Assembly (NCBI RefSeq): GCF_018069705.1
Contig: NZ_CP072943.1
Span: forward strand, 2,419,453 to 2,483,452
From: Aminithiophilus ramosus
GTDB lineage: Bacteria > Synergistota > Synergistia > Synergistales > Aminithiophilaceae
DNA length: 64,000 nt
Reading direction: 5' to 3'
Numbering within the stretch: position 1 is the first letter of the stretch; each line of letters begins with the position of its first letter. This document shows positions 1-64,000 of the stretch, in pieces. The position numbers were made by a program, and so were the translations under genes. The notes under the pieces are model-generated. The model was not told the DNA's origin, did no database searches, and saw only the letters and a list, made by a program, of their open reading frames with translations.

Positions 1-606
1 CGCTCCGCCTGGCCGCGAGGCCTTTGCCCCTGCTGGGAGCGCGGCCATCCCTGGCGGCGCGCGGGACGGGGCTTTCGTCCCGCAGGGGTTTCCGGCTCGA
101 ACGACGTCGCCTGAGCGGCGACGACACGAGGAAACCCCTCCGTCCCTTCGGGCCGGGCGCGGGCAGGATGCCCACGCTCCCAGGAAAAGCGCTGCCGGAG
201 GGGCTGGCTTCCCGGACCACGCGGCTCCGTTCGGCCGGAAGCCCTGCCGGGAGCGCCGCTCCGCCTGGCCGCGGGGCCTTTGCCCCTGCTGGGAGCGCGG
301 CCATCCCTGGCGGCGCGCGGGACGGGGCTTTCGTCCCGCAGGGGTTTCCGGCTCGGTCGCCGTCGCTTCGGCGGCGATGGCGTGGGGAAACCCTCCGTCC
401 CTTCGGGCCGGGCGCGGGCAGGATGCCCACGCTCCCAGGAAAAGCGACGGCGACAAAGGGGCGGGAAACCCTCCGCCTCTTCAGGGCGGTGCGGGCAGGA
501 TGCCCACGCTCCCAGGAAAAGCGACGGCGACAAAGGGGCGGGAAACCCTCCGCCCCTTCAGGGCGGCGCGGGCAGGATGGCCGCGTTCGCCCAGGTGGCG
601 GAGCCG
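1..606. repeat. GC-rich multi-hairpin repeat array, cluster 1 (runs off the window edge)
   Basis: Two motifs alternate: one contains GGGAGCGCGGCCATC followed by a GCGGGACG...CGTCCCGC hairpin, the other contains GGGCAGGATGCCCACGCTCCC. They are approximate reverse complements of each other, separated by a small hairpin such as CGTCGCCTGAGCGGCGACG. Open frames across this stretch are products of the repeat and its lack of stops, not genes. The array stops close to the 3' end of the ADP-ribosylglycohydrolase gene. Confidence 0.9.
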
Positions 607-609
607 GAA

Positions 610-1380
610 TCAGGGACCGTAACGAGCGACGAAGGCGTCGATAACCGATAGAAGGTCCTCCGTCAGGTAAAGCCGTGCCCGCTCCTTGAGGGAAGAGGGT
701 ACGGCTCCGTAAAAGGCCTCGGCCACGGCGCCGGCGATGGCCGCCTGAGTGTCGGCGTCTCCGCCCAAAGAGACCGCCTTGCGCAGGGCGTCCTCATAAT
801 CGGTCGACTCCAGGAAGGCGCAGAGGGCCTCGGGAACGCTCTCGGCAGCAGCAGCCGAAAAACGGTAGGTCGGCCTGATCGCGTCGAGGCTCCGCGACAG
901 ATCGTAGCCGCAACGCTCTTCGACGAAGGCCGCCAGCTCCCGGCGATCGACTCCCTTGCGGGCCAGAAAGACCGAAGCGGCCACGGCCCGGGCCGCCCTG
1001 ATCCCCTCGGGATGGCCGTGAGAAACGGCGGCGCTCCTCTCCGCCTCGGCCAGAACCTCTTCGACGGTCTCGAAAGCCCACCCCACGGGACTGACTCTCA
1101 TGGCCGATCCGTTGCCCCAGCTGTCGTTCCAGGCCTTCCCGCTCGAGAGGATCCAGGAGCGGAAACGGGAGCTGAACCCCGCCTCGAAATGGCGCCGTCC
1201 GTAATCGGACAGGGCCGGAGCATACTCCCGGCCCGAGAGGAGGACGTCGGCCACGGCAACGGTCAGAACCGTGTCGTCCGTGAATCGGCTCTCCCCGGTA
1301 AACAGCTCGAACTCGACCGACTTGAGCCCCGCCCTCTCATAGGCGGAACCGACGATGTCGCCGACGATGGCCCCCCACAT
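610..1380 (-). CDS. ADP-ribosylglycohydrolase family protein (DraG-like)
   Basis: This 256-residue protein carries the marks of the ADP-ribosylglycohydrolase fold: GDIVGSAYE at the N-terminus, FTDDT at about residues 32-36, a central WGNGSAMRVSP, SHGHPEG, and the C-terminal GGDADTQAA with the acidic metal ligands. The family removes ADP-ribose from proteins, nucleic acids or small molecules using two metal ions in an all-helical fold. The substrate here cannot be told. The ATG at 1380 has a GGAG about 6 nt upstream. The gene stands alone between a repeat array and a 750-bp gap. A DarT/DarG pair lies 55 kb away, but nothing in the sequence links them. Confidence 0.9.
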   Translation of the reverse strand: MWGAIVGDIVGSAYERAGLKSVEFELFTGESRFTDDTVLTVAVADVLLSGREYAPALSDYGRRHFEAGFSSRFRSWILSSGKAWNDSWGNGSAMRVSPVGWAFETVEEVLAEAERSAAVSHGHPEGIRAARAVAASVFLARKGVDRRELAAFVEERCGYDLSRSLDAIRPTYRFSAAAAESVPEALCAFLESTDYEDALRKAVSLGGDADTQAAIAGAVAEAFYGAVPSSLKERARLYLTEDLLSVIDAFVARYGP

Positions 1381-2138
1381 GGCTAACTCCGATCGGGGGG
1401 CACCGGGCCCCCGTGAGCTCTCTCCCGTTCATCGACGACGGACCGACGGATGGGGTCCGAGTCATGAACGGAAACGGATGGTTCCCTTTTCCCCCTCTGG
1501 CGACAAAGCACCGGCAAAACCCCCTTTTTGCGCTCCCTTCGACTCGCCTCCCGAAGGGCTCTTCCCAAGAAGAACGCCCCACGGGTCCGGCACGGCGGAA
1601 AGGCTCTCCATGGCAATGATCCCTTAAGGGACTATGGTACCATGAAGAGGTGAAAAACATTGACGGAACAGGGGCCGCCCCGACGGACGGCCCCTGCCGA
1701 AAAAAGGAAAACATACGAAATCAAAAAGAGAAGGCACGCCTTTCGAAGGCTGCAACGAAGAGGCGAAGACGGAGAACGGCGGAAGAGGGAAAAAAGAACG
1801 ACGATAACGAGATGAAAGGCGCGATGAAAAGAGTAAATAAAGAAAAGCGTCAGGAAGATATAAGATACGGCGAAAGGTACGACCTTGCTGCGACAGATGG
1901 AAGCGATAGAGGGAATGAGGTCCGAAGAAAAGATCGGCGAAAGAGCGAAGAGAGGGCAACTGAGCTTCAGTCTGAAGAGCGATGGTACAGCGACGTGCCT
2001 TCATAGACAAGAATAGCCCTTTCAAGAATTTTTTGCTTGAATAAGCCGTGATGTTTATGTGATATTCCAGATAAAACGCCAGGATGATTTTGACAAAGGT
2101 CTTAATTATCCCAATCAACCCAGCAAAGGAGCGAAACA
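1381..2138. other. Intergenic stretch without a convincing gene
   Basis: About 750 bp. The part from about 1660 to 2000 is strongly purine-rich on the plus strand, which leaves long open frames on both strands that match no family I know. A 10-bp palindrome ATGGTACCAT lies at 1634-1643. A possible weak promoter for the next gene is TTGAAT (2037-2042), a 17-nt spacer and TGATAT (2060-2065). Confidence 0.5.
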
Positions 2139-2567
2139 ATGGAGCGTCTACCCAACTCGTCAGGCTGTTTCGTCTGCGGCACCCGAGAGGAAAACCCCCA
2201 AGGGCTGGCCGTCTCCATCTTTTGGGACGAAGAGGCCCGACAGACCGTCATCCCCATCGAAGCCTCATCCGGCTGGTGCGGCTACCACGGCGTCATCCAC
2301 GGAGGCATTCAGGTCGCCCTGGCCGACGACGCCATGGCCTGGGCCATCCGGCGAGGAGAGGGCATCTGGTCCGTCACGGCCCACATGGAGGCCACCTACC
2401 GCAGACCCGTCAAGATCGACAGCCCCTGCCGCGTCCTGGGGCGCGTCGTCTGTCGCAGGGGGCGCAAAATCACCACGGAAGCCGAAATCGTCGACGACGA
2501 GGGCGAAATCCTGGCCCAGTTCAAGGCCCTTTTCGTTCAAATGGACGAGGAAAGCCTCCGATCCTGA
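2139..2567 (+). CDS. PaaI-type hotdog-fold thioesterase
   Basis: A 142-residue single hotdog domain. The segment YHGVIHGGIQVALADDAMAW (about residues 48-67) is the usual family signature, with HGG at the start of the central helix and an acidic residue after it. These enzymes hydrolyse acyl-CoA or aryl-CoA thioesters in the cytoplasm. Two cysteines near the N-terminus (FVCGTREENPQG) match a common variant of the family. The ATG at 2139 follows an AAGGAG. The gene is followed by a short relic and is not clearly in an operon. The substrate is unknown. Confidence 0.85.
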   Translation: MERLPNSSGCFVCGTREENPQGLAVSIFWDEEARQTVIPIEASSGWCGYHGVIHGGIQVALADDAMAWAIRRGEGIWSVTAHMEATYRRPVKIDSPCRVLGRVVCRRGRKITTEAEIVDDEGEILAQFKALFVQMDEESLRS

Positions 2568-2629
2568 AGCCCTCGGCCGAGGTGCCCGCCGATCCGAAAG
2601 GCACCTGCCCGAGCGGGTATCGAGCCCCC

Positions 2630-2709
2630 GAGCGGAGAAAGGCTTTACGGGAAGCGAGTCCGGCATCCGCACGGTCGTGGCGAAGCTGAAGAGGGAGATC
2701 GCCCCGTAG
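2630..2709 (+). pseudogene. Relic of an IS21 istA gene
   Basis: The plus frame ending at 2709 reads GFTGSESGIRTVVAKLK, which closely matches GFSGSESNIRKVVSDLK of the IS21 IstA encoded at 45.4-46.9 kb of this window. Only about 25 residues remain, with no start and no other element parts nearby. I infer an old, mostly deleted IS21 copy. Confidence 0.6.
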
Positions 2710-2787
2710 GAGAGGTTCCGTCTCCCTGACTGCGGACCACGGGGGAGGGGCCTCGGCGAGCCTGTGGTTCGGGAGAAAACGGGATTT

Positions 2788-2816
2788 TTGACCTTTTTAT
2801 GGATACCCTCTATAGT
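2788..2816 (+). promoter_or_regulatory. Sigma-70-type promoter of the DUF2703 gene
   Basis: TTGACC (2788-2793), exactly 17 nt, then TATAGT (2811-2816). It lies about 40 bp upstream of the ATG at 2858, which has its own GGGAGG ribosome binding site. Confidence 0.7.
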
Positions 2817-2857
2817 ATAGTCGAAAGATCCAGATCGTCCCACCGGGAGGAATCGTC

Positions 2858-3292
2858 ATGGCAGAACTGATCATGAGACACTACATCGTCAAGGACCACG
2901 ACTGCGAGCCTTGCCGCGAAACGGGGGAGACCCTCCGTAACCTGGGTTCCCAAATGGCCCGGCGGCTGGCGCCCCTGGGCGTGGAGCTGAAACTCCAGGA
3001 GGCCGAAATGGCCGAGGCCACGGAGGAAAACCTGCTCAGAGCCAACCAGGTCACCTTCAGCTGTCCCGAGAGCGAGATGGCGGAAATCGCCCTCGAGGAT
3101 ATTCTGGGACTCCAGGTCAGCCACGACAGCGTCGAAGGCGACGCCTGCACCGGCTGCCGCACCCTCATCTTCGAGGGACGGCGCTTCCAGAAACTTCCGC
3201 CGGGCCTCCTGACCGACGGGCTCGTCCGGGCCGCCTTCTCCATTCTCGAAGGGGGCGACGGAAGCGGCTGCGGCAGCTGCGGCGGCGGCTGA
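2858..3292 (+). CDS. DUF2703 family protein
   Basis: A 144-residue protein resembling the DUF2703 family, which is of unknown function. Visible features are a paired-cysteine start (DHDCEPCRETG, residues about 14-24), a second cysteine pair (DACTGCRTLIFEG) in the middle, and a C-terminal tail SGCGSCGGG. The cysteine pairs suggest metal or thiol chemistry, but that is inference. A good promoter and ribosome binding site precede it and strong hairpins follow it, so it looks like a single-gene transcript. Confidence 0.75.
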   Translation: MAELIMRHYIVKDHDCEPCRETGETLRNLGSQMARRLAPLGVELKLQEAEMAEATEENLLRANQVTFSCPESEMAEIALEDILGLQVSHDSVEGDACTGCRTLIFEGRRFQKLPPGLLTDGLVRAAFSILEGGDGSGCGSCGGG

Positions 3293-3305
3293 GGCGTCTG
3301 AAAAA

Positions 3306-3384
3306 GACCGCCGTCGGCGGTCCTTAACGAGCGAGAAGAGGCCGGACGAAGCGACGGAAGTCGCTTCGTCCGGCCTCTTCTCGC
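3306..3384 (+). terminator. Tandem hairpins after the DUF2703 gene
   Basis: A small hairpin (GACCGCC gtc GGCGGTC, 3306-3322) is followed by a perfect 25-bp stem with a GGAA tetraloop (arms 3331-3355 and 3360-3384). Neither is followed by a T-run, so intrinsic termination is not assured. The long stem may act as an RNA stabiliser or a barrier to read-through into the repeat array. Confidence 0.55.
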
Positions 3385-3469
3385 AGGCCATCGCGGGAGG
3401 GAGAGGGTTTCACCTTTCCGAGAGCGCGACCTCGGCAACGGAAGGTTTGACCCGGGAGTAGACGAACCC

Positions 3470-5572
3470 GGCTGCAAAGGCCTTTGCCCCTCCTGGAAGC
3501 GCCGCTCCGTCTGGCCGCGGGGCCTTTGCCCCTGCTGGGAGCGCGGCCATCTTGGCGGCGCGCGGGACGGGGCTTTCGTCCCGCAGGGTCTCCCGGCTCG
3601 AACGACGTCGCCTGAGCGGCGACGACACGAGGAAACCCCTCCGTCCCTTCGGGCCGGGCGCGGGCAGGATGCCCACGCTCCCAGGAAAAGCGACGCCGGA
3701 GGGGCTGGCTTCCCGGACCGCGCGGCTCCGCTCGGCCGGAAGCCCTGCCGGGAGCGCCGCTTCATCTGACTGCGAGGGGCCTTTGCCCCTGCTGGGAGCG
3801 CGGCCATCTTGGCGGCGCGCGGGACGGGGCTTTCGTCCCGCAGGGGTTTCCTTCTCGGTCGCCGTCGCTTCGGCGGCGATGGCGTGGGGAAACCCCTCCG
3901 CCCCTTCGGGCCGGGCGCGGGCAGGATGCCCACGCTCCCAGGAAAAGCGACGGCGGAGAGGCTGGTTTCCCGGGTCGCTCGGCTCCGTTCGGTCGGGGGC
4001 TCTATCGGAAACGCCGCTCCGCCTGGCCGCGAGGCCTTTGCCCCTGCTGGGAGCGCGGCCATCCCTGGCGGCGCGCGGGACGGGGCTTTCGTCCCGCAGG
4101 GGTTTCCTCCTCGGTCGCCGTCGCTTCGGCGGCGATGGCGTGGGGAAACCCCTCCGTCCCTTCGGGCCGGCGCGGGCAGGATGCCCACGCTCCCAGGAAA
4201 AGCGACGGCGACAACGGGGCAGAAACCCTCCGCCCTTTCAGGGCGGGCGCGGGCAGGATGCCCACGCTCCCAGGAAAAGCGGCGCTGCCGGAGGGGCTGG
4301 CTTCCCGGACCACGCGGCTCCGTTCGGCCGGAAGCCCTGCCGGGAGCGCCGCTTCATCTGACTGCGAGGGGCCTTTGCCCCTGCTGGGAGCGCGGCCATC
4401 CTTGGCGGCGCGCGGGACGGACTTTTCGTCCCGCAGGGTTTTTCCTCGGTCACCGTCGCTTCGGCGGCGAAGGCGCGGGGAAACACTCCGTCCCTTCGGG
4501 CCGGACGCGGGCAGGATGCCCACGCTCCCAGGAAAAGCGACGGCGGAGAGGCTGGTTTCCCGGGTCGCTCGGCTCCGTTCGGTCGGGGGCTCTATCGGAA
4601 ACGCCGCTCCGCCTGGCCGCGAGGCCTTTGCCCCTGCTGGGAGCGCGGCCATCCCTGGCGGCGCGCGGGACGGGGCTTTCGTCCCGCAGGGGTTTCCTCC
4701 TCGGTCGCCGTCGCTTCGGCGGCGATGGCGACCGAGGAGGAAACCCTCCGTCCCTTCGGGCTGGCGCGGGCAGGATGCCCACGCTCCCAGGAAAAGCGAC
4801 GGCGACAACGGGGCGGAAACCCTCCGCCCCTTCAGGGCGGGCGCGGGCAGGATGCCCACGCTCCCAGGAAAAGCGGCGCTGCCGGAGGGGCTGGTTTCCC
4901 GGACCACGCGACTTCGTTCGGCCGGAAGCCCTGCCGGGAGCGCCGCTTCATCTGACTGCGAGGGGCCTTTGCCCCTGCTGGGAGCGCGGCCACCCCTGGC
5001 GGCGCGCGGGACGGGGCTTTCGTCCCGCAGGGGTTTCCTTCTCGGTCGCCGTCGCTTCGGCGGCGATGGCGTGGGGAAACCCCTCCGTCCCTTCGGGCCG
5101 GGCGCGGGCAAGGATGCCCACGCTCCCAGGAAAAGCGGCGGCGACAACGGGGCGGGAACACTCCGTCCCTTCGGGCCGGCGCGGGAAGGATGCCCACGCT
5201 CCCAGGAAAAGCGACGCCGGAGGGGCTGGTTTCCCGGACCACGCGACTCCGTTCGGCCGGAAGCCCTGCCGGGAGCGCCGCTTCATCTGACTGCGAGGGG
5301 CCTTTGCCCCTGCTGGGAGCGCGGCCATCCCTGGCGGCGCGCGGGACGGGGCTTTCGTCCCGCAGGGGTTTCCGGCTCGAACGACGTCGCCTGAGCGGCG
5401 ACGACACGAGGAAACCCTCCGTCCCTTCAGGGCGGGCGCGGGCAGGATGCCCACGCTCCCAGGAAAAGCGACAGCGACAACGGGGCGGAAACCCTCCGTC
5501 CCTTCGGGCCGGGCGCGGGCAGGATGCCCACGCTCCCAGGAAAAGCGACGGGAGAGGTTTTTCCTCGGGTTC
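3470..5572. repeat. GC-rich multi-hairpin repeat array, cluster 2 (2.1 kb)
   Basis: The largest cluster: about 11 copies of the motif containing CACGCTCCCAGGAAAAGC and about 7 of the motif containing CTGGGAGCGCGGCCA. Spacers vary between types such as CGACGTCGCCTGAGCGGCG and CGCCGTCGCTTCGGCGGCG, each itself a hairpin. Several 250-300 bp blocks are nearly identical, pointing to recent tandem or segmental duplication. It lies between the DUF2703 gene and the 3' end of livF. All long open frames here are repeat products. Confidence 0.9.
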
Positions 5573-5575
5573 CTC

Positions 5576-6280
5576 TCAGCGCCCCAGGTAGGCGGCCCGC
5601 ACCTCGTCCATCGCGGCCAGCTCCGAGGCCCTGCCGCTGAGGACGATCCGCCCCGTCTCGAGAACATAGCCCCGATCGGCGATAGCCAGGGCCATGTTGG
5701 CGTTCTGTTCCACGAGGAGAATGGTCATGCCCGATTTACGAACTTCGACGATGGTGCGGAAAACCTCTTCCACGAGGATCGGCGCCAGCCCCATGGAGGG
5801 TTCGTCGAGGATCATGAGCTTCCCTCTCCCCATGAGGGCCCGCCCCACGGCGAGCATCTGCTGCTCCCCTCCGGAAAGGGTCCCCGCCTCCTGGCTGCGC
5901 CGCTCCTTGAGACGGGGAAAGAGGGAGAAGACCCTCTCCATGTCGTCGTCGACGGCACGATCCTTGCGAAGATAGGCCCCGAGCAGGAGGTTGTCCTCGA
6001 CGGTGAGATTGGGAAAGACGAGGCGCCCCTCGGGCACGTGGGTGATTCCGGCGCCGACGATGACATGGGGCGCGACGCCAACCAGATCCCTGCCCTGATA
6101 GAGAATCCGGCCCGAGCTGGCGGGGACGAGGCCCGACAGGGCACGGAGAATGCTTGTCTTGCCCGCGCCGTTGGCGCCGACGAGGGTGACGATCTCTCCC
6201 TGCTCCACGCAGAAAGAGAGCCCCTTCACGGCCTCGATGGCCCCGTAGGAGACGCGGAGGTCCTTCACCTCGAGCATCAT
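5576..6280 (-). CDS. livF: Branched-chain amino acid ABC transporter, ATP-binding protein LivF
   Basis: A 234-residue ATPase: Walker A GANGAGKT, ABC signature LSGGEQQML, Walker B LMILDEPSMGLAP and switch histidine region LLVEQN. The GLAPILVEEVF stretch and absence of an extra C-terminal domain are typical of LivF. It energises high-affinity amino-acid uptake at the inner face of the membrane with LivG. The start at ATGATG (6280) overlaps the livG stop by 4 nt. The open frame extends further upstream inside livG, but only this start fits the family. It is the last gene of the liv operon and ends at a repeat array. Confidence 0.95.
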   Translation of the reverse strand: MMLEVKDLRVSYGAIEAVKGLSFCVEQGEIVTLVGANGAGKTSILRALSGLVPASSGRILYQGRDLVGVAPHVIVGAGITHVPEGRLVFPNLTVEDNLLLGAYLRKDRAVDDDMERVFSLFPRLKERRSQEAGTLSGGEQQMLAVGRALMGRGKLMILDEPSMGLAPILVEEVFRTIVEVRKSGMTILLVEQNANMALAIADRGYVLETGRIVLSGRASELAAMDEVRAAYLGR

Positions 6281-7074
6281 GCCGCCGCGCCCCCTTTGCC
6301 GAGATAGGCCTCGATGACCTTGGGGTCGTTCCTGATCGCTTCGGGTTTCCCCTCGGCGATGGTGACGCCGAAATTGAGGACGGAGATGCGGTTGCAGATC
6401 TCCATGACGAGCTGCATGTGGTGTTCGATGAGGAGAATCGTCACCTGGAATTCCTTCCTTATCCAGGCGATGGAGTCGGCCAGGACATCCACCTCCTGAG
6501 GATTCATTCCCGCCGCCGGCTCGTCGAGGAAGAGGAGTTTGGGCGACGTGGCCAGAGCGCGGGCGATCTCGAGGCGCCGCTGAATGCCGTAGGGCAGATT
6601 CTTGGCCAGCGTATCGGCGAAGGGAAGAAGATCGAGCTTTTCCAGGAGGAAAAGGCACTCCTCCTCCACCTGTCGCTCCGTCTCGACCACTCCCTTGGGA
6701 CGCAGAAAGGCCGGAAGGAGCCCGTAGCCGATGCGGGGATGGCAGGCGATCTTGATGTTGTCCAGAGCCGAAAGGTTCTTGAAAAGGCGGATATTCTGAA
6801 AGGTCCTGGCGATGCCCCGCGTCGTGTAGGCATGAGTGGGCTTACCCACCAGATTCTCGCCGCCGAAGAGAATCTCCCCCTCCGTCGGCTCGTAGATTCC
6901 GGTGAGCATGTTGAAGACCGTCGTCTTTCCGGCGCCGTTAGGGCCGATGAGTCCCGCCAGATCGCCCTCGGCAAGGGAAATGTTGAAATCCGTCACGGCC
7001 CTGAGGCCGCCGAAGGCGATGCTCAGATGCCTCACCTCGAGAAGAGGCGAGGAAGTTTCCTGCGAAGCCATCAT
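6277..7074 (-). CDS. livG: Branched-chain amino acid ABC transporter, ATP-binding protein LivG
   Basis: A 265-residue ATPase: Walker A GPNGAGKTT, the LivG-specific insert around GIARTFQNIRLF, signature LPYGIQRRLEIARAL and Walker B LLFLDEPAAGMNP. The signature motif LPYG in place of LSGG is normal for LivG. It pairs with LivF on the LivH/LivM membrane core. It starts one base after the livM stop and overlaps livF, so the genes are probably translationally coupled. Confidence 0.95.
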   Translation of the reverse strand: MMASQETSSPLLEVRHLSIAFGGLRAVTDFNISLAEGDLAGLIGPNGAGKTTVFNMLTGIYEPTEGEILFGGENLVGKPTHAYTTRGIARTFQNIRLFKNLSALDNIKIACHPRIGYGLLPAFLRPKGVVETERQVEEECLFLLEKLDLLPFADTLAKNLPYGIQRRLEIARALATSPKLLFLDEPAAGMNPQEVDVLADSIAWIRKEFQVTILLIEHHMQLVMEICNRISVLNFGVTIAEGKPEAIRNDPKVIEAYLGKGGAAA

Positions 7075-7075
7075 C

Positions 7076-8059
7076 TCACCGCCCCCCCTCGTAACCGGCA
7101 GGACGGCGGATCTTGGGCACCAGGAAGGAGAGCTCCCTGTCGCCGTAAATCCCCTGCGGTCTGAAGAGCATCAGAAGAACGAGGGCGATGCCGTAGATGA
7201 CGAGACGCCATCCGGAAAGGAAGCGAAGCATTTCGGGAAGGACCGTCAGCAGCGAAGCTCCCATGATGGTGCCCGTCAGGCTCCCGGCGCCTCCCGCATA
7301 GAGGTAGACGAGATAGTCGATGGACTTGAGGTAGTTGAACTGGTCCGGATGGAGGTAGCCCAGCAGATGGGCCAGAAGCCCTCCCGCCACGCCGGCCACG
7401 GCCGAACCGATGGTGAAGGCCATGACCTTGTACTTCGTGGTATCGACGCCCATCGTCCCCGCCGCCAGCTCGTCTTCCCGGCAGGCGATGCAGGCCCTCC
7501 CGAAAGAGGAGTAAATGTAGTTGCGGAGCACCCAGAGCGTGGCGCCGAAAAAGGCGACGATCCAGAAAAGGTTGCTGTAGCGGGGAATGCCCGAGAAGCC
7601 TCGAGGTCCGCCCACCTGAGGAATGAGGCGGATGAGGGAGCGGATGATCTCCCCGAAGGCGAGGGTCACGATGGCCAGATAATCTCCCTTGAGGCGGAGG
7701 GAGGGCTTTCCGATGAGATAGCCGAAAAGGGCCGCAACGACCCCTCCGACGAAGACGGAAAAGAGAAAAACCAGGGGGCGCAGGACCGGAAGAAGGGCCG
7801 CCGAAGGAAGAAGCAGCGTCGTCACCGCCGCCGAAGTGTAGCCGCCGACGGCGACGAAACCGGCCTGACCGATGGAGAACTGGCCGGTGAAACCGTTGAT
7901 CAGATTGAGCCCCAAGGTGACCATGACGTTGATCATGGCGAACATGAGAATCTGAATGTAGTAGGACGTCAGCACTCCGGCCTTGCGCAGAGCCATGACG
8001 ACGACATAGAAGGCGACAAGTCCGAGAAGGGGGAAGTATTTCCGCAGGCGATCCATCAC
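7076..8059 (-). CDS. livM: Branched-chain amino acid ABC transporter, permease LivM
   Basis: A 327-residue membrane protein with about nine hydrophobic segments. The conserved coupling motif GLNLINGFTGQFSIGQAGF (about residues 50-68) and GDYLAIVTLAFGEI identify LivM. It forms the translocation pore with LivH. It lies 10 bp downstream of livH in the operon. Confidence 0.95.
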   Translation of the reverse strand: MMDRLRKYFPLLGLVAFYVVVMALRKAGVLTSYYIQILMFAMINVMVTLGLNLINGFTGQFSIGQAGFVAVGGYTSAAVTTLLLPSAALLPVLRPLVFLFSVFVGGVVAALFGYLIGKPSLRLKGDYLAIVTLAFGEIIRSLIRLIPQVGGPRGFSGIPRYSNLFWIVAFFGATLWVLRNYIYSSFGRACIACREDELAAGTMGVDTTKYKVMAFTIGSAVAGVAGGLLAHLLGYLHPDQFNYLKSIDYLVYLYAGGAGSLTGTIMGASLLTVLPEMLRFLSGWRLVIYGIALVLLMLFRPQGIYGDRELSFLVPKIRRPAGYEGGR

Positions 8060-8069
8060 CTTCCGCCCC

Positions 8070-8954
8070 CTAGACCTTTTCGATCTTCACTTTGCCCAGC
8101 AGTCCCGCAGGGCGGAAGAGAAGAATGAGGATGAGGATGACGAAACCCGACCCGTAGCCGAGCTCGGAATAGAGGGCCGTGGCCATCACTTCGCAGATGC
8201 CCATGATCAGCCCTCCCAGCATGGCCCCGGGAATGGAGCCTATGCCGCCCAGGACGGCGGCGATGAAGGCCTTCGTGCCGAGCCAGATTCCCATGAGGAC
8301 ATCGATCATGGGGTAGGTCATGGAATACATGACGCCTCCCGCTCCGGCCAGGGCCGCGCCGAAGAAGAAGGTGATGGCTATGATGAAGTTGACGTTGATT
8401 CCCATGAGGGAGGCCGCGTCCTTGTTGAAGGAGACGGCCCGCATGGCCCGTCCCACCTTGGTGCGGTGCACGATATAGGTGAGAGCCACCATGAGCGTGG
8501 CCGAGACGAGAATGTTGACGATCTGGATGGAATTGATGATCGCCCCGGCAGGAAGGGTGAAGTTTTTGAAGGGGATCAGCATGGGAAAGGGACGATAGTT
8601 GGGGCCGATGAAGGGGAGCATGCGGGGAAAGTTCTCCAGAAAGATGGAGACGCCGATGGCCGTGATGAGCGCCGAAAGACGGGGCTTGTCACGCAACGGC
8701 CTGTAGGCCAGACGCTCGATGACCACGCTCAGACAGGCCGGAACGAGCATGGCCAGGAAAATGGCCAGGGGAAAATTGGCCCCCAGAAGCTCGGCGGCGA
8801 AGTAGGCCACGAAAGCACCGATCATGACCAGGTCTCCGTGGGCGAAATTGATCAGATTGATGATGCCGTAGACCATCGTGTAGCCGAGGGCGATGAGGGC
8901 ATAGATGACGCCCAGCTGCACGCCGTAGATCAGAAGCTGTAGAGTTTCACGCAC
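8070..8954 (-). CDS. livH: Branched-chain amino acid ABC transporter, permease LivH
   Basis: A 294-residue membrane protein. ALGYTMVYGIINLINFAHGD near the N-terminus and VLGGIGSIPGAMLGG near residue 240 are the LivH signatures. It pairs with LivM. A strong hairpin lies between livJ and this gene. Confidence 0.95.
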   Translation of the reverse strand: MRETLQLLIYGVQLGVIYALIALGYTMVYGIINLINFAHGDLVMIGAFVAYFAAELLGANFPLAIFLAMLVPACLSVVIERLAYRPLRDKPRLSALITAIGVSIFLENFPRMLPFIGPNYRPFPMLIPFKNFTLPAGAIINSIQIVNILVSATLMVALTYIVHRTKVGRAMRAVSFNKDAASLMGINVNFIIAITFFFGAALAGAGGVMYSMTYPMIDVLMGIWLGTKAFIAAVLGGIGSIPGAMLGGLIMGICEVMATALYSELGYGSGFVILILILLFRPAGLLGKVKIEKV

Positions 8955-8985
8955 GTTGACCCTCTCCCTGCAGTGACTCGTCTCC

Positions 8986-9012
8986 GAAGGGGGGCGACGG
9001 AAGCCCCCCTTC
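8986..9012 (-). promoter_or_regulatory. Intercistronic hairpin between livJ and livH
   Basis: A perfect 10-bp stem (GAAGGGGGGC at 8986-8995, GCCCCCCTTC at 9003-9012) with a 7-nt loop in the 78-bp gap between livJ and livH. There is no T-run. This position is typical for partial termination or mRNA processing that keeps the binding protein in excess over the membrane subunits. Confidence 0.6.
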
Positions 9013-9032
9013 GGGATTCGGCGGATGAACCG

Positions 9033-10175
9033 TTAGGGGTTGATGGTGGTGACGTAGGTGGTGGTGCCGCCGGCAAACTGCATGATGACGGCCGCCTTCT
9101 GGGGATTGCGCTTCTCGTCGAACTTGATCTTGCCCGAGGGAAGGTCGATGTCGATGGCGGCGATGGCATCGCGCAGGGCCGGGCCGCTCACCTTGCCGGC
9201 ATCCCTGAGCCCCCTGAGGACGATGGCCGTGGCCTCGTAGGAGAGAACGGCGTTGGAATTGGGCACCGTGCCGTAGGTCTGCTGGTACTTCTCGACGAAG
9301 GCCTGCACCTCGGGCCGCTTGGCCTCGTGAGAGAAGGCCGCGGTGAAGGCGGCGCCCTCTTCGGCCCCGGCGGCGATCTTGGGAAGATCGGGGCTATCCC
9401 AGCCGTCGCCGCCGACGAAAGGAACGTTGATGCCGGCCTTGCGGGCCTGGTTCATCTGAAGTCCCGTCTCGAAGAAGGCATTGGGCAGGTAGAGCACCTC
9501 GGCGCCGCTGGCCTTGATGTTGTTCAGCTGGGCGTTGAAGTCGCGGATATCGGAACCGCCGTAGGCCTCGAGGGCCACGATCTCTCCGCCCATGGCCTCG
9601 AAGTTCTGCTTGAAGTACTCCGTCAGCCCCTTGGAGAAGTCATTGCCGTTGTTGTAGAGAACGGCGGCCTTGGTCACTTTGAGATTTTCCATGACATACT
9701 TGGCCATGACGCTTCCCTGGAAGGGATCGATGAAGCAGGCCCGGAAGATGTAATCGCCGACTTCGGTCACCTTGGGATTGGTGGCGAAGGTCGTCACCAC
9801 GGGGACTTCGGCGGACTGGGCGATGGGACCTCCGGCGAGGGACGTCGACGAGGCGTCGGGACCGACGATGGCCACGACCTCGTTCTGGTCGATGAGCTTG
9901 CGGAAGGCGTTGGCGGTGATATCGGGCTTGTTCTCGTTGTCCTCGAAGAGGACCTTGACCTCGTAGATCTTGCCGCCGATGTCGAGACCGTCGGGGGCGA
10001 ACTCCTTCACGGCCAGCTCCACGCCGTTTTTGATGTACTGACCGCCGATGGCGTTCTGACCCGTAATGGGAGCCACGACGCCGATCCTCACCTGATCGGC
10101 GGCGAAGGCCGCGCCCCCGATTGAACCGACTGCCAGCAGTGCGCACAGGAACAGGAGCAAACCCTTTCTCTTCAT
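9033..10175 (-). CDS. livJ: Branched-chain amino acid ABC transporter, substrate-binding protein (LivJ/LivK type)
   Basis: A 380-residue type I periplasmic binding protein. The start at 10175 has GGGAGG upstream and gives a clean signal peptide (MKRKGLLLFLCALLAVG..., predicted cleavage after AAFA). The mature part shows IGVVAPITGQNAIGGQYIKNGVELA and IVGPDASSTSLA, which form the ligand pocket in this family. The ligand could be a branched-chain or another amino acid. It heads the livJ-H-M-G-F operon, 139 bp downstream of the aminotransferase gene. Confidence 0.93.
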   Translation of the reverse strand: MKRKGLLLFLCALLAVGSIGGAAFAADQVRIGVVAPITGQNAIGGQYIKNGVELAVKEFAPDGLDIGGKIYEVKVLFEDNENKPDITANAFRKLIDQNEVVAIVGPDASSTSLAGGPIAQSAEVPVVTTFATNPKVTEVGDYIFRACFIDPFQGSVMAKYVMENLKVTKAAVLYNNGNDFSKGLTEYFKQNFEAMGGEIVALEAYGGSDIRDFNAQLNNIKASGAEVLYLPNAFFETGLQMNQARKAGINVPFVGGDGWDSPDLPKIAAGAEEGAAFTAAFSHEAKRPEVQAFVEKYQQTYGTVPNSNAVLSYEATAIVLRGLRDAGKVSGPALRDAIAAIDIDLPSGKIKFDEKRNPQKAAVIMQFAGGTTTYVTTINP

Positions 10176-10314
10176 TCTTCGTTTCCTCCCTCTCAACGTA
10201 AAAACATCTCGCCTCGAAAAGCGGCGCCTCGCGCCCGGCTCCCTCTCGCCTCGCCCTCTCACCTTTCCGTCATCTCTCACCTCCAGGACCGATCATCGAC
10301 TCGGGACAGCTCCC

Positions 10315-11472
10315 TCAAACCAGAGATTTCAGAAAACGCCCCATCCGCTCCAGGGCCTTTTCGATCGTCTCCTCCGAAGCGGCGAAGGATAGGCGCAGGA
10401 ACCCCTCCCCGGCGGCGCCGAAGGCGTCTCCGGGAACGGTGACGACGCCCGCTTCCTCAAGCAGGAGGCGGGCCATCTCCACCGAGCTCCGTCCGAAGGA
10501 CGAGATGTCGGGAAAGGCGTAGAAGGCGCCTTCGGGGAGATGACAGCGGACTCCGGGAAGGGCGCGGAGCCCCTCGACGAGGAGATCGCGCCGTCTGAGG
10601 TAACCCCGGCGCATCGTTTCCACCACCTCCTGGGACCCTTCGAGGGCGGCCAGGCAGGCGACCTGGGCGGCGGCGTTGACGCAGGAGGAAAAATTCTCCT
10701 GAAGGCGCCCCATGGCGGCGATGATCGCCTCGGGCCCATGAACGTAACCGACGCGCCATCCCGTCATGGCGTAGGTCTTGGAGAAGCTGTTCACCGTCAG
10801 AACCCGGTCGGCCATGTCGGGCAGCGAGGCGAGACTCACGTGATCCCTCCCGTCGTAGACGAGATGCTCGTAGGGCTCGTCGGAGATCACGACAAGATCG
10901 CGGCGCCGGACCACGTCGGCGATGGCCTCGAGCTCCTCGCGACGCAGCACCGCTCCCGTCGGGTTCGAGGGCGAATTGAGGAGGAGAGCCCTCGTCCGGG
11001 ACGTCAGGGCCCTTTCGACGGCCTCGGCCTTCAGGTGGAAGGCCTCTTCTGGGCGGGTCGGGACGGGGCGGACGACGCCGCCGACGAAGTGGATCTGGCC
11101 GAAATAGTTGGGCCAGCAGGGATCGGGGACGAGGATCTCGTCGCCTTCGTCGATGACGGAGGCGATGGCGAGCATGAGCGTCTCGCAGGCGCCCGTGGCG
11201 ACGAGGACGTTCCTCTCCGTTCCGGCGATGCCGTTTTCGGCGGCCAGCTTGACCGCCAGAGCCTTCCGGAGCTCGGGAATGCCGGCGTTGGGCGTGTACT
11301 TCGTGGCCCCCTCGCGAAGGGCCCGGGCCGCACGCTCGACGATAAAATCAGGCGTGGCGTAATCGGGCTCCCCCACGCCCAGATTGGCGGCGTCGGGATA
11401 GCCCGCGGCGAGGGCGAACATGGTGCGGATCCCCGAATGGGGATTCGTGTCGACTCGGACACTGAGACGCAT
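10315..11472 (-). CDS. PLP-dependent class I/II aminotransferase
   Basis: A 385-residue fold-type I enzyme: GEPDYATPDFI, NSPSNPTGAV, SDEPYEHLVYDG and the PLP lysine in NSFSKTYAMTGWRVGY. This is the aspartate aminotransferase Ib-type layout. The amino acid used cannot be told. I chose the start at 11472 because GGAGG lies 8 nt upstream; an ATG at 11490 is possible. The gene follows the KDG kinase by 14 bp, so it is probably part of the same transcript, and lies just upstream of the liv genes. Confidence 0.9.
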   Translation of the reverse strand: MRLSVRVDTNPHSGIRTMFALAAGYPDAANLGVGEPDYATPDFIVERAARALREGATKYTPNAGIPELRKALAVKLAAENGIAGTERNVLVATGACETLMLAIASVIDEGDEILVPDPCWPNYFGQIHFVGGVVRPVPTRPEEAFHLKAEAVERALTSRTRALLLNSPSNPTGAVLRREELEAIADVVRRRDLVVISDEPYEHLVYDGRDHVSLASLPDMADRVLTVNSFSKTYAMTGWRVGYVHGPEAIIAAMGRLQENFSSCVNAAAQVACLAALEGSQEVVETMRRGYLRRRDLLVEGLRALPGVRCHLPEGAFYAFPDISSFGRSSVEMARLLLEEAGVVTVPGDAFGAAGEGFLRLSFAASEETIEKALERMGRFLKSLV

Positions 11473-11486
11473 CGATCGCCCCTCCT

Positions 11487-12515
11487 TCATCGCTGGACGC
11501 GGCCGCTGCCGTCGCCGCCGACAAGAGTCATCACGTCGGCGACGGAGACTCTGTTGAAATCGCCCAAAAGAGTATGCTTCAACGCCGAGGCCCCCACGGC
11601 GAACTCGAGGGCGCTCTGAGGCGAATCGAGATGACGCAGGCCGTAGATGAGACCCGCCCCGAAGGAATCGCCTCCGCCGATGCGGTCCACGATGTCGTTG
11701 ATGGCATACTTGCGGCTGACGTAAAAGTGGTCCCGGTCGGCCAGAAGGCCCGACCAGTTGTTGCTGTCGGCGCTCAGGCTCTCCCGGAGGGAGACGCCCA
11801 GGAAACGGAGATTGGGATAGGCCTTCAGGACCTGATCGGCCAGATGGCGGTAGCTGTCGGCCTCGAGGGAACCGGACGTGACGTCCACATCGGCCTCGAT
11901 CCCCAGCGTCTTCTGGCAGTCCTCCTCGTTGCCGATGAGCACCGTGACGTGACGGACGATCTCGGGCATCACTTCCGAAGGCTTCTTGCCCCACTTCCAG
12001 AGCTTCTTGCGGTAGTTCAGGTCGCAGGAGACGGTGACGCCCTTCCGGCGACAGGCTTCGAGCCCCTCCAGAGTCACCTGGGCGGCCCCTTCGGAGAGAG
12101 CCGGAGTGATCCCCGTCACGTGGAACCAGTCGACACCCTCCAGGAGGCTCTCCCAATCGAAATCTCCGGACCGAACCTCGGAAATGGCCGAATGACTCCG
12201 GTCGTAAAGCACCACGGACGGACGGGCGCAGGCTCCCGTCTGGGTGTAGTAGATTCCCACCCGCTCGCCGGAGCGGCGGATGAATTCCGTATCGACGCCG
12301 AATCCGCGCAGCTCGCGGACGGCCGCGTCACCGATGGCGTTCGACGGCAGGGCCGTCACGAAAGCCACCTCTTCGCCGTAATTGGCCAGAGAAACGGCCA
12401 CGTTCGACTCGGCGCCGCCGAAAGTGGCCACGAAAGACGGACTCTGGAGGAACGTCTCGTGGCGAGGCGGTGAAAGGCGCAGCATCAGCTCTCCGAAAGT
12501 GACGATTCTGGACAT
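11487..12515 (-). CDS. kdgK: 2-keto-3-deoxygluconate kinase (PfkB family sugar kinase)
   Basis: A 342-residue PfkB-type kinase: the FGELMLRLSPP start, GGAESNVAVSLA as the sugar-binding motif, and the C-terminal RIGGGDSFGAGLIYGL with the catalytic aspartate. It phosphorylates 2-keto-3-deoxygluconate to KDPG in sugar-acid catabolism. The function is supported by the adjacent KDPG aldolase gene 10 bp upstream. The ATG at 12515 has an AGGAGG upstream. Confidence 0.88.
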   Translation of the reverse strand: MSRIVTFGELMLRLSPPRHETFLQSPSFVATFGGAESNVAVSLANYGEEVAFVTALPSNAIGDAAVRELRGFGVDTEFIRRSGERVGIYYTQTGACARPSVVLYDRSHSAISEVRSGDFDWESLLEGVDWFHVTGITPALSEGAAQVTLEGLEACRRKGVTVSCDLNYRKKLWKWGKKPSEVMPEIVRHVTVLIGNEEDCQKTLGIEADVDVTSGSLEADSYRHLADQVLKAYPNLRFLGVSLRESLSADSNNWSGLLADRDHFYVSRKYAINDIVDRIGGGDSFGAGLIYGLRHLDSPQSALEFAVGASALKHTLLGDFNRVSVADVMTLVGGDGSGRVQR

Positions 12516-12525
12516 GACGGACCTC

Positions 12526-13185
12526 CTAACGACCCTTCCTGACCCGGGCGATCTCGGCCACGACGCGGGAAGCCATCGCTCCGATCGCCTCGAGATCGCC
12601 CTCGCCCCTGCCGGCCCCGGTGAGAGAGCCGCCCATCCCCACGGCGAAGGCACCGGCCTTGAACCAGGCCTCCAGATTCGCCTCGGACACGCCCCCCGTG
12701 GGCATCATGTGGGCCTGAGGCAGAGGCCCGAGAACGGCCTTCACGAACTGAGGCCCCATGCACTCGCCGGGAAAGACCTTAACCACATCGACGCCCAGCT
12801 CCATGGCGCGGGCCAGCTCCGTCACGGAACCGACGCCCGGCATATAGGGAACGCCGTAGCGGTTGCAGCAGAAGGCCACCTCTTCGGAAAGGCTGGGCGA
12901 AATGATGTAGCGGGCCCCGGCCAGAATACAGGCCCGGGCCGTGGGCGCGTCGAGAACCGTCCCGGCGCCGAGAATCAGAGACGAACCGCGGTGCTTCTCG
13001 GCGAGATACCCCATAAGATCGAGCGCCCCCGGAACCGTCATGGCCACCTCGACGGCCGGGATTCCCCCCTCGTAGACGGCATTCGCCACGGCCAGCCCCT
13101 TCTCCTTGTCGCTGGCCCGGATGACGGCCACGACTCCCTTTTCGTGAATGGCACCGAGGATCTCATACTTGGCGATGGGCAACAT
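12526..13185 (-). CDS. eda: KDPG / 4-hydroxy-2-oxoglutarate aldolase
   Basis: A 219-residue class I aldolase: GVVAVIRA near the N-terminus, GIPAVEVAMTVPGAL, GAGTVLDAPTARACI, ISPSLSEEV, and the Schiff-base lysine in VDVVKVFPGE. It splits KDPG to pyruvate and glyceraldehyde 3-phosphate. It is the first gene of a kdg module with kdgK and the aminotransferase. The ATG at 13185 has GGAGGG upstream. An IclR-type gene 490 bp upstream is the likely regulator. Confidence 0.9.
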   Translation of the reverse strand: MLPIAKYEILGAIHEKGVVAVIRASDKEKGLAVANAVYEGGIPAVEVAMTVPGALDLMGYLAEKHRGSSLILGAGTVLDAPTARACILAGARYIISPSLSEEVAFCCNRYGVPYMPGVGSVTELARAMELGVDVVKVFPGECMGPQFVKAVLGPLPQAHMMPTGGVSEANLEAWFKAGAFAVGMGGSLTGAGRGEGDLEAIGAMASRVVAEIARVRKGR

Positions 13186-13675
13186 GCAAATCCCTCCGAC
13201 TGTGAAATAAAAAGTTGAACGAAAGAAACGACCAGAAATCCGTCGGATCCGGACCGAATCCAATCGACGCAACGCGGCCGCAAGCGAGGACACAACCCCA
13301 GGGACGCGGAACGCGCCGGACAAAAGGACGGCACGATCCGTTGCGGGTGCAAGGCAAAAGGCTTTTCATCGGGATGCGGGGCGCGATCGGCAATCAGGCT
13401 GACTTAAAACCAGAAGTCTCCGAAGATGCTGTTCCAAAATATTCTTTTTTATAAGCTAAATCGATTCGGACCCGATCTACCGACAAAAACAGGACGAAAG
13501 ATCGATAGATCCCGCCGGACGGTGGCCCCAAGACGGACTCCCTTGTCCCGGGAACCCGCACCGGCGAGACGATTCGAAGGGACCTCGCCGGCGCGGATCC
13601 GACGGAGCCTATCCCGAAGAACCTGCGGATTCGGGGTCGACTGACTCCTCTTTTGCGGACGGATTTCTCCTGGAC
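13186..13675. other. Leader/promoter region between eda and the IclR gene
   Basis: 490 bp with no convincing gene. It must hold the eda-kdgK promoter unless that transcript starts at the iclR promoter. It contains an AT-rich patch at about 13430-13465, but I could not fix a -35/-10 pair. Confidence 0.4.
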
Positions 13676-14458
13676 TCAGGGAAGCGCCCCTCCGTAACCC
13701 ATAAGCGCCGAAATGGCCCTTGCCGCCTCAAGCGCCTTCTCGCCCACGGGGCGGATCTGGTCATCGGCGAAACGGTAGGCCGGAGCCGATATGCTCAGGG
13801 CTCCCACAGGGTAGCCCTGAGCGCTGACGATGGCGGCTCCGACACAGCGGATCCCCTCCTCGTTCTCCTCGTGCTCCTCGGCCCAACCCCGCCTGCGGAC
13901 CACGTTCAGCATGGCCAGCAACGCCCCGGGCTCGACGAGAGTCCGTTCCGTCCGGGGAACGAGAGGCGTGGAACGGAGGTAGTGATCCAACTCGTTCTGG
14001 GGAAGCCGGGCCAGAATGGCCCGTCCCGCCGCCGTGCAGTACATGGAAAGAGAGGCGCCGATGCGGGAGCGCATCCCGACGGGGTGGGAGGATTCAAACT
14101 TATCGAGATAAAACGTCTCCCCGCCCTGGTAACGGGAGAGATGGATCGTCTCCCCCACATCCTGCAGGAGGTTCTTCAGCAGAGGATGGGCAAGGACGAC
14201 CAGATCGACCTGCCTCCGATAGGCATCGGCCCAAAGAAGCGGTGCCGACCCCATCTGATAACGGCCGTTCTCCGTGCGGAACACGACGCGATGCGTCTCC
14301 AGAGTGGCCAGAATGCGGTAGACCGTCGCCTTCGAAAGACCGACGGACGTGGCGATCTCCGTCACGCCCGCATCGTCGCGGACATCGGCAAGAACCTGGA
14401 GAACGGCCAGAGCACGATCAAGGACACGGATGTTCGACGAATCCGATTCCCCCGTCAC
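13676..14458 (-). CDS. IclR family transcriptional regulator (KdgR-like by context)
   Basis: A 260-residue regulator with an N-terminal winged helix (ATSVGLSKATVYRILATLE, about residues 36-54) and the IclR effector domain (GASLSMYCTAAGRAILA, ALSISAP, and a RFADDQIRPVGEKALEAA C-terminal helix). IclR-type KdgR proteins repress ketodeoxygluconate genes and release DNA on binding the sugar acid. The adjacent eda-kdgK genes fit that role. Its own upstream region holds two inverted repeats. Confidence 0.9.
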   Translation of the reverse strand: MTGESDSSNIRVLDRALAVLQVLADVRDDAGVTEIATSVGLSKATVYRILATLETHRVVFRTENGRYQMGSAPLLWADAYRRQVDLVVLAHPLLKNLLQDVGETIHLSRYQGGETFYLDKFESSHPVGMRSRIGASLSMYCTAAGRAILARLPQNELDHYLRSTPLVPRTERTLVEPGALLAMLNVVRRRGWAEEHEENEEGIRCVGAAIVSAQGYPVGALSISAPAYRFADDQIRPVGEKALEAARAISALMGYGGALP

Positions 14459-14559
14459 AGCCCGATTCCCTCCTTATCAGCAGCTCTCCCCATCGTCTTC
14501 CACCTTTCCTGCCCCGCGGCTCTATTCTCAGAGTGTTTCACTAGACAAAACAGCATCTT

Positions 14560-14634
14560 GCTCTATAAAACACAGTATAGAGCGCAATGGCACCCTTGTC
14601 TATACTTTTAAAACAACGTTCCATACAATGAAAC
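14560..14634. promoter_or_regulatory. Inverted repeats upstream of the IclR gene (probable operator)
   Basis: A perfect 8-bp inverted repeat GCTCTATA / TATAGAGC (14560-14567 and 14576-14583, 8-nt spacer) and a 7-3-7 imperfect palindrome GTTCCATACAATGAAAC (14618-14634). The second has the form seen for IclR-type operators. Both lie 100-180 bp upstream of the regulator start, consistent with autoregulation. Confidence 0.5.
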
Positions 14635-14699
14635 AAAATTTCCGGCCCTCACAAAAAGTCCGGCCCCCCTGCGATCGGCAGAGAGGCCGGATAAACTCT

Positions 14700-15760
14700 T
14701 CCCGAAGAAGAAAGGCAAGACGTCGCGGCCGTTGCCTTTCCTGGGAACACCATCGTCTCGACCCGCTTCGGAAAGAACGGAAAGCTTCACGTCACGGCCG
14801 TTGCCCTTCCCGGGAGCGCCATCGTCTCGGCCGCTCCGGAAAGAACGGAAAGCTTCATGTCACGGCCGTTGCCCTTCCTGGGAGCACCATCGTCTCGACC
14901 CGCTTCGGAAAGAACGGAAAGCTTCACGTCACGGCCGTTGCCCTTCCTGGGAGCGTGGGCATCCTGCCCGCGCCCGCCCCGAAGGGGCGGTGGGTTCCCC
15001 CCACGCCATCGGCACCGAAGTGACGGCGACCGAGGCCGAAAACCCTGCGGGACGGTGGCCCCGTCCCGCGCGCCGCCAGGGATGGCCGCGCTCCCAGCAG
15101 GGGCAAAACCCTTTCACCGCAAGGTTTTCCCAAGCACTCTATTGTCTCGTCCGACTTCGGAAAGAACGGAAAGCTTCACGTCACGGCCGTTGCCTTTCCT
15201 GGGAGCGTGGGCATCCTGCCCGCGCCCGCCCCGAAGGGGCGGAGGGTTCCCCCACGCCATCGGCACCGAAGTGACGGCGACCGAGGCCGAAAACCCTGCG
15301 GGACGAGAAATCCGTCCCGCGCGCCGCCAGGGATGGCCGCGCTCCCAGCAGGGGCAAAACCCGCGATCGCAGCCGGGGTTTCCCGGAAGCGCCATCTTCT
15401 CGGCCGCTCCGGAAAGAACGGAAAGCTTCATGTCACGGCCGTTGCCCTTCCTGGGAGCACCATCGTCTCGACCCGCTTCGGAAAGAACGGAAAGCGTCAC
15501 GTCACGGCCGTTGCCTTTCCTGGGAGCGTGGGCATCCTGCCCGCGCCCGCCCCGAAGGGGCGGAGGGTTCCCCCACGCCATCGGCACCGAAGTGACGGCG
15601 ACCGAGGCCGAAAACCCTGCGGGACGAGAAATCCGTCCCGCGCGCCGCCAGGGATGGCCGCGCTCCCAGCAAGGGCAAAACCCTTTCACCGCAAGGTTTT
15701 CCCAAGCACTCTATTGTCTCATCCGACTTCGGAAAGAACGCAAATCTCCGCTAACACCAG
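14700..15760. repeat. GC-rich repeat array, cluster 3
   Basis: Starts with a tandem repeat of about 69 bp (three units from about 14740, each with CACGGCCGTTGCC and GGAAAGAACGGAAAG). It continues with the long hairpin units seen elsewhere, here in the opposite orientation (GGGAGCGTGGGCATCCTGCCC, then CCGTCCCGCGCGCCGCCAGGGATGG). Two blocks around 15150 and 15690 share a common end. The array abuts the 3' end of the AbiEii-type toxin gene. Confidence 0.9.
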
Positions 15761-15780
15761 CTACTGAAAGTCTATTTGCG

Positions 15781-16662
15781 TTATTCCTCAAATACAAATT
15801 TTTCTGCTATAGATTCAAATAAAGATCTATTCCAGTTATCTACATAACGTTTATCATATATAAATGGATACAAATCACTTTTAGCTGATTCCACATCCAA
15901 AGTCAGCACTTGTTCCATATATAATTCAATCACATCTTCTTTGCGAAGAGGATGAGAAGAATTCCAATGGCCACTGTGCCTTAATTTGTCTTCCAAATAA
16001 GGAACATTGATTGCGGCCTTTTTTTGAACAAACCAGAGACAATCGTACCAATCTCTACCTTTTACTCGCGTCCCCCATGTTCTACAAAGCAAAGCATGCA
16101 TCTTCCCAGAGAATAGGCAAGATAGAGTCATTGTGCGCAAAGGGAAGGCTATAGGGAAAAGATGATAGGTAATTTTATCTTTGAAATTTCTAGCTTTTCC
16201 AGTATCTACTTCTAATTTTATTTTGACAGTTTGATTTTTTGGTAAAATTTTTATTACATCAGATAATACCTGTGGAACAGCTAGAGAAAATATCCCCGTA
16301 AGAGGTTCCGTCTTGATTTGAGCGGAGGCAATTCCTCCAGTAGATATTTTCTGTTTCGCCTCAAATGAAGCTTCCACCTCAAAGTCACGTAAGGATTTCT
16401 CTACTGTCAATCCAAATGAATTTAGATCAATGCTTACTGCAGATGATAGAAGCGAAAAATCCAGATCCTCAGAAAACCGATCAAGTCCATGGAGAATTCG
16501 TAGCGCAGTGCCTCCATAAAAAGCGGCAAACTCAAAAAACCCACCTTGGTAAAGACTAAAAAGTATAATTTCTTGAAGTACTTCTTTTAATGCCTTTATA
16601 GCGGTTTCAGGATCTTTGATTTCGAAACGAGAAAGCATTTCTCTTACAATTTCAACTGCCAT
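15781..16662 (-). CDS. AbiEii/AbiGii-type nucleotidyltransferase toxin
   Basis: A 293-residue protein with the family motif FYGGTALRILHGLDRFSEDLDF (about residues 48-69): a GG[T] nucleotide-binding turn and the DxD-like acidic pair. A later KIKLEVD supplies the third acidic strand. AbiEii proteins are the toxin of type IV abortive-infection systems; they are nucleotidyltransferases thought to act on tRNA or nucleotides. It overlaps the upstream antitoxin gene by 11 bp. The gene is AT-rich, unlike its GC-rich partner. It lies between two repeat arrays. Confidence 0.85.
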   Translation of the reverse strand: MAVEIVREMLSRFEIKDPETAIKALKEVLQEIILFSLYQGGFFEFAAFYGGTALRILHGLDRFSEDLDFSLLSSAVSIDLNSFGLTVEKSLRDFEVEASFEAKQKISTGGIASAQIKTEPLTGIFSLAVPQVLSDVIKILPKNQTVKIKLEVDTGKARNFKDKITYHLFPIAFPLRTMTLSCLFSGKMHALLCRTWGTRVKGRDWYDCLWFVQKKAAINVPYLEDKLRHSGHWNSSHPLRKEDVIELYMEQVLTLDVESAKSDLYPFIYDKRYVDNWNRSLFESIAEKFVFEE

Positions 16663-17329
16663 AGGGGTTCACTCCCTTCCATCGCGTGAAAAACGAGGCA
16701 AGAGCCGTCACTTTTCGGGAGCCATAGGCTTTCCCGAAGCGAAAAAGCTCTTCGACGTTCACGTCGATCCAGAAGCTCTCTTCCAGACGGAGGTCCTCGG
16801 CAAGATAGGTCTCCCAATCGACTGAGGAAGGGAGGTCTTCCATCCAGATTTTGTCGGCCAGTGCTTTCTCGGGAGAGGCTACAAAAAACCGTTCCGTACT
16901 ACCCATGCTGTCCGGCAAGGTTGCCAGTGTACGGCCCAGGCCGAAAGCCCCTTCGGGGATGCGTGCGTAGGTGAAGGTTCCTGCGGGAGATCGATATTCT
17001 CTGCTGCGCCGCGGGGTAACGGAGGTGAAGGTCTCAGCCGACTCGGGGATGAGGCCATGAAATTGGAGGGCATATTCGAGAGAAAGAGTGGAAGGGAGGA
17101 GCAGCTGATTGGCGAGCCATCGCACATGGAGGGATCGACTCCGCCAGAGAGGACCGAGAACAAACCATTCACGGCTGATCCGTTGCACAACCTTTTTTGC
17201 CGCCAGAGAGGCGATGCAATCCTGAGGGCGAAGGTAGCCGCGTCGCGAAAGGACCTCGACCAGGAGGCTTCGCGGAAATTCCTCTCTGCCGAGCTCTGCT
17301 ATTAATTCTGGAATCATAATTCTGGCCAT
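16652..17329 (-). CDS. AbiEi-type antitoxin / transcriptional regulator
   Basis: A 225-residue protein with an N-terminal winged-helix-like segment (FPRSLLVEVLSRRGYLRPQDCIASLAAKKVVQRI) and the typical AbiEi middle part (LSLEYALQFHGLIPE, FTSVTPRRSREY, SPEKALADKIW). AbiEi proteins repress their own operon and neutralise the toxin. The start at 17329 has a GGGGGAG site and a good promoter 20 bp upstream. Its GC content is like the chromosome, whereas the toxin gene is AT-rich. Confidence 0.78.
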   Translation of the reverse strand: MARIMIPELIAELGREEFPRSLLVEVLSRRGYLRPQDCIASLAAKKVVQRISREWFVLGPLWRSRSLHVRWLANQLLLPSTLSLEYALQFHGLIPESAETFTSVTPRRSREYRSPAGTFTYARIPEGAFGLGRTLATLPDSMGSTERFFVASPEKALADKIWMEDLPSSVDWETYLAEDLRLEESFWIDVNVEELFRFGKAYGSRKVTALASFFTRWKGVNPYGS

Positions 17330-17347
17330 GCATCTCCCCCTGGATCC

Positions 17348-17375
17348 ATTATATCATCAAAAAAACACGATACAA
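17348..17375 (-). promoter_or_regulatory. Promoter of the AbiE-type operon
   Basis: On the minus strand: TTGTAT (17375-17370), 16 nt, TATAAT (17353-17348), giving a very short leader before the ATG at 17329. A small inverted repeat CGAC/GTCG (17387-17399) lies just upstream and could be part of an operator. Confidence 0.6.
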
Positions 17376-17459
17376 AGCTATGAATCCGACAAAAAGTCGA
17401 TCTTTAGGCGTTATTTAGTTAAATTTCAATTTGTGAATCCACTAGTCAGACCCGTTCTT

Positions 17460-18700
17460 TAGGTGCGGCAGTTAGGGCCGCTCCGGAAGAAAGGCAAGTT
17501 CTGCGCCGCAGCCGTTGCTTCTCCTGGGAGCGTGGGCATCCTGCCCGCGCCCGCCCCGAAGGGGCGATGGGTTCCCTGCACGTCTCCCTCGCCGCCGAGG
17601 TGACGTCGTTCGAGTCGGAAAACCCTGCGGGACGAGAAATCCGTCCCGCGCGCCGCCAAGATGGCCGCGCTCCCAGCAAGGGCAAAACCTCTCCGCGACC
17701 GAGTTCGTCTGCTTCCGGGCCACCACTTCCGTCGCCGAGAGCGCGTTCCCAGCAGGGGCAAAACCTCTCCGCCGCAGCCGTGTTTTCCTGGGAGCGTGGG
17801 CATCCTGCCCGCGCCCGCCCCGAAGGGGCGGTGGGTTCCCCCGACGTAACCGTCACCATCAAAGGAACATCGTTTGAGCCGGAAACCCTGCGGGACGGTG
17901 GCCCCGTCCCGCGCGCCGCCAGGGATGGCCGCGCTCCCAGCAGGGGCAAAACCCGCGATCGCAGCCGGGGTTTCCCGGAAGCGCCATCTTCTCGGCCGCT
18001 CCGGAAAGAACGGAAAGCTTCATGTCACGGCCGTTGCCCTTCCTGGGAGCGTGGGCATCCTGCCCGCGCCCGCCCCGAAGGGGCGGAGGGTTCCCCCACG
18101 CCATCGGCACCGAAGTGACGGCGACCGAGGCCGAAAACCCTGCGGGACGAGAAATCCGTCCCGCGCGCCGCCAGGGATGGCCGCGCTCCCAGCAGGGGCA
18201 AAACCTCTCCGCGACCGAGTTCGTCTGCTTCCGGGCCACCACTTCCGTCGCCGAGAGCGCGTTCCCAGCAGGGGCAAAACCTCTCCGCCGCAGCCGTGTT
18301 TTCCTGGGAGCGTGGGCATCCTGCCCGCGCCCGCCCCGAAGGGGCGGTGGGTTCCCCCGACGCCATCGCCGAAGTGACGGCGACCGAGACCGGAAACCCT
18401 GCGGGACGGTGGCCCCGTCCCGCGCGCCGCCAGGGATGGCCGCGCTCCCAGCAGGGGCAAAACCCCCGTGGCCAGGCGAAGCCGCGTTTCCAGCAGGGGC
18501 AAAACCCCCGTGGCCAGGCGGAGCGGCGTTCTCAGCAGGGGCAAAACCCCCGTGGCCAGGCGGAGCGGCGTTCTCAGCAGGGGCAAAACCCTTTCGCTGC
18601 GGGGTCCGTCTTACCCGGGTCAAACCTTCCGTCGCCGACTGCGCGCTCCCAGCAGGAACAAAACCCGCGATCGCAGCCGGGTTTATCTGGAAGCAACCTC
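17460..18700. repeat. GC-rich repeat array, cluster 4, with a 42-bp tandem repeat
   Basis: Hairpin units of the same family as clusters 1-3. From 18451 to about 18618 there are four copies of a 42-bp unit (GCAGGGGCAAAAC plus CCCCGTGGCCAGGCG). The period is a multiple of three, which explains the repeated peptides in open frames here. The array lies between the AbiE operon and the Rpn-type nuclease gene. Confidence 0.9.
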
Positions 18701-18740
18701 GTGTTTCGCTCTCTCGCGAATCAGGGCAGGGACAAGACTC

Positions 18741-19874
18741 TCATTCGCGCCCCTCGGCCAGAGCGCGCACCCGACTCTCGGGCAGCTCCGTCAGATCGGC
18801 GACGGTCGCCACATCCATGCCCCGGGCCAGCATGCGGCCAGCCATCTGAACCCGAGCGCGTTCACTTCCCTTTTCCATGCCTTTCTCCATGCCCTTTTCC
18901 ATGCCCTTCTCCATGCCCTTCTTTATCCCTTTTCTCTCGCTGATGCTGACATACATGCGTCTCGCCTCCTTGTCCCGTTCCAGTTCCTCTTCCCATTCCT
19001 CGTATTCCCGGGAACTCTCGTCGTCGGTGATGTGGATGACGCCTTCCATGAAGACAAGCAGCTGGGCCTTTTCGTCGTGGCTCCAGCCCCGATCGTCGAG
19101 AAGAAGCAGCATTTCCTTCAGGTAGTCCAGCTTGCGCGCCTCGTTCCCACGGCTTTTCCAGGCGCGCAGGCCCGCCAGGTGGGCCAGGTCGAAGGGGTTG
19201 TCGCTGGCTTTCAGTTTCTCTTCGTCTCCTTCGAAGATCTTTACGACGGGGAATTCGTAAAGGACTCGGGTGCCGTATCGTTCCCAAAGATAGCAGCCCT
19301 GCGACTGGCTCGGCGGGAGCGGCTCGATGAGGAAGGCCAAGCCGACGACGGGCCTTCGGTAGCGCCCCTCAAGAAGGCCTCGGTAGCGGTGCATCCTGAG
19401 GGGGAAGTTTTCGTTGCCTCCCCTTCCCTGGACTTCGGCGTGGAGGAGAATCCAGGCGCTCTCTCCTTCCGCGAGTGGGACGTCGGCCAGAAGGTCGACG
19501 TAGCGGTTCGAGTCGGGGTCTCCCCCTTCGGCCTTTCGGGTGAACCGGGCGAGACGGCGAAGTTCTTTGTCGAGGAAGGTGACGGGGCGAGTCGGATCGA
19601 GGTCGGAGGCCAGGTCGGGAAGGACGGACCGGAGCATGGGGACGAAGAATCGCGAGAGGAGGTCTTTCCAGAGCGAGTCGTCCTGGCGGAATGCGGTCCT
19701 TTCGGCGATGTCCTCCGAGGCATGCGGAGTCTGTCCTGCGACTCCGGCGGCAATCCCTTCCGGCGACGGGGAGTCCCTTCCGCCGCCTCGACGGGCGGCA
19801 TCCTTTTGAGCCGTGCCTTCCGCCCCTGGCGAGGAGAAGGGGGTCTTCGGTGCGGTGCCTTTTTCCTCTCTCAC
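18741..19874 (-). CDS. Rpn family PD-(D/E)XK nuclease / putative transposase
   Basis: About 377 residues from a GTG at 19874 that has GGGAGGT 8 nt upstream; the frame stays open further upstream but only into repeat sequence. The core DSLWKDLLSRFFVPML, VDLLADV and LLHAEVQGRG gives the D...ExQ active site of the Rpn (recombination-promoting nuclease) group. The C-terminus has four tandem GMEK units followed by a short LAEGRE helix, a tail typical of this family. Rpn proteins are DNA endonucleases linked to RecA-independent recombination. Repeat arrays flank it on both sides. Confidence 0.82.
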   Translation of the reverse strand: MREEKGTAPKTPFSSPGAEGTAQKDAARRGGGRDSPSPEGIAAGVAGQTPHASEDIAERTAFRQDDSLWKDLLSRFFVPMLRSVLPDLASDLDPTRPVTFLDKELRRLARFTRKAEGGDPDSNRYVDLLADVPLAEGESAWILLHAEVQGRGGNENFPLRMHRYRGLLEGRYRRPVVGLAFLIEPLPPSQSQGCYLWERYGTRVLYEFPVVKIFEGDEEKLKASDNPFDLAHLAGLRAWKSRGNEARKLDYLKEMLLLLDDRGWSHDEKAQLLVFMEGVIHITDDESSREYEEWEEELERDKEARRMYVSISERKGIKKGMEKGMEKGMEKGMEKGSERARVQMAGRMLARGMDVATVADLTELPESRVRALAEGRE

Positions 19875-19989
19875 AGACGGGCCACCTCCCTCACGTCGGC
19901 AGAGGAGCCGAGGTCTCTGCCCCTTTGTCTGAAGTCTAGCACATTTCGAAAGTCGGGATCGGATCGCTCCGTTCCTCGGCCGTCTCCGC

Positions 19990-20800
19990 CTCACGCGCGA
20001 CATCGTAAGGACCCCACCGCCCCTTCGGGGCGGGCGCGGGCAGGATGCCCACGCTCCCAGGAGAGGCAACGGCCGCGACGTGGAGCTTGAGGTTTTGCCC
20101 CTGCTGGGAACGAGCTCTCGGCGACCGAAGGGTTGGCCCGGAAGCAGACGAACTCGGTCGCGGAGAGGTCTTGCCCCTTGCTGGGAGCGCGGCCATCTTG
20201 GCGGCGCGCGGGACGGATCTTTCGTCCCGCAGGGTCTCCCGACTTGAACGACGTCCCCTCGGCGATGAGGGAGACGTGCAGAGAACCCACCGCCCCTCCG
20301 GGGCGGGCGCGGGCAGGATGCCCACGCTCCCAGGAGAGGCAACGGCCGCGACGCGGAGTCTTCCGTTCCTTACCGAATCGAACAGAGACAATAGAATACC
20401 CAAGAAAACCTCCCGGCGGAGAGGTTTTGCCCCTGCTGGGAACGAGCTCTCGGCGACGGAAGGGTTGGCCCGGAAGCAGACGAACTTGGTCGCGGAGAGG
20501 TTTTGCCCCTGCTGGGAGCGCGGCCATCTTGGCGGCGCGCGGGACGGGGCCACCGTCCCGCAGGGTCTCCCGGCTTGAACGACGTAACCTTGATGGCGAC
20601 GGCGAAGCGTGGGGAACCCGCCGCCCCTCCGGGGCGGGCGCGGGCAGGATGCCCACGCTCCCAGGAGAAGCAACGGCCGCGACACGGAACTTTCCGTTCC
20701 TTCCCAAGCGAACCGAGACGATGATGCTCCCGGGAAAGGCAACGGTCGCGGCGCGACGACGAAGCGGTCCGTCCGGGAAACGCAGATCCGATGAGGGTGA
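19990..20800. repeat. GC-rich repeat array, cluster 5
   Basis: The same family, including GCGGGACGGATCTTTCGTCCCGC hairpins and GGGCAGGATGCCCACGCTCCC motifs, in three blocks of about 300 bp each carrying a conserved tail such as GGCAACGGCCGCGACG. It lies between the Rpn-type gene and the 3' end of the APC permease operon. Confidence 0.9.
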
Positions 20801-20807
20801 CGAAGGA

Positions 20808-20834
20808 ACCGGGGGCTCTTCGCGAGCCCCCGGT
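20808..20834 (-). terminator. Terminator hairpin after the lysine/permease operon
   Basis: A perfect 11-bp GC-rich stem (ACCGGGGGCTC / GAGCCCCCGGT) with a 5-nt loop, about 30 bp past the permease stop on the minus strand. It lacks a strong T-run. Confidence 0.6.
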
Positions 20835-20862
20835 CGGGTCAACTGCCGTTTTTGAAGCGCGA

Positions 20863-22251
20863 TCAGATCTCTTCGGCCACCGGCTCCTTTGGCTTGATGA
20901 GAGTGACGAACTGCCGCACGAGAAAGACAAGGGCAACACTGACGATGAAGAAAACAAGCGTCACCCGGAGGCCGTAGCTCCGGTTCAGGTCCTGAAAAAG
21001 GGCGCAGAGGCAGAGGCCGATTCCGACGGCACCGACGAGGGGCGTCAGCGGCCAGAGGGGCACCTTCCAGGGTAATGCCGCCGCCTCCTCGGCACAGCGG
21101 GAACGGAAGGCGAAGGCCGCCCGCAACGTCAGCACCCATGAGACGCACCAGACCCAGACCACCTCGTAGCTCAACAGCTGATAGATCATCGTCTGTCCCG
21201 CCGCCTGGCCCCAAAGGACAAGGATGACGGCGAGCCCCCAGACAAGCCAGATATTCCGGAAAGGAGTCCGGTAGCGCCGATGAAGCTCGCCCATCCAGGA
21301 AGGAACGCCGTAGCCCGACCGAGCCAGATTGTAAAGATCTCTCGGCGGCTGATAGATCGTTCCCATGAGCAGACAGGTGGCCGCCGCCGTCCAGGCCGCC
21401 GCGTTGAGGACATTGGCGAAGACGGGACCGTAGACCCGGTTGGCCGACGTCACATAGAGCGACTCGAGAAACTTCTCCACCTCGCCGTGGGGCACCGTCC
21501 CCACGGCGGCGAAAAGGGCCCAGGTATAGACCGTCACGAAAGTGATCGACGACCAGAGAAGCACCCGCGCCACGTCGACGGGATCACGCGCCTCCTCGGA
21601 GGCGAAAAGCACCGTCGAGGCCCCCATGAAGGCATAGACGGCGACGGGAACGGCGCTGAAACTCCCGGCCAAACCGTTGGGCATGAAAGGCCTGTAATTG
21701 GCGGCCGCAACGTGGGGCGTCACGGCCGCCGCGTAGGCCACGACGCTGCCGACGAGAAAGAGGACGAGAATGAACTGGGTCCGCGCCGCCACATCGACGC
21801 CCCGGACATTGAGCCAGGCGAAAAGCGTCAGCCAGCCCACGGCCAGCAGCGTGATCCACAGATCGGCCGGTTGAAGGTGAAACCCCAGATGGACGAGGAA
21901 ATTATGGGTATAGGCCCCGATGGCCAGCCCCGTGCTCCCTCCGGCCAAAATCCATCCGATAGAAAAAAGCAGAGACGACGTGGCCCCCCAATCCCACCCC
22001 ACGAGCTTGCGGACCCATACCTCGGGCCCGCCCGACGTGGGGTGCCAGACGACGAGCTCTCCGAACGAAACCATCAGGAAAATCTGTGACAGCCCAACGA
22101 GAATATAGACCAGAACCATCGACGGACCCGCCGAGGCCACGCCGTAGCCGGTGAGGGTGAAAACCCCGTCGCCGACGACGGCGCCGACACCGATGGCGAA
22201 AAGCCACCAGAAACCCAGGGCCTTCTTCAACGTAACCTTTTCCGAAGCCAT
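20863..22251 (-). CDS. APC family amino acid permease
   Basis: A 462-residue protein with about 12 hydrophobic segments. The first helix carries GVGAVVGDGVFTLTGYG, the APC substrate-binding unwound segment, and helix 6 region reads AVPVAVYAFMGASTVLFASEEARDP. It is a secondary amino-acid transporter of the inner membrane. The start ATG at 22251 follows a GGTAGGAAG. It lies 40 bp downstream of the acetamidase-like gene, in an operon with lysine 6-transaminase, so lysine or a lysine product is a reasonable substrate, by inference. Confidence 0.88.
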   Translation of the reverse strand: MASEKVTLKKALGFWWLFAIGVGAVVGDGVFTLTGYGVASAGPSMVLVYILVGLSQIFLMVSFGELVVWHPTSGGPEVWVRKLVGWDWGATSSLLFSIGWILAGGSTGLAIGAYTHNFLVHLGFHLQPADLWITLLAVGWLTLFAWLNVRGVDVAARTQFILVLFLVGSVVAYAAAVTPHVAAANYRPFMPNGLAGSFSAVPVAVYAFMGASTVLFASEEARDPVDVARVLLWSSITFVTVYTWALFAAVGTVPHGEVEKFLESLYVTSANRVYGPVFANVLNAAAWTAAATCLLMGTIYQPPRDLYNLARSGYGVPSWMGELHRRYRTPFRNIWLVWGLAVILVLWGQAAGQTMIYQLLSYEVVWVWCVSWVLTLRAAFAFRSRCAEEAAALPWKVPLWPLTPLVGAVGIGLCLCALFQDLNRSYGLRVTLVFFIVSVALVFLVRQFVTLIKPKEPVAEEI

Positions 22252-22291
22252 CTTCCTACCCCGCTTTCCCGCTCTCTCTGAAGCGGCGGAT

Positions 22292-23212
22292 TCACTGCTT
22301 CCGCATGAAAGAATCGAGGCGCCCGTCGGTAAAAACCGACTTGGGGAACTCAAGGTAGAACGTGTAGTTATACCCCGCCTCGGCCCACTGGGCGATGGCC
22401 ACGTCGCCCGCCACGCTGATGAGCAGCGTCGCGTCCTCCATGGAAATCCCCGTCCGGCTGCAGAGGAAAGCCGCCATCCTGCGGCAGACGGCCAACACCC
22501 CCGACTTCCCGTCGGGAGCGTCGGCATAAGTCACCCAATGGCTGCGCGTCTCCACCATGGGCGCCTCGAGCTGAACGTTGCGATAAAGCCTCTCGATGTG
22601 TACCTGCACATCGGCGCCCGTCTCCACGCCGATACAGATCTCGCCGTCGCCCATGTTGGCGTGGACATCGCCCATGGCCACGAGCGCCCCTTCGACGAAA
22701 ACGGGCAGATAAACCACCGAATCGGGCCCCAGAAGACGGATATCCATATTGCCTCCGTGACAGCCCGTCCGCCCCGTGGGAAAAGCCATCGTCGGCGTCG
22801 TCCCCAGAGTCCCCACATGAGGGCGCAGACCCACGCGCACGCCGGGCCCGTACTCGACGCACCCCTTCTTCTGATCGATGGAGACGATCTTCGTAAGCGG
22901 CGCCTTCACGTAGGCGTCGAGGACCCCCTCGCCCGGAATCAGCGTCAGCACGCCCCAGTCGCGGAGCCGGATCCCCTCGATCCGCAGCGCCACCACATCT
23001 CCCGGAACGGCGCTCTTCACGCACAGCGGCCCCGTACAGGGATTCATATGAGACATGTCGATGGAAGTGGCCAGATCGGTCTCGGCGACGATCTCGTCGT
23101 TGAAACAGTCTCGGGTCTGAAAAATGACGCTCTCGCCCACCTCGGCCCACTCGACGGGCGCCGTGTTCGGGTCGAAACGGTAGGAAACCTTATCCTTCGA
23201 AATCACTTTCAC
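22292..23212 (-). CDS. Acetamidase/formamidase family protein
   Basis: About 306 residues from a GTG at 23212 with GGAGGTG upstream. Family features: HMNPCTGPLCVKSAVPGDVVALRIEGI, GTLGTTPTMAFPTGRTGCHGGNMDIR, and LPVFVEGALVAMGDVHANMGDGEI. The family hydrolyses short amides to the acid and ammonia with a metal site formed by these His/Asp residues. The native substrate is unknown. Lysine transaminase upstream and an amino-acid permease downstream suggest an amide product of amino-acid breakdown. Confidence 0.88.
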   Translation of the reverse strand: MKVISKDKVSYRFDPNTAPVEWAEVGESVIFQTRDCFNDEIVAETDLATSIDMSHMNPCTGPLCVKSAVPGDVVALRIEGIRLRDWGVLTLIPGEGVLDAYVKAPLTKIVSIDQKKGCVEYGPGVRVGLRPHVGTLGTTPTMAFPTGRTGCHGGNMDIRLLGPDSVVYLPVFVEGALVAMGDVHANMGDGEICIGVETGADVQVHIERLYRNVQLEAPMVETRSHWVTYADAPDGKSGVLAVCRRMAAFLCSRTGISMEDATLLISVAGDVAIAQWAEAGYNYTFYLEFPKSVFTDGRLDSFMRKQ

Positions 23213-23251
23213 GGAAAACCCACCTCCTCGCGAATTCTTCAAAAACCACGA

Positions 23252-24607
23252 TCAAAGACTTTTCAGCACGCTGCGGGTGATCTCGATGCCCCGAGCCAGA
23301 TCCTCGACAGGGACGTTGAGGGCCGGACGGTAGCGGATGGAGGAGCCGCCGCAGGGAAGGATGAGCATCCTCTTCGCCCAGAGGGCCTTGAGGACCTTGT
23401 CGCGGTCGGCGGCGTTGCGGAAGTCGTAGGCGCACATGAGTCCCTTGCCCCGGACGTTGCAGAGCAGGTGGGGGAACTCGGCCTCCAGTTCCTTCAGACC
23501 GTTGTAGAGGGCCGGACCGGCCGTGTTCGACACGTAGTCCAGAATGTTGTCGTCGCGGTAGATCTCCAGGTAGCGCGTCGAACGGACCATGTCGACGACG
23601 GTGCCGCCCCAGGTCGAGTTGATCCGGCTCGAGACCTTGAAGCAGTTGTCCTCCACCTCGTCGACCCTCGGACCGGCGCAGAGGCCGCAGATCTGGGCCT
23701 TCTTGCCGAAGCAGAAGATGTCCGGCTTCACTCCGTGGTGCTCCCAGGCCCACATCTTGCCCGTGACGCCCATGCCGCACTGCACTTCGTCGAAGATGAG
23801 GAGGATGTCGTTCTCGTCGGCGATCTCGCGGAGTTTCTTCATGAATTCCGTCCGGAACTGGTTGTCGCCGCCCTCGCCCTGGATGGTCTCGATGATGATG
23901 GCGCAGATGTCGTCGGGGTTGTCGGCCAGAGCCTGTCTGATCTGCTTCTCCGCCACCGTCTCCAGCCACTGGACGACGCCCAGATGGTCCTCGAGGGGCC
24001 AGGTGATCTTGGGGTTGATCACGCGGGGCCAGTCGTATTTGGCGAAGAACTGGTATTTGTTGGGGTCGTTCGTGTTGGTCACGGAGAGGGTGTAGCCGCT
24101 GCGGCCGTGGAAGGCGTCGTTGAAGTGAATGACCTTCGTTCCCTTCGTTCCCCGGATGGCCTGACCCTTGGTGATCTTGCCCTGGGCGAGGAGCTTGCGG
24201 ACCTTCCAGTCCATGGCGACCTTGAAGGCGTTCTCGACGGCCAGGGTGCCGTAGTCGATGAAGAAAAGGTGGTTGAAGCCCTCGGGCTTGGCCACTTCGG
24301 CGAAGGTCTTGACGAACTCGGCCATTTCGACGGTGTAGATGTCGGAGCTGGCCACCTTGTTGATGGCCGAGCGGAAGATCTTCTCCTTGAATTCGTCGTT
24401 GGCCAGCTTGGGATGGTTCATGCCGAAGGGAGCCGAGGCGAAGAAGGTATAGAAGTCGAGCCACTGGTCTCCCGTGGCGGCGTCGACGATATGGCTACCC
24501 TTGGATTTCTCCATGTCGATGACGATGTCGAAACCGTCGCGGAGAACCCACTTGGCGATGACGGACAACACTTCTGAAGCCTTCACACCGGAAAAACGTT
24601 CGGACAC
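23252..24607 (-). CDS. lat: L-lysine 6-transaminase
   Basis: A 451-residue class III PLP aminotransferase. It shows DFYTFFASAPFGMNHP, the IIIETIQGEGGDNQF strand, FDEVQCGMGVTGKMWA, and the PLP lysine in DIFCFGKKAQ. The FFASAPFGMNHP and CFGKKAQICG segments and the length match lysine 6-transaminases. It moves the epsilon-amino group of lysine to 2-oxoglutarate. I chose the GTG at 24607 because GGAGGTG lies 6 nt upstream; a TTG at 24643 would add 12 residues. It is the first gene of a three-gene operon. Confidence 0.9.
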   Translation of the reverse strand: MSERFSGVKASEVLSVIAKWVLRDGFDIVIDMEKSKGSHIVDAATGDQWLDFYTFFASAPFGMNHPKLANDEFKEKIFRSAINKVASSDIYTVEMAEFVKTFAEVAKPEGFNHLFFIDYGTLAVENAFKVAMDWKVRKLLAQGKITKGQAIRGTKGTKVIHFNDAFHGRSGYTLSVTNTNDPNKYQFFAKYDWPRVINPKITWPLEDHLGVVQWLETVAEKQIRQALADNPDDICAIIIETIQGEGGDNQFRTEFMKKLREIADENDILLIFDEVQCGMGVTGKMWAWEHHGVKPDIFCFGKKAQICGLCAGPRVDEVEDNCFKVSSRINSTWGGTVVDMVRSTRYLEIYRDDNILDYVSNTAGPALYNGLKELEAEFPHLLCNVRGKGLMCAYDFRNAADRDKVLKALWAKRMLILPCGGSSIRYRPALNVPVEDLARGIEITRSVLKSL

Positions 24608-24669
24608 GGCGAACACCTCCAGATCTCTCTTCGGGGCCGACAAGGTCCCGTCCTCGGGGAAACGCCTCC

Positions 24670-24921
24670 TCAGCCTTCCGACGGCGCGTCCGGAGAATCA
24701 CCTCCTCGGCGGGCAGTCGGGACATCGCCGGCGGGAGCATCACAGACGAGATCATCCAACGAGCAATTTAGCACTTTGGCTAATATTCTCAGCTCTTCCG
24801 CATCAGGGAGACGGATACCTTTCTCCCAACGAAACACCGTATGCATGGATCGTCCCACCTGCCTTGCCAGCTCGGCCTGAGTCCATCCCGACCGCTCTCT
24901 CATCTCTCGGATACGCAGCAT
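24670..24921 (-). CDS. XRE family transcriptional regulator, small
   Basis: 83 residues from the ATG at 24921 (GGAGGTGAG upstream). The helix-turn-helix reads SGWTQAELARQVGRSMHTVFRWEKGIRLPD, followed by a capping helix LRILAKVLNCSLDDLV. It is divergent from a second XRE gene, and the 150 bp between them hold repeated operator-like sites. Its proximity upstream of lat suggests it may control that operon. Confidence 0.88.
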   Translation of the reverse strand: MLRIREMRERSGWTQAELARQVGRSMHTVFRWEKGIRLPDAEELRILAKVLNCSLDDLVCDAPAGDVPTARRGGDSPDAPSEG

Positions 24922-24953
24922 GACCTCACCTCCACCACCCACAATCTATTGCC

Positions 24954-25053
24954 CCAAATAGCTAAAGTCAATAGGACCGAGGACTCATATTATCCAAATG
25001 GATAATAAAAATTTATCTGAATTGCCTATTGAGCTCCTCCCCCAAATGGCTAA
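24954..25053. promoter_or_regulatory. Operator region between two divergent XRE genes
   Basis: Three direct copies of CCAAATRGMTAA: 24954-24965, 24994-25005 and 25042-25053. The middle copy sits inside a perfect 20-bp palindrome, TATTATCC AAAT GGATAATA (24988-25007). This is a textbook arrangement for dimeric XRE repressors binding between divergent promoters. Confidence 0.75.
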
Positions 25054-25081
25054 TTATTAACCTGAATGGGAGGTGCTCCAC

Positions 25082-25687
25082 CTGAGAACCGATCGACTCA
25101 TCGCCCTGCGCAAGAAGAACAAACTTTCCCAACAAGAACTCGCTGTAAAGGTCGGCGTGTCTCTCCACAGCGTCTTCCGCTGGGAGAAGGGACTTCGCAC
25201 GCCCAACGCCGAAAAGCTGGCCCTCGTCGCCGATATTCTGGGTGTCTCCATCGAATATCTTCTGGACAAGACCGACCCTCCCCAGGAACCGAAAGACCAC
25301 GAAAAAGGACCGACCTCCGAAGAGATCGGCCCCAGCGTCGACATCGTACTGCCCTCAGGCAGAACCGTCGCCCTCACGCCCGGACAGCTCCGGGCCTACG
25401 AAAACTGGCAGAAGGATCGGGACCTCGACAAAACTCTGGCCCTCGCCGCCACCCTCGGAATTCCCCTGAGCGACATGATCCCCGGCGAAAACCGAAGCGA
25501 CCACCCCAGCAAAAGCCACCGGGACCTGGCCCTCCTCGTCCGCACCCTGGCGCGGGAAAAGGGCGACGCCGATCCCGAATCCTCCGCCCTCGCCTCCATT
25601 GAAACCCTCACGGAAGACGACGCCCGCCACATCCTGGATGTCGTCAAGGAAACCCTCCTCTGGAAACTCCGCCAGGCCCGCCCCTGA
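25082..25687 (+). CDS. XRE family transcriptional regulator with C-terminal extension
   Basis: About 201 residues. The helix-turn-helix is KNKLSQQELAVKVGVSLHSVFRWEKGLRTPN, then VADILGVSIEYLLD. A linker and a roughly 130-residue C-terminal part follow, which I do not recognise. The frame has no ATG. A GTG at 25073 overlaps its own GGGAGG, so the better-spaced start is CTG at 25082, an unusual codon. It is divergent from the other XRE gene. Confidence 0.82.
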   Translation: MRTDRLIALRKKNKLSQQELAVKVGVSLHSVFRWEKGLRTPNAEKLALVADILGVSIEYLLDKTDPPQEPKDHEKGPTSEEIGPSVDIVLPSGRTVALTPGQLRAYENWQKDRDLDKTLALAATLGIPLSDMIPGENRSDHPSKSHRDLALLVRTLAREKGDADPESSALASIETLTEDDARHILDVVKETLLWKLRQARP

Positions 25688-25734
25688 AAACCGCGCCGCT
25701 CAACGAAAGCCACCCCATCGGCAGCAACGACGTG

Positions 25735-25800
25735 CGAAAAAATCTCCGCCCCTCCAGGACGGGCTCGGGCAAAGAGCCCCGCGCTCCCGAGAAAACCATC
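25735..25800. repeat. Short relic of the GC-rich repeat family
   Basis: Matches the end of the usual unit (CCGCCCCTCCAGGACGGGCTCGGGCA..., then GCGCTCCCGAGAAAACC) but with several changes. A single, decayed copy between the XRE gene and the polysaccharide locus. Confidence 0.6.
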
Positions 25801-25808
25801 GTCACCTC

Positions 25809-25849
25809 TTGACAAACATCTCTTTATGAGTCATAAAATGACTCATAAA
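25809..25849 (+). promoter_or_regulatory. Promoter overlapping a perfect palindrome at the head of the polysaccharide locus
   Basis: TTGACA (25809-25814) with a CATAAA -10-like hexamer 17 nt on. The downstream half is a perfect inverted repeat with 12-bp arms, TTTATGAGTCAT and ATGACTCATAAA (25823-25834, 25838-25849), spacer AAA. A dimeric regulator bound here would block the promoter. The next gene encodes a winged-helix protein and is the obvious candidate. Confidence 0.7.
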
Positions 25850-25871
25850 GCCCCAAGAACGGAGCCACTTC

Positions 25872-26435
25872 ATGCTTGAATCGCTTATCACTTCAAAGAC
25901 TCGCATTCGGCTGCTGCTCAAATTCTTCCTCAACCCGGCCCACGGAGCCTATCTCCGCGAGCTGGCCCAGGAATTCGAGGAATCGACCAACTCCGTTCGG
26001 GTCGAATTGAATCGCATGGCCGAATCAGGCCTGATCGAGTCGAAGGAAGAAGGGCGCACCAAAGTCTACCGGGCCAACCAGGCTCACCCCCTCTTCCCGG
26101 AGATCTCCCGCATCGTCGCCAAAACCGTCGGCTTCGACCGCCTCATCGAACAGGTCATCCAGCGTCTGGGCAACGTCAAATTCGCCTTCGTCACCGGCGA
26201 CTACGCGCGAGGCATCGACTCGGGCCTCATCGACCTCGTCCTCGTGGGCGCCATCGACGAAACCTACCTGGCCTCTCTGACGAAAAAAGTGGAGGGCCTG
26301 ATCGAAAAGAAAATCCGTGCTCTATCCCTCTCGCCGGAGGAGTTCCAAAAACTAGAGGGTCGATTCAAGGAAGAGCCGTATTTTATCGTGTGGGATAGCA
26401 AAAAAACCTGCACTATATTTTCAAGCACAGAATAA
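25872..26435 (+). CDS. Winged-helix regulator with nucleotidyltransferase-like domain
   Basis: 187 residues. Residues about 10-75 form an ArsR-like winged helix (LRELAQEFEESTNSVRVELNRMAESGLI, then the wing KEEGRTKVYRANQ). The C-terminal half (VKFAFVTGDYARGIDSGLIDLVLVG) looks like a degenerate nucleotidyltransferase: the GDYA..ID.G..DLV strand is recognisable, but the usual GSxA start is altered. Its position at the head of a polysaccharide locus and the palindrome upstream suggest it controls the locus. Base composition turns AT-rich in the last 100 bp. Confidence 0.72.
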   Translation: MLESLITSKTRIRLLLKFFLNPAHGAYLRELAQEFEESTNSVRVELNRMAESGLIESKEEGRTKVYRANQAHPLFPEISRIVAKTVGFDRLIEQVIQRLGNVKFAFVTGDYARGIDSGLIDLVLVGAIDETYLASLTKKVEGLIEKKIRALSLSPEEFQKLEGRFKEEPYFIVWDSKKTCTIFSSTE

Positions 26436-26465
26436 AACAAATTAAATAAAACACTAGAGGTTAAA

Positions 26466-27692
26466 ATGAAAAAAACAAAAATTATGTTCTTTCAAAAGGC
26501 ACATCAAGTGCTATTTGCAATATCGTTACTTGGTTATTTATCACCATATTACACGTGGGGGCGTTTGAATAGATTTTTTTTCTTGGTCGTTCCAGTAATT
26601 TTATTCGTATCTTTTGAAATTTTACATTTAAAGACCAACTGCAAAAAAATAATTTTAAGTATTGGAATAACCATATTAACGAGCTATTTCCATTTAAGGG
26701 CGTATTTTATGGAATTTTCTTTCCTGGGATTTATGTTTTTCATATTAAGTGTTTTTCTTTTTTTAATCTTACTCTCAATTCCTCCAAAAGAAGCTATTGT
26801 TTCATGGAAAAATTTCCTCTGGTTATTTGCTTTGACTCTTGTCCCGGGTATTTTTATATATTTTTTAAGATTTAATTTTGATATTCCCTTCAAAGAAATA
26901 CCCCCATTAAATTCTTTAAAAAACTATAACTACTTAACTTTTGCTGGATCTTTGTTCCCGAATTTGTCAAGCACACAATCACTTCGTTTCCACGGAATTT
27001 ACGGCGAACCAGGCGCTTTAGGAACTTATGCTGCCCTTATTCTTGGCTTTGATAAATTTAGAAATAAAATTCCGTGTATGATAATTTTATTTTCTGGAAT
27101 TATATCGTTTTCTCTTGCTTTTTGTGTGTTGATGATATTTAATATATTTTTTATTTTTAAAAGAAAGCTATTATGGGTTATCTTTCTTTTTGCTATCGCG
27201 TTGGCTGGAACGACTTCTGATGAACTTCAAACAATGTTTTTTTCTCGTCTCACATTCACTGAAGAAGGATTTTCTGGAGATAACCGAGACAAAGATCAAT
27301 TCAAGCAAGAATTCGATTATTTTATTACCAACAACAATATTTCTGATGTTGTTGTTGGTAAAGGATTTCGAGCCAGCAACCTTGCGGGCGGCGCAGGAGG
27401 AGCCTCCGTTCGCATGTTTGTTTATGACTATGGATTATTAGGACTTTTTTTTGTTGCGGTTGTATATTTTTCTATTTTAGCAAAAAATAAAACTAAAAAT
27501 AATTTTTTAGCAATGCTAGCTTATTTTATGAGCATGTATCAACGACCTTGGATTTACAATTGGGATTTTATATTTATTTTTTATTTTGGATCGTTTTTTG
27601 ACTTCATGGAGTCGGGCCTAAATTTTCAGCAACAAAATTTAATCAAGCACTCCGATCAAGGATCCCAAGGAGAAAAGGAGGGAATAGTTTGA
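26466..27692 (+). CDS. wzy: Probable O-antigen/polysaccharide polymerase (Wzy-type membrane protein)
   Basis: A 408-residue protein with about ten hydrophobic segments and a large hydrophilic loop (about residues 260-310) before the last helices, the topology of Wzy and O-antigen ligase proteins. [21 protein letters not shown] resembles the first periplasmic loop motif of the family. Sequence conservation in Wzy is always low, so the call rests on topology and on neighbours (wzx, dTDP-sugar genes). It is strongly AT-rich, which suggests horizontal origin. Its stop overlaps the rfbB start. Confidence 0.7.
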
Positions 27693-28741
27693 AAATTATT
27701 ATCACCGGAGGAGCCGGTTTCATAGGCAGCAACCTCGTCCACTCGGCTCTGTCCGAGGGGCATGACGTGATCAACCTCGACAAGCTCACCTATGCCGGGA
27801 ACCTCGATTCCCTGGCCGAGGTCATCGATCACCCCCGCCACACCTTCGTCGAAGGCGACATCGCCGACGACGAGCTGCTCACCCGGCTTTTCGCCGACCA
27901 TCGTCCCCAGGCCGTGATGAATCTCGCCGCCGAAAGCCACGTGGACCGCTCCATCGACGGCCCCGAATCCTTCATTCAGACCAACGTCATCGGTACCTTC
28001 CGCCTCCTCGAAGCGGCACGGAATCACTGGAAAACCCTGCCTGACGACGAAGCCCTTTCTTTTCGCTTCCTTCACGTCTCCACCGACGAAGTCTACGGTT
28101 CTCTGGGACCTGATGGGTTCTTCACCGAAGAAACCCCCTACGCCCCCAACTCTCCCTATTCGGCCTCGAAAGCCTCGTCGGATCACCTGGTGCGGGCCTA
28201 TCACCACACCTACGGCCTGCCGACGATCACCACCAACTGCTCCAACAACTACGGCCCCCGCCAGTTCCCGGAAAAGCTCATCCCCCTCGTCATCAACAGG
28301 GCTCTGGCGGGCGAAAACCTCCCCGTCTACGGCGACGGCCTCAACATACGCGACTGGCTCTACGTGGAGGACCATTGCCGAGCCCTCCTGACAGCCCTCG
28401 AAAAGGGAGCGCCGGGCGAGACCTACAACATCGGCGGCAACAGCGAACGGACCAACATCGCCATCGTCCGCACCCTGTGCGCCCTTCTCGACGAAAAGGC
28501 GCCCCGCGGAGACGGCAAACCCTACGAAGAACAGATCACCTTCGTCAAAGACCGTCCCGGCCACGACAGACGCTACGCCATCGACGCGGACAAGATCAAA
28601 AGGGAGCTGGGCTGGCAACCGAAAGAGAGCTTCGAAAGCGGCATGGGAAAGACCGTCGACTGGTACCTGGCAAACCGAGCGTGGACCGCGGCCATTCTCG
28701 ACGGCAGCTATCGATGCGAAAGGCTGGGATTGAGCCAGTGA
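27689..28741 (+). CDS. rfbB: dTDP-glucose 4,6-dehydratase
   Basis: A 350-residue extended SDR enzyme. [11 protein letters not shown] binds NAD, the catalytic triad region reads [11 protein letters not shown] and [15 protein letters not shown], and [14 protein letters not shown] is family-specific. It makes dTDP-4-keto-6-deoxyglucose, the branch point for dTDP-deoxysugars. The start is TTG at 27689 with AAGGAGG upstream, overlapping the wzy stop (TTGA). It is GC-rich, in sharp contrast to wzy. Confidence 0.95.
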
Positions 28742-29157
28742 GCGCTTTGATTTCTCTCCGGCAGGCACAAACGATCAAACGACAAGAAGCGTGCGAAGAA
28801 TGTCTTTGCGTTTGGGAAGCCGGTTGTCACGTTCCTTTCGAGATCAAGCGGGCCTACCACATCGGGGGCGTTGAAGCGGGCATCGTTCGGGGGCATCACG
28901 CCCACAAAAGCCTGGAACAAATTCTCCTCTGTCCCTATGGAACCATCGAAGTAACCCTTGACGACGGGACCCTGAAAGAATCTGTGCTCCTTGACCGTCC
29001 CGACAAAGGACTCTATGTTGGGCCAGCCCAATGGCGTACCATGAAGTGGATTGTCACCGGCAGTGTCCTTTTTGTCTTTGCATCCCAGCACTACGATGAG
29101 GCGGACTACATTCGGGATTACCATGCTTTTCTTGCCTTCGCCAGGAAGGAGCAATGA
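28738..29157 (+). CDS. fdtA: dTDP-4-keto-6-deoxyglucose 3,4-ketoisomerase (FdtA/QdtA type)
   Basis: A 139-residue cupin. [40 protein letters not shown] is the WxcM/FdtA signature with the catalytic His pair. It moves the keto group from C4 to C3 so that a 3-amino sugar can be made. Whether the product has the fucose or quinovose configuration cannot be judged from sequence. The GTG start overlaps the rfbB stop (GTGA). Confidence 0.9.
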
Positions 29158-29158
29158 G

Positions 29159-30256
29159 ATGGCCATTCCTTTCAATCGATTGGCGCCACTTTATGAACAG
29201 CACCGAAACGAGTATGACGAGGCTGCTCTCCGCGTCCTTGCGTCGGGTTGGTATGTTCTCGGCAAAGAATTAGAAGCCTTCGAACAAACCTTTGCCTCCT
29301 TTATCGGAACAAGCTACTGCGTAGGCCTCAACTCCGGTCTTGACGCCCTCACGTTGGGTCTGCGGGCAATGGGAATAGGACCCGGTGATGAGGTTATCGT
29401 TCAGGCCAACACCTACATTGCTACTGTTTTAGCCATTTCGGAAAATGGGGCTACTCCCGTCTTCGTCGAGCCCGATTCGTTCTACGGCATTGATCCGGCA
29501 CGAATTGAGGAAGCCATCACGCGCAGGACCAAGGCGATCATGGCTGTTCACCTTTACGGTCAGCCATGCGATATGGAGTCCCTGACAGCACTCTCCCAGA
29601 AACACGGGATTCCGCTGATCGAAGATTGCGCACAATCTCACGGCGCTTCTTTTCGCGGATGCATCACCGGCAGCTTCGGCAGTTTGGGCTGCTTTAGTTT
29701 CTTCCCCACCAAGAACCTCGGTGCCTTCGGCGATGCAGGCGCAATCGTGACCGATGACAAGGTCTTGGCCGAAAAACTCCGTATGCTCCGCAACTACGGC
29801 AGCCGGAAGAAGTACTACAACGAGGTCTGCGGCGTCAATTCACGTCTCGATGAGCTTCAAGCTGCTCTGCTTCAAGTCAGATTAAAACATCTGGAAGAGA
29901 TTTTGCAGGAACGGACCACTATTGCGGAATACTACATGAACCACATTACCAACGACGCCATCATCCTTCCGAAAACCCGACCTCAGGCGCGCCATGTCTG
30001 GCATCTTTTCGTCATCGAAACGGAATCGCGAGACACATTGCAGCATTATTTGGAGCAAGAGGGCATTCAAACACAAATTCATTACCCTGTCCCTCCCCAT
30101 CTGTCACAGGCCTACGCCCATTTAGGCTTTCCGGAAGGAAGCTACCCCTTGACAGAACGGATCGCTAAAAGAACCCTGAGCCTCCCCCTCTACAACGGCA
30201 TGACCGAAGGAGAAATGGACCAGGTCTGCCGAACCGTCGACGCATTTCGTGTTTGA
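29159..30256 (+). CDS. fdtB: dTDP-3-amino-3,6-dideoxyhexose transaminase (FdtB/QdtB type)
   Basis: A 365-residue DegT/DnrJ/EryC1 aminotransferase. LNSGLDALTLGLRAMGIGPGDEV, EDCAQSHGASF and the PLP lysine in CFSFFPTKNLGAFGDAGA are clear. Together with FdtA next door it makes a dTDP-3-amino-3,6-dideoxyhexose. The ATG at 29159 follows AAGGAGCAA and lies 1 nt past the fdtA stop. Confidence 0.92.
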   Translation: MAIPFNRLAPLYEQHRNEYDEAALRVLASGWYVLGKELEAFEQTFASFIGTSYCVGLNSGLDALTLGLRAMGIGPGDEVIVQANTYIATVLAISENGATPVFVEPDSFYGIDPARIEEAITRRTKAIMAVHLYGQPCDMESLTALSQKHGIPLIEDCAQSHGASFRGCITGSFGSLGCFSFFPTKNLGAFGDAGAIVTDDKVLAEKLRMLRNYGSRKKYYNEVCGVNSRLDELQAALLQVRLKHLEEILQERTTIAEYYMNHITNDAIILPKTRPQARHVWHLFVIETESRDTLQHYLEQEGIQTQIHYPVPPHLSQAYAHLGFPEGSYPLTERIAKRTLSLPLYNGMTEGEMDQVCRTVDAFRV

Positions 30257-30265
30257 GGAGGAAAA

Positions 30266-31012
30266 ATGATGAAGGGCGTCATCTTAGCCGGAGGGAAAGG
30301 CACCCGTCTTTACCCCTTGACGCGGACCATCAACAAACACCTGCTTCCCGTCGGACCGGAACCGATGATCTATAACCCCATTCGCAACATGGCCGCCTGC
30401 GGCATTCGCGATGTCCGTATCGTCACGAGCTCCGAGCACATGGGACAGATGGTTGGAGCGTTAGGCAGCGGCTCTGACTTCGGTCTCAACTTCTCTTACA
30501 GCGTCCAGGACGAAGCCAACGGCATCGCTGACGCTCTCCGCCTCGCCGAGCACTTCGTCGGCAATGACAACGTCCTCGTACTCCTCGGCGACAACGTATT
30601 TGAGGAACCTATCGATTATTTCGTCGACAACTACCGCCAGAAACAACAGGGACAAGGAGCCCGGGTCCTTCTTGTCGAAGTCGCGGACCCGCAGCGTTTC
30701 GGCGTCGCCGCACTGGACGAGAAGAATGTCGTCGAAATACAGGAAAAACCCGAATGCCCCAAGAGTAACTACGCCGTCGTAGGGGCCTACATCTACGATT
30801 GTCGAGTCTTTGACATCATCAGCCACATCAAGCCCTCGGCCCGTGGCGAATATGAGATCACCAGCGTCAATAATCGCTATATCGAACTTGGGACCCTTCA
30901 ATATGACATCGTCACAGGCGGACGTTGGATGGACACAGGCACCTTCGAATCCTATTACGAGGCCAACTGCATCATGTTCGAAAAATACCGCAAAGAAATG
31001 GGCGTCGAATAA
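30266..31012 (+). CDS. rfbA: Glucose-1-phosphate thymidylyltransferase, short form
   Basis: A 248-residue nucleotidyltransferase with LAGGKGTRLYPLTRTINKHLLPVG at the N-terminus, LLGDNVFEEPI around the metal site, and GGRWMDTGTFESYYEAN near the end. It is about 40 residues shorter than typical RmlA because the C-terminal dimerisation part is missing, as in several archaeal and bacterial homologues. It supplies dTDP-glucose for rfbB. GAGGAGG precedes the ATG. Confidence 0.9.
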   Translation: MMKGVILAGGKGTRLYPLTRTINKHLLPVGPEPMIYNPIRNMAACGIRDVRIVTSSEHMGQMVGALGSGSDFGLNFSYSVQDEANGIADALRLAEHFVGNDNVLVLLGDNVFEEPIDYFVDNYRQKQQGQGARVLLVEVADPQRFGVAALDEKNVVEIQEKPECPKSNYAVVGAYIYDCRVFDIISHIKPSARGEYEITSVNNRYIELGTLQYDIVTGGRWMDTGTFESYYEANCIMFEKYRKEMGVE

Positions 31013-31016
31013 AACC

Positions 31017-32423
31017 GTGTCACGCGCTCGTCTCTTCCTTGAAAATTTCTTTATCTACGGGGTGGGCAACGTACTGACCAAGGCCGTACCCTTTCTCATG
31101 CTACCCGTTTTGACGAGAATGATCACCGATCCCGCCGTTTTTGGGGTTTATGACATCTATACCATTGTCATCCGTTTTGGCGAACCTCTAGTCATTCTTG
31201 GGAGTTACGATGCTATGTTTCGCCTTTTCTTTGACGATAAAGACCCGCTTTTCCGCAAACAGGTCTGCTCCAGTTCCCTGGCCATTGTCACGACAACAAG
31301 CTTTGCGGCTCTTGCTCTGACCGCTTTCTTCTGGGTCTTTGGTCTATCCTTTTGGGACGGAAGCTATCGTTGGATGATCGCCACTGCCGGAATTGTCATC
31401 GCCGTACACGCCATGCGTTCCGTGGTCGCCGCCCCGACCCGGATGCAGAACAAGCGGGCAACGATCATCCTCCTCTCCCTCTTGGGCCCTCTGATCTACT
31501 ATGCATTTGCCCTGTTGCTGGCCCGGGAAGGGAAACCTTTGGAAGGCCTTGTCTTCGGCAACTTAGTAAGCGGCCTTGTGCTTCTGCTGGGTTACGGCTT
31601 ACTGAACCACTCCTTTTTTTCTCACGGCCATGTAAAGAGCGAGCAGGTACGGGTCCTTCTTAAAATAGGAGTTCCCCTGGCGCCTACTTTTCTTATATAT
31701 TGGATTTTCACTTCCTGCGATCGCTTCATGATCGGCCACATGATGGGAATGGAAGCAGTCGGCCTGTACGGAGTCGGAGCGCGTCTTTCATCCATTAGCC
31801 AGGGGATCTATATGGCTTTTGCCGGAGGGTGGCAATATTTCGCCTTTTCCACCATGAAAGACAAAGATCACACGCACCTCATGTCACAGGTCTTTGAAAT
31901 TCTAGCTATTCTTTCGTTTTTAAGTCTATTTATCTTACTCCCCTGGGTAGATTGGATATTTAAAATCATGGTCGCCGAGCCCTACCGCTCTGCATCGACT
32001 ATTTTTCCTTATCTTTTCTTTGCGCCTCTCTTGTTGATGCTTTCGCAAATAGCTGGCACGCAATTGCAAGTTGAAAAGAAAACCTACCTCAGTACTATAT
32101 CTCGACTAGTTGGGGCAGTCACAAACATCATCCTAAACGCTCTTTTTATTCCTCGCTGGGGAATTCTCGGCGCAGCTCTAGCGACAATAATAGGCTATTT
32201 TGCAATGACTCTCTCAATTACCTGGGTTGTTTTAAAAATGAATCGACTTATGTTCAATATGAAATTTGCTATTATCACTCTATCTGGATCATTGCTTCTG
32301 CTCCTATATCCTCTACTAAGAACAACTATTATATTTTATATATTTTTTTCAGCTATTATGTTGTTATCATACAAATCAGAGATATTTTTATTTATTTTAA
32401 CAAAAACAAGGAGGATTACATGA
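31017..32423 (+). CDS. wzx: Polysaccharide flippase (Wzx / MATE-like)
   Basis: A 468-residue protein with 12-14 hydrophobic segments. The start FLENFFIYGVGNVLTKAVPFLMLPVLTRM is the usual polysaccharide-export first helix pair. It should flip lipid-linked repeat units across the inner membrane. I place the start at GTG 31017, 4 nt past the rfbA stop. The 5' half is GC-rich and the 3' half (from about 31860) is AT-rich, so the gene looks like a recombinant or a boundary of an imported cassette. Confidence 0.88.
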   Translation: MSRARLFLENFFIYGVGNVLTKAVPFLMLPVLTRMITDPAVFGVYDIYTIVIRFGEPLVILGSYDAMFRLFFDDKDPLFRKQVCSSSLAIVTTTSFAALALTAFFWVFGLSFWDGSYRWMIATAGIVIAVHAMRSVVAAPTRMQNKRATIILLSLLGPLIYYAFALLLAREGKPLEGLVFGNLVSGLVLLLGYGLLNHSFFSHGHVKSEQVRVLLKIGVPLAPTFLIYWIFTSCDRFMIGHMMGMEAVGLYGVGARLSSISQGIYMAFAGGWQYFAFSTMKDKDHTHLMSQVFEILAILSFLSLFILLPWVDWIFKIMVAEPYRSASTIFPYLFFAPLLLMLSQIAGTQLQVEKKTYLSTISRLVGAVTNIILNALFIPRWGILGAALATIIGYFAMTLSITWVVLKMNRLMFNMKFAIITLSGSLLLLLYPLLRTTIIFYIFFSAIMLLSYKSEIFLFILTKTRRIT

Positions 32424-32896
32424 ACTCACCAGACTTTTTTGGGAAATATTTGGAAGAATATTCAATTGGGCAAATTTTCAAGCATTGGCCAGGTAAAACT
32501 GTCACAGAAGGAGATAATAACTTATTTTGCCTTCTCACTATGAACCATCACCCAATTCACCTTGACTCTCATTATGCCGCCCGGAGTCAACATGGAAGGC
32601 CCCTTGTCGTTGGAACCTATGTTTTTAGCCTTGTTGTTGGATTAACGGTACGCGATATTAGCGGCAAGGCAATAGCCAATCTTGAATATGAATCAATCAT
32701 ACATCACGCTCCCGTCTTTATCGGGGACACTCTTTATGCCGAAACGGAAATAATTGATGTAAAAAAGTCCCGTACTAAACTTGATAGAGGAATAATTTAC
32801 GTAGAAACCAGTGCTTTCAATCAAAAAGGGATTAAAGTTCTCAGTTTCAGGAGAAAAGTACTCATCCCCACAAAGGGAGGAGAAAAATGTGACTAA
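32420..32896 (+). CDS. MaoC-like hydratase (mesaconyl-/itaconyl-CoA hydratase type)
   Basis: A 158-residue single hotdog protein. FGKYLEEYSIGQIFKHWPGKTVTEGDNNLFCLLTMNHHPIHLD is the pattern of MaoC proteins that accompany CitE-type lyases, with NHHPIHLD as the active-site stretch. Such enzymes add or remove water on C4-C5 dicarboxylic acyl-CoAs. The GAGGATTAC ribosome site precedes an ATG that overlaps the wzx stop (ATGA). Being inside a sugar operon two genes from a CitE-like lyase is unusual. The substrate is not known. Confidence 0.85.
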   Translation: MNSPDFFGKYLEEYSIGQIFKHWPGKTVTEGDNNLFCLLTMNHHPIHLDSHYAARSQHGRPLVVGTYVFSLVVGLTVRDISGKAIANLEYESIIHHAPVFIGDTLYAETEIIDVKKSRTKLDRGIIYVETSAFNQKGIKVLSFRRKVLIPTKGGEKCD

Positions 32897-33572
32897 AAAG
32901 CTTATTATCATAGGGGGAGAAGGAAACGGCGGTGTTGTGGCCGCCTGCATAGAAGACATCAACAGAATACACAAAAAATCTGTCTATGAAATTATCGGTT
33001 TTCTCAATGACTATCATGCCAACAAAATTTGCAATTATCCCGTTGTTGGAAAAACTGAAACCGCCAAGGAATGGGCAAAGGAAGGTTACCTTTTAAGTTT
33101 TGCTATACATCCTATCGGGCATGGATCGTTACGAGTGAAACTCTTCGACCACCTAGAAATCCCCGATGAATCCCTGGCCACGATAGTGCATCCTACTGCC
33201 TTCATCGCCTCTAACGCCACTCTTGAACCGGGTGTGTTTGTCATGGCTAATTGCTATATCGGACCACAGACACAACTAGCAAAATCTGTTTTCGTCATGG
33301 CAAATTGTGTTGTCGGACACAATGATTACATAGGTCCCTTTTGCCATCTCAGTGCGGGATCAGTAGTTAGCTCCTACATCACCATCGGAAAAGCAAGCGA
33401 CATCTGCCTTTCAGCATCGATTTTAGAAAAAGTCTCCATAGGTGATTACTGTGTCATTGGTGCGAAATCGCTTTTGACGAAATCAACCGGAAATTCTGAG
33501 ATGTATATCGGTATTCCAGCGAAACTGCACCGCAGAATAGAAGAGAAAGAATATACACTACAGGAGAAATAA
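32889..33572 (+). CDS. PglD/NeuD-type acyltransferase
   Basis: A 227-residue protein. An N-terminal nucleotide-sugar domain starts KLIIIGGEGNGGVVAA, and a left-handed beta-helix follows (ATLEPGVFVMANCYIGPQTQLAKSVFVMANCVVGHNDYIG), with the catalytic His in VVGHND. The family N- or O-acylates UDP- or dTDP-amino sugars using acyl-CoA. Here it could acylate the dTDP-3-amino sugar made by FdtB, possibly with the acyl-CoA handled by its two neighbours. The GTG start overlaps the MaoC gene. Confidence 0.82.
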   Translation: MTKKLIIIGGEGNGGVVAACIEDINRIHKKSVYEIIGFLNDYHANKICNYPVVGKTETAKEWAKEGYLLSFAIHPIGHGSLRVKLFDHLEIPDESLATIVHPTAFIASNATLEPGVFVMANCYIGPQTQLAKSVFVMANCVVGHNDYIGPFCHLSAGSVVSSYITIGKASDICLSASILEKVSIGDYCVIGAKSLLTKSTGNSEMYIGIPAKLHRRIEEKEYTLQEK

Positions 33573-33586
33573 AGGAGGGAATCGTT

Positions 33587-34486
33587 ATGGAAAATGGTTT
33601 TCTGCTACGAAGCATGATGTTCGTCCCAGGACACAACGATAAACTCCTTGAAAGCGCCTCCAGATCTGAAGCAGATGCACTTATTCTTGACCTTGAAGAT
33701 TCTGTCATGCCTGCCCACAATAAAAGTATCGCTCGGACTAAGATCAAAGAATATATAAACTCGGGAAAACTCTCTCGTTTCTCTATTTTCCCTCGCGTTA
33801 ATGATAGAGAAAGTGGAATGCTCTTAAAAGACGTACAAGAACTTACAATTAAAGGCATTGATGGGTTTGTTTATCCTAAAAGCAAAAAACCTGAAGATAT
33901 CTATTTCTTTGACAAACTCCTTGAAACAATCGAATACGATAAAGAATTTCCAATTGGTACTTTCAAAATAGTTGCCCTAATGGAAACGACTTCAGCTATT
34001 ATGAATGCCCAGGCCATTGCTGAATCGTCGAAACGACTTGTGGCTCTTGCTTTCGGATGCGAGGATTATATCACGGATCTTCAAGGCATTCACGACTCCA
34101 ACGGGACGAGCCTCTTTGGAGCTCGGTTTATGATTGCTAATGCGGCAAGAGCAGCAGGCATCATTCCAATTGACACGGTTCATATCAAAGTTCACGACCT
34201 AGAAGACCTTGAAAGAAACTTACAGATAGCTAAAAACATGGGATTTGAGGGAATGCTTGCATTAAGCCCCAAAGAACTTCCTTTAATACATCAATATTTC
34301 TCTCCTTCTGATGAAGAAATTATAAAAGCTAAAGAAATGCTTGAACTTGCAAAAGAAGCTCAATCAGAAGATAAGGGAGTAACTGTTCTTAAAGGTCGTT
34401 TTGTAGGGTCGCCTTTTGTTTTAGCATCCAAGAAAATAATTGAGAAACACGAAAAAATAAAATTTAAAGTTTATAAGAATAAATAA
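33587..34486 (+). CDS. HpcH/HpaI aldolase / CitE-like lyase
   Basis: A 299-residue TIM barrel. LRSMMFVPGHNDKLLESASRSEADALILDLEDSV at the N-terminus and ALMETTSAIMNAQAIA, LAFGCEDYITDL are the CitE/malyl-CoA lyase marks, with the acidic metal ligands present. These enzymes join or split acetyl-CoA or pyruvate with glyoxylate- or similar keto-acids. The last part, including the C-terminus, is AT-rich. It is downstream of a MaoC hydratase and acyltransferase, and is directly followed by an IS256-type element. Confidence 0.85.
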   Translation: MENGFLLRSMMFVPGHNDKLLESASRSEADALILDLEDSVMPAHNKSIARTKIKEYINSGKLSRFSIFPRVNDRESGMLLKDVQELTIKGIDGFVYPKSKKPEDIYFFDKLLETIEYDKEFPIGTFKIVALMETTSAIMNAQAIAESSKRLVALAFGCEDYITDLQGIHDSNGTSLFGARFMIANAARAAGIIPIDTVHIKVHDLEDLERNLQIAKNMGFEGMLALSPKELPLIHQYFSPSDEEIIKAKEMLELAKEAQSEDKGVTVLKGRFVGSPFVLASKKIIEKHEKIKFKVYKNK

Positions 34487-34488
34487 TT

Positions 34489-35910
34489 GATAACGTACGA
34501 TATTTTCGCACATTAGTCTAGATTTTCTATAAGCAGTAGCCCCCCGCAAGGGTTATGTTTGAGGTTATCGATGCCACAAACATTATCCCGAGGGAGGGCT
34601 ACCGCAAAGGCACGATACCACAGAAGGCGCTCGAAATGCAGCAGGAAGTTCGAAGATCATCCGCATCGACGAAGAGGAGATCCGCTCGCACCTTGACCCG
34701 ATCGTCAGGGGAACCGCATTCAGACACGCTGAACTCTCTGCTCGACGCCGAGGCCGACGCCATCTGCCAGGCCGGGCGCTATGGGAGGACGCCTGAACGG
34801 CTCGACACCCGGGCCGGTTCTTACAGCCGCAGGCTTCACACCCAGGCCGGCGAGGTCAGTCTCAAGGTTCCCAAGCTTCGGAAGCTCCCCTTCGAGACGG
34901 CGATCATCGAGCGTTACCGCCGCAGGGAGAGCTCCGTCGAAGAGGCTCTGGCGGAAATGTATCTGGCCGGCGTCTCCGTCCGGCGGGTCGAAGACATCAC
35001 CGAAGCCCTCTGGGGAACCCGGGTGAACCCCTCCACCGTGAGCGATCTGAACCAGAAGATCTACGGTCGCATCGAGGAGTGGCGTAACCGACCGCTCCAC
35101 GGGGAATATCCCTACGTCTTCCTCAGGCGGCAGGTTGAAAAAGAGCTGGGGCGGCGAGGTCCGGAACATCTCGGTTCTCGTGGCCATCGGCGTCAACGAG
35201 CAGGGATACCGCGAGGTGCTCGGCGTCTGCGAGGGAGGCAGAGAGGACGGCGAAAGCCGGTCCTCCTTCCTGAGGCACCTCAAGGAACGTGGGCTCGAGA
35301 GAATCCGTCTCGTTACGTCCGACAAAAGCCTGGGACTCCTGGAGACCTTGCCCCACTTCTTCCCCGAAGCCAGGTGGCAACGCTGCGTGGTCCCCTTCTA
35401 CCGCAACGGCTACAGCGCGGTTCCACGCGGCAAGGCACGGGAAGTGGCCCTCATGCTCGAGGCGATCCACGGTCAGGAAGATCTGCCGGCCGCCCGGGAA
35501 AAGGCCGAGGCCGTCGTCGAAAAGCTCGAGGCCATGAAGCTCCGGAAGGCCTCAACGATCGTGAAGGAGGGCTGCGAGGAAACGCTGAGCTACTTCCCCT
35601 TCCCCTCGGAACAGGGGAAGAGACTTCGGACCGACAGCTGGAGCGTCTCAACAGGGAGATTCGTCGCCGGACCAAGGTCGCAGGGAACTTCCCCGATGGG
35701 GAATCGGCCCTGATGCTCGTCTCGGCCCGAGCCAGGCCTGTGGCCTCCACCAAGTGGGGCAAACGAGCCTACCTGAACATGGAATGCTTGCGGGAACAGG
35801 ACCGGGAACAACGGCAAGAATCCGCTGCGATCTCAAGAAAATCAGACATAGCCCTTCAGGGGCCTGCTGCCTCAAAAACGAAAGTGCGAAAAATACTGGA
35901 CAGAACTTAC
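34489..35910 (+). mobile_element. IS256-family element, decayed
   Basis: Left end GATAACGTACGATATTTTCGCAC at 34489 and right end CGAAAAATACTGGACAG near 35888-35904. The inner parts of the two ends are imperfect inverted repeats sharing GTGCGAAAA. Partial copies of the same element lie at 37084-37191, 37846-38067, 41194-41218 and 47008-47197. I could not define a target duplication. Confidence 0.8.
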
Positions 35911-35928
35911 AAGCAATTATTTTTATGA
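34636..35928 (+). pseudogene. IS256-family transposase pseudogene
   Basis: The Mutator-type transposase is split over at least three frames. SSKIIRIDEEEIRSHLD is in one frame; LLDAEADAICQAGRY to GEYPYVF is in a second; KKSWGGEVRNISVLVAIGVNEQGYREVLGV to LRTDS is in a third (35135-35713); and REIRRRTKVAGNFPDGESALML, the C-terminus, returns to the second. A single protein cannot be read. DDE catalytic parts are recognisable but interrupted. Confidence 0.85.
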
Positions 35929-35964
35929 AACATCTGGCTAACTACAGCTCAGGAGGAATAAAGG

Positions 35965-37128
35965 CTGAAAATTCTTCACATTAATTCTTACTATGACAAA
36001 CCAGATCGCTTTTATCGATTTTTTTTTGAAACACAAATTCGACAAGGGCATAATATATCTGTCTATGTTCCCATGTTTAGCGAAGCCAATGAATTAGAAA
36101 CAAAAAATTACCCTGAATGCACACAAGCAGTCTTGCTAGGCAAGAAAATTAATGGATTTTTTTTTCATAAAAAACAAAAAAAAATAGTTTCTAGAGCAAT
36201 GGATATCTATTCATGTGATAATTTTGACATTATTCATTCACATAGCCTGTTTACAAATGGCAATACAGCAAGAATACTCAGCAAAAAATTAAATATACCA
36301 TACATAGTTGCCGTTCGAAATACAGATATAAATACATTTTTTAAATTTATGCCTCATCTAAAGAAGTTGGGAATTACTATTTTACTTGAAGCAAGTAAAA
36401 TAATTTTTATCAATAAACCCTATAGAGACTTCGTGCTATATAAAATAGTTCCGAATAAACATAAACTAGCTATTGCAGAAAAATCCGTTATAATAAATAA
36501 TGGAATTGATGATTTTTGGGTTCAAAATAAGCTTAATGCTCCTAAAATTTGCAATGAAAAATCCATAAAACTCCTAACAGTCGGCGATATCACGAAAAAT
36601 AAGAATCAAATAACAACATTGCTTGTAACTAAATTGCTAAAAATGCGCAACTATAATGTATCGCTTATTGTAGTTGGGGAACCCAAGGATAAAAAAATAA
36701 TGCAAAAAATACTTTCTAGTAACATGTTACAATATATCCCTAAGCAAACTAAGGACAAGTTGCTTCGGATATATAGAAATGCTGATATTTTTATTCTTCC
36801 ATCGCATAAAGAAACTTTTGGTCTTGTTTATGCAGAAGCAATGACACAAGGATTGCCTTTGGTGTACACGAAAGGACAAGGATTTGATGAAACATTTGAG
36901 GAGGGTTGTGTTGGTTATCATGCAGATAGTCGCAATGTAAGCGAAATTGCAGATAAAGTAGAGTGTGTTTTAAAAAATTACAAGTCCCTCTCTCAAAACT
37001 GCATAGATTTATCCGTTCGGTTTGATTGGACAGAAATAGCAAAAATCTATAATTTAATATATGATTATTCTGTCAATAACTACGATAACGTACGATATCT
37101 TTCGCACATTCATTCGAGCTCCCTATAG
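35965..37128 (+). CDS. Glycosyltransferase family 4, C-terminus altered by an IS
   Basis: About 387 residues from CTG at 35965, which has AGGAGGA upstream; the next start (ATG 36073) would delete the first strand. The N-terminus KILHINSYYDKPDRFYRFFFE and the donor-site motif ILPSHKETFGLVYAEAMTQGLPLV are GT4 features. The last 14 residues come from an IS256 end inserted at 37084, so the native C-terminus is lost. It is AT-rich and horizontally acquired in style. It may still work, since GT4 C-termini often tolerate loss of the last few residues. Confidence 0.75.
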   Translation: MKILHINSYYDKPDRFYRFFFETQIRQGHNISVYVPMFSEANELETKNYPECTQAVLLGKKINGFFFHKKQKKIVSRAMDIYSCDNFDIIHSHSLFTNGNTARILSKKLNIPYIVAVRNTDINTFFKFMPHLKKLGITILLEASKIIFINKPYRDFVLYKIVPNKHKLAIAEKSVIINNGIDDFWVQNKLNAPKICNEKSIKLLTVGDITKNKNQITTLLVTKLLKMRNYNVSLIVVGEPKDKKIMQKILSSNMLQYIPKQTKDKLLRIYRNADIFILPSHKETFGLVYAEAMTQGLPLVYTKGQGFDETFEEGCVGYHADSRNVSEIADKVECVLKNYKSLSQNCIDLSVRFDWTEIAKIYNLIYDYSVNNYDNVRYLSHIHSSSL

Positions 37129-37191
37129 GCAGTAGCCCCCCGCAAGGGTTATGTTTGAGGTTGTCCGAGGCCACAAACATCGATCCCGGGG
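37084..37191. mobile_element. Truncated IS256-family left end
   Basis: Starts with GATAACGTACGATATCTTTCGCAC, matching the left end at 34489 with a few changes, and shares the CAGTAGCCCCCCGCAAGGG hairpin. It breaks off where an IS3-type terminal repeat begins at about 37192. Confidence 0.8.
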
Positions 37192-37340
37192 GTATGGTGA
37201 CCCCATTATCAAGACCAATTGAAGCCCGAAGTTCATTCGAGTCAGACTGCCATCGGTCCCTCCCGATCGGCAAAGGGAACCTCCCGCGGTGTCCTGTAGT
37301 TCAGTGATGCGTGAAGCCTCTCGTCGTTGTAGAAATCCCT
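37192..37340 (-). pseudogene. IS3-family transposase (OrfB) C-terminal fragment
   Basis: Encodes the last about 33 residues, DFYNDERLHASLNYRTPREVPFADREG, nearly identical to the end of the larger OrfB at 42.5-43.3 kb, plus the terminal repeat ATGGTGACCCCATTATCAAG. The rest is missing. An unexplained 70-bp stretch (37341-37411) separates it from the IS21 end. Confidence 0.85.
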
Positions 37341-37411
37341 CATTGGCTGCAACTTAGCCGAATATTCTGAATAAAATAACAATGGGAGATTCTGCCCGAC
37401 ATGCCTGTCAG

Positions 37412-37845
37412 TGTTTTCGTCAATCGAAAAGGTACCCATCATGATCCTGTAAAAGGAGCCCACCCCTACTGCCGTCAGGCGTTCAGTTCTTTGGTGCTGC
37501 GCTGAGCGAATCGATAGGATTCCCCCTTGAAGACGAAGATGTGAGCGTGATGGGTCAGGCGGTCCAGGAGCGCCTCGGTCAGGGTGGCGTCGCCGAAGAC
37601 TTCAGGCCAGCGGCTGAACTCCAGGTTCGTGGTGATGCAGACGATCTTCCGTTCGTACCGATCCGCGAAGAATTGGAAGAGAGGTGCTCCGCCGGGACCC
37701 AGTCCCAAGTAGCTCAGTTCGTCGACGATCACCAGGTCGTACCGGTCGTAGCTTTTGAGGAGCTTGGGAAGCCGGTGCTCGTCCTGGGCGAGGAGCAGTT
37801 CCCGGGCTAGGGTCAGGGCGGTGGCGAAACGAACCGAACATCCCG
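37412..37845 (-). pseudogene. IS21-family istB fragment with IS21 end
   Basis: Begins with the IS21 terminal sequence TGTTTTCGTCAATCG, then reads IstB from the stop at 37475 back through LVIVDELSYLGLGPGGAPLFQFFADRYERK. It is interrupted by an IS256 right end at about 37846. It is nearly identical to the same part of the larger IS21 at 44.6-47.0 kb. Confidence 0.88.
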
Positions 37846-38067
37846 GTGCTGTCCAGTATTTTTCGCACTTTTGTCTTCGAGGCAGCAGGCCCTTGAAGGG
37901 CTATGCCTGATTTTCTTGAGATCACAGCAGGTTCCTGCTGCTGTTCCCGGTCCTGTTCCCGCAAGCATTCCACGTCCACGTAGGCCCGCTTGCCCCACTG
38001 GGTGGAGGCCACATGCCTGACTCGGGCCGAGACGAGCATCAGGGCCGATTCCCCAGCGGGGAAGTTC
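37846..38067 (-). mobile_element. Truncated IS256-family right end with transposase C-terminus
   Basis: On the minus strand it reads SALMLVSARVRHVASTQWGKRAYVDVECLREQ, the end of the IS256 transposase, and ends with GTCCAGTATTTTTCGCAC. It is inserted in istB on one side and cut by an ISL3 end (38068) on the other. Confidence 0.85.
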
Positions 38068-38503
38068 GGCTCCTCGCTATTTAGTGTGGGTAGGGGGGCC
38101 AGCTGAGATCAGAGCCACCTGCTAGGATAGGGGACGAAGTTCATTCTTCTCCATCAGGAGGTCCCGCCGTGAATGACCTGAAGCCCTTTCTCGAAACGAT
38201 TCTGGAACTGGCAGATCCTTGGTTCATCGATGAGATCACCTTCGATCAGGAACAGGTCAGAATCGATATCTATCTCGACTTCAGGAAGGGCGGGACCTTC
38301 TCCTGTCCCCTCTGCGGTACCAACGGCTGCAAGGTCCACGATTCGACGATGAAAAGCTGGAGACACATGAATCTCTTCCAGTACAAGGCCTATCTCCACG
38401 CCCGCCTTCCCCGTGTCGACTGCCCTTCCCAGTCCCCCTATGCCACAATAGTTGTCGCCTCTCCTGAGTAGGTTATGATTGAACTCCAGAGGAGGTGCGC
38501 CCC

Positions 38504-39013
38504 ATGAACCACTACAGTCCCGACGTGAAAGAGCAGCTTGTCAAACGAATGATGCCCCCTGAGAACGCCTCCCTCTCGACTCTGGCGCGTGAGACGGGAA
38601 TCAGCTTCGAAACGCTCAGGCAGTGGAGGAAGAAGGCCCGTATCGAGACAGGTTCGCCCGTCCCCGGCAACGGCCGTCGCCCTCAGTCCTGGTCCCCCGG
38701 CGACAAGCTTCTCGCCGTCCTGGCCACGGCGGGGATGAACGAGACGGAACAGGCCGAATACTGTCGATCGAAGGGTCTTTACGTCGAGGAGATCCGTAGC
38801 TGGCGCGAGGCTTGCCTCGACGGCCTCGCCGCCGGCCGGGACAGAGACAACGTCAGGGAGCTGCGCGAGGAACTCACGTCGCACAGGGGACGCCTGAAGG
38901 AGCTGGAGCGGGAACTTCGGAGAAAGGAAAAGGCCCTGGCTGAAACGGCGGCCCTGCTCACGCTGCGAAAAAAAGCCCAGGCGATCTGGGGGGACGACGA
39001 GGACGGTATCTGA
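38504..39013 (+). CDS. IS3-family OrfA
   Basis: 169 residues from the ATG at 38504 (GGAGG upstream). A helix-turn-helix (LSTLARETGISFETLRQWRKKAR) is followed by a leucine-zipper-like coiled coil (VRELREELTSHRGRLKELERELRRKEKAL). The frame contains A_AAA_AAA_G at 38968-38975, a classical -1 slippery heptamer, which would pass part of the ribosomes into orfB. Confidence 0.9.
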   Translation: MNHYSPDVKEQLVKRMMPPENASLSTLARETGISFETLRQWRKKARIETGSPVPGNGRRPQSWSPGDKLLAVLATAGMNETEQAEYCRSKGLYVEEIRSWREACLDGLAAGRDRDNVRELREELTSHRGRLKELERELRRKEKALAETAALLTLRKKAQAIWGDDEDGI

Positions 39014-40068
39014 GCCTCCCCGATCGCCAGGCGGCCTGCGACCTCGTCCGAGAAGCCTGCCGCCAGGGAGCCCGCAGGGAAAAGGCCTGCGCCGAGCTGG
39101 GCCTCACTCTCCGCACCTTCCAGCGCTGGACCAGGGAGGGACAGGTCGCCGAAGACGGCCGCAGGAAGGCGAATCGCCCCAAGCCCCGCTGGAGCCTCAC
39201 GGAAGAGGAAATCGAAACGATCCGCTCCGTCGTCGACAGCGAAGAGTTCGCCGACCTGCCCCCGAGTCAGATCGTCCCTATCCTCGCCGATCGGGACATC
39301 TACCTCGCCTCGGAATCGACCTTCTACCGCATCCTCCGGTCCACGAATCGACAGAACCGTCGCGGCCGGTCCCGAACCGGCTCGCCCAAGGTACCGACGA
39401 CACACGAAGCCAAAGGGCCCAACGAAGTCTGGTCCTGGGACATCTCCTGGCTGCCGGGCCCCATCGTCGGGCTCCACTACTACCTCTACCTCATCCTGGA
39501 TATCTACAGCCGCAAGATCGTCGGCTGGGAGATCTGGGAGAGGGAATCGGAAGACCACGCCTCCGAACTCGTCACCCGCGCAGTCGTTTCGGAAAAGACC
39601 TTCACGAAACCGCTGGTCCTCCACTCCGACAACGGCAGCCCCATGAAGGGCTCGACCTTCCAGGCCCGCCTTGCGGCCCTGGGAATCCTCTCCAGCAGAA
39701 GCCGCCCGAGAGTGAGCAACGACAACGCCTACTCGGAATCGCTCTTTCGGACCTACAAATACCGCCCCGCCTTCCCGTCGCAGGGATTCGCCGGCCTCGA
39801 AGAGGCCCGGAAATGGACGGCCGCCTTCGTCCGCTGGTACAACGAAAAGCATCGCCACAGCGCCATCGGCTTCGTCACCCCCGACGCCCGCCACAGAGGC
39901 GACGACGTCGAGATCCTGAAGAAAAGAAAGCTTCGCTACGAAAAGGCCCGATCGGCCCACCCCGAACGGTGGAGAGGCAAAACCCGCCGATGGGAATCCA
40001 TCGGTCCCGTCTTCCTCAACCCCGACAGATCGGGTAAGGAGGAAAAAGCGGAGAAGGACCCCGGCTGA
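38968..40068 (+). CDS. IS3-family OrfB transposase, made by -1 frameshift
   Basis: This frame is open from about 38968 to the stop at 40068 but has no usual start until 39643, well inside the catalytic domain. Read from the slippery site it gives YLSLPDRQAACDLVREACRQGAR, then the DDE core VWSWDISWL, LHSDNGSPMKGSTF and the final E in SLFRTYKYRP-like context. This fits a fused OrfAB transposase from programmed frameshifting, as in other IS3 elements. Confidence 0.88.
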   Translation, partial: KKSPGDLGGRRGRYLSLPDRQAACDLVREACRQGARREKACAELGLTLRTFQRWTREGQVAEDGRRKANRPKPRWSLTEEEIETIRSVVDSEEFADLPPSQIVPILADRDIYLASESTFYRILRSTNRQNRRGRSRTGSPKVPTTHEAKGPNEVWSWDISWLPGPIVGLHYYLYLILDIYSRKIVGWEIWERESEDHASELVTRAVVSEKTFTKPLVLHSDNGSPMKGSTFQARLAALGILSSRSRPRVSNDNAYSESLFRTYKYRPAFPSQGFAGLEEARKWTAAFVRWYNEKHRHSAIGFVTPDARHRGDDVEILKKRKLRYEKARSAHPERWRGKTRRWESIGPVFLNPDRSGKEEKAEKDPG

Positions 40069-41193
40069 ACGATCGCGAAGGAGATGCCGGAAGAGGAAAT
40101 GTCAACCTGATGCATGCATGACTCTTGGGCGACAACTATACTATATTGACAAACACCGCATGGGATCCATACGGCCAAGGTGCCCTGGGCTCGGGAGGGT
40201 AGCGGCTTTACCCTGCTTTTTGAGGCCTTCGCCATGTCCTTGATCCGTTTTATGCCCGTGGCCTCGGCGGCCCGGATTCTCGACGAGTGGGACACACGGA
40301 TCTGGCGCATCGCTCACCCTTACGTCGACAAGGCTGTCGAGAAGCAGGATCTTTCGCATGTCACCGCCGTCGGCGTCGATGAAACGGCCAGAAAACGGGG
40401 CCACAACTACATCTCGGCCTTTGTCGATCTCGAGCGTAAAGGCGCCGTCTTTGTGACGGAAGGCAAAGGCAAGGACGTCCTTCAAGCCTTCGAAAGCTTC
40501 CTCGAAGGGCACGGAGGTAGCCCGGATCAGGTCAGCGACTTTACCATCGACATGTCGCCGGCCTTCATCACCGGCATCGAGGAGCACTTCCCCGAGGCCC
40601 GGATCACCTTTGACAAGTTGCTTGTCTGCAAACTCATGAACGAAGCTCTCGACGAGGTTCGTCGCATGGAGCAGATAGAGAACAGAGGTCTGAAGAAAAC
40701 GCGTTTCATCTGGCTCCGTAACCCGGAGAACCTGACGAAAGCTCAGAAGGAGACGCTCGACAGCCTGACCGGATCGAGGGCGAATCGCAAGGTTGCCCTG
40801 CAGAGTCGAATCAAACTGGCCTTGCAGCAAGTCTACTGTCGCAACAGCCGTTGGGCCGGCTACTTCCTGGACAGAGAGTACGGGTGGGCCAGTCACAGTC
40901 GCCTCGCTCCGATAACGAAGTTCGCGAAAACGGTCAAAAGGCATAAGGAGGGAATCTTGAACTACGTCAAAACCAGGAGCACCAATGGCATACTTGAGGG
41001 TCTGAACAGTCTCTTCAAGGCAGCGGCAGCCAAGGCGAGAGGCTTTAGAACCGTACGCAACGCCATCACGGCTTATTACCTCGTAGCCGGAAGGTTTGAA
41101 CTGGGGGTTACCTGAGATTTGTAACGTTACCCACACTAAATAGCGAGGAGCCTGGAGCTCAAACTAAACGAGCACCTGCTAACTCAAAAAACG

Positions 41194-41218
41194 AAAGCGT
41201 AAAATACTGAACAGAATC
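41194..41218. mobile_element. IS256-family right-end remnant
   Basis: AAAGCGTAAAATACTGAACAG resembles the right end at 35881-35904 (AAAGTGCGAAAAATACTGGACAG). It lies between the ISL3 right end and the next glycosyltransferase. Confidence 0.55.
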
Positions 41219-41236
41219 TGCTTAAAGCACTGCAGA

Positions 41237-42331
41237 TTACATATTGCTAGTCCAAATATTTAAGTATTTTTTTGCGATATTTATGTAGTCGTGATTTTCT
41301 TGGACAAATAACAACGCTTGTTTTTTTTTGCAAATAATTTCATCTGAATTTTCAATTAAATTCATAATTTTATTGTATATGTCTAGATGATCAGGGTTTA
41401 TGTTTACAATAGGACAGTTTTTAAGTTGTTCTTTTATGCTATTTTCTGCCCCACTAAAAACGATTTTACCCATAGCAAGGCCAAGAAGCGCATTCATGCC
41501 ATAACTATACGATTTGCACTGGTCTATAAGAAAATCGCAATCTCGAACAAGCGAGACATAATTATTAAAAGAAACTTGATTAATAATTGTTATTTCTATG
41601 TTTTTTAATTTAATTTCTTGTATTTTATCTAATGCTTTTTTTATATGAACATGCCCTTTTAAACAGCCTCTACTTAACCCATATAGTATTTTTATCTTCC
41701 CATTGTTTTTTTTTGAATCAAATAAAACATTTTGATATTTTTTTGTATTTATTGGCATGGGAATAAAATCTTTAATGCAATTTGATGCATTTTGATATGG
41801 CAAAAGGTACGAGATAGAAGTAGGAATTATTTTTTTTGCATATTTGAGGCATTTTTTTTCTTCTAGAATCATTAGCGGATTTTTGCTTTGTTTTATGAAT
41901 TTTTCAACATCAGAGCAATCCACGGAGTCTATTTCTTCTCTTGAAATCGAAAAAGGACAGTAAGGAAAGTTTTTTCGTTGATATTTAGTAGTAATGGGAG
42001 AGCTTCCAGTGGCAAGTATAAAAATATTAGGATTTTTATTAAATAATTTTTTTATAAACAACGGATTCAGATAAGGGCCTACTTGTTTATAAGAGATTAG
42101 TTGAATTATATCATAATTGGCGGCTGTTTCTGCAACGCGAAATAAATTAAATTTTGATTCAATTTTACCCAATCTACCCTTAAAATGTGTTTTTGATAAA
42201 GCAATATCTGTATGGAAATTTTTCCATCCATCACCAGAAGAAGCAATAGTTACTTCATGACCAAGTTCAAGAAGTCCTTCGCTAAGATTGTTGTGAAGAC
42301 CGCTATATTCGCCAATAAGTAATATTTTCAA
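41237..42331 (-). CDS. Glycosyltransferase (GT4-like)
   Basis: 364 residues from a TTG at 42331 with AGGAG upstream. The N-terminus KILLIGEYSGLHNNLSEGLLELGHEVTIAS is a GT-B glycosyltransferase first strand, and SYSYGMNALLGLAMGKIVFSGAE occupies the usual donor-binding place, though the EX7E motif is degraded. It is very AT-rich (long A/T runs). It is isolated among IS elements and points against the upstream cluster. The sugar it transfers is unknown. Confidence 0.72.
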   Translation of the reverse strand: MKILLIGEYSGLHNNLSEGLLELGHEVTIASSGDGWKNFHTDIALSKTHFKGRLGKIESKFNLFRVAETAANYDIIQLISYKQVGPYLNPLFIKKLFNKNPNIFILATGSSPITTKYQRKNFPYCPFSISREEIDSVDCSDVEKFIKQSKNPLMILEEKKCLKYAKKIIPTSISYLLPYQNASNCIKDFIPMPINTKKYQNVLFDSKKNNGKIKILYGLSRGCLKGHVHIKKALDKIQEIKLKNIEITIINQVSFNNYVSLVRDCDFLIDQCKSYSYGMNALLGLAMGKIVFSGAENSIKEQLKNCPIVNINPDHLDIYNKIMNLIENSDEIICKKKQALLFVQENHDYINIAKKYLNIWTSNM

Positions 42332-42450
42332 TACAATGTCACTCCTGCGTTAAATTTAAAAACAATAAAATAGTTTACTGGAAATTTCATTTAAACAGAA
42401 GCATTGATAAAACTAGTCTGAATTTTATTATAACAAAAAAGTTCTGTTTA

Positions 42451-43442
42451 TGGTGGACCCCATTGTCAAGACCATTTGAGGCCCGAAGTTAGTTAAAGTC
42501 AGACCGCCATCGGTCCCTCCCGGTCGGCAAAGTGAACCTCCCGCGGTGTCCTGTAGTTCAGTGAGGAGTGAAGCCTTTCACCGTTGTAGAAGTCCATATA
42601 CTCCCGCAGGCCGCAGCGGAGATCGCGGACCCGCTCATAGTCGTTCAAGTAGAGCCACTCATACTTGAGGGTCCGCCAGAAGCGTTCCACGAAGATGTTG
42701 TCGAGGGCCCTGCCACGACCGTCCATGCTGATCCGGATCTCCTTTTCCTTGAGCAGAGACAGAAAGGCCTTACTGGTGAACTGACAGCTCTGGTCGGTGT
42801 TGAAGATCTCCGGCGTTCCCTGCCGAAGAGCCCTGTCGAGGGCGACGACGCAGAACTCTGCGTCCAGGGTGTTGGAAAGTTCCCAGGAGAGGACGAAGCG
42901 GCTGTGCCAATCGATGACGGCCGCGAGGTACATGAAACCGCCACTCATCGGGAGGTAGGTGACATCGGTGCTCCAGACCTGATTCGGTCTGACGATGACG
43001 GCGTTCCGGAGCAGACAGGGATCAATCTCCCGTTCGGGGTGAGGCTTGCCGGTTCCCGGTTTGGGGCCAATCCCTTCGAGCCCCATAAGCCTCATCAGCC
43101 GTCCGATCCGTTTGCGGTTCACGTCCTGTCCCTGTCGACGCAGCCAGGCCGTCATCCGGCGGCTCCCGTAAGAGGGGGCGCAGGTGTACCGAACGTCGAT
43201 GAGCTCCATGATTTCAAGGTTCTCCGCCGTCTCCGTCGCAAAAGAGCTCGCGTAGTGGAAGCTGGACCGGTTCAGATCTAGGGAACCTCTGAAAAAAAGA
43301 TCCGGCGAGCTCCAACAGTACCTCTTGGTGGCTGAACGCATACGTTGCGTGTCCTTTCAGCCTGTTGTGTCAGGCAAGTTGCCTGTGCGGAGCCATTCCC
43401 GACTATTTTTTGTCTTATAGTTGCCTTTTTGCCGGATTTTGA
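42451..43442 (-). mobile_element. IS3-family element, orfA end lost
   Basis: Terminal sequence TGGTGGACCCCATTGTCAAG at 42451 and an almost complete orfB. The orfA half and the other end are missing because an ISL3 element begins at 43443. Confidence 0.82.
42499..43341 (-). CDS. IS3-family OrfB transposase (element lacks orfA)
   Basis: A 280-residue integrase-like protein with the HTH_21 segment YGSRRMTAWLRRQGQDVNRKRIGRLMRLMGLEGI and the DDE core: VWSTDVTYLPM, FNTDQSCQFTS and DNIFVERFWRTLKYEWLYL. The catalytic set is complete, although NTDQSCQF differs a little from the common HSDQGSQF. Without OrfA and the right end the element probably cannot move by itself. Confidence 0.88.
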   Translation of the reverse strand: MRSATKRYCWSSPDLFFRGSLDLNRSSFHYASSFATETAENLEIMELIDVRYTCAPSYGSRRMTAWLRRQGQDVNRKRIGRLMRLMGLEGIGPKPGTGKPHPEREIDPCLLRNAVIVRPNQVWSTDVTYLPMSGGFMYLAAVIDWHSRFVLSWELSNTLDAEFCVVALDRALRQGTPEIFNTDQSCQFTSKAFLSLLKEKEIRISMDGRGRALDNIFVERFWRTLKYEWLYLNDYERVRDLRCGLREYMDFYNGERLHSSLNYRTPREVHFADREGPMAV

Positions 43443-44607
43443 GGCTCCTCGCTATTTAGTGTGGGTAACGTTACAAATCTCAGGTAACCCCCAGTTCAAA
43501 CCTTCCGGCTACGAGGTAATAAGCCGTGATGGCGTTGCGTACGGTTCTAAAGCCTCTCGCCTTGGCTGCCGCTGCCTTGAAGAGACTGTTCAGACCCTCA
43601 AGTATGCCATTGGTGCTCCTGGTTTTGACGTAGTTCAAGATTCCCTCCTTATGCCTTTTGACCGTTTTCGCGAACTTCGTTATCGGAGCGAGGCGACTGT
43701 GACTGGCCCACCCGTACTCTCTGTCCAGGAAGTAGCCGGCCCAACGGCTGTTGCGACAGTAGACTTGCTGCAAGGCCAGTTTGATTCGACTCTGCAGGGC
43801 AACCTTGCGATTCGCCCTCGATCCGGTCAGGCTGTCGAGCGTCTCCTTCTGAGCTTTCGTCAGGTTCTCCGGGTTACGGAGCCAGATGAAACGCGTTTTC
43901 TTCAGACCTCTGTTCTCTATCTGCTCCATGCGACGAACCTCGTCGAGAGCTTCGTTCATGAGTTTGCAGACAAGCAACTTGTCAAAGGTGATCCGGGCCT
44001 CGGGGAAGTGCTCCTCGATGCCGGTGATGAAGGCCGGCGACATGTCGATGGTAAAGTCGCTGACCTGATCCGGGCTACCTCCGTGCCCTTCGAGGAAGCT
44101 TTCGAAGGCTTGAAGGACGTCCTTGCCTTTGCCTTCCGTCACGAAGACGGCGCCTTTACGCTCGAGATCGACAAAGGCCGAGATGTAGTTGTGGCCCCGT
44201 TTTCTGGCCGTTTCATCGACGCCGACGGCGGTGACATGCGAAAGATCCTGCTTCTCGACAGCCTTGTCGACGTAAGGGTGAGCGATGCGCCAGATCCGTG
44301 TGTCCCACTCGTCGAGAATCCGGGCCGCCGAGGCCACGGGCATAAAACGGATCAAGGACATGGCGAAGGCCTCAAAAAGCAGGGTAAAGCCGCTACCCTC
44401 CCGAGCCAGGGCACCTTGGCCGTATGGATCCCATGGGAAGGGCAGTCGACACGGGGAAGGCGGGCGTGGAGATAGGCCTTGTACTGGAAGAGATTCATGT
44501 GTCTCCAGCTTTTCATCGTCGAATCGTGGACCTTGCAGCCGCTGGTACCACAGAGGGGACAGGAGAAGGTCCCGCCCTTCCTGAAGTCGAGATAGATATC
44601 GATTCTG
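43443..44607 (-). mobile_element. Partial ISL3-family element
   Basis: One end is the ISL3 inverted repeat GGCTCCTCGCTATTTAG at 43443-43467. The other end is cut at 44607, where an IS21 terminal sequence begins. It is in reverse orientation to the copy at 38.1-41.2 kb, and nearly identical to it. Confidence 0.85.
43480..44605 (-). pseudogene. ISL3-family transposase, N-terminally truncated
   Basis: Contains everything from about residue 30 on, through FSCPLC-type zinc finger, VTAVGVDETARKRGHN and the full DDE core to LVAGRFELGVT. The first about 29 residues and the promoter side are replaced by an IS21 end. Confidence 0.85.
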
Positions 44608-44670
44608 TGTTTTCGTCAATCGAAAAGGTACCCATCATGATCCTGTAAAAGGAGCCCACCCCTACTGCCG

Positions 44671-45414
44671 TCAGGCGTTCAGTTCTTTGGTGCTGCGCTG
44701 AGCGAATCGATAGGATTCCCCCTTGAAGACGAAGATGTGAGCGTGATGGGTCAGGCGGTCCAGGAGCGCCTCGGTCAGGGTGGCGTCGCCGAAGACTTCA
44801 GGCCAGCGGCTGAACTCCAGGTTCGTGGTGATGCAGACGCTCTTCCGTTCGTACCGATCCGCGAAGAATTGGAAGAGAGGTGCTCCGCCGGGACCCAGTC
44901 CCAGGTAGCCCAGTTCGTCGACGATCACCAGGTCGTACCGGTCGTAGCTTTTGAGGAGCTTGGGAAGCCGGTGTTCGTCCTGGGCGAGGAGCAGTTCCTG
45001 GGCCAGGGTCAGGGCGGTGGTGAAGCGGACCGAACATCCCGCCGCGACGCAGCACGCCGCGAGGCCGATGGCGATGTGGGTCTTGCCTGTGCCCGAGCTG
45101 CCCAGGAGGACCAGGTTTTCCCCCCGTCCGACGAAGCCTCCGTCGGCGAGGGAGAGAAGCTTGTCCTTCGGGAGGGAGGGAAGCCGGAGGAAGTCGTAAT
45201 CCGAGAGGGACCGGGCGTAGGGGAGTCTGGCCGATTTCAGAAGGTTCCTGAGCCGCTTCTCCCGGCGGGAGGCGCTTTCAGCCTCCAGGCTCTCGCGGAG
45301 GTAGTCCCCGGGGGACATGTCGGCGCCGCCATGCCGGTAATAGCTCAGGACGCCGGGAAGCCTGAGGTCCCGGCAGAGGCGTTCGACGGCCATGTCCCGG
45401 ATCTCCGCGTTCAT
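44671..45414 (-). CDS. istB: IS21-family IstB helper ATPase
   Basis: 247 residues. Walker A GSSGTGKTHIAIGLA, Walker B YDLVIVDELGYL, sensor-1 TTNLEFSRW and the arginine region LLDRLTHHAHIF mark a complete DnaC-like AAA+ ATPase. It directs target choice by IstA. Its ATG overlaps the istA stop (TGATG), suggesting coupled translation. Confidence 0.92.
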   Translation of the reverse strand: MNAEIRDMAVERLCRDLRLPGVLSYYRHGGADMSPGDYLRESLEAESASRREKRLRNLLKSARLPYARSLSDYDFLRLPSLPKDKLLSLADGGFVGRGENLVLLGSSGTGKTHIAIGLAACCVAAGCSVRFTTALTLAQELLLAQDEHRLPKLLKSYDRYDLVIVDELGYLGLGPGGAPLFQFFADRYERKSVCITTNLEFSRWPEVFGDATLTEALLDRLTHHAHIFVFKGESYRFAQRSTKELNA

Positions 45415-46867
45415 CAGGCCACCTCTTCTTCGAGCAGAGCGTCGTAGCGTCCCGGATCGGGGGCGGGAAGGGGCAGTTCCGCGAGGGAGTCCGGAACGGC
45501 GACAGTGAGACTGGCCGAAGGCGTTTTGTTGAGAAGCAGCTGGCGAACCGTCTCCGCCGTAACCCTCTTCAGGGCCAGGGCCTCTTCGAGGGCTTGCGTC
45601 AGGGCCTCGTGGGAATGGTCCCGGTGGAGCTGGAGGATGGCACAGAGTTCCCTGTAACCCGAATGGGCGCACAGGAGCGTCCGGGCCTTCTGCCAGGGCT
45701 CCTCCAGATCCCGCACGACCGCCGCATTTCGGACGGCCCCGGGTTTCGCCCGCAGCAGCGGCAGGTAGTGGACAAGTTCCATGGAGGCCTTACCCTTCCC
45801 GGAGAGGCGGCGATGATTCGCCAGAACCTTTCCTCGGCTGGAGACACGGACACGGTCCCAGGTGACGGAGAGGTCGACGGCCTCTTTCTCGTGCCCTACC
45901 GGGACCGAGTAGACGTTGCCCTCGAACCGGACCAGGGAGGTCCGGCTCACCACCGACACGGTGGTGAGGGCACAGGGATGAGGTATCTCCGGAAGAGGCA
46001 TAAGCCGTAGGGCTTCTTCTTCGAAAGAGGCTGCGCGCCTCTGCCGTTCCCTCCCGCACCAGTCGGCCAGGACGGAATTGAGATCGTCCAGTGTCGCCAG
46101 GTCCGGCACGGGAACCAGGGCGTTCCTCCGCACATAGCCCACCAGGTTCTCCACGGAACCCTTCTCGTTGCCGCTTCGGACGTTGCAGAAAGAACTGTCG
46201 AAGAGGTAATGGCCCCGGAGGGCCGAAAAGTGCCGGTTCTCTTCCCGGTTCGGCCCCGGGAGGACCTTGGTCACCGCCGACTTGAGGTTGTCGTAGACGC
46301 ATTCCCTGGGTACCCCGCCGAAGGACTCGAAGGCACGTCGATGTCCCGCCATGAAGGCCTCCAGCCCGTCGTCGGGAAAGGCGTACACGAAGGGAGCACC
46401 GCTGTGGCGAAGGCGCATGCAGAAAAGGTAAATCCTCCGTTCCTCCCCTCCGATGCGGACCAGAGCCTCGCCCCAGTCCACCTGGGCCTGCTCGCCCGGA
46501 TATGCCGTCAGGGGAACGAACCCCTTCTCCGGGGTGATCTCGCTCTTCAGGTCCGACACGACCTTGCGGATGTTGGACTCGCTCCCACTGAAACCGTGCT
46601 CCGCCACCAAACGGTCGTAGACGCGCTTGGCGGTATGGCGCTGTTTCCCGGGGGCGTTTCGATCCTCCCGGAGCCAGGTCCGGATGATCTCCAGGTAGGG
46701 ACCCGTCACCGGTCTGGGACGGGGAGCTTTCAGCCTGTAAGCGGGATCTCCGAGTCCCTCAGCATTCTGCGGACCGTCTTCCGGCATATTCCCGTCTGCC
46801 TGGTGATCTTCCTGATGGACCAGCCTTCCCTGAAGTGCTGTTTGCGGATATATTCTTTGTCGACCAT
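45414..46867 (-). pseudogene. istA: IS21-family istA transposase with a frameshift
   Basis: The N-terminal helix-turn-helix (MVDKEYIRKQHFREGWSIR, KITRQTGICRKTVRRMLRDSE) from the ATG at 46867, with GAGGAG 9 nt upstream, is in one frame. The rest (RLKAPRPRPVTGPYLEIIR, AQVDWGEALVRIGG, VYDNLKSAV, EKGSVENLVGYVRR) is in another, beginning around 46750. A one-base indel near 46740-46760 would explain it. It could also be a sequencing error. Confidence 0.8.
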
Positions 46868-47007
46868 CCCGTGCATCTCCTCTCGTCCTCCCCGCGAAGC
46901 GGAATCGCCGTTCCTTTCGCAGGATGATAAGGGAACGGGTACGGGGTGGTCACCTTTTTCAGGATCGATTACCTCTCGGGTGGGACCCTTTTAGGTTAGC
47001 GAAAACA

Positions 47008-47197
47008 CTCCTCTTCGTCGATGCGGATGATCTTCGAACTTCCTGCTGCATTCCGAGCGCCTTCTGTGGCATCTGCATGTGCGGTAGCCCTCCCTCGGGA
47101 TGATGTTTGTGGCCTTGACACCTCAAACACAACCCCTGCGGGGGGGCTACTGCTTATAGAAAATTTAGACCAATGTGCGAAAATATCGTACGTTATC
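47008..47197 (-). mobile_element. Truncated IS256-family left end
   Basis: Reads, on the minus strand, GATAACGTACGATATTTTCGCAC from 47197 and ends in SSKIIRIDEEE of the transposase at the IS21 border (47007). It is the same sequence as 34489-34690. Confidence 0.82.
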
Positions 47198-47340
47198 ACG
47201 ACAAACAGAATCATTCATTATTTCTGTATGTTTCTAATTTCAAAGAACTCAATTTGGCAACTAAGCTTTTAATTACAAACTAAATCATAAAATATCATAG
47301 CACTATAACAATAGGTGCATAAAAACAATATACGCACACC

Positions 47341-48660
47341 TTATAATCTCCAATAGCTATATCCTCGCCTTTCAAGTTCATCCCTATTCCAAATCCCTTT
47401 AACATCTATGATTATTCTTTTATTGTCTTTTGATTTAAGAAAAAAAGAATTTATTTCATCATAGTTCATTTTTTTGAAAACATCATGAGCAACCGCAAAA
47501 ACTAAACAGTTAGCATCTTTTATATCTCCAAATTCAGCTAAATCAACATCATATTCGAGCTTAGCTTCCCTTGCATCAGCCTCTGGATCCACAACCACAG
47601 GGACAACGCCATATTCCTTTAAATTTTGAATTATATCCATGACTTTGGAATTTCTAATGTCTGGAGTATTTTCTTTAAACGTTATTCCAAAAATAACAAC
47701 TTTAGATTGAGTGACAATTTCATTTGCCAAAACAAGCTTTTTAATAATAGTATCTGCTATAAATTTGCCCATTCCATCGTTAATTTTTCTACCCGATAAT
47801 ATAATTTGGCTATGATAACCCAATTTTTCAGCTTGATAAATAAAATAATATGGATCCACACCAATACAATGACCCCCAACAAGCCCTGGGTAGAATTTAA
47901 GAGCATTCCATTTTGTGTTCATCGCATCAACGACTTCTTTTGTGTCAATTCCCATACGATCAAACACCATTGCAAGCTCATTCATAAAAGCGATATTAAT
48001 ATCTCTTTGACTATTTTCTGCAACTTTTGCAGCTTCTGCTATTTTTATTGAACCAGCCCTATGGATTCCAGCTTCAATTATCAGTTTATATACTTTTTCA
48101 ATTTCGTCTAGACTTTCAGTATCCATTCCGGAGACAATTTTGACTATTTTTTCAAGTTTATTTATTTTATCGCCAGGATTAATTCTTTCAGGGGAATATC
48201 CAACCTTAAAATCAAAGCCACTTTTCAACTGAGATTCTTTTTCTAATATTGGCATACATATATCTTCAGTAACCCCTGGATATACTGTGGATTCATACAC
48301 CACAATAGATCCTTTTGTTAGATTTCGCCCTACAATGGAACTCGCTTTTTCGACTGGCGACAAGTCCGGCGTTTTATCAGAATTGATTGGAGTAGGAACT
48401 GCTACGATGTGAAATTTAGCATTTTTAAGATCTAATTCATTACAAGTAAATTTAACTTTAGTTTTTTTGATTTCATCGTTGCCTATTTCATTTGTAGGAT
48501 CAATACCTGCCTTATATAAATCTATTTTATTTTTATTTAAATCAAAACCTATTACTTTTGTTTTTTTTGCAAATGCAACTGCTAACGGCATACCAACATA
48601 GCCCAGACCTATAACCGAAATAAATTCTTCTTTTTTAATTATTTTTTCATAAAGACTCAT
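47341..48660 (-). CDS. tviB: UDP-N-acetylglucosamine 6-dehydrogenase (TviB/WbpA type)
   Basis: A 439-residue nucleotide-sugar dehydrogenase. NAD site SVIGLGYVGMPLAVAF, YESTVYPGVTEDICMPIL, GYSPERINPGD, the helix KVAENSQRDINIAFMNELA, and the catalytic cysteine in GLVGGHCIGVDPYYF. It oxidises C6 of UDP-GlcNAc (or a related UDP-HexNAc) to the uronic acid. The best family match is to TviB-type enzymes, but WecC-like use of UDP-ManNAc is possible. It is AT-rich and ends the pgl-side operon next to an IS256 remnant. The C-terminus ends in ELERRGYSYWRL as usual. Confidence 0.88.
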   Translation of the reverse strand: MSLYEKIIKKEEFISVIGLGYVGMPLAVAFAKKTKVIGFDLNKNKIDLYKAGIDPTNEIGNDEIKKTKVKFTCNELDLKNAKFHIVAVPTPINSDKTPDLSPVEKASSIVGRNLTKGSIVVYESTVYPGVTEDICMPILEKESQLKSGFDFKVGYSPERINPGDKINKLEKIVKIVSGMDTESLDEIEKVYKLIIEAGIHRAGSIKIAEAAKVAENSQRDINIAFMNELAMVFDRMGIDTKEVVDAMNTKWNALKFYPGLVGGHCIGVDPYYFIYQAEKLGYHSQIILSGRKINDGMGKFIADTIIKKLVLANEIVTQSKVVIFGITFKENTPDIRNSKVMDIIQNLKEYGVVPVVVDPEADAREAKLEYDVDLAEFGDIKDANCLVFAVAHDVFKKMNYDEINSFFLKSKDNKRIIIDVKGIWNRDELERRGYSYWRL

Positions 48661-49904
48661 TGTATTCTCTCCCTTTTGCTGTTTAAGTAAACATTTTTTG
48701 CTTGAACCAACAAAGACTCAAACTGTTTAGCCAACATGTTTCGATCAAAAAGCTCACGAGCAACCTTTTTAGAGGCCATACTTGCTGCTAATAACTGATT
48801 TTCGTTATTTATAAAATAGAACAAAATCTTTGCTGCTCCGAATGTGTCGTTGGGGTCCAATTGACAGCCATTACGATATTTATCGATAATATCCGCCTGC
48901 CATCCACCGTAATTAATTGCTATTGGCTTTCCTGCAGCAAGAGTATCAAAAAATTTGTTAGCTGAATTAATTTCTAGTTCTTTTACTTGATCGACGAAGG
49001 AAGTTGCCACAGATGCCGCAGACATCCATTTAGGAACCTCATTTTTAGGAATAGGATCCATCATGTAAAAATTATCATTAAAAACTCCAGAGTTAATTGC
49101 TTTATCTTTAATATATTTTTTTTCTTGTCCATCGCCAATAACAAGAAAAGCTATCTTTGGATCGAGCTTTGCCATTTCTACGGCGACATCGACCAGATAG
49201 CTCACGTTATTGACCTTCCCCAGCGTTCCAATGTACACAACTAACTTACGGTCTCCCAACCAAGGTGTTTTTCGTCTTAACTCCTCTCCAACGGACGAAA
49301 GGACATCAAAAAACTCGACATCACTGCCATTGGGGATAACAGCAACATGTTCTGCAGGATATCCTGTCTTTACGATGCCATCCTTCATTCCTGGAGAAAG
49401 GGCAACAATCTTGCTGGAATTCTTATAGGCAAAACGCTCTAAAGCCCGAGCTGTCTTGATAGTGACAGGGTTGCGCAAAGCGCCAAGTGCTATGGGCACC
49501 TCAGGCCACAAATCACGAACCTCGAAGACCATGGGAATGCCCAGTCTTTTCGAGGCATAAACTCCGGGAATGGCGATGGTGAGCGGCGTGCTGGTGGCGA
49601 AGACGATATCCCCGCCTATGGCGACAGCCCTTCTCGCCGCCCGCCAGGAAAAGGCGAAAAAGGCTTTGATCCGTTCGTTGTAAGGCATGGCATTGCCGTA
49701 AGGAACAGGTGTCCAGTGAACGTGAATGCCGGCCTCTTCCGTTTCGTGCCAAATCTTATCTTTCGGGAAACGTCCGTCACGATCGGTGGTGATCATATGG
49801 ACCTCGTGCCCCCAGGCGACGAGACGACGGCCCATTTCGTAGCTGCGCGTTCCGCCGGCCATGGCGGGCGTGTTGAAATACTGATGAAGGTAGAGAATCT
49901 TCAT
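48657..49904 (-). CDS. Glycosyltransferase family 4 (WbuB/WcaI type)
   Basis: 415 residues: KILYLHQYFNTPAMAGGTRSYEMGRRLV at the N-terminus, DLWPEVPIALGAL, ALSPGMKDGIVKTGYPAEHVAVIPNGSD and the donor motif VKELEINSANKFFDTLAAGKPI. The pattern resembles WbuB-like transferases of O-antigen loci. The 5' third is GC-rich and the remainder AT-rich, so the gene probably marks a recombination boundary. It overlaps the dehydrogenase gene by 4 bp and follows pglE by 3 bp. Confidence 0.87.
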   Translation of the reverse strand: MKILYLHQYFNTPAMAGGTRSYEMGRRLVAWGHEVHMITTDRDGRFPKDKIWHETEEAGIHVHWTPVPYGNAMPYNERIKAFFAFSWRAARRAVAIGGDIVFATSTPLTIAIPGVYASKRLGIPMVFEVRDLWPEVPIALGALRNPVTIKTARALERFAYKNSSKIVALSPGMKDGIVKTGYPAEHVAVIPNGSDVEFFDVLSSVGEELRRKTPWLGDRKLVVYIGTLGKVNNVSYLVDVAVEMAKLDPKIAFLVIGDGQEKKYIKDKAINSGVFNDNFYMMDPIPKNEVPKWMSAASVATSFVDQVKELEINSANKFFDTLAAGKPIAINYGGWQADIIDKYRNGCQLDPNDTFGAAKILFYFINNENQLLAASMASKKVARELFDRNMLAKQFESLLVQAKNVYLNSKRERIQ

Positions 49905-49907
49905 TCC

Positions 49908-51062
<1,155 letters not shown>

Positions 51063-51103
51063 TGGGAGTCACCTCAATCAGTCGAGAAGGTCATAGTCGT
51101 TTG

Positions 51104-51787
51104 TCAAGCCGGACAATCGCCTGCTGACAGGAAATCGCGAGCTGTTCTCTCTCGTCGAAAAGCATCGCGTCGCACCCGCGCCGGAACGCCGACGGCCGTG
51201 ACGGCCTCGGGAAGGTCGGTGACAACGGCGGCCCCGGCACCGACGAGGGTTTGAGATCCGATGGATCGGCCGGGGATAACCGATGTCCCCGTGCCCAGAA
51301 GACAGCCCTCCCCCACCTGGACTTCACCGGCAAGGTGAACGCCGGGACAGAGATGGGCGAAATCACCGATGCGACAATCGTGATCGACAGTGGCCCCCGT
51401 ATTGACGATGACATGGGCCCCGATACGCGCCTCTGCCTGAACGATAGCTCCCGCGAACACGACCGATCCCGGGCCTATCTCGGCAGAAGGGTCAACGAAA
51501 GCACGAGGGTGAACGGCCGAAAACCAGCGAACCAGGGGAAACTGACAGACGATTTTTTTGCGTATCGCGTTGTTTCCGATAGCGATGAGGGCCAAAGGAG
51601 AGTCCAAACCGGCAAGACGCCCCAGAGGACCGTCCACGGGCATGCCGAGGAGAGAGGTTCCCCAAAGAGAGTCATCATCGTCGAGAATGCCCGCGACGGG
51701 ACGATCAAGAAGACGCAAAAGGGAAAGAACGACCTTGCCATGGCCGCCGCCGCCAAGGACCCAGAGGGGTTCTCTGTCAAATGTCAC
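51104..51787 (-). CDS. pglD: UDP-4-amino-sugar N-acetyltransferase (PglD type)
   Basis: 227 residues: an N-terminal WVLGGGGHGKVVLSLLRLLD sugar-nucleotide domain and a left-handed beta-helix with the catalytic His in ATVDHDCRIGDFAHLCPGV. It acetylates the 4-amino group to give the di-N-acetyl sugar. The GTG start overlaps the pglC stop (GTGA). The C-terminus carries about 20 extra residues beyond AVGVPARV. Confidence 0.9.
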   Translation of the reverse strand: MTFDREPLWVLGGGGHGKVVLSLLRLLDRPVAGILDDDDSLWGTSLLGMPVDGPLGRLAGLDSPLALIAIGNNAIRKKIVCQFPLVRWFSAVHPRAFVDPSAEIGPGSVVFAGAIVQAEARIGAHVIVNTGATVDHDCRIGDFAHLCPGVHLAGEVQVGEGCLLGTGTSVIPGRSIGSQTLVGAGAAVVTDLPEAVTAVGVPARVRRDAFRRERTARDFLSAGDCPA

Positions 51788-52419
51788 GATTTTCCCGCCC
51801 CCCGAAATTCTTCCATCGTCGCATGCTTTTCCGAGGAAATGCCTTCTCGTCGGACCACCTTAGCGACGGTCAGAGCCAGGATTTTGACGTCGAGGCAGAA
51901 GGAGCCGTTATCGACATACCAGACGTCGAGGTCGAATTTTTCCTCCCAACCGAGGGTATTGCGCCCGTTGACCTGGGCCCAGCCGGTAATACCGGGTTTG
52001 ACCTCATGACGACGCATCTGGTGGGCAGTATAGCGATCGAGGTACGCCATAAGCAAAGGACGAGGACCGACGAGGCTCATGTCCCCGCTGAAGACGTTGA
52101 TCAGTTCGGGCAGCTCGTCGATGCTCGTCGAGCGCAAGAATCGCCCGAAGGGGGTGAGACGTTTTTCATCAGGGAGCAGTTTCCCCTCTGCGTCGCGCTC
52201 ATTTGTCATCGTGCGAAATTTATACATAAAAAAAGGGCGCCCTCCCAGGCCGGGGCGCTGCTGGCGAAAGAGAACGGGGCTGCCGAGGTATCGACGGACC
52301 AACAAGGCGACGACGGCGAGAAGAGGGCTCAAGAGCAGGAGCCCCAGGCCGGAGGCGACGACGTCGAAAGCCCGCTTGGCCCCTTTCTCCAGGGGTGAAG
52401 CGTTTTTCCACCCGGCCAC
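51784..52419 (-). CDS. pglC: Phosphoglycosyl transferase, monotopic (PglC type)
   Basis: 211 residues. A re-entrant hydrophobic N-terminus (AFDVVASGLGLLLLSPLLAVVALLVRR), the MYKFRTM segment, the catalytic dyad D101-E102 in STSIDELPELINVFSGDMSLVGPRPL, and GWAQVNGRN. It transfers the sugar phosphate to undecaprenyl phosphate, starting the glycan. The start is GTG at 52419; the duplicate copy at 58.3 kb has ATG. Confidence 0.92.
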   Translation of the reverse strand: MAGWKNASPLEKGAKRAFDVVASGLGLLLLSPLLAVVALLVRRYLGSPVLFRQQRPGLGGRPFFMYKFRTMTNERDAEGKLLPDEKRLTPFGRFLRSTSIDELPELINVFSGDMSLVGPRPLLMAYLDRYTAHQMRRHEVKPGITGWAQVNGRNTLGWEEKFDLDVWYVDNGSFCLDVKILALTVAKVVRREGISSEKHATMEEFRGAGKS

Positions 52420-52564
52420 GTCAGACGGACCTGCTATCGGAAGGAATAAAGATGGCGAGGACGGTTGTTGTCGCTTGTGCCACGTTCAATCACCTCGTCG
52501 GAGAGTTGGGTTCGGCGGTCTCGGCAGTGGAGTCAGGGAATATCGTATAAGAGTCCCCAAAAGC

Positions 52565-52700
52565 AAAACCTTGTGCGGCCAGGATGGCCGCACTCCCAGG
52601 AAGGGCAAGACCCCGTAAAACCGGAACAGCTTCAGCCCCAAAAAGGGCAAGGCCTTTCCGGGGACGAAAAGGGGCCCGGAGCGGTCGCCTGCGGCGCGCC
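52565..52700. repeat. Repeat copy, GCGGCCAGGATGGCC type (copy a)
   Basis: A 140-bp block with CGGCCAGGATGGCCGCACTCCCAGG, related in layout to the GC-rich arrays on the left. The same block recurs at 54.6 and 58.5 kb, each time followed by the tail CTATTATAGTTCAATTTTA and the 3' end of the sigma-like gene. Confidence 0.8.
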
Positions 52701-52730
52701 GGTCCGGACCCTATTATAGTTCAATTTTAT

Positions 52731-52811
52731 TCTAGGCGGTAGGAGAAGGGGTGAAATCGTTGACGGATCGAAGGCTTTGCCTTATGCGCCCCAGCCTGGC
52801 GCTGACGGCCC
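52731..52811 (-). pseudogene. 3' fragment of the sigma-like gene
   Basis: Nearly identical to the last 80 bp of the gene at 58.6-59.1 kb, coding for about 25 C-terminal residues ending SVNDFSPS. It breaks off at 52811 and marks the right limit of the duplicated segment. Confidence 0.8.
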
Positions 52812-52847
52812 GTCTTTGGATCGGGCAAACGCCCTCGATCATCGCGT

Positions 52848-52935
52848 TCAGCTCGGCGCATGGCTCCCCATCAGTCCTACCAGGGCAGCCCTTCCGGTCG
52901 TCATGACGGGAGTCTTTCTGTCATGAGCCATCGCC
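52848..52935 (-). pseudogene. DarG-like fragment
   Basis: The minus strand encodes PVMTTGRAALVGLMGS, very close to PAMTAGRAALVGLMRR of the DarG protein at 56.3 kb. No other part of a second darTG pair remains. It overlaps the end of the nuclease-like gene in another frame. Confidence 0.6.
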
Positions 52936-53520
52936 ATGTGAGGTGGAGAAGGGTCGCTGCGGTTGCTCGTCACCTTGAGCCACCTCGATCGCAGAAAGGC
53001 CTTGGCCGTTTGTCGAACCAGACAATCGCCGGATAGGAAATTGAGAAAGGTAATGATTCCACGCCGCGATATTGAAGACAGCGCAGCGGGCAACGATGGA
53101 TCTCCGCCAACGGCCTGTCTTGGGACCATAGAGAGGAAGCATCCGTTTCAGGTCGTCGGTGCAGGAAAGCAAGGCAGGTGCCGTCAGACTTTCTATGGCG
53201 ACGAGGACATAATAATAGATAGGTTTTTCCGGTTGTGCCAAGGCCCAGTGATATAGAAACGAATCACGATATTTTTGTTTTAGCGCCTCGCAAAGAGATC
53301 GACTGAAAAATTCCTGATAAAATTTTTTAATATTCCCATAACGAGCTTGCGGGTTTTCTGGATCCTTAAATTCAATAAAGAGATAGCTATCATTATCATC
53401 AACTATAAAATCCACTGCTTTCATGCAATGAGAGAGACCATGGTCTTCCCCGTCGAATCTATAAACTTTCAATCCTGAGGGGAAAGATATCTGAAGATCA
53501 CCCTCGGAAAAAGTGATCAA
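52921..53520 (-). CDS. Small nuclease-like protein paired with an AAA ATPase
   Basis: 199 residues, family not recognised. A candidate PD-(D/E)XK core is visible: D37 in CMKAVDFIVDD, then E50-F51-K52 in SYLFIEFKDPE, the normal D...ExK spacing over a beta-hairpin. Two later helices and an aromatic strand (KPIYYYVLVAIESL) would complete the fold. The last about 25 residues look like run-on sequence. It overlaps the ATPase gene by 4 bp (ATGA), so the two are made together. A two-gene ATPase-nuclease unit is a common defence layout, but I know no named system with this pair. Confidence 0.55.
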   Translation of the reverse strand: MITFSEGDLQISFPSGLKVYRFDGEDHGLSHCMKAVDFIVDDNDSYLFIEFKDPENPQARYGNIKKFYQEFFSRSLCEALKQKYRDSFLYHWALAQPEKPIYYYVLVAIESLTAPALLSCTDDLKRMLPLYGPKTGRWRRSIVARCAVFNIAAWNHYLSQFPIRRLSGSTNGQGLSAIEVAQGDEQPQRPFSTSHGDGS

Positions 53521-54542
53521 AGCTCCGAACCTCCCAGGGTCCTCTGCACTTCACGGTCGTAGATGTCAGCGTAGGCTTGGGCGATGGAGTTGGGGTGAAT
53601 GGCGAGATAACGATCCGCGTTCCGGCACCGGATCATGCCGCCCGAATCCGGATCGCGATAGAGCGAATGGTAAAGGACCTCACTGGTTTCGGTTTTCCTG
53701 AGGTCGAGCTCTTTGAGTATGGCATAACTATGTGTCGCCATGAAGACCTGCGTGCCCAGCTGCTGCAAGTCGAGGATGATCTGCATAAGCACGCCGTAAA
53801 GGGAGGGGTTGAGGTTAGCCTCCGGCTCATCCCAGAAAAGGACGGAACCTTCCATCAGCGTACCGTTTTGGATAAGCGTCCAAAGAAGCCCCAGCTTACG
53901 GATACCTTCAGCAAGGAGGGTAAATTCAAGGTTGCCCTGTACGTTCTTGAGGAAAAATTCCTCGTTGGCGGTGACGACCTTTCCGTCGATGACCTTACCC
54001 AGTTTCGCCAGAAGGGCTTTACGAGCCCTGTCGGCCGGACCACGAAGAGAGGGACGGTAGGCCCTGTCCAGGATATCGGCATAGATTTCTTCAAAGTGAA
54101 TTTCTCGTTGACTATAAAGGGAACGAAAACCCGGTCCGTTGGAAAGCATTTCCTTGACGGGAATATACACGCTCTCCACGGGGACGGCCATCCACTCCGC
54201 CTCTCCCGTCACTTGGGCCGATTCCGGTTTCCGGGTGTGGTTTGAAAAGGCAAGGCATATTTTGAGGTCCTGACGATAAACCTCGCAAAAAGCGGAGGCA
54301 CTGTACGGTTGCCGTTTCAGGAGACGACCGATGGCCCGATCGGAAGGGAGAAAAACCCGATTCAGTTTTTCGGCAAAGCTGATCTTGCTTTTGGTTATAT
54401 CGCAGGCAGCATAGGCCAGCTTCATTAGATGCGTCTTGCCGGTTCCGTTGGCCCCGACAAAAACATTGATCCCGGGAGAGAGATTCAGACTCAATTCATC
54501 GAAAGCGGTAAACCTCTCGCAGTAGAGCTTCGTCAATTTCAC
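53517..54542 (-). CDS. AAA15/AAA_21-type ATPase, probable defence component
   Basis: 341 residues with an SMC/ABC-like ATPase core: Walker A GANGTGKT (30-37), signature-like LAEGIRKLG (210-218), Walker B VLFWDEPEANLNP (234-246) and switch histidine ATHSYAIL (H271). There is no TOPRIM or coiled-coil insert, so it is not a full OLD protein. It is translated with the small nuclease-like gene downstream. A broken second copy follows at 54.8-55.7 kb. Confidence 0.85.
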   Translation of the reverse strand: MKLTKLYCERFTAFDELSLNLSPGINVFVGANGTGKTHLMKLAYAACDITKSKISFAEKLNRVFLPSDRAIGRLLKRQPYSASAFCEVYRQDLKICLAFSNHTRKPESAQVTGEAEWMAVPVESVYIPVKEMLSNGPGFRSLYSQREIHFEEIYADILDRAYRPSLRGPADRARKALLAKLGKVIDGKVVTANEEFFLKNVQGNLEFTLLAEGIRKLGLLWTLIQNGTLMEGSVLFWDEPEANLNPSLYGVLMQIILDLQQLGTQVFMATHSYAILKELDLRKTETSEVLYHSLYRDPDSGGMIRCRNADRYLAIHPNSIAQAYADIYDREVQRTLGGSEL

Positions 54543-54579
54543 GGGAAATCACCGCCCTCTCTTGCACGTCACCGATCAA

Positions 54580-54790
54580 GGCAAAACCTTATGCGGCCAG
54601 GATGGCCACACTCCCAGGAAGAACAAGACCCTATAAAACCGAAACAGCCCCAAAAAGGGCAAGGCCTTTCCGGGGACGAAAAGGGGCCCGGAGCGGTCGC
54701 CTGCGGCGTGCCGGTCCGGACCCTATTATAGTTCAATTTTATTCTAGGCGGTAGACGAAGGGCTGAAATCGTCGACGGGCCGAAGGCTTT
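54580..54790. repeat. Repeat copy (b) with sigma-gene 3' tail
   Basis: GCGGCCAGGATGGCCACACTCCCAGG block at 54590-54620, then CTATTATAGTTCAATTTTA and about 55 bp of the sigma-gene 3' end (54731-54787). Same order as at 52.6 and 58.5 kb, so it is one unit that has been copied three times. Confidence 0.8.
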
Positions 54791-54845
54791 GCTCCGCAAA
54801 AGCCAAAGCCTCTCTCATGGCCCCCGCTATCCGCCTGAGCAGTTT

Positions 54846-55703
54846 TTCTGCCTCCTCCCAGTGTCCTCTGCACTTCACGGTCGTAGATGTCAGCGTAGGC
54901 TTGGGCGATGGAGTTGGGGTGAATGGCGAGATAACGATCCGCGTTCCGGCACCGGATCATGCCGCCCGAATCCGGATCGCGATAGAGCGAATGGTAAAGG
55001 ACGGAACCCTCCATCAGCGTGCCGTTCTGGATGAGTGTCCAGAGAAGTCCCAGCTTGCGAATGCCTTCGGCAAGAAGGGTAAATTCAAGGTTGCCCTGCA
55101 CGTTCTTGAGGAAAAACTCCTCGTTGGCGGTGACGACTTTTCCGTCGATGGCCTTCCTCAACTTGGCCAGCAGGGCCTTGCGAGCCTTGCCCGTCGGTCC
55201 ACGAAGAAGGGGTCGATAGGCCCTGTCAAGGATGTCGGCATAGATCTCTTCGAAATGGATTTCTCTACTGACTGTAGAGGGATCGAAAACCGGGACCATT
55301 GGAGAGCATTTCCTTGACGGGAATGTAAACACTCTCCACGGGCAAGACCATCCATTCTCCCTGCCCTGTGACCTCAGCCGATTCAGGCTTGCGGGTATGA
55401 CTCGAAAAAGCAAGGCCGATTCGGAGCTTCTCGCGGAAGACTTCGCAGACAGCAGAGGCACTGCTCCTCTGGCGCTTCACGAGACGGCCGATACTTCGAT
55501 CGGAAGGGAGGAAAACTCGGCTCAGTTTTTTCGGCGAAAGAGACCTTGCTTTTGGTGATATCACAAGCCGCATAGCCCAGCTTCATCAGGTGCGTTTTAC
55601 CGGTTCCGTTGGTCCCGACAAAAACATCAATCCCCGGAGAAAGATCGAGGCTCAGGTCATCGAAAGCGGTGAATTTGTTGCAGCAGATTTTCGTCAGTTT
55701 CAC
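54846..55703 (-). pseudogene. Second copy of the AAA ATPase, inactivated
   Basis: Closely similar to the ATPase at 53.5-54.5 kb, with Walker A GTNGTGKTHLMKLGYAACD intact. It has a +1 in a T-run (about 55525), another +1 near 55290, and a 165-bp in-frame deletion that removes exactly Walker B, D-loop and the switch histidine. The deletion ends coincide with the repeat AAAGGAC found at both borders in the intact copy (53672 and 53837). Confidence 0.88.
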
Positions 55704-55772
55704 AGAGAATCACCGTCCTCTCTCGAATGCCGAAAACTCTTTCAACTCCTCCGGGATACCCTTAAAGGGCCG

Positions 55773-56843
55773 CTATTGCCGAGAGCAAGCACTTTCCGTC
55801 CAACCCTTCCTGCACAAGGTCTCCGCGGCAAGCCCAATCTGGCGGGGCGAGAACTGACGTTTGCGATCACTCCAGTCATAGATCCGTCTGATGAGGACAT
55901 CGGAATGAGCGGCATTGCCTGGTCGTTCTTTGAGAACCCAATGCACCGTGGACAGAAGTTCCAGCCCGAAGGGGGACTCGAAGCCCTCGACCAGATCGGC
56001 GACTTTTTCGAAACGGGCACGGGTCTGAGGGTGTTTCTCCAGAAGGGCAGCGGCTTCTTCCTCAGCCCCCGGCATCAGCCGGAGCTGTTTTGTCGGCCCA
56101 TCGCCTCCATCGGCATAGCCGGAGACAAAATGTCCTTCGATGACATTCAGGACATGACGAAGGTTTTTCGCATAGGGACCATAGGAAGCCTTGCAGTAGG
56201 TCAGCCTCAGCGGTTCACCGGCCTCCTGCATGAAGTAGAGCAGTTTATGGACCTCAAGAAGGGTTATGACGGGGTCAAGGAACCCCTCAAGGTAACGCCT
56301 CATCAACCCTACGAGAGCAGCCCGACCAGCAGTCATGGCCGGTTTTTCACAGCTATGAACCATGGCTTCCGCCTCTGGGGCTCCCTCTGGTTCGTAAAGC
56401 CTGATGTCAACTCCCGACAATAGGGATCGCACTGCCGCCTCGATCCGGGGCCGAACCTCGGACCAGTCAAGCCCTCCCAGTCCACAGCCCAGGGGGGGAA
56501 TGGCAACGGAACGGATGCCCCTATCTTCAATTGTCCTCACCAGATCAGCAAGACCCGCCTCAATATCGTCAAGCCGGCTTTTATTGCGCCAATGGCGTTT
56601 AGTGGGAAAATTGATGATGAAGCGGGGATTGCACAGCCGCCCCGTCTGGAAAACAAAGACACGCCCCGGACACAATTTTCTTTTTTTGCAGGCCTCGACA
56701 TAAGCCTCAAAATTATCCGGGAAGGCTTTTTTAAACTGAAGAGCAATGCCCCGACCCATGACACCCTCACAATTCACGGTATTGACAAGGGCTTCGACGT
56801 CTTCTTTGAGAATATCCCCACGCTTATATTCGATCATCTCCAC
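55773..56843 (-). CDS. darG: DarG-type antitoxin (macrodomain DNA ADP-ribosylglycohydrolase)
   Basis: 356 residues. N-terminal macrodomain (about 1-150): VNTVNCEGVMGRGIALQFKKAFP, then IPPLGCGLGGLDW. The C-terminal part (from about 175: ALVGLMRRYLEGFLDPVITLLEVHKLLYFMQE) is the usual DarG extension that binds DarT. DarG removes ADP-ribose from thymidine in DNA and also sequesters the toxin. It starts 8 nt after darT. Confidence 0.93.
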   Translation of the reverse strand: MEMIEYKRGDILKEDVEALVNTVNCEGVMGRGIALQFKKAFPDNFEAYVEACKKRKLCPGRVFVFQTGRLCNPRFIINFPTKRHWRNKSRLDDIEAGLADLVRTIEDRGIRSVAIPPLGCGLGGLDWSEVRPRIEAAVRSLLSGVDIRLYEPEGAPEAEAMVHSCEKPAMTAGRAALVGLMRRYLEGFLDPVITLLEVHKLLYFMQEAGEPLRLTYCKASYGPYAKNLRHVLNVIEGHFVSGYADGGDGPTKQLRLMPGAEEEAAALLEKHPQTRARFEKVADLVEGFESPFGLELLSTVHWVLKERPGNAAHSDVLIRRIYDWSDRKRQFSPRQIGLAAETLCRKGWTESACSRQ

Positions 56844-56851
56844 CCCTCCTC

Positions 56852-57502
56852 TCAGTAATACCAGTCCGATTTTATTTCAACGCGGGGGGAAGGCTGATAG
56901 CCAGACAAGTTACGAAGCACACGCTGATAAACCGCTGACGAGAGGACTCCCACCCGTTCTATCAACGGCCAGGGAAAGCTGCTTTCCATCAGGAATTCCG
57001 CCTGCTTTTTCTCTTTACACGATGACCAGAATTCCGCGCCAACGGCATCCCAATCGATCTCGCTGAGGCGGGAAAGGTCGGAATAGTCCTCGAAATATCT
57101 GGAACCTGCATTGGACAGGGTAAAGGCCCAGCGTCTGTCGTTATTCTTAGCCCAGGCCACAGAGGCACGAAGATCGGCCTCCAGATGGAGGATCTCATGC
57201 TGTCCTCCATGATAGGACAATTCCGGATGATTGCCACGATGAATCATATAGAGCATGACAGATCGGGGACAGAAATAGAAGGGGACACAACCGCCCACAT
57301 GAAGGTCGGGGTGAGAGCTCAATGTAAGCTCATCAAGCCGACGTTGTTTGATTTTGCTCAATCCGATGGTCGTCCCCTGTCGGTTACCCCGGGCAATCTC
57401 GGCATCACACCACAGGCAGCCATCCTGAAGGATCGACGGCAAGCGATCGACATGGACGATGTGGTATATCTTCGGCCACTCAGGAGGAACCATTTTCTGC
57501 AC
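56852..57502 (-). CDS. darT: DarT-type ssDNA thymidine ADP-ribosyltransferase toxin
   Basis: 216 residues of the DUF4433 family: KIYHIVHVDRLPSILQDGCLWCD at the N-terminus, GCVPFYFCPRSVMLYMIHRGN, ARTART-like HDVA-equivalent replaced by KNNDRRWAFTLSNAGSRYFEDY, and KKQAEFLMESSFPW carrying the likely catalytic glutamate. It modifies single-stranded DNA with NAD and blocks replication; DarTG systems abort phage infection. No other gene lies between it and its antitoxin. Confidence 0.92.
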   Translation of the reverse strand: MQKMVPPEWPKIYHIVHVDRLPSILQDGCLWCDAEIARGNRQGTTIGLSKIKQRRLDELTLSSHPDLHVGGCVPFYFCPRSVMLYMIHRGNHPELSYHGGQHEILHLEADLRASVAWAKNNDRRWAFTLSNAGSRYFEDYSDLSRLSEIDWDAVGAEFWSSCKEKKQAEFLMESSFPWPLIERVGVLSSAVYQRVLRNLSGYQPSPRVEIKSDWYY

Positions 57503-57569
57503 CTCATTTGATGTCGACGGCAGAAAGCTTCAAAACAGCAACGGGCTCAAAGCGATGGGAAGAAAACCC

Positions 57570-57590
57570 TAAGGGGCCTTCGGCCCTTTT
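57570..57590 (-). terminator. Terminator-like hairpin after the fused pglC-pglD gene
   Basis: On the minus strand AAAAGGGCCGAAGGCCCCTT, a GC-rich hairpin (7 bp, GAA loop). It separates the fused pglC-pglD gene from darT. Confidence 0.55.
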
Positions 57591-57621
57591 GCGCATCGAG
57601 ACGCCCGCGATCCGAAACCGG

Positions 57622-58320
57622 TCAGGGATGCAGAATCCGCGCCGGAACGCCGACGGCCGTGACGGCCTCGGGCAAGTCGGTGACAACGGCGGCTCCGGCA
57701 CCGACGACGGTTTGGGATCCGATGGATCGGCCGGGGATAACCGATGTCCCCATGCCCAGAAGACAGCCTTCTCCCACCTGGACTTCGCCGGCAAGATGAA
57801 CGCCGGGACAGAGATGGGCGAAATCGCCGATGCGACAATCGTGATCGATGGTGGCCCCCGTATTGACGATGACCTGGGCCCAGCCGGTAATACCGGGTTT
57901 GACCTCATGACGGCGCATCTGATGGGCCGTATAGCGATCGAGGTACGCCATAAGCAAAGGACGAGGACCGACGAGGCTCATGTCCCCGCTGAAGACGTTG
58001 ATCAGTTCGGGCAGCTCGTCGATGCTCGTCGAGCGCAAGAATCGTCCGAAGGGGGTGAGACGCTTTTCATCGGGGAGCAGTTTTCCCTCTGCGTCGCGTT
58101 CATTTGTCATTGTGCGGAATTTATACATAAAAAAAGGGCGCCCTTCCAGGCCGGGGCGCTGCTGACGAAAGAGGACGGGGCTGCCAAGGTATCGACGGAC
58201 CAACAGAGCGACGACGGCGAGAAGGGGGCTCAACAGCAGGAGCCCCAGGCCGGAGGCGACGACGTCAAAAACCCGCTTGGCCCCTTTCTCCAGGGGCGAA
58301 GCGTTTTTCCACCCGGCCAT
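57622..58320 (-). CDS. PglC-PglD in-frame fusion
   Basis: 232 residues. Residues 1-150 equal PglC up to KPGITGWAQV, including the catalytic dyad D101-E102, then join directly to the PglD beta-helix at VNTGATIDHDCRIGDFAHLCPGV. Lost are the last about 60 residues of PglC and the sugar-binding N-terminal domain of PglD. The junction falls on TGACNTGGGCCC, present at both borders in the intact copy (51408 and 51968 region), which would give a 560-bp deletion. The frame is open throughout. Whether it works is unknown; I expect neither activity to be normal. Confidence 0.85.
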   Translation of the reverse strand: MAGWKNASPLEKGAKRVFDVVASGLGLLLLSPLLAVVALLVRRYLGSPVLFRQQRPGLEGRPFFMYKFRTMTNERDAEGKLLPDEKRLTPFGRFLRSTSIDELPELINVFSGDMSLVGPRPLLMAYLDRYTAHQMRRHEVKPGITGWAQVIVNTGATIDHDCRIGDFAHLCPGVHLAGEVQVGEGCLLGMGTSVIPGRSIGSQTVVGAGAAVVTDLPEAVTAVGVPARILHP

Positions 58321-58454
58321 GTCAGAAGGACCTGCTATCGGAAGGGATAAAGATGGCGAGGACGGTTGCTGTCGCTTGTGTCACGTTCGGTCACCTCGTC
58401 GGAGAGTTGGGTTCGGCGATCTCGGCAGTGGAGTCAGGGAATATCGTATAGTCC

Positions 58455-58600
58455 CCAAAGGCAAAACCTTGTGCGGCCAGGATGGCCACACTCCCAGGAA
58501 GGGCAAGGCCCCGTAAAACCGGAACAGCTTCAGCCGCAGAAAGGGCAAGGTCTTTCCGGGGACGAAAAGGGGCCCAAAGCGGTCGCCTGCGGCGTGCCGA
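58455..58600. repeat. Repeat copy (c), GCGGCCAGGATGGCC type
   Basis: The third copy, between the pglC-pglD fusion and the sigma-like gene. It is the presumed parent arrangement because here the adjacent sigma-like gene is complete. Confidence 0.8.
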
Positions 58601-58629
58601 TCTGGACCCTATTATAGTTCAATTTTATT

Positions 58630-59115
58630 CTAGGCGGTAGACGAAGGGCTGAAATCGTTGACGGATCGAAGGCTTTGCCTTATGCGCCCCAGCCTGGCGC
58701 TGACGGCCTGTTGGCTCAGCCCCATCCGGCACCCCGCCTCTTTCTGGCTGAGGCCGCCGATCAGGAGGGACAGAAGACATTCGTCTTCGGGCTTGAAACC
58801 CCATGTTACCAGATTGAAGTCCGGTTCGGCGGCGAGGATCTCCTCGAAATCCTCCAGAGGGGTCTCGACGGTTTTTCGTCCCCTTCTCCACCCCTTCGCG
58901 GCGCTGTCGCGCAGGGCTCGCCGAAGGGCCTTGGCCAGGAAGGCCGGAAGGGTTTTCTCGTCGCGGCAGCGGGGAAGAAGGCGGAGCAGGGCGAGATAGC
59001 CTTCCTGGACGAGGTCGTCGAATTCGGCTCCCGGCCCCGCATAGCGCCACGCCAGGGAGCGGACCAGAGGAGTGTAGCGGGCCAGGGTTTTTTCGGCTTC
59101 CGGCTTCTTCTTCAT
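58630..59115 (-). CDS. Small sigma-70-like factor
   Basis: 161 residues. An N-terminal region-2-like part (LARYTPLVRSLAWRYAGPGAEFDDLVQEGYLALLRLLPR) and a C-terminal region-4 helix-turn-helix (LIGGLSQKEAGCRMGLSQQAVSARLGRIRQSL). There is no region 3. It resembles phage-like or accessory sigma factors. The adjacent YvrJ-type gene recalls the accessory SigO (YvrI) locus of Bacillus, where yvrJ is a neighbour. The ATG overlaps the M15 peptidase stop. Confidence 0.82.
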   Translation of the reverse strand: MKKKPEAEKTLARYTPLVRSLAWRYAGPGAEFDDLVQEGYLALLRLLPRCRDEKTLPAFLAKALRRALRDSAAKGWRRGRKTVETPLEDFEEILAAEPDFNLVTWGFKPEDECLLSLLIGGLSQKEAGCRMGLSQQAVSARLGRIRQSLRSVNDFSPSSTA

Positions 59116-59453
59116 AGGGCCAGGTGGATGAAGTTGCGCCTCGGGTAGGGAAGGATCTTTCCGAAGCCGACGGTTTGAGCCAGGGCGATGACTTTGGGTT
59201 GCCAGACGGCGGCGACGGCGATATCGGCGGCCCTGCCTCTGGTGTGGTCGCTTCCCTCGACGCCGCCCACTTCGGCGTTGTGATCGAAGCAGCGGTAGCC
59301 GGAGGTGATGATGACGGGTTCGCCCCAGCCGTCGCGGAGCTGTTGGAGTTTCTGAAGCAGTTCCGGCTGGATTTTGACGGTTTTGCAGCAGGGGCAGGCG
59401 AATTCGGCGAGGCGGAAGGAGGGCGAGAGGGGGATGTCGTTGAGGGGCTTCAC
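59112..59453 (-). CDS. Peptidase M15A-type D-Ala-D-Ala carboxypeptidase
   Basis: 113 residues: CPCCKTVKIQPELLQKLQQLRDGWGEPVIITSGYRCFDHNAEVGGVEGSDHTRGRAADIAV. SDHTRGRAADI is the zinc-site motif. It is short, lacks a signal peptide, and looks like phage endolysin-type members. The GTG at 59453 has GGAGG 6 nt upstream and overlaps the YvrJ stop. Confidence 0.9.
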   Translation of the reverse strand: MKPLNDIPLSPSFRLAEFACPCCKTVKIQPELLQKLQQLRDGWGEPVIITSGYRCFDHNAEVGGVEGSDHTRGRAADIAVAAVWQPKVIALAQTVGFGKILPYPRRNFIHLAL

Positions 59454-59602
59454 CGATTGGCCTCCAGTCGGGCAAGGATGACCTGGAGGTCCTGCAGGGC
59501 TCGGGTGAGGGCTTCGAGGCGGCTTTCCATCCGGACGAGGAGGTAGGCGGCGACGGCGACGGCGAAGCCGCCCTGAGCCAGGATCTGGATGAAGCCTTCC
59601 AT
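59450..59602 (-). CDS. YvrJ family small membrane protein
   Basis: 50 residues: an N-terminal hydrophobic helix (FIQILAQGGFAVAVAAYLLVRME) and a charged coiled-coil-like tail (RLEALTRALQDLQVILARLE), the pattern of YvrJ. The family has no known function. AGGAGGTGA precedes the ATG. It is upstream of the M15 peptidase and sigma-like gene with overlapping ends, so they form an operon. Confidence 0.85.
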   Translation of the reverse strand: MEGFIQILAQGGFAVAVAAYLLVRMESRLEALTRALQDLQVILARLEANR

Positions 59603-59632
59603 TTGTGTCACCTCCTGTTGTTTTCGTTGACG

Positions 59633-60240
59633 TTGCGGTTGCGGGAGCGACGAGGCAGGGAACCCTGTGCCCCTTCGGGGCACGTGCGGCCAGGATGGCC
59701 ACACTCCCAGGAAGGGCAAAACCTTCCGTCCCTGAGACGGTCGTGTTCCCGGGAAGGGCGAAACCTTCGCTTCCGGCGGGATCACGTTGCGGTTGCGGGA
59801 GCGGCGAGGCGGGGAACCCTGTGCCCCTTCGGGGCACGTGCGGCCAGGATGGCCACACTCCCAGGAAGGGCAAGACCTTCCGTCCCTGAGACGGTCGTGT
59901 TCCCAGGAAGGGCGAAACCTTCGCTTCCGGCGGGATCACGTTGCGGTTGCGGGAGCGGCGAGGCGGGGAACCCTGTGCCCCTTCGGGGCACGTGCGGCCA
60001 GGATGGCCACACTCCCAGGAAGGGCAAGACCTTCCGTCCCTGAGACGGTCGTGTTCCCAGGAAGGGCGAAACCTTCGCTTCCGGCGGGATCACGTTGCGG
60101 TTGCGGGAGCAGCGAGGCGGGGAACCCTGTGCCCCTTCGGGGCACGTGCGGCCAGGATGGCCACACTCCCAGGAAGGGCAAAACCTTCCGTCCCTGAGAC
60201 GGTCGTGTTCCCAGGAAGGGCAAGACCTTCCGCTCGTGAG
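59633..60240. repeat. 154-bp tandem repeat, four copies
   Basis: Units begin near 59633, 59787, 59941 and 60095 and are nearly identical. Each contains GCCCCTTCGGGGCACGTGCGGCC, a CCAGGATGGCCACACTCCCAGG motif and the hairpin-prone CTGAGACGGTCGTG. The motifs overlap those of the single repeat blocks at 52.6-58.6 kb. Open frames here are repeat products. Confidence 0.9.
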
Positions 60241-60242
60241 GG

Positions 60243-60273
60243 GGGGCCGAGGGCGGGAGGTGCCCTCGGCCCC
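60243..60273 (-). terminator. Terminator hairpin after the DUF2922 gene
   Basis: A perfect 12-bp stem (GGGGCCGAGGGC / GCCCTCGGCCCC, 7-nt loop) just past the stop at 60279, on the minus strand. Confidence 0.6.
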
Positions 60274-60278
60274 TGATC

Positions 60279-60488
60279 TTAGCCGGCGATGAGTTCCGTC
60301 ACGGTGCGGTCGACGAGGTCGGCGCCGAGGACGGCGGCGGGACCGTAGCCGAAGACGGGCGTGGCGACGAGGGCGTCCATGGCGGTCTGGACTTCCTGGG
60401 CGGTGAGGTCGCCTCGGACGTTGGCGAGGCTCAGCGTCACCTTTTCGCCCATGGTGTCCTCGAAGTGGAGGCGCAGGGTGGTGGCCAT
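60279..60488 (-). CDS. DUF2922 family protein
   Basis: 69 residues: TTLRLHFEDTMGEKVTLSLANVRGDLTAQEVQTAMDALVATPVF. This matches the DUF2922 family, which regularly sits beside DUF1659 and YvrJ genes. Function unknown. AGGAGGTGAAA lies upstream of the ATG. Confidence 0.85.
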   Translation of the reverse strand: MATTLRLHFEDTMGEKVTLSLANVRGDLTAQEVQTAMDALVATPVFGYGPAAVLGADLVDRTVTELIAG

Positions 60489-60536
60489 CGGATTTCACCT
60501 CCTTTCTCTCGCGGTCTTACGATGACGGGGACGGCG

Positions 60537-60755
60537 CTACTCCGCCACCAGGTCCGTATCGATCTTCTGGGTACGGACGACGGGGTATGCCAGCAGCGCA
60601 CCCAGGGCCGAGACGACGGTCGCGATGTCGTCGGCCGAGGCCGAGCCGTCGACGTTGCCGAGGCTCATGGAGCGGTAGAGGGCCTTGCCTTCGCCGTCGG
60701 TCCCCACCTGGAGCCTGAGGGAAAGGCGGCTGCTTTCGGGCGTGTAACCGGCCAT
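60537..60755 (-). CDS. DUF1659 family protein
   Basis: 72 residues from the ATG at 60755 (GGAGGTGAAG upstream): SLRLQVGTDGEGKALYRSMSLGNVDGSASADDIATVVSALGALLAYPV. It fits DUF1659. Function unknown. First of the small-gene cluster DUF1659 - DUF2922 - YvrJ. Confidence 0.82.
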   Translation of the reverse strand: MAGYTPESSRLSLRLQVGTDGEGKALYRSMSLGNVDGSASADDIATVVSALGALLAYPVVRTQKIDTDLVAE

Positions 60756-60873
60756 GGACTTCACCTCCCTTCCTGATGTCGAGCCTGTCTTGCGCTCTCA
60801 CCCTGTAAAGGGGCACGGGGAGGGGGCCTTCACCATCGGCCGCGACGGAAGTGTCCTCTCTCGCCGGAAGGGC

Positions 60874-60900
60874 GAAGGCCCGGCTGCGAGCCGGGCCTTC
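60874..60900. terminator. GC-rich hairpin upstream of DUF1659
   Basis: A perfect 11-bp stem (GAAGGCCCGGC / GCCGGGCCTTC, 5-nt loop). It is 120 bp upstream of the DUF1659 start and may stop transcription from the XRE side. Confidence 0.5.
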
Positions 60901-60931
60901 ACGGGACAAAGACGCTTCGGAGACCCCCGAC

Positions 60932-61230
60932 GAATCCGCGGATTCGTCGGGAGCGGCTCCGCCGGAGCCGTCGGCGCGGGTCGGAGACACGTTCTTCAAC
61001 ACCGCAGACGCGTCGCGGCCTGCCTGGCAAAGTTTCGCTCCCTCTTTGCCTGTGCCTTCCGTTCCAAGGGCCCCCCACCCGAATCCGCAGACGCGTCGGG
61101 AGCGGCTCAGCCGGGGCCGTCGGCACGGGTCGGAGGCGCGTTCTTCAACAGCGGGGATGAACTGCGGCCGGCCTGACAGGGTGGGACGCTTCCGCCCCTT
61201 GTTGGCCTGTGGGTTCGGCTTTCAGAGGTC
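60932..61230. repeat. 149-bp imperfect direct repeat, two copies
   Basis: Copies begin at 60932 and 61081 with GAATCCGC, and share GAGCGGCTC, GTCGGCRCGGGTCGGAG and GCGTTCTTCAACA-like stretches. The inside of copy 1 holds the hairpin CGGCTCCGCCGGAGCCG. It lies between DUF1659 and the XRE gene, with no coding evidence. Confidence 0.65.
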
Positions 61231-61416
61231 GCCGTCGAAAAGATCGGAAAGAGAGCATCGCAGGGCCCGGCAGAGGGCCGCCAGCGTCTCCAGCCGGGGC
61301 AGGGTGCTTCCCTCTTCCCAGCGCTGGACGGTCCGCACCGAGACGCCGGCCTGTCGGGCCAGGTCGTCCCTCGTCCAGCCCCGTCGAAAGCGCAGCTCCC
61401 GAAGTTGCCTTTTCAT
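61222..61416 (-). CDS. XRE family transcriptional regulator, small
   Basis: 64 residues, almost all helix-turn-helix: LRELRFRRGWTRDDLARQAGVSVRTVQRWEEGSTLPRLETLAALCRALRCSLSDLF. The ATG at 61416 follows AGGAGGCCGG. It has its own promoter and stands next to the DUF1659 cluster. Targets unknown. Confidence 0.9.
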   Translation of the reverse strand: MKRQLRELRFRRGWTRDDLARQAGVSVRTVQRWEEGSTLPRLETLAALCRALRCSLSDLFDGDL

Positions 61417-61724
61417 GGATACCGGCCTCCTTTCTCGTTGTCTTCATTATGGAGCACTTAACGAGCAAAGGCAAGCATGCAGACAACAACGGAGCGACAT
61501 GGCTGTCGCCCCGTTGAGGGGAGGATCTGGAATCGTTCGTTTTCAGCAGTAGGGGGAAAGAGGTTCCCTGGAATCCGCAGGCCTGCCGGGAAAAGGAGAG
61601 ATGCTCAGCCCGATTCCGCAGGCAAGAACAGAACGGAAACCCCATCGGCCAGGCCGGGAAGAGCCTGGAGGACGGAGACGTCCGCCTCGGCTCCGCGCGC
61701 CGGGAGGATGGAGGGGTGCGACCG
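61417..61724. other. Intergenic region between the XRE and pglF-type genes
   Basis: 308 bp. It contains the XRE promoter. The rest shows no gene or clear terminator; scattered ATTCCGCAGGC pieces resemble the 149-bp repeats nearby. Confidence 0.5.
61446..61474 (-). promoter_or_regulatory. Promoter of the small XRE gene
   Basis: On the minus strand TTGCCT (61474-61469), exactly 17 nt, CATAAT (61451-61446), 30 bp before the ATG. Confidence 0.6.
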
Positions 61725-63656
61725 TCAGGAACCGCCGCCTTCGATGGCCTGGGGAAGGGCCTCTTCCCTCTCCCTGGGGGGGAAGGGGATGGGGCTCTGG
61801 GGCCCCTTGAAGGTGGGGACGAAGCGGGCCAGGAGGCGCCGGGCGCCGTCGTCGTCGATGCCCTCCCTGAGGGCGGCGGCGATCTGGGCCCGGAGGGCGT
61901 TGCCCTTCTGGAGGTCGAGGCGGGCCAGAAAGATCTTGTCGTGAGCCGTCCGCGAGACCTTGGCCACGTCGTAGAAGAGTTCCTCGAAGAGCTTCTCCCC
62001 CGGGCGGATGCCGGAAAAGGCGATCTCGACGTCGCGGTAGGGCTCGCGGCCGTGGAGGCGGATGAGCATTTCGGCCAGTTCGACGATGCGCACGGGCTCG
62101 CCCATGTCGAGGACGAAGAGCTCGCCGCCCCGCCCCAGGGCCGAGGCCTGGAGGACGAGGGAGACGGCCTCGGGGATGAGCATGAAATAGCGCCTCATCT
62201 CGGGGTCGGTGACGGTGACGGGCCCGCCCCGCTCGATCTGGCGCTCGAACTTGGGGATGACGCTGCCCCGGCTGCCCAGGACGTTGCCGAAGCGGACGGC
62301 CATGTAGGCCGTCTCGGGGAAGGATTCCTGCGTCTCCTCCAGCACCATCTCGGCCAGACGTTTCGTGGCACCCATGACGCTCGTGGGGTTGACGGCCTTG
62401 TCGGTGGAGATCATGACCATGCGCGTGACGCGGAACTCTCCGGCCAGGCGCGCCACGGTGGCCGTGCCGAAGACGTTGACGCGGAGGGCCTCGGCGGCGT
62501 TGCACTCCATGAGGGGGACATGCTTGTGGGCGGCGGCGTGGAAGACGACCTCGGGCCCCCAGGCGGCGAAGATCCGCCCCATGGAGGCCGAATCGGCCAC
62601 GTCGGCGATGAGGGGGACGACGGGGACGGCCACGCCGCCGTCGCGCAGCTCTTCCAGCAGGGTGTAGATGGAGTGCTCGCCGTGACCCAGAAGGAGAAGC
62701 TTCTTGGGGCCGTAGGCGAGGATCTGGCGGCAGATCTCGCTGCCGATGGAGCCGCCGGCGCCCGTGACGAGGACCGTCCGTCCCTCGACGACGGAGCGGA
62801 TGCGGCCGTTGTCGAGGTGGATGGGCTCGCGGCGGAGGAGGTCCTCCAGGTTCACCTTGCGCAGGGCCGAGACGGAGACGCGGCCGCCGGCCAGGTCCTG
62901 CATGGCCGGGATGACGCGGACCTGGAAGTGGCGCGACCGGAGCAGGTCCAGAATCTCCCTGATGCGCGTGCCCGGCAGGGAGGGCATGGCGATGACCACG
63001 TCGTCGACGCCGAGGCGTTCGGCCTCGCGGGGAAGGTCGGCGATGGGGCCCAGCACGGGGAGGGTGGCGATGATCTTGCCCTGTTTGCGCCCGTCGTCGT
63101 CGAAGAAGGCCACGGGGCGCAGGGCGCTGCCGGAGCGGAGCAGGTCCCGCGCCAGGAGGCTCCCCGCCTCGCCGGCGCCGATGATGAAGGTCTGGCGGAC
63201 CCGTTCGCCGCAGCGGCTGTTCTCGAGGCGGATGAGACGCCAGAGGAGGCGCGACCCGGCGATGAAGGAAAGCCCCAGGAAAATGGCGACGGCGAAGCTG
63301 CTCCGGGGGACGGGAATGCCCGCCAGGGCGACGACGACGATGGCCGCGACGGAGCCGGCGAAGTAGAAGCGGGCCAGGCGGTAGCACTCCTCGATGCTGG
63401 CCTGGAGCCAGTAGACGCGGTACTGGCCCGAGAGGACGAGGGCCCCCATGACGAGGGGGACGAAGAGGAAGATCAGGGCCTGGAAGGCGCCCAGGCTCTC
63501 GTGAGGAAGGCGGAAGGTGAAGCGCAGGGCCAGGGCCAGATAGGAGGCCAGAAGAAGGGCCACCCCGTCGACGAGGGCGACGGAGCCGCTGCGGGCGCCC
63601 AAGGCGCGCCAGAGATGCATCAGCCTCTGGTGAAAACGCATCCTCACATGAAACAC
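61725..63656 (-). CDS. pglF: UDP-GlcNAc 4,6-dehydratase, membrane type (PglF/CapD/WbpM family)
   Basis: 643 residues. About four hydrophobic segments at the N-terminus (to about residue 145), a first Rossmann domain (FIIGAGEAGSLLARDLLR), and a catalytic SDR domain: VLVTGAGGSIGSEICRQIL, FHAAAHKHVPLME, STDKAVNPTSVMGATKRLAEM (the YxxxK Tyr replaced by Met, as in this family) and RFGNVLGSRGSVIPKFE. It makes the 4-keto substrate of PglE. The start is uncertain: GTG 63656, GTG 63647 or ATG 63641. Confidence 0.92.
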   Translation of the reverse strand: MFHVRMRFHQRLMHLWRALGARSGSVALVDGVALLLASYLALALRFTFRLPHESLGAFQALIFLFVPLVMGALVLSGQYRVYWLQASIEECYRLARFYFAGSVAAIVVVALAGIPVPRSSFAVAIFLGLSFIAGSRLLWRLIRLENSRCGERVRQTFIIGAGEAGSLLARDLLRSGSALRPVAFFDDDGRKQGKIIATLPVLGPIADLPREAERLGVDDVVIAMPSLPGTRIREILDLLRSRHFQVRVIPAMQDLAGGRVSVSALRKVNLEDLLRREPIHLDNGRIRSVVEGRTVLVTGAGGSIGSEICRQILAYGPKKLLLLGHGEHSIYTLLEELRDGGVAVPVVPLIADVADSASMGRIFAAWGPEVVFHAAAHKHVPLMECNAAEALRVNVFGTATVARLAGEFRVTRMVMISTDKAVNPTSVMGATKRLAEMVLEETQESFPETAYMAVRFGNVLGSRGSVIPKFERQIERGGPVTVTDPEMRRYFMLIPEAVSLVLQASALGRGGELFVLDMGEPVRIVELAEMLIRLHGREPYRDVEIAFSGIRPGEKLFEELFYDVAKVSRTAHDKIFLARLDLQKGNALRAQIAAALREGIDDDGARRLLARFVPTFKGPQSPIPFPPREREEALPQAIEGGGS

Positions 63657-63681
63657 CTGCTTTTCTTCGCCCCCGTCGCCC

Positions 63682-64000
63682 TCAGGCGAGACGGCGTTTT
63701 TTGCGGAAGGAAAGGGCTTCTTTCAGGGCGGCGATCTTGGCCGCGCGCTCCGGGTCGGCCTTGGCCGACCGCACGAATTCGAGGACGAAGGCGCCGAAGA
63801 GGGAGACGAAGCCGCCCAGGACCGTGGCCAGGACGACCATGAGGGTCCGCTTGGGCTTGACGCGCCTGTCGGGGACGACGGCCTCGTCGACGACCTGGAT
63901 GACGGTGGGCTCGTTGGCCTCGGCCATGCGGGCCTGCTCGTACTGTTTGAGGAGGAGGCCGTAGAGGGTCTCGTTGAACCTGAGGTCCCGCAGCAGGCGG
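63682..64000 (-). CDS. wzz: Chain-length determinant (Wzz) / GNVR domain protein, C-terminal part
   Basis: Partial, running off the right edge. It reads LRFNETLYGLLLKQYEQARMAEANEPTVIQVVDEAVVPDRRVKPKRTLMVVLATVLGGFVSLFGAFVLEFV, which is the end of the periplasmic coiled coil (GNVR motif region) and the second transmembrane helix of Wzz-type proteins. The short cytoplasmic tail has no tyrosine kinase domain. Probably in an operon with pglF 25 bp downstream. Confidence 0.88.
   Translation of the reverse strand, partial: RLLRDLRFNETLYGLLLKQYEQARMAEANEPTVIQVVDEAVVPDRRVKPKRTLMVVLATVLGGFVSLFGAFVLEFVRSAKADPERAAKIAALKEALSFRKKRRLA

Follow-up and report, generated by a model that had tools for sequence, protein, structure and literature searches.

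Two described systems pair a MaoC-family hydratase with a CitE-like lyase. In the ethylmalonyl-CoA pathway, mesaconyl-CoA hydratase (Mch) and L-malyl-CoA/beta-methylmalyl-CoA lyase (Mcl) belong to these families and adjoin, and the same pairing is found in itaconate degradation as Ich/Ccl (RipB/RipC). Here we describe a MaoC-CitE pair in a glycan locus of Aminithiophilus ramosus, within a window of 64,000 nucleotides (contig NZ_CP072943.1, positions 2,419,453 to 2,483,452). The A. ramosus CitE-like protein has the CitE fold and the metal site in common with the Mch/Mcl lyase, but it is ~29% identical and lacks the catalytic aspartate of the lid domain, and in contrast to the ethylmalonyl-CoA pathway the MaoC gene has no Ccr, Ecm, Mcl or Mcd gene beside it, its neighbours being glycan genes. 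Compared with Ich/Ccl, both A. ramosus proteins score far under the equivalog cut-offs, the lid aspartate is likewise absent, and there is no neighbouring CoA-transferase gene.

Among amino-sugar pathways, those of the anthrose type combine a hydratase, an aminotransferase and an acyltransferase, and use a modified acyl-CoA for N-acylating an amino-dideoxyhexose. Their hydratase is of the crotonase type, the sugar carries a 4-amino group and CitE is not known to be involved; an acyl-CoA supplied by a hydratase for amino-sugar N-acylation is the feature that we also propose for the MaoC locus. The Qui3NAc and Fuc3NAc pathways (QdtA-C, FdtA-C) share RmlA/RmlB, an FdtA/QdtA-type isomerase and a QdtB-type transaminase with our locus, whereas the acyltransferase encoded here is PglD-like and not of the FdtC/QdtC type, and MaoC and CitE are additional. 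N-malyl amino sugars are present in polysaccharides of Pseudoalteromonas rubra, Vibrio vulnificus and Flavobacterium columnare (PMC3210612), and are chemically what would be expected from a malyl-CoA donor, but these malyl groups are described on diamino uronic acids and not on 3-amino-3,6-dideoxyhexoses (PMC3210612). Searches of the open-access literature for MaoC/CitE with glycans, malyl gene clusters and anthrose did not find a pathway of the proposed kind described.

Gene content of the glycan locus

The preliminary description had placed a MaoC hydratase, a PglD/NeuD-type acyltransferase and a CitE-like lyase between 32420 and 34486, in an operon for a dTDP-3-amino-3,6-dideoxyhexose. The three open reading frames were found there and their family matches confirmed (Table 1); all are intact, and a ribosome-binding site of the GGAGG type precedes each of them. 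The acyltransferase gene starts with a GTG at 32889, overlapping the MaoC stop. For the sugar assignment, matches were obtained for RmlA, RmlB, the ketoisomerase and the C3 transaminase (the matched structure 2oga is that of DesV), and the presence of all four supports synthesis of dTDP-3-amino-3,6-dideoxyhexose. FdtA and QdtA match the cupin almost equally, and both a gluco (QdtA) and a galacto (FdtA) product fit.

Table 1. Predicted genes of the A. ramosus glycan locus, with positions in the window.
Predicted product	Position	Strand	Basis
Membrane protein, possibly O-unit polymerase	26466..27692	+	Position and hydrophobicity only; no Pfam match
RmlB, dTDP-glucose 4,6-dehydratase	27689..28741	+	TIGR01181 500.5 bits (cut-off 365)
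FdtA/QdtA-type dTDP-4-keto-6-deoxyhexose 3,4-ketoisomerase, cupin	28738..29157 (start approximate)	+	PDB FdtA 2pa7 3e-28, QdtA 4o9e 1e-26
C3 sugar aminotransferase, QdtB/DesV type (DegT)	29159..30256	+	PF01041 1e-118; PDB 3frk QdtB 3e-115, 2oga 1e-114
RmlA-type nucleotidylyltransferase	30266..31012	+	PF00483 2e-62; TIGR01207 243 bits, under cut-off 361
Wzx-like flippase	31014..32423 (start approximate)	+	PF13440 1e-14, PF01943 2e-12
MaoC-family hydratase/dehydratase, mesaconyl-CoA hydratase-like	32420..32896	+	PF01575 E=1e-19, PF19315 2e-16
PglD/NeuD-type N-acyltransferase	32889..33572	+	PF17836 PglD_N 5e-8, Hexapep 3e-14
CitE-like protein, glycan clade, Gly274 in place of lid Asp	33587..34486	+	PF03328 1e-42
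Multi-copy IS-like element, probably decayed transposase	34489..35906	+	92% identical copies in G066
Glycosyltransferase family 4 protein, probably same locus	36073..37128	+	PF00534 8e-30

The putative membrane protein gene is the first one missing from a genome of the same species (G066), which has another glycan cassette at the corresponding place; the segment carrying the trio is AT-rich and varies between strains. The IS-like copy, absent from the preliminary description, starts 3 bases past the CitE stop and splits the trio from the glycosyltransferase gene.

The acyltransferase passes the Pfam cut-offs for PglD_N (33.9 vs 23.4 bits) and Hexapep (52.4 vs 27 bits), and lies slightly under that of TIGR03570 NeuD/PglB/VioB (147.5 vs 160.8 bits). 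Its closest PDB structures are VioB (7txp, 3e-17) and perosamine N-acetyltransferase (4ea7, 2e-16), and QdtC (3fs8) matched only weakly (3e-5). Within the hexapeptide domain, VVGHND was aligned with VVDHDC of 4ea7, and the histidine of this segment may be the catalytic one.

The MaoC and CitE-like proteins

MaoC is the sole PF01575 match in the A. ramosus genome and passes the Pfam cut-offs (PF01575, 70.6 vs 27 bits; PF19315, 60.7 vs 26.5 bits), while its best NCBIfam match, RipB/Ich, is far under the curated cut-off (137.7 vs 340 bits). The closest relatives with a known role are mesaconyl-CoA/beta-methylmalyl-CoA enzymes, and a Streptomyces MaoC that is 55% identical sits in an ethylmalonyl-CoA-pathway-like operon. 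Since glycan MaoC proteins were not split off in the tree from some Chloroflexi MaoC, copies of which appear mostly in core-gene operons, the group is not delimited by MaoC on its own.

The CitE proteins of glycan loci form a single clade (support 100/99). According to the literature, a catalytic aspartate of the lid domain (Asp299; R. sphaeroides numbering here and for the residues below, except Gly274 and His169) occurs superfamily-wide except in thioesterases, which have Glu, and is credited with protonating or deprotonating the alpha-carbon of the acyl-CoA (PMC3832036). In our alignment this aspartate was present in 14/14 comparison proteins, whereas the position is occupied by Gly274 in A. 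ramosus and by Gly, Ser or Thr in all readable members of the clade. The Mg ligands Glu141/Asp168, Glu44/Asp45 and Asp42, together with Arg76, are kept in all clade sequences. The predicted model of the A. ramosus protein (pLDDT 92.6) has a TIM barrel and a C-terminal lid domain, and its best PDB matches are CLYBL (5vxc) and malyl-CoA lyase (4l9z). The best NCBIfam match, TIGR01588 citE, reached 196 bits against a cut-off of 443, and RipC/Ccl 127 bits against 375. The substitution of the lid aspartate in every readable clade member therefore indicates that these are not ordinary Ccl, Mcl or CitE lyases, and the suggestion that the A. ramosus protein is the usual Ccl/Mcl partner of the MaoC was thus not borne out.

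Recurrence of the pair in other glycan loci

Whole-genome searches with the CitE-like protein as query identified 50 related loci in genomes of the order Bacteroidales, the class Kapabacteria, Cloacimonadota and the phylum of A. ramosus itself. MaoC adjoins CitE in nearly all of them; glycan markers were found in 49/50, an N-acyltransferase in 40/50 (in the other ten it was not seen within the stretch taken) and a DegT transaminase in 26/50, as compared to 0/75 control loci around other MaoC relatives with an acyltransferase or DegT marker. The trio is thus not a feature mostly of loci outside sugar clusters, and given its recurrence we rejected a chance neighbourhood of MaoC and CitE. A scan of viral contigs with the CitE-like protein gave no relative, and plasmid searches returned homologs in catabolic or citrate-lyase settings, with no clade member among the matches listed.

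The preliminary description had proposed to look for the trio in other O-antigen loci. The whole combination of FdtA, MaoC, CitE and PglD recurs in four further loci (L170, L194, L198, and L202), and their PglD proteins are the nearest to that of A. ramosus (43-49%). Where the sugar genes differ, the acyltransferase is of another PglD type or, in one group, of the AAC(3) type, so that the acyltransferase type tracks the sugar while MaoC-CitE stays constant.

Possible routes to the acyl donor

Considering the observed gene content, recurrence, clade and residue changes, we put the probability at about 0.58 that MaoC and the CitE-like protein are a dedicated acyl-donor pair for N-acylating the amino sugar, where substrates, order of steps and acyl identity are our inference. 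That some 50 other sugar-coat clusters carry the same pair is the reason to think that it probably makes an unusual acid for the amino sugar. The amine of the 3-amino-3,6-dideoxyhexose would be N-acylated by the PglD-type enzyme, and the co-inherited pair would provide the donor, a short dicarboxylic acid that is 2-hydroxylated or unsaturated (of the malyl/beta-methylmalyl or fumaryl/mesaconyl class) and bound to CoA as a thioester. The CitE-like protein may use its Mg site to join or remodel the acyl chain, either with another acid/base, for which His169 is a candidate, standing in for the lid aspartate, or with a donor that needs none, and MaoC would hydrate or dehydrate the C2-C3 bond; the resulting group would probably be a hydroxy- or unsaturated C4-C5 dicarboxylyl. 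In malyl-CoA, the CoA is on the same carboxyl (C4) as a 4-malyl linkage. N-(4-malyl) amino sugars do occur in bacterial polysaccharides (PMC3210612). The presence of methylmalonyl-CoA mutase-family genes in the genome also counts in favour of the donor-pair reading. Of the acylation route first suggested, the near-constant glycan setting and the usual proximity of an N-acyltransferase stand, whereas the role of an ordinary Ccl/Mcl lyase does not.

With the lid aspartate missing, the C-C step may not occur. The CitE-like protein would then be a thioesterase, a binding or a gating partner, and PglD would transfer the product of enoyl-CoA hydration by MaoC, for example a 3-hydroxyacyl-CoA as in anthrose-type pathways. 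We regard this as unlikely, though deserving of some weight: the aspartate is gone from every readable clade member, 3-hydroxybutyryl and 3-hydroxy-3-methylbutyryl are common N-acyl groups on such sugars (PMC3210612), and superfamily thioesterases also deviate at the lid position (PMC3832036). However, the clade does not have their Glu, the MaoC is of the mesaconyl-CoA and not the PhaJ type, and the full preservation of Mg site, Arg76 and fold suggests retained chemistry. It is rather improbable that PglD merely acetylates the amine while the role of MaoC-CitE lies elsewhere in the glycan, such as in an O-linked or branched acid, independently of the amino sugar. Much of the evidence for this also counts against our N-acylation reading, as PglD relatives, including the nearest structures, are mostly acetyltransferases with acetyl-CoA as donor, the acyltransferase is separated from the pair in several loci, in many by several genes, or not seen at all, and L193 has neither a recognised transaminase nor a recognised acyltransferase. 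Against it, the MaoC, CitE and PglD genes overlap or adjoin in A. ramosus, L170, L202, L024, and L025, and an AAC(3)-type N-acyltransferase gene lies immediately 3' of CitE in L036, a locus of Anaerophaga thermohalophila, and in L039.

A stray catabolic module of the itaconate, mesaconate or ethylmalonyl-CoA type, in the locus by chance, could be imagined from the homologous MaoC and CitE genes of catabolic operons and from the AT-rich, strain-variable segment; with a monophyletic, residue-altered CitE shared by the glycan loci and the markers absent from the controls, this distribution largely refutes it, and we consider it exceedingly improbable. A bolder form of the donor-pair reading, which we hold only as a speculative and improbable one, is that the CitE clade is a new C-C bond-forming type with malonyl- or methylmalonyl-CoA as donor, building N-acyl groups with MaoC. 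Decarboxylation of such a donor would give the enolate, so that the base could change from Asp to Gly or Ser, and the small residue would leave space for the departing carboxylate; malyl- or methylmalyl/mesaconyl-type groups would thereby be made for amino-sugar N-acylation in several phyla. Gly at the lid position and the methylmalonyl-CoA mutase-family genes in the A. ramosus genome, which lie away from the glycan locus, are consistent with this.

As a dedicated acyl-making pair, MaoC-CitE would be a module common to surface-glycan loci of Bacteroidales, Cloacimonadota, Kapabacteria and other genomes, and could account for dicarboxylic N-acyl groups, e.g., malyl, on bacterial amino sugars. 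In the clade, nature also offers a large collection of CitE-like proteins in which one supposedly essential residue is lost and the remaining active site kept, a direct test of the role of the lid aspartate.

The glycan cassette with MaoC, PglD and CitE, and its probable origin

The genes that the preliminary description had named, encoding a MaoC protein, a PglD-type acyltransferase and a CitE-like protein, were all found, uninterrupted and on the same strand. Located 5' of them are rmlB, an FdtA/QdtA-type isomerase gene, a C3 transaminase gene (nearest matches QdtB and a DesV-type structure), rmlA and a gene for a Wzx-like flippase, together a predicted gene set for a dTDP-3-amino-3,6-dideoxyhexose of either the gluco (Qui3N) or the galacto (Fuc3N) form.

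The three named genes, in window coordinates
Gene	Position	Strand	Remarks
MaoC	32420-32896	+	intact ORF, good ribosome-binding site
PglD-type hexapeptide acyltransferase	32889-33572	+	GTG start overlaps MaoC stop; intact; good ribosome-binding site
CitE-like protein	33587-34486	+	intact ORF, good ribosome-binding site

Up to ~26395 the window matches a genome marked 'same species' (G066) at 92-97%; past the equivalent point G066 carries another glycan cassette, with a hexapeptide acyltransferase, a Gfo/Idh oxidoreductase and a protein reading like a Wzx flippase, so that the cassette varies between strains. The next part of the window to match G066, 34489-35906, is a multi-copy IS-like element. 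Windowed GC content is 58-66% left of the cassette and drops to 38-41% where the windows span MaoC, PglD and the first part of CitE. The cassette has the look of a serotype-type locus gained by horizontal transfer. The tree of CitE proteins places that of the window among sequences from genomes of the Kapabacteria class and the Bacteroidales order, apart from the two other proteins of its own phylum (L024 and L025). The IS-like element begins 3 bases past the CitE stop, has copies in G066 as well, and reappears in fragments at 37080-37192, 37845-38067 and 47008-47197. Part of the stretch at ~20000-20750 matches well over 100 places in G066 and related pieces recur at 1-5500 and 14900-20700; these form a large dispersed repeat family.

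Recurrence of the MaoC-CitE pair

Scanning a MaoC alignment against 84,980 genomes returned 80 loci, five of which (from Kapabacteria, Cloacimonadota, a MAG labelled Woesearchaeota, Anaerophaga and Carboxylicivirga) have a CitE gene beside or near MaoC, 40-63% identical to that of the window and surrounded by glycan genes. Context-free whole-genome searches with the CitE protein found relatives (E <= 1e-48) in 6 of 294 genomes from the class of the Kapabacterium, 23 of 125 from the Cloacimonadota phylum and 19 of 393 from the order of Anaerophaga. Around each of these relatives we took a stretch no longer than 20 kb. We analysed 50 loci of the clade that unites CitE-like proteins of glycan loci, and MaoC adjoins CitE in nearly all of them. 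For the scoring of markers we ran tblastn with a set of reference proteins. One or more glycan markers turned up in 49 of the 50 loci, an N-acyltransferase in 40 and a DegT transaminase in 26, figures that are counts of context with no formal test, since the loci were picked by similarity and the references drawn partly from these same loci. The remaining locus, L193, has a protein reading like a family 2 glycosyltransferase close by. As controls, 75 loci centred on other MaoC relatives, chiefly of Actinobacteria and Chloroflexi, contained neither an acyltransferase nor a DegT marker.

Many Cloacimonadota genomes (loci L035, L179-L181, L183-L187 and L189-L192) share the gene order MaoC-CitE-CapK-NadA-flippase-like-GT2-PglD-WbqC-DegT, a glycan operon that contains a quinolinate synthase (NadA, PF02445). 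Two same-phylum genomes, G095 and G099, hold broken MaoC remnants (L026 and L027; last 46 residues), in L027 together with part of the CitE gene, a sign that the module may have been lost recently. MaoC and CitE belong to known families, the sugar pathway has been described before, and so has the general concept of N-acyl donors specific to a pathway; as far as the open-access literature searched shows, the new element is the co-inherited pair of MaoC and an Asp-less CitE, which forms a module in the surface-glycan loci of several phyla.

Residues and fold of the CitE-like protein

The window protein gave a confident model of a TIM barrel with lid (pLDDT 92.6), whose nearest structural matches are human CLYBL and malyl-CoA lyase, and its clade is monophyletic (support 100/99). 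In an alignment to Rhodobacter sphaeroides malyl-CoA lyase and other relatives, Asp42, Glu44, Asp45, Arg76, Glu141 and Asp168 are kept across all clade sequences; every member also has Glu159, and 45 of 50 have His169. In the clade sequences readable across the lid, which are all but L190, the position of the catalytic lid Asp299 is never Asp: it is Gly in the window protein (G274) and most others, Ser in L036, L039 and L209-L211, and Thr in L193. All 14 comparison proteins have the Asp, including two CitE paralogs of the window's genome. Zarzycki and Kerfeld (PMC3832036) reported superfamily-wide conservation of Arg76 and Asp299, the sole departure being Glu in the thioesterase group, and proposed that the Asp gives a proton to the enolate after cleavage.

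Three more strong CitE-family genes lie elsewhere in the window's genome (G000:C1 1324868, 915660 and 2676107); the latter two have identical scores and look like duplicates, and the lid Asp is kept in the two that were read, 1324868 and 915660. Upstream of MaoC, the loci L172, L173, L198, L208 and L209 encode a second, diverged CitE-like protein that has Glu in the lid but no longer Arg76. This pattern is opposite to that of the main protein, and in a mixed trimer each could make up for what the other lacks.

A putative route to an N-acylated sugar

The closest relatives of MaoC with a known role are mesaconyl/beta-methylmalyl-CoA enzymes. We propose that MaoC and CitE would jointly build or modify a short acid bound to CoA. 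This is probably a C4-C5 dicarboxylic acid, either 2-hydroxylated or unsaturated, and PglD would move it from CoA onto the 3-amino group of the sugar. Amino sugars with 4-malyl amides are known from bacterial polysaccharides (PMC3210612) and correspond to a malyl-CoA donor, and methylmalonyl-CoA mutase-family genes are present in the window's genome, making the CoA precursors plausible. Since the lid Asp is missing, the carbon-carbon step would use another acid/base, start from a decarboxylating donor, or be absent altogether, three options that we leave unranked.

In all four other loci with fdtA (L170, L194, L198 and L202) the PglD is closest to that of the window (43-49%), and beyond them this holds only for L208 (32%). 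In loci lacking fdtA, MaoC-CitE is accompanied by PglDs of other types or, in one group, by an AAC(3)-family N-acyltransferase. Read most simply, the PglD type tracks the sugar and MaoC-CitE tracks the acyl group.
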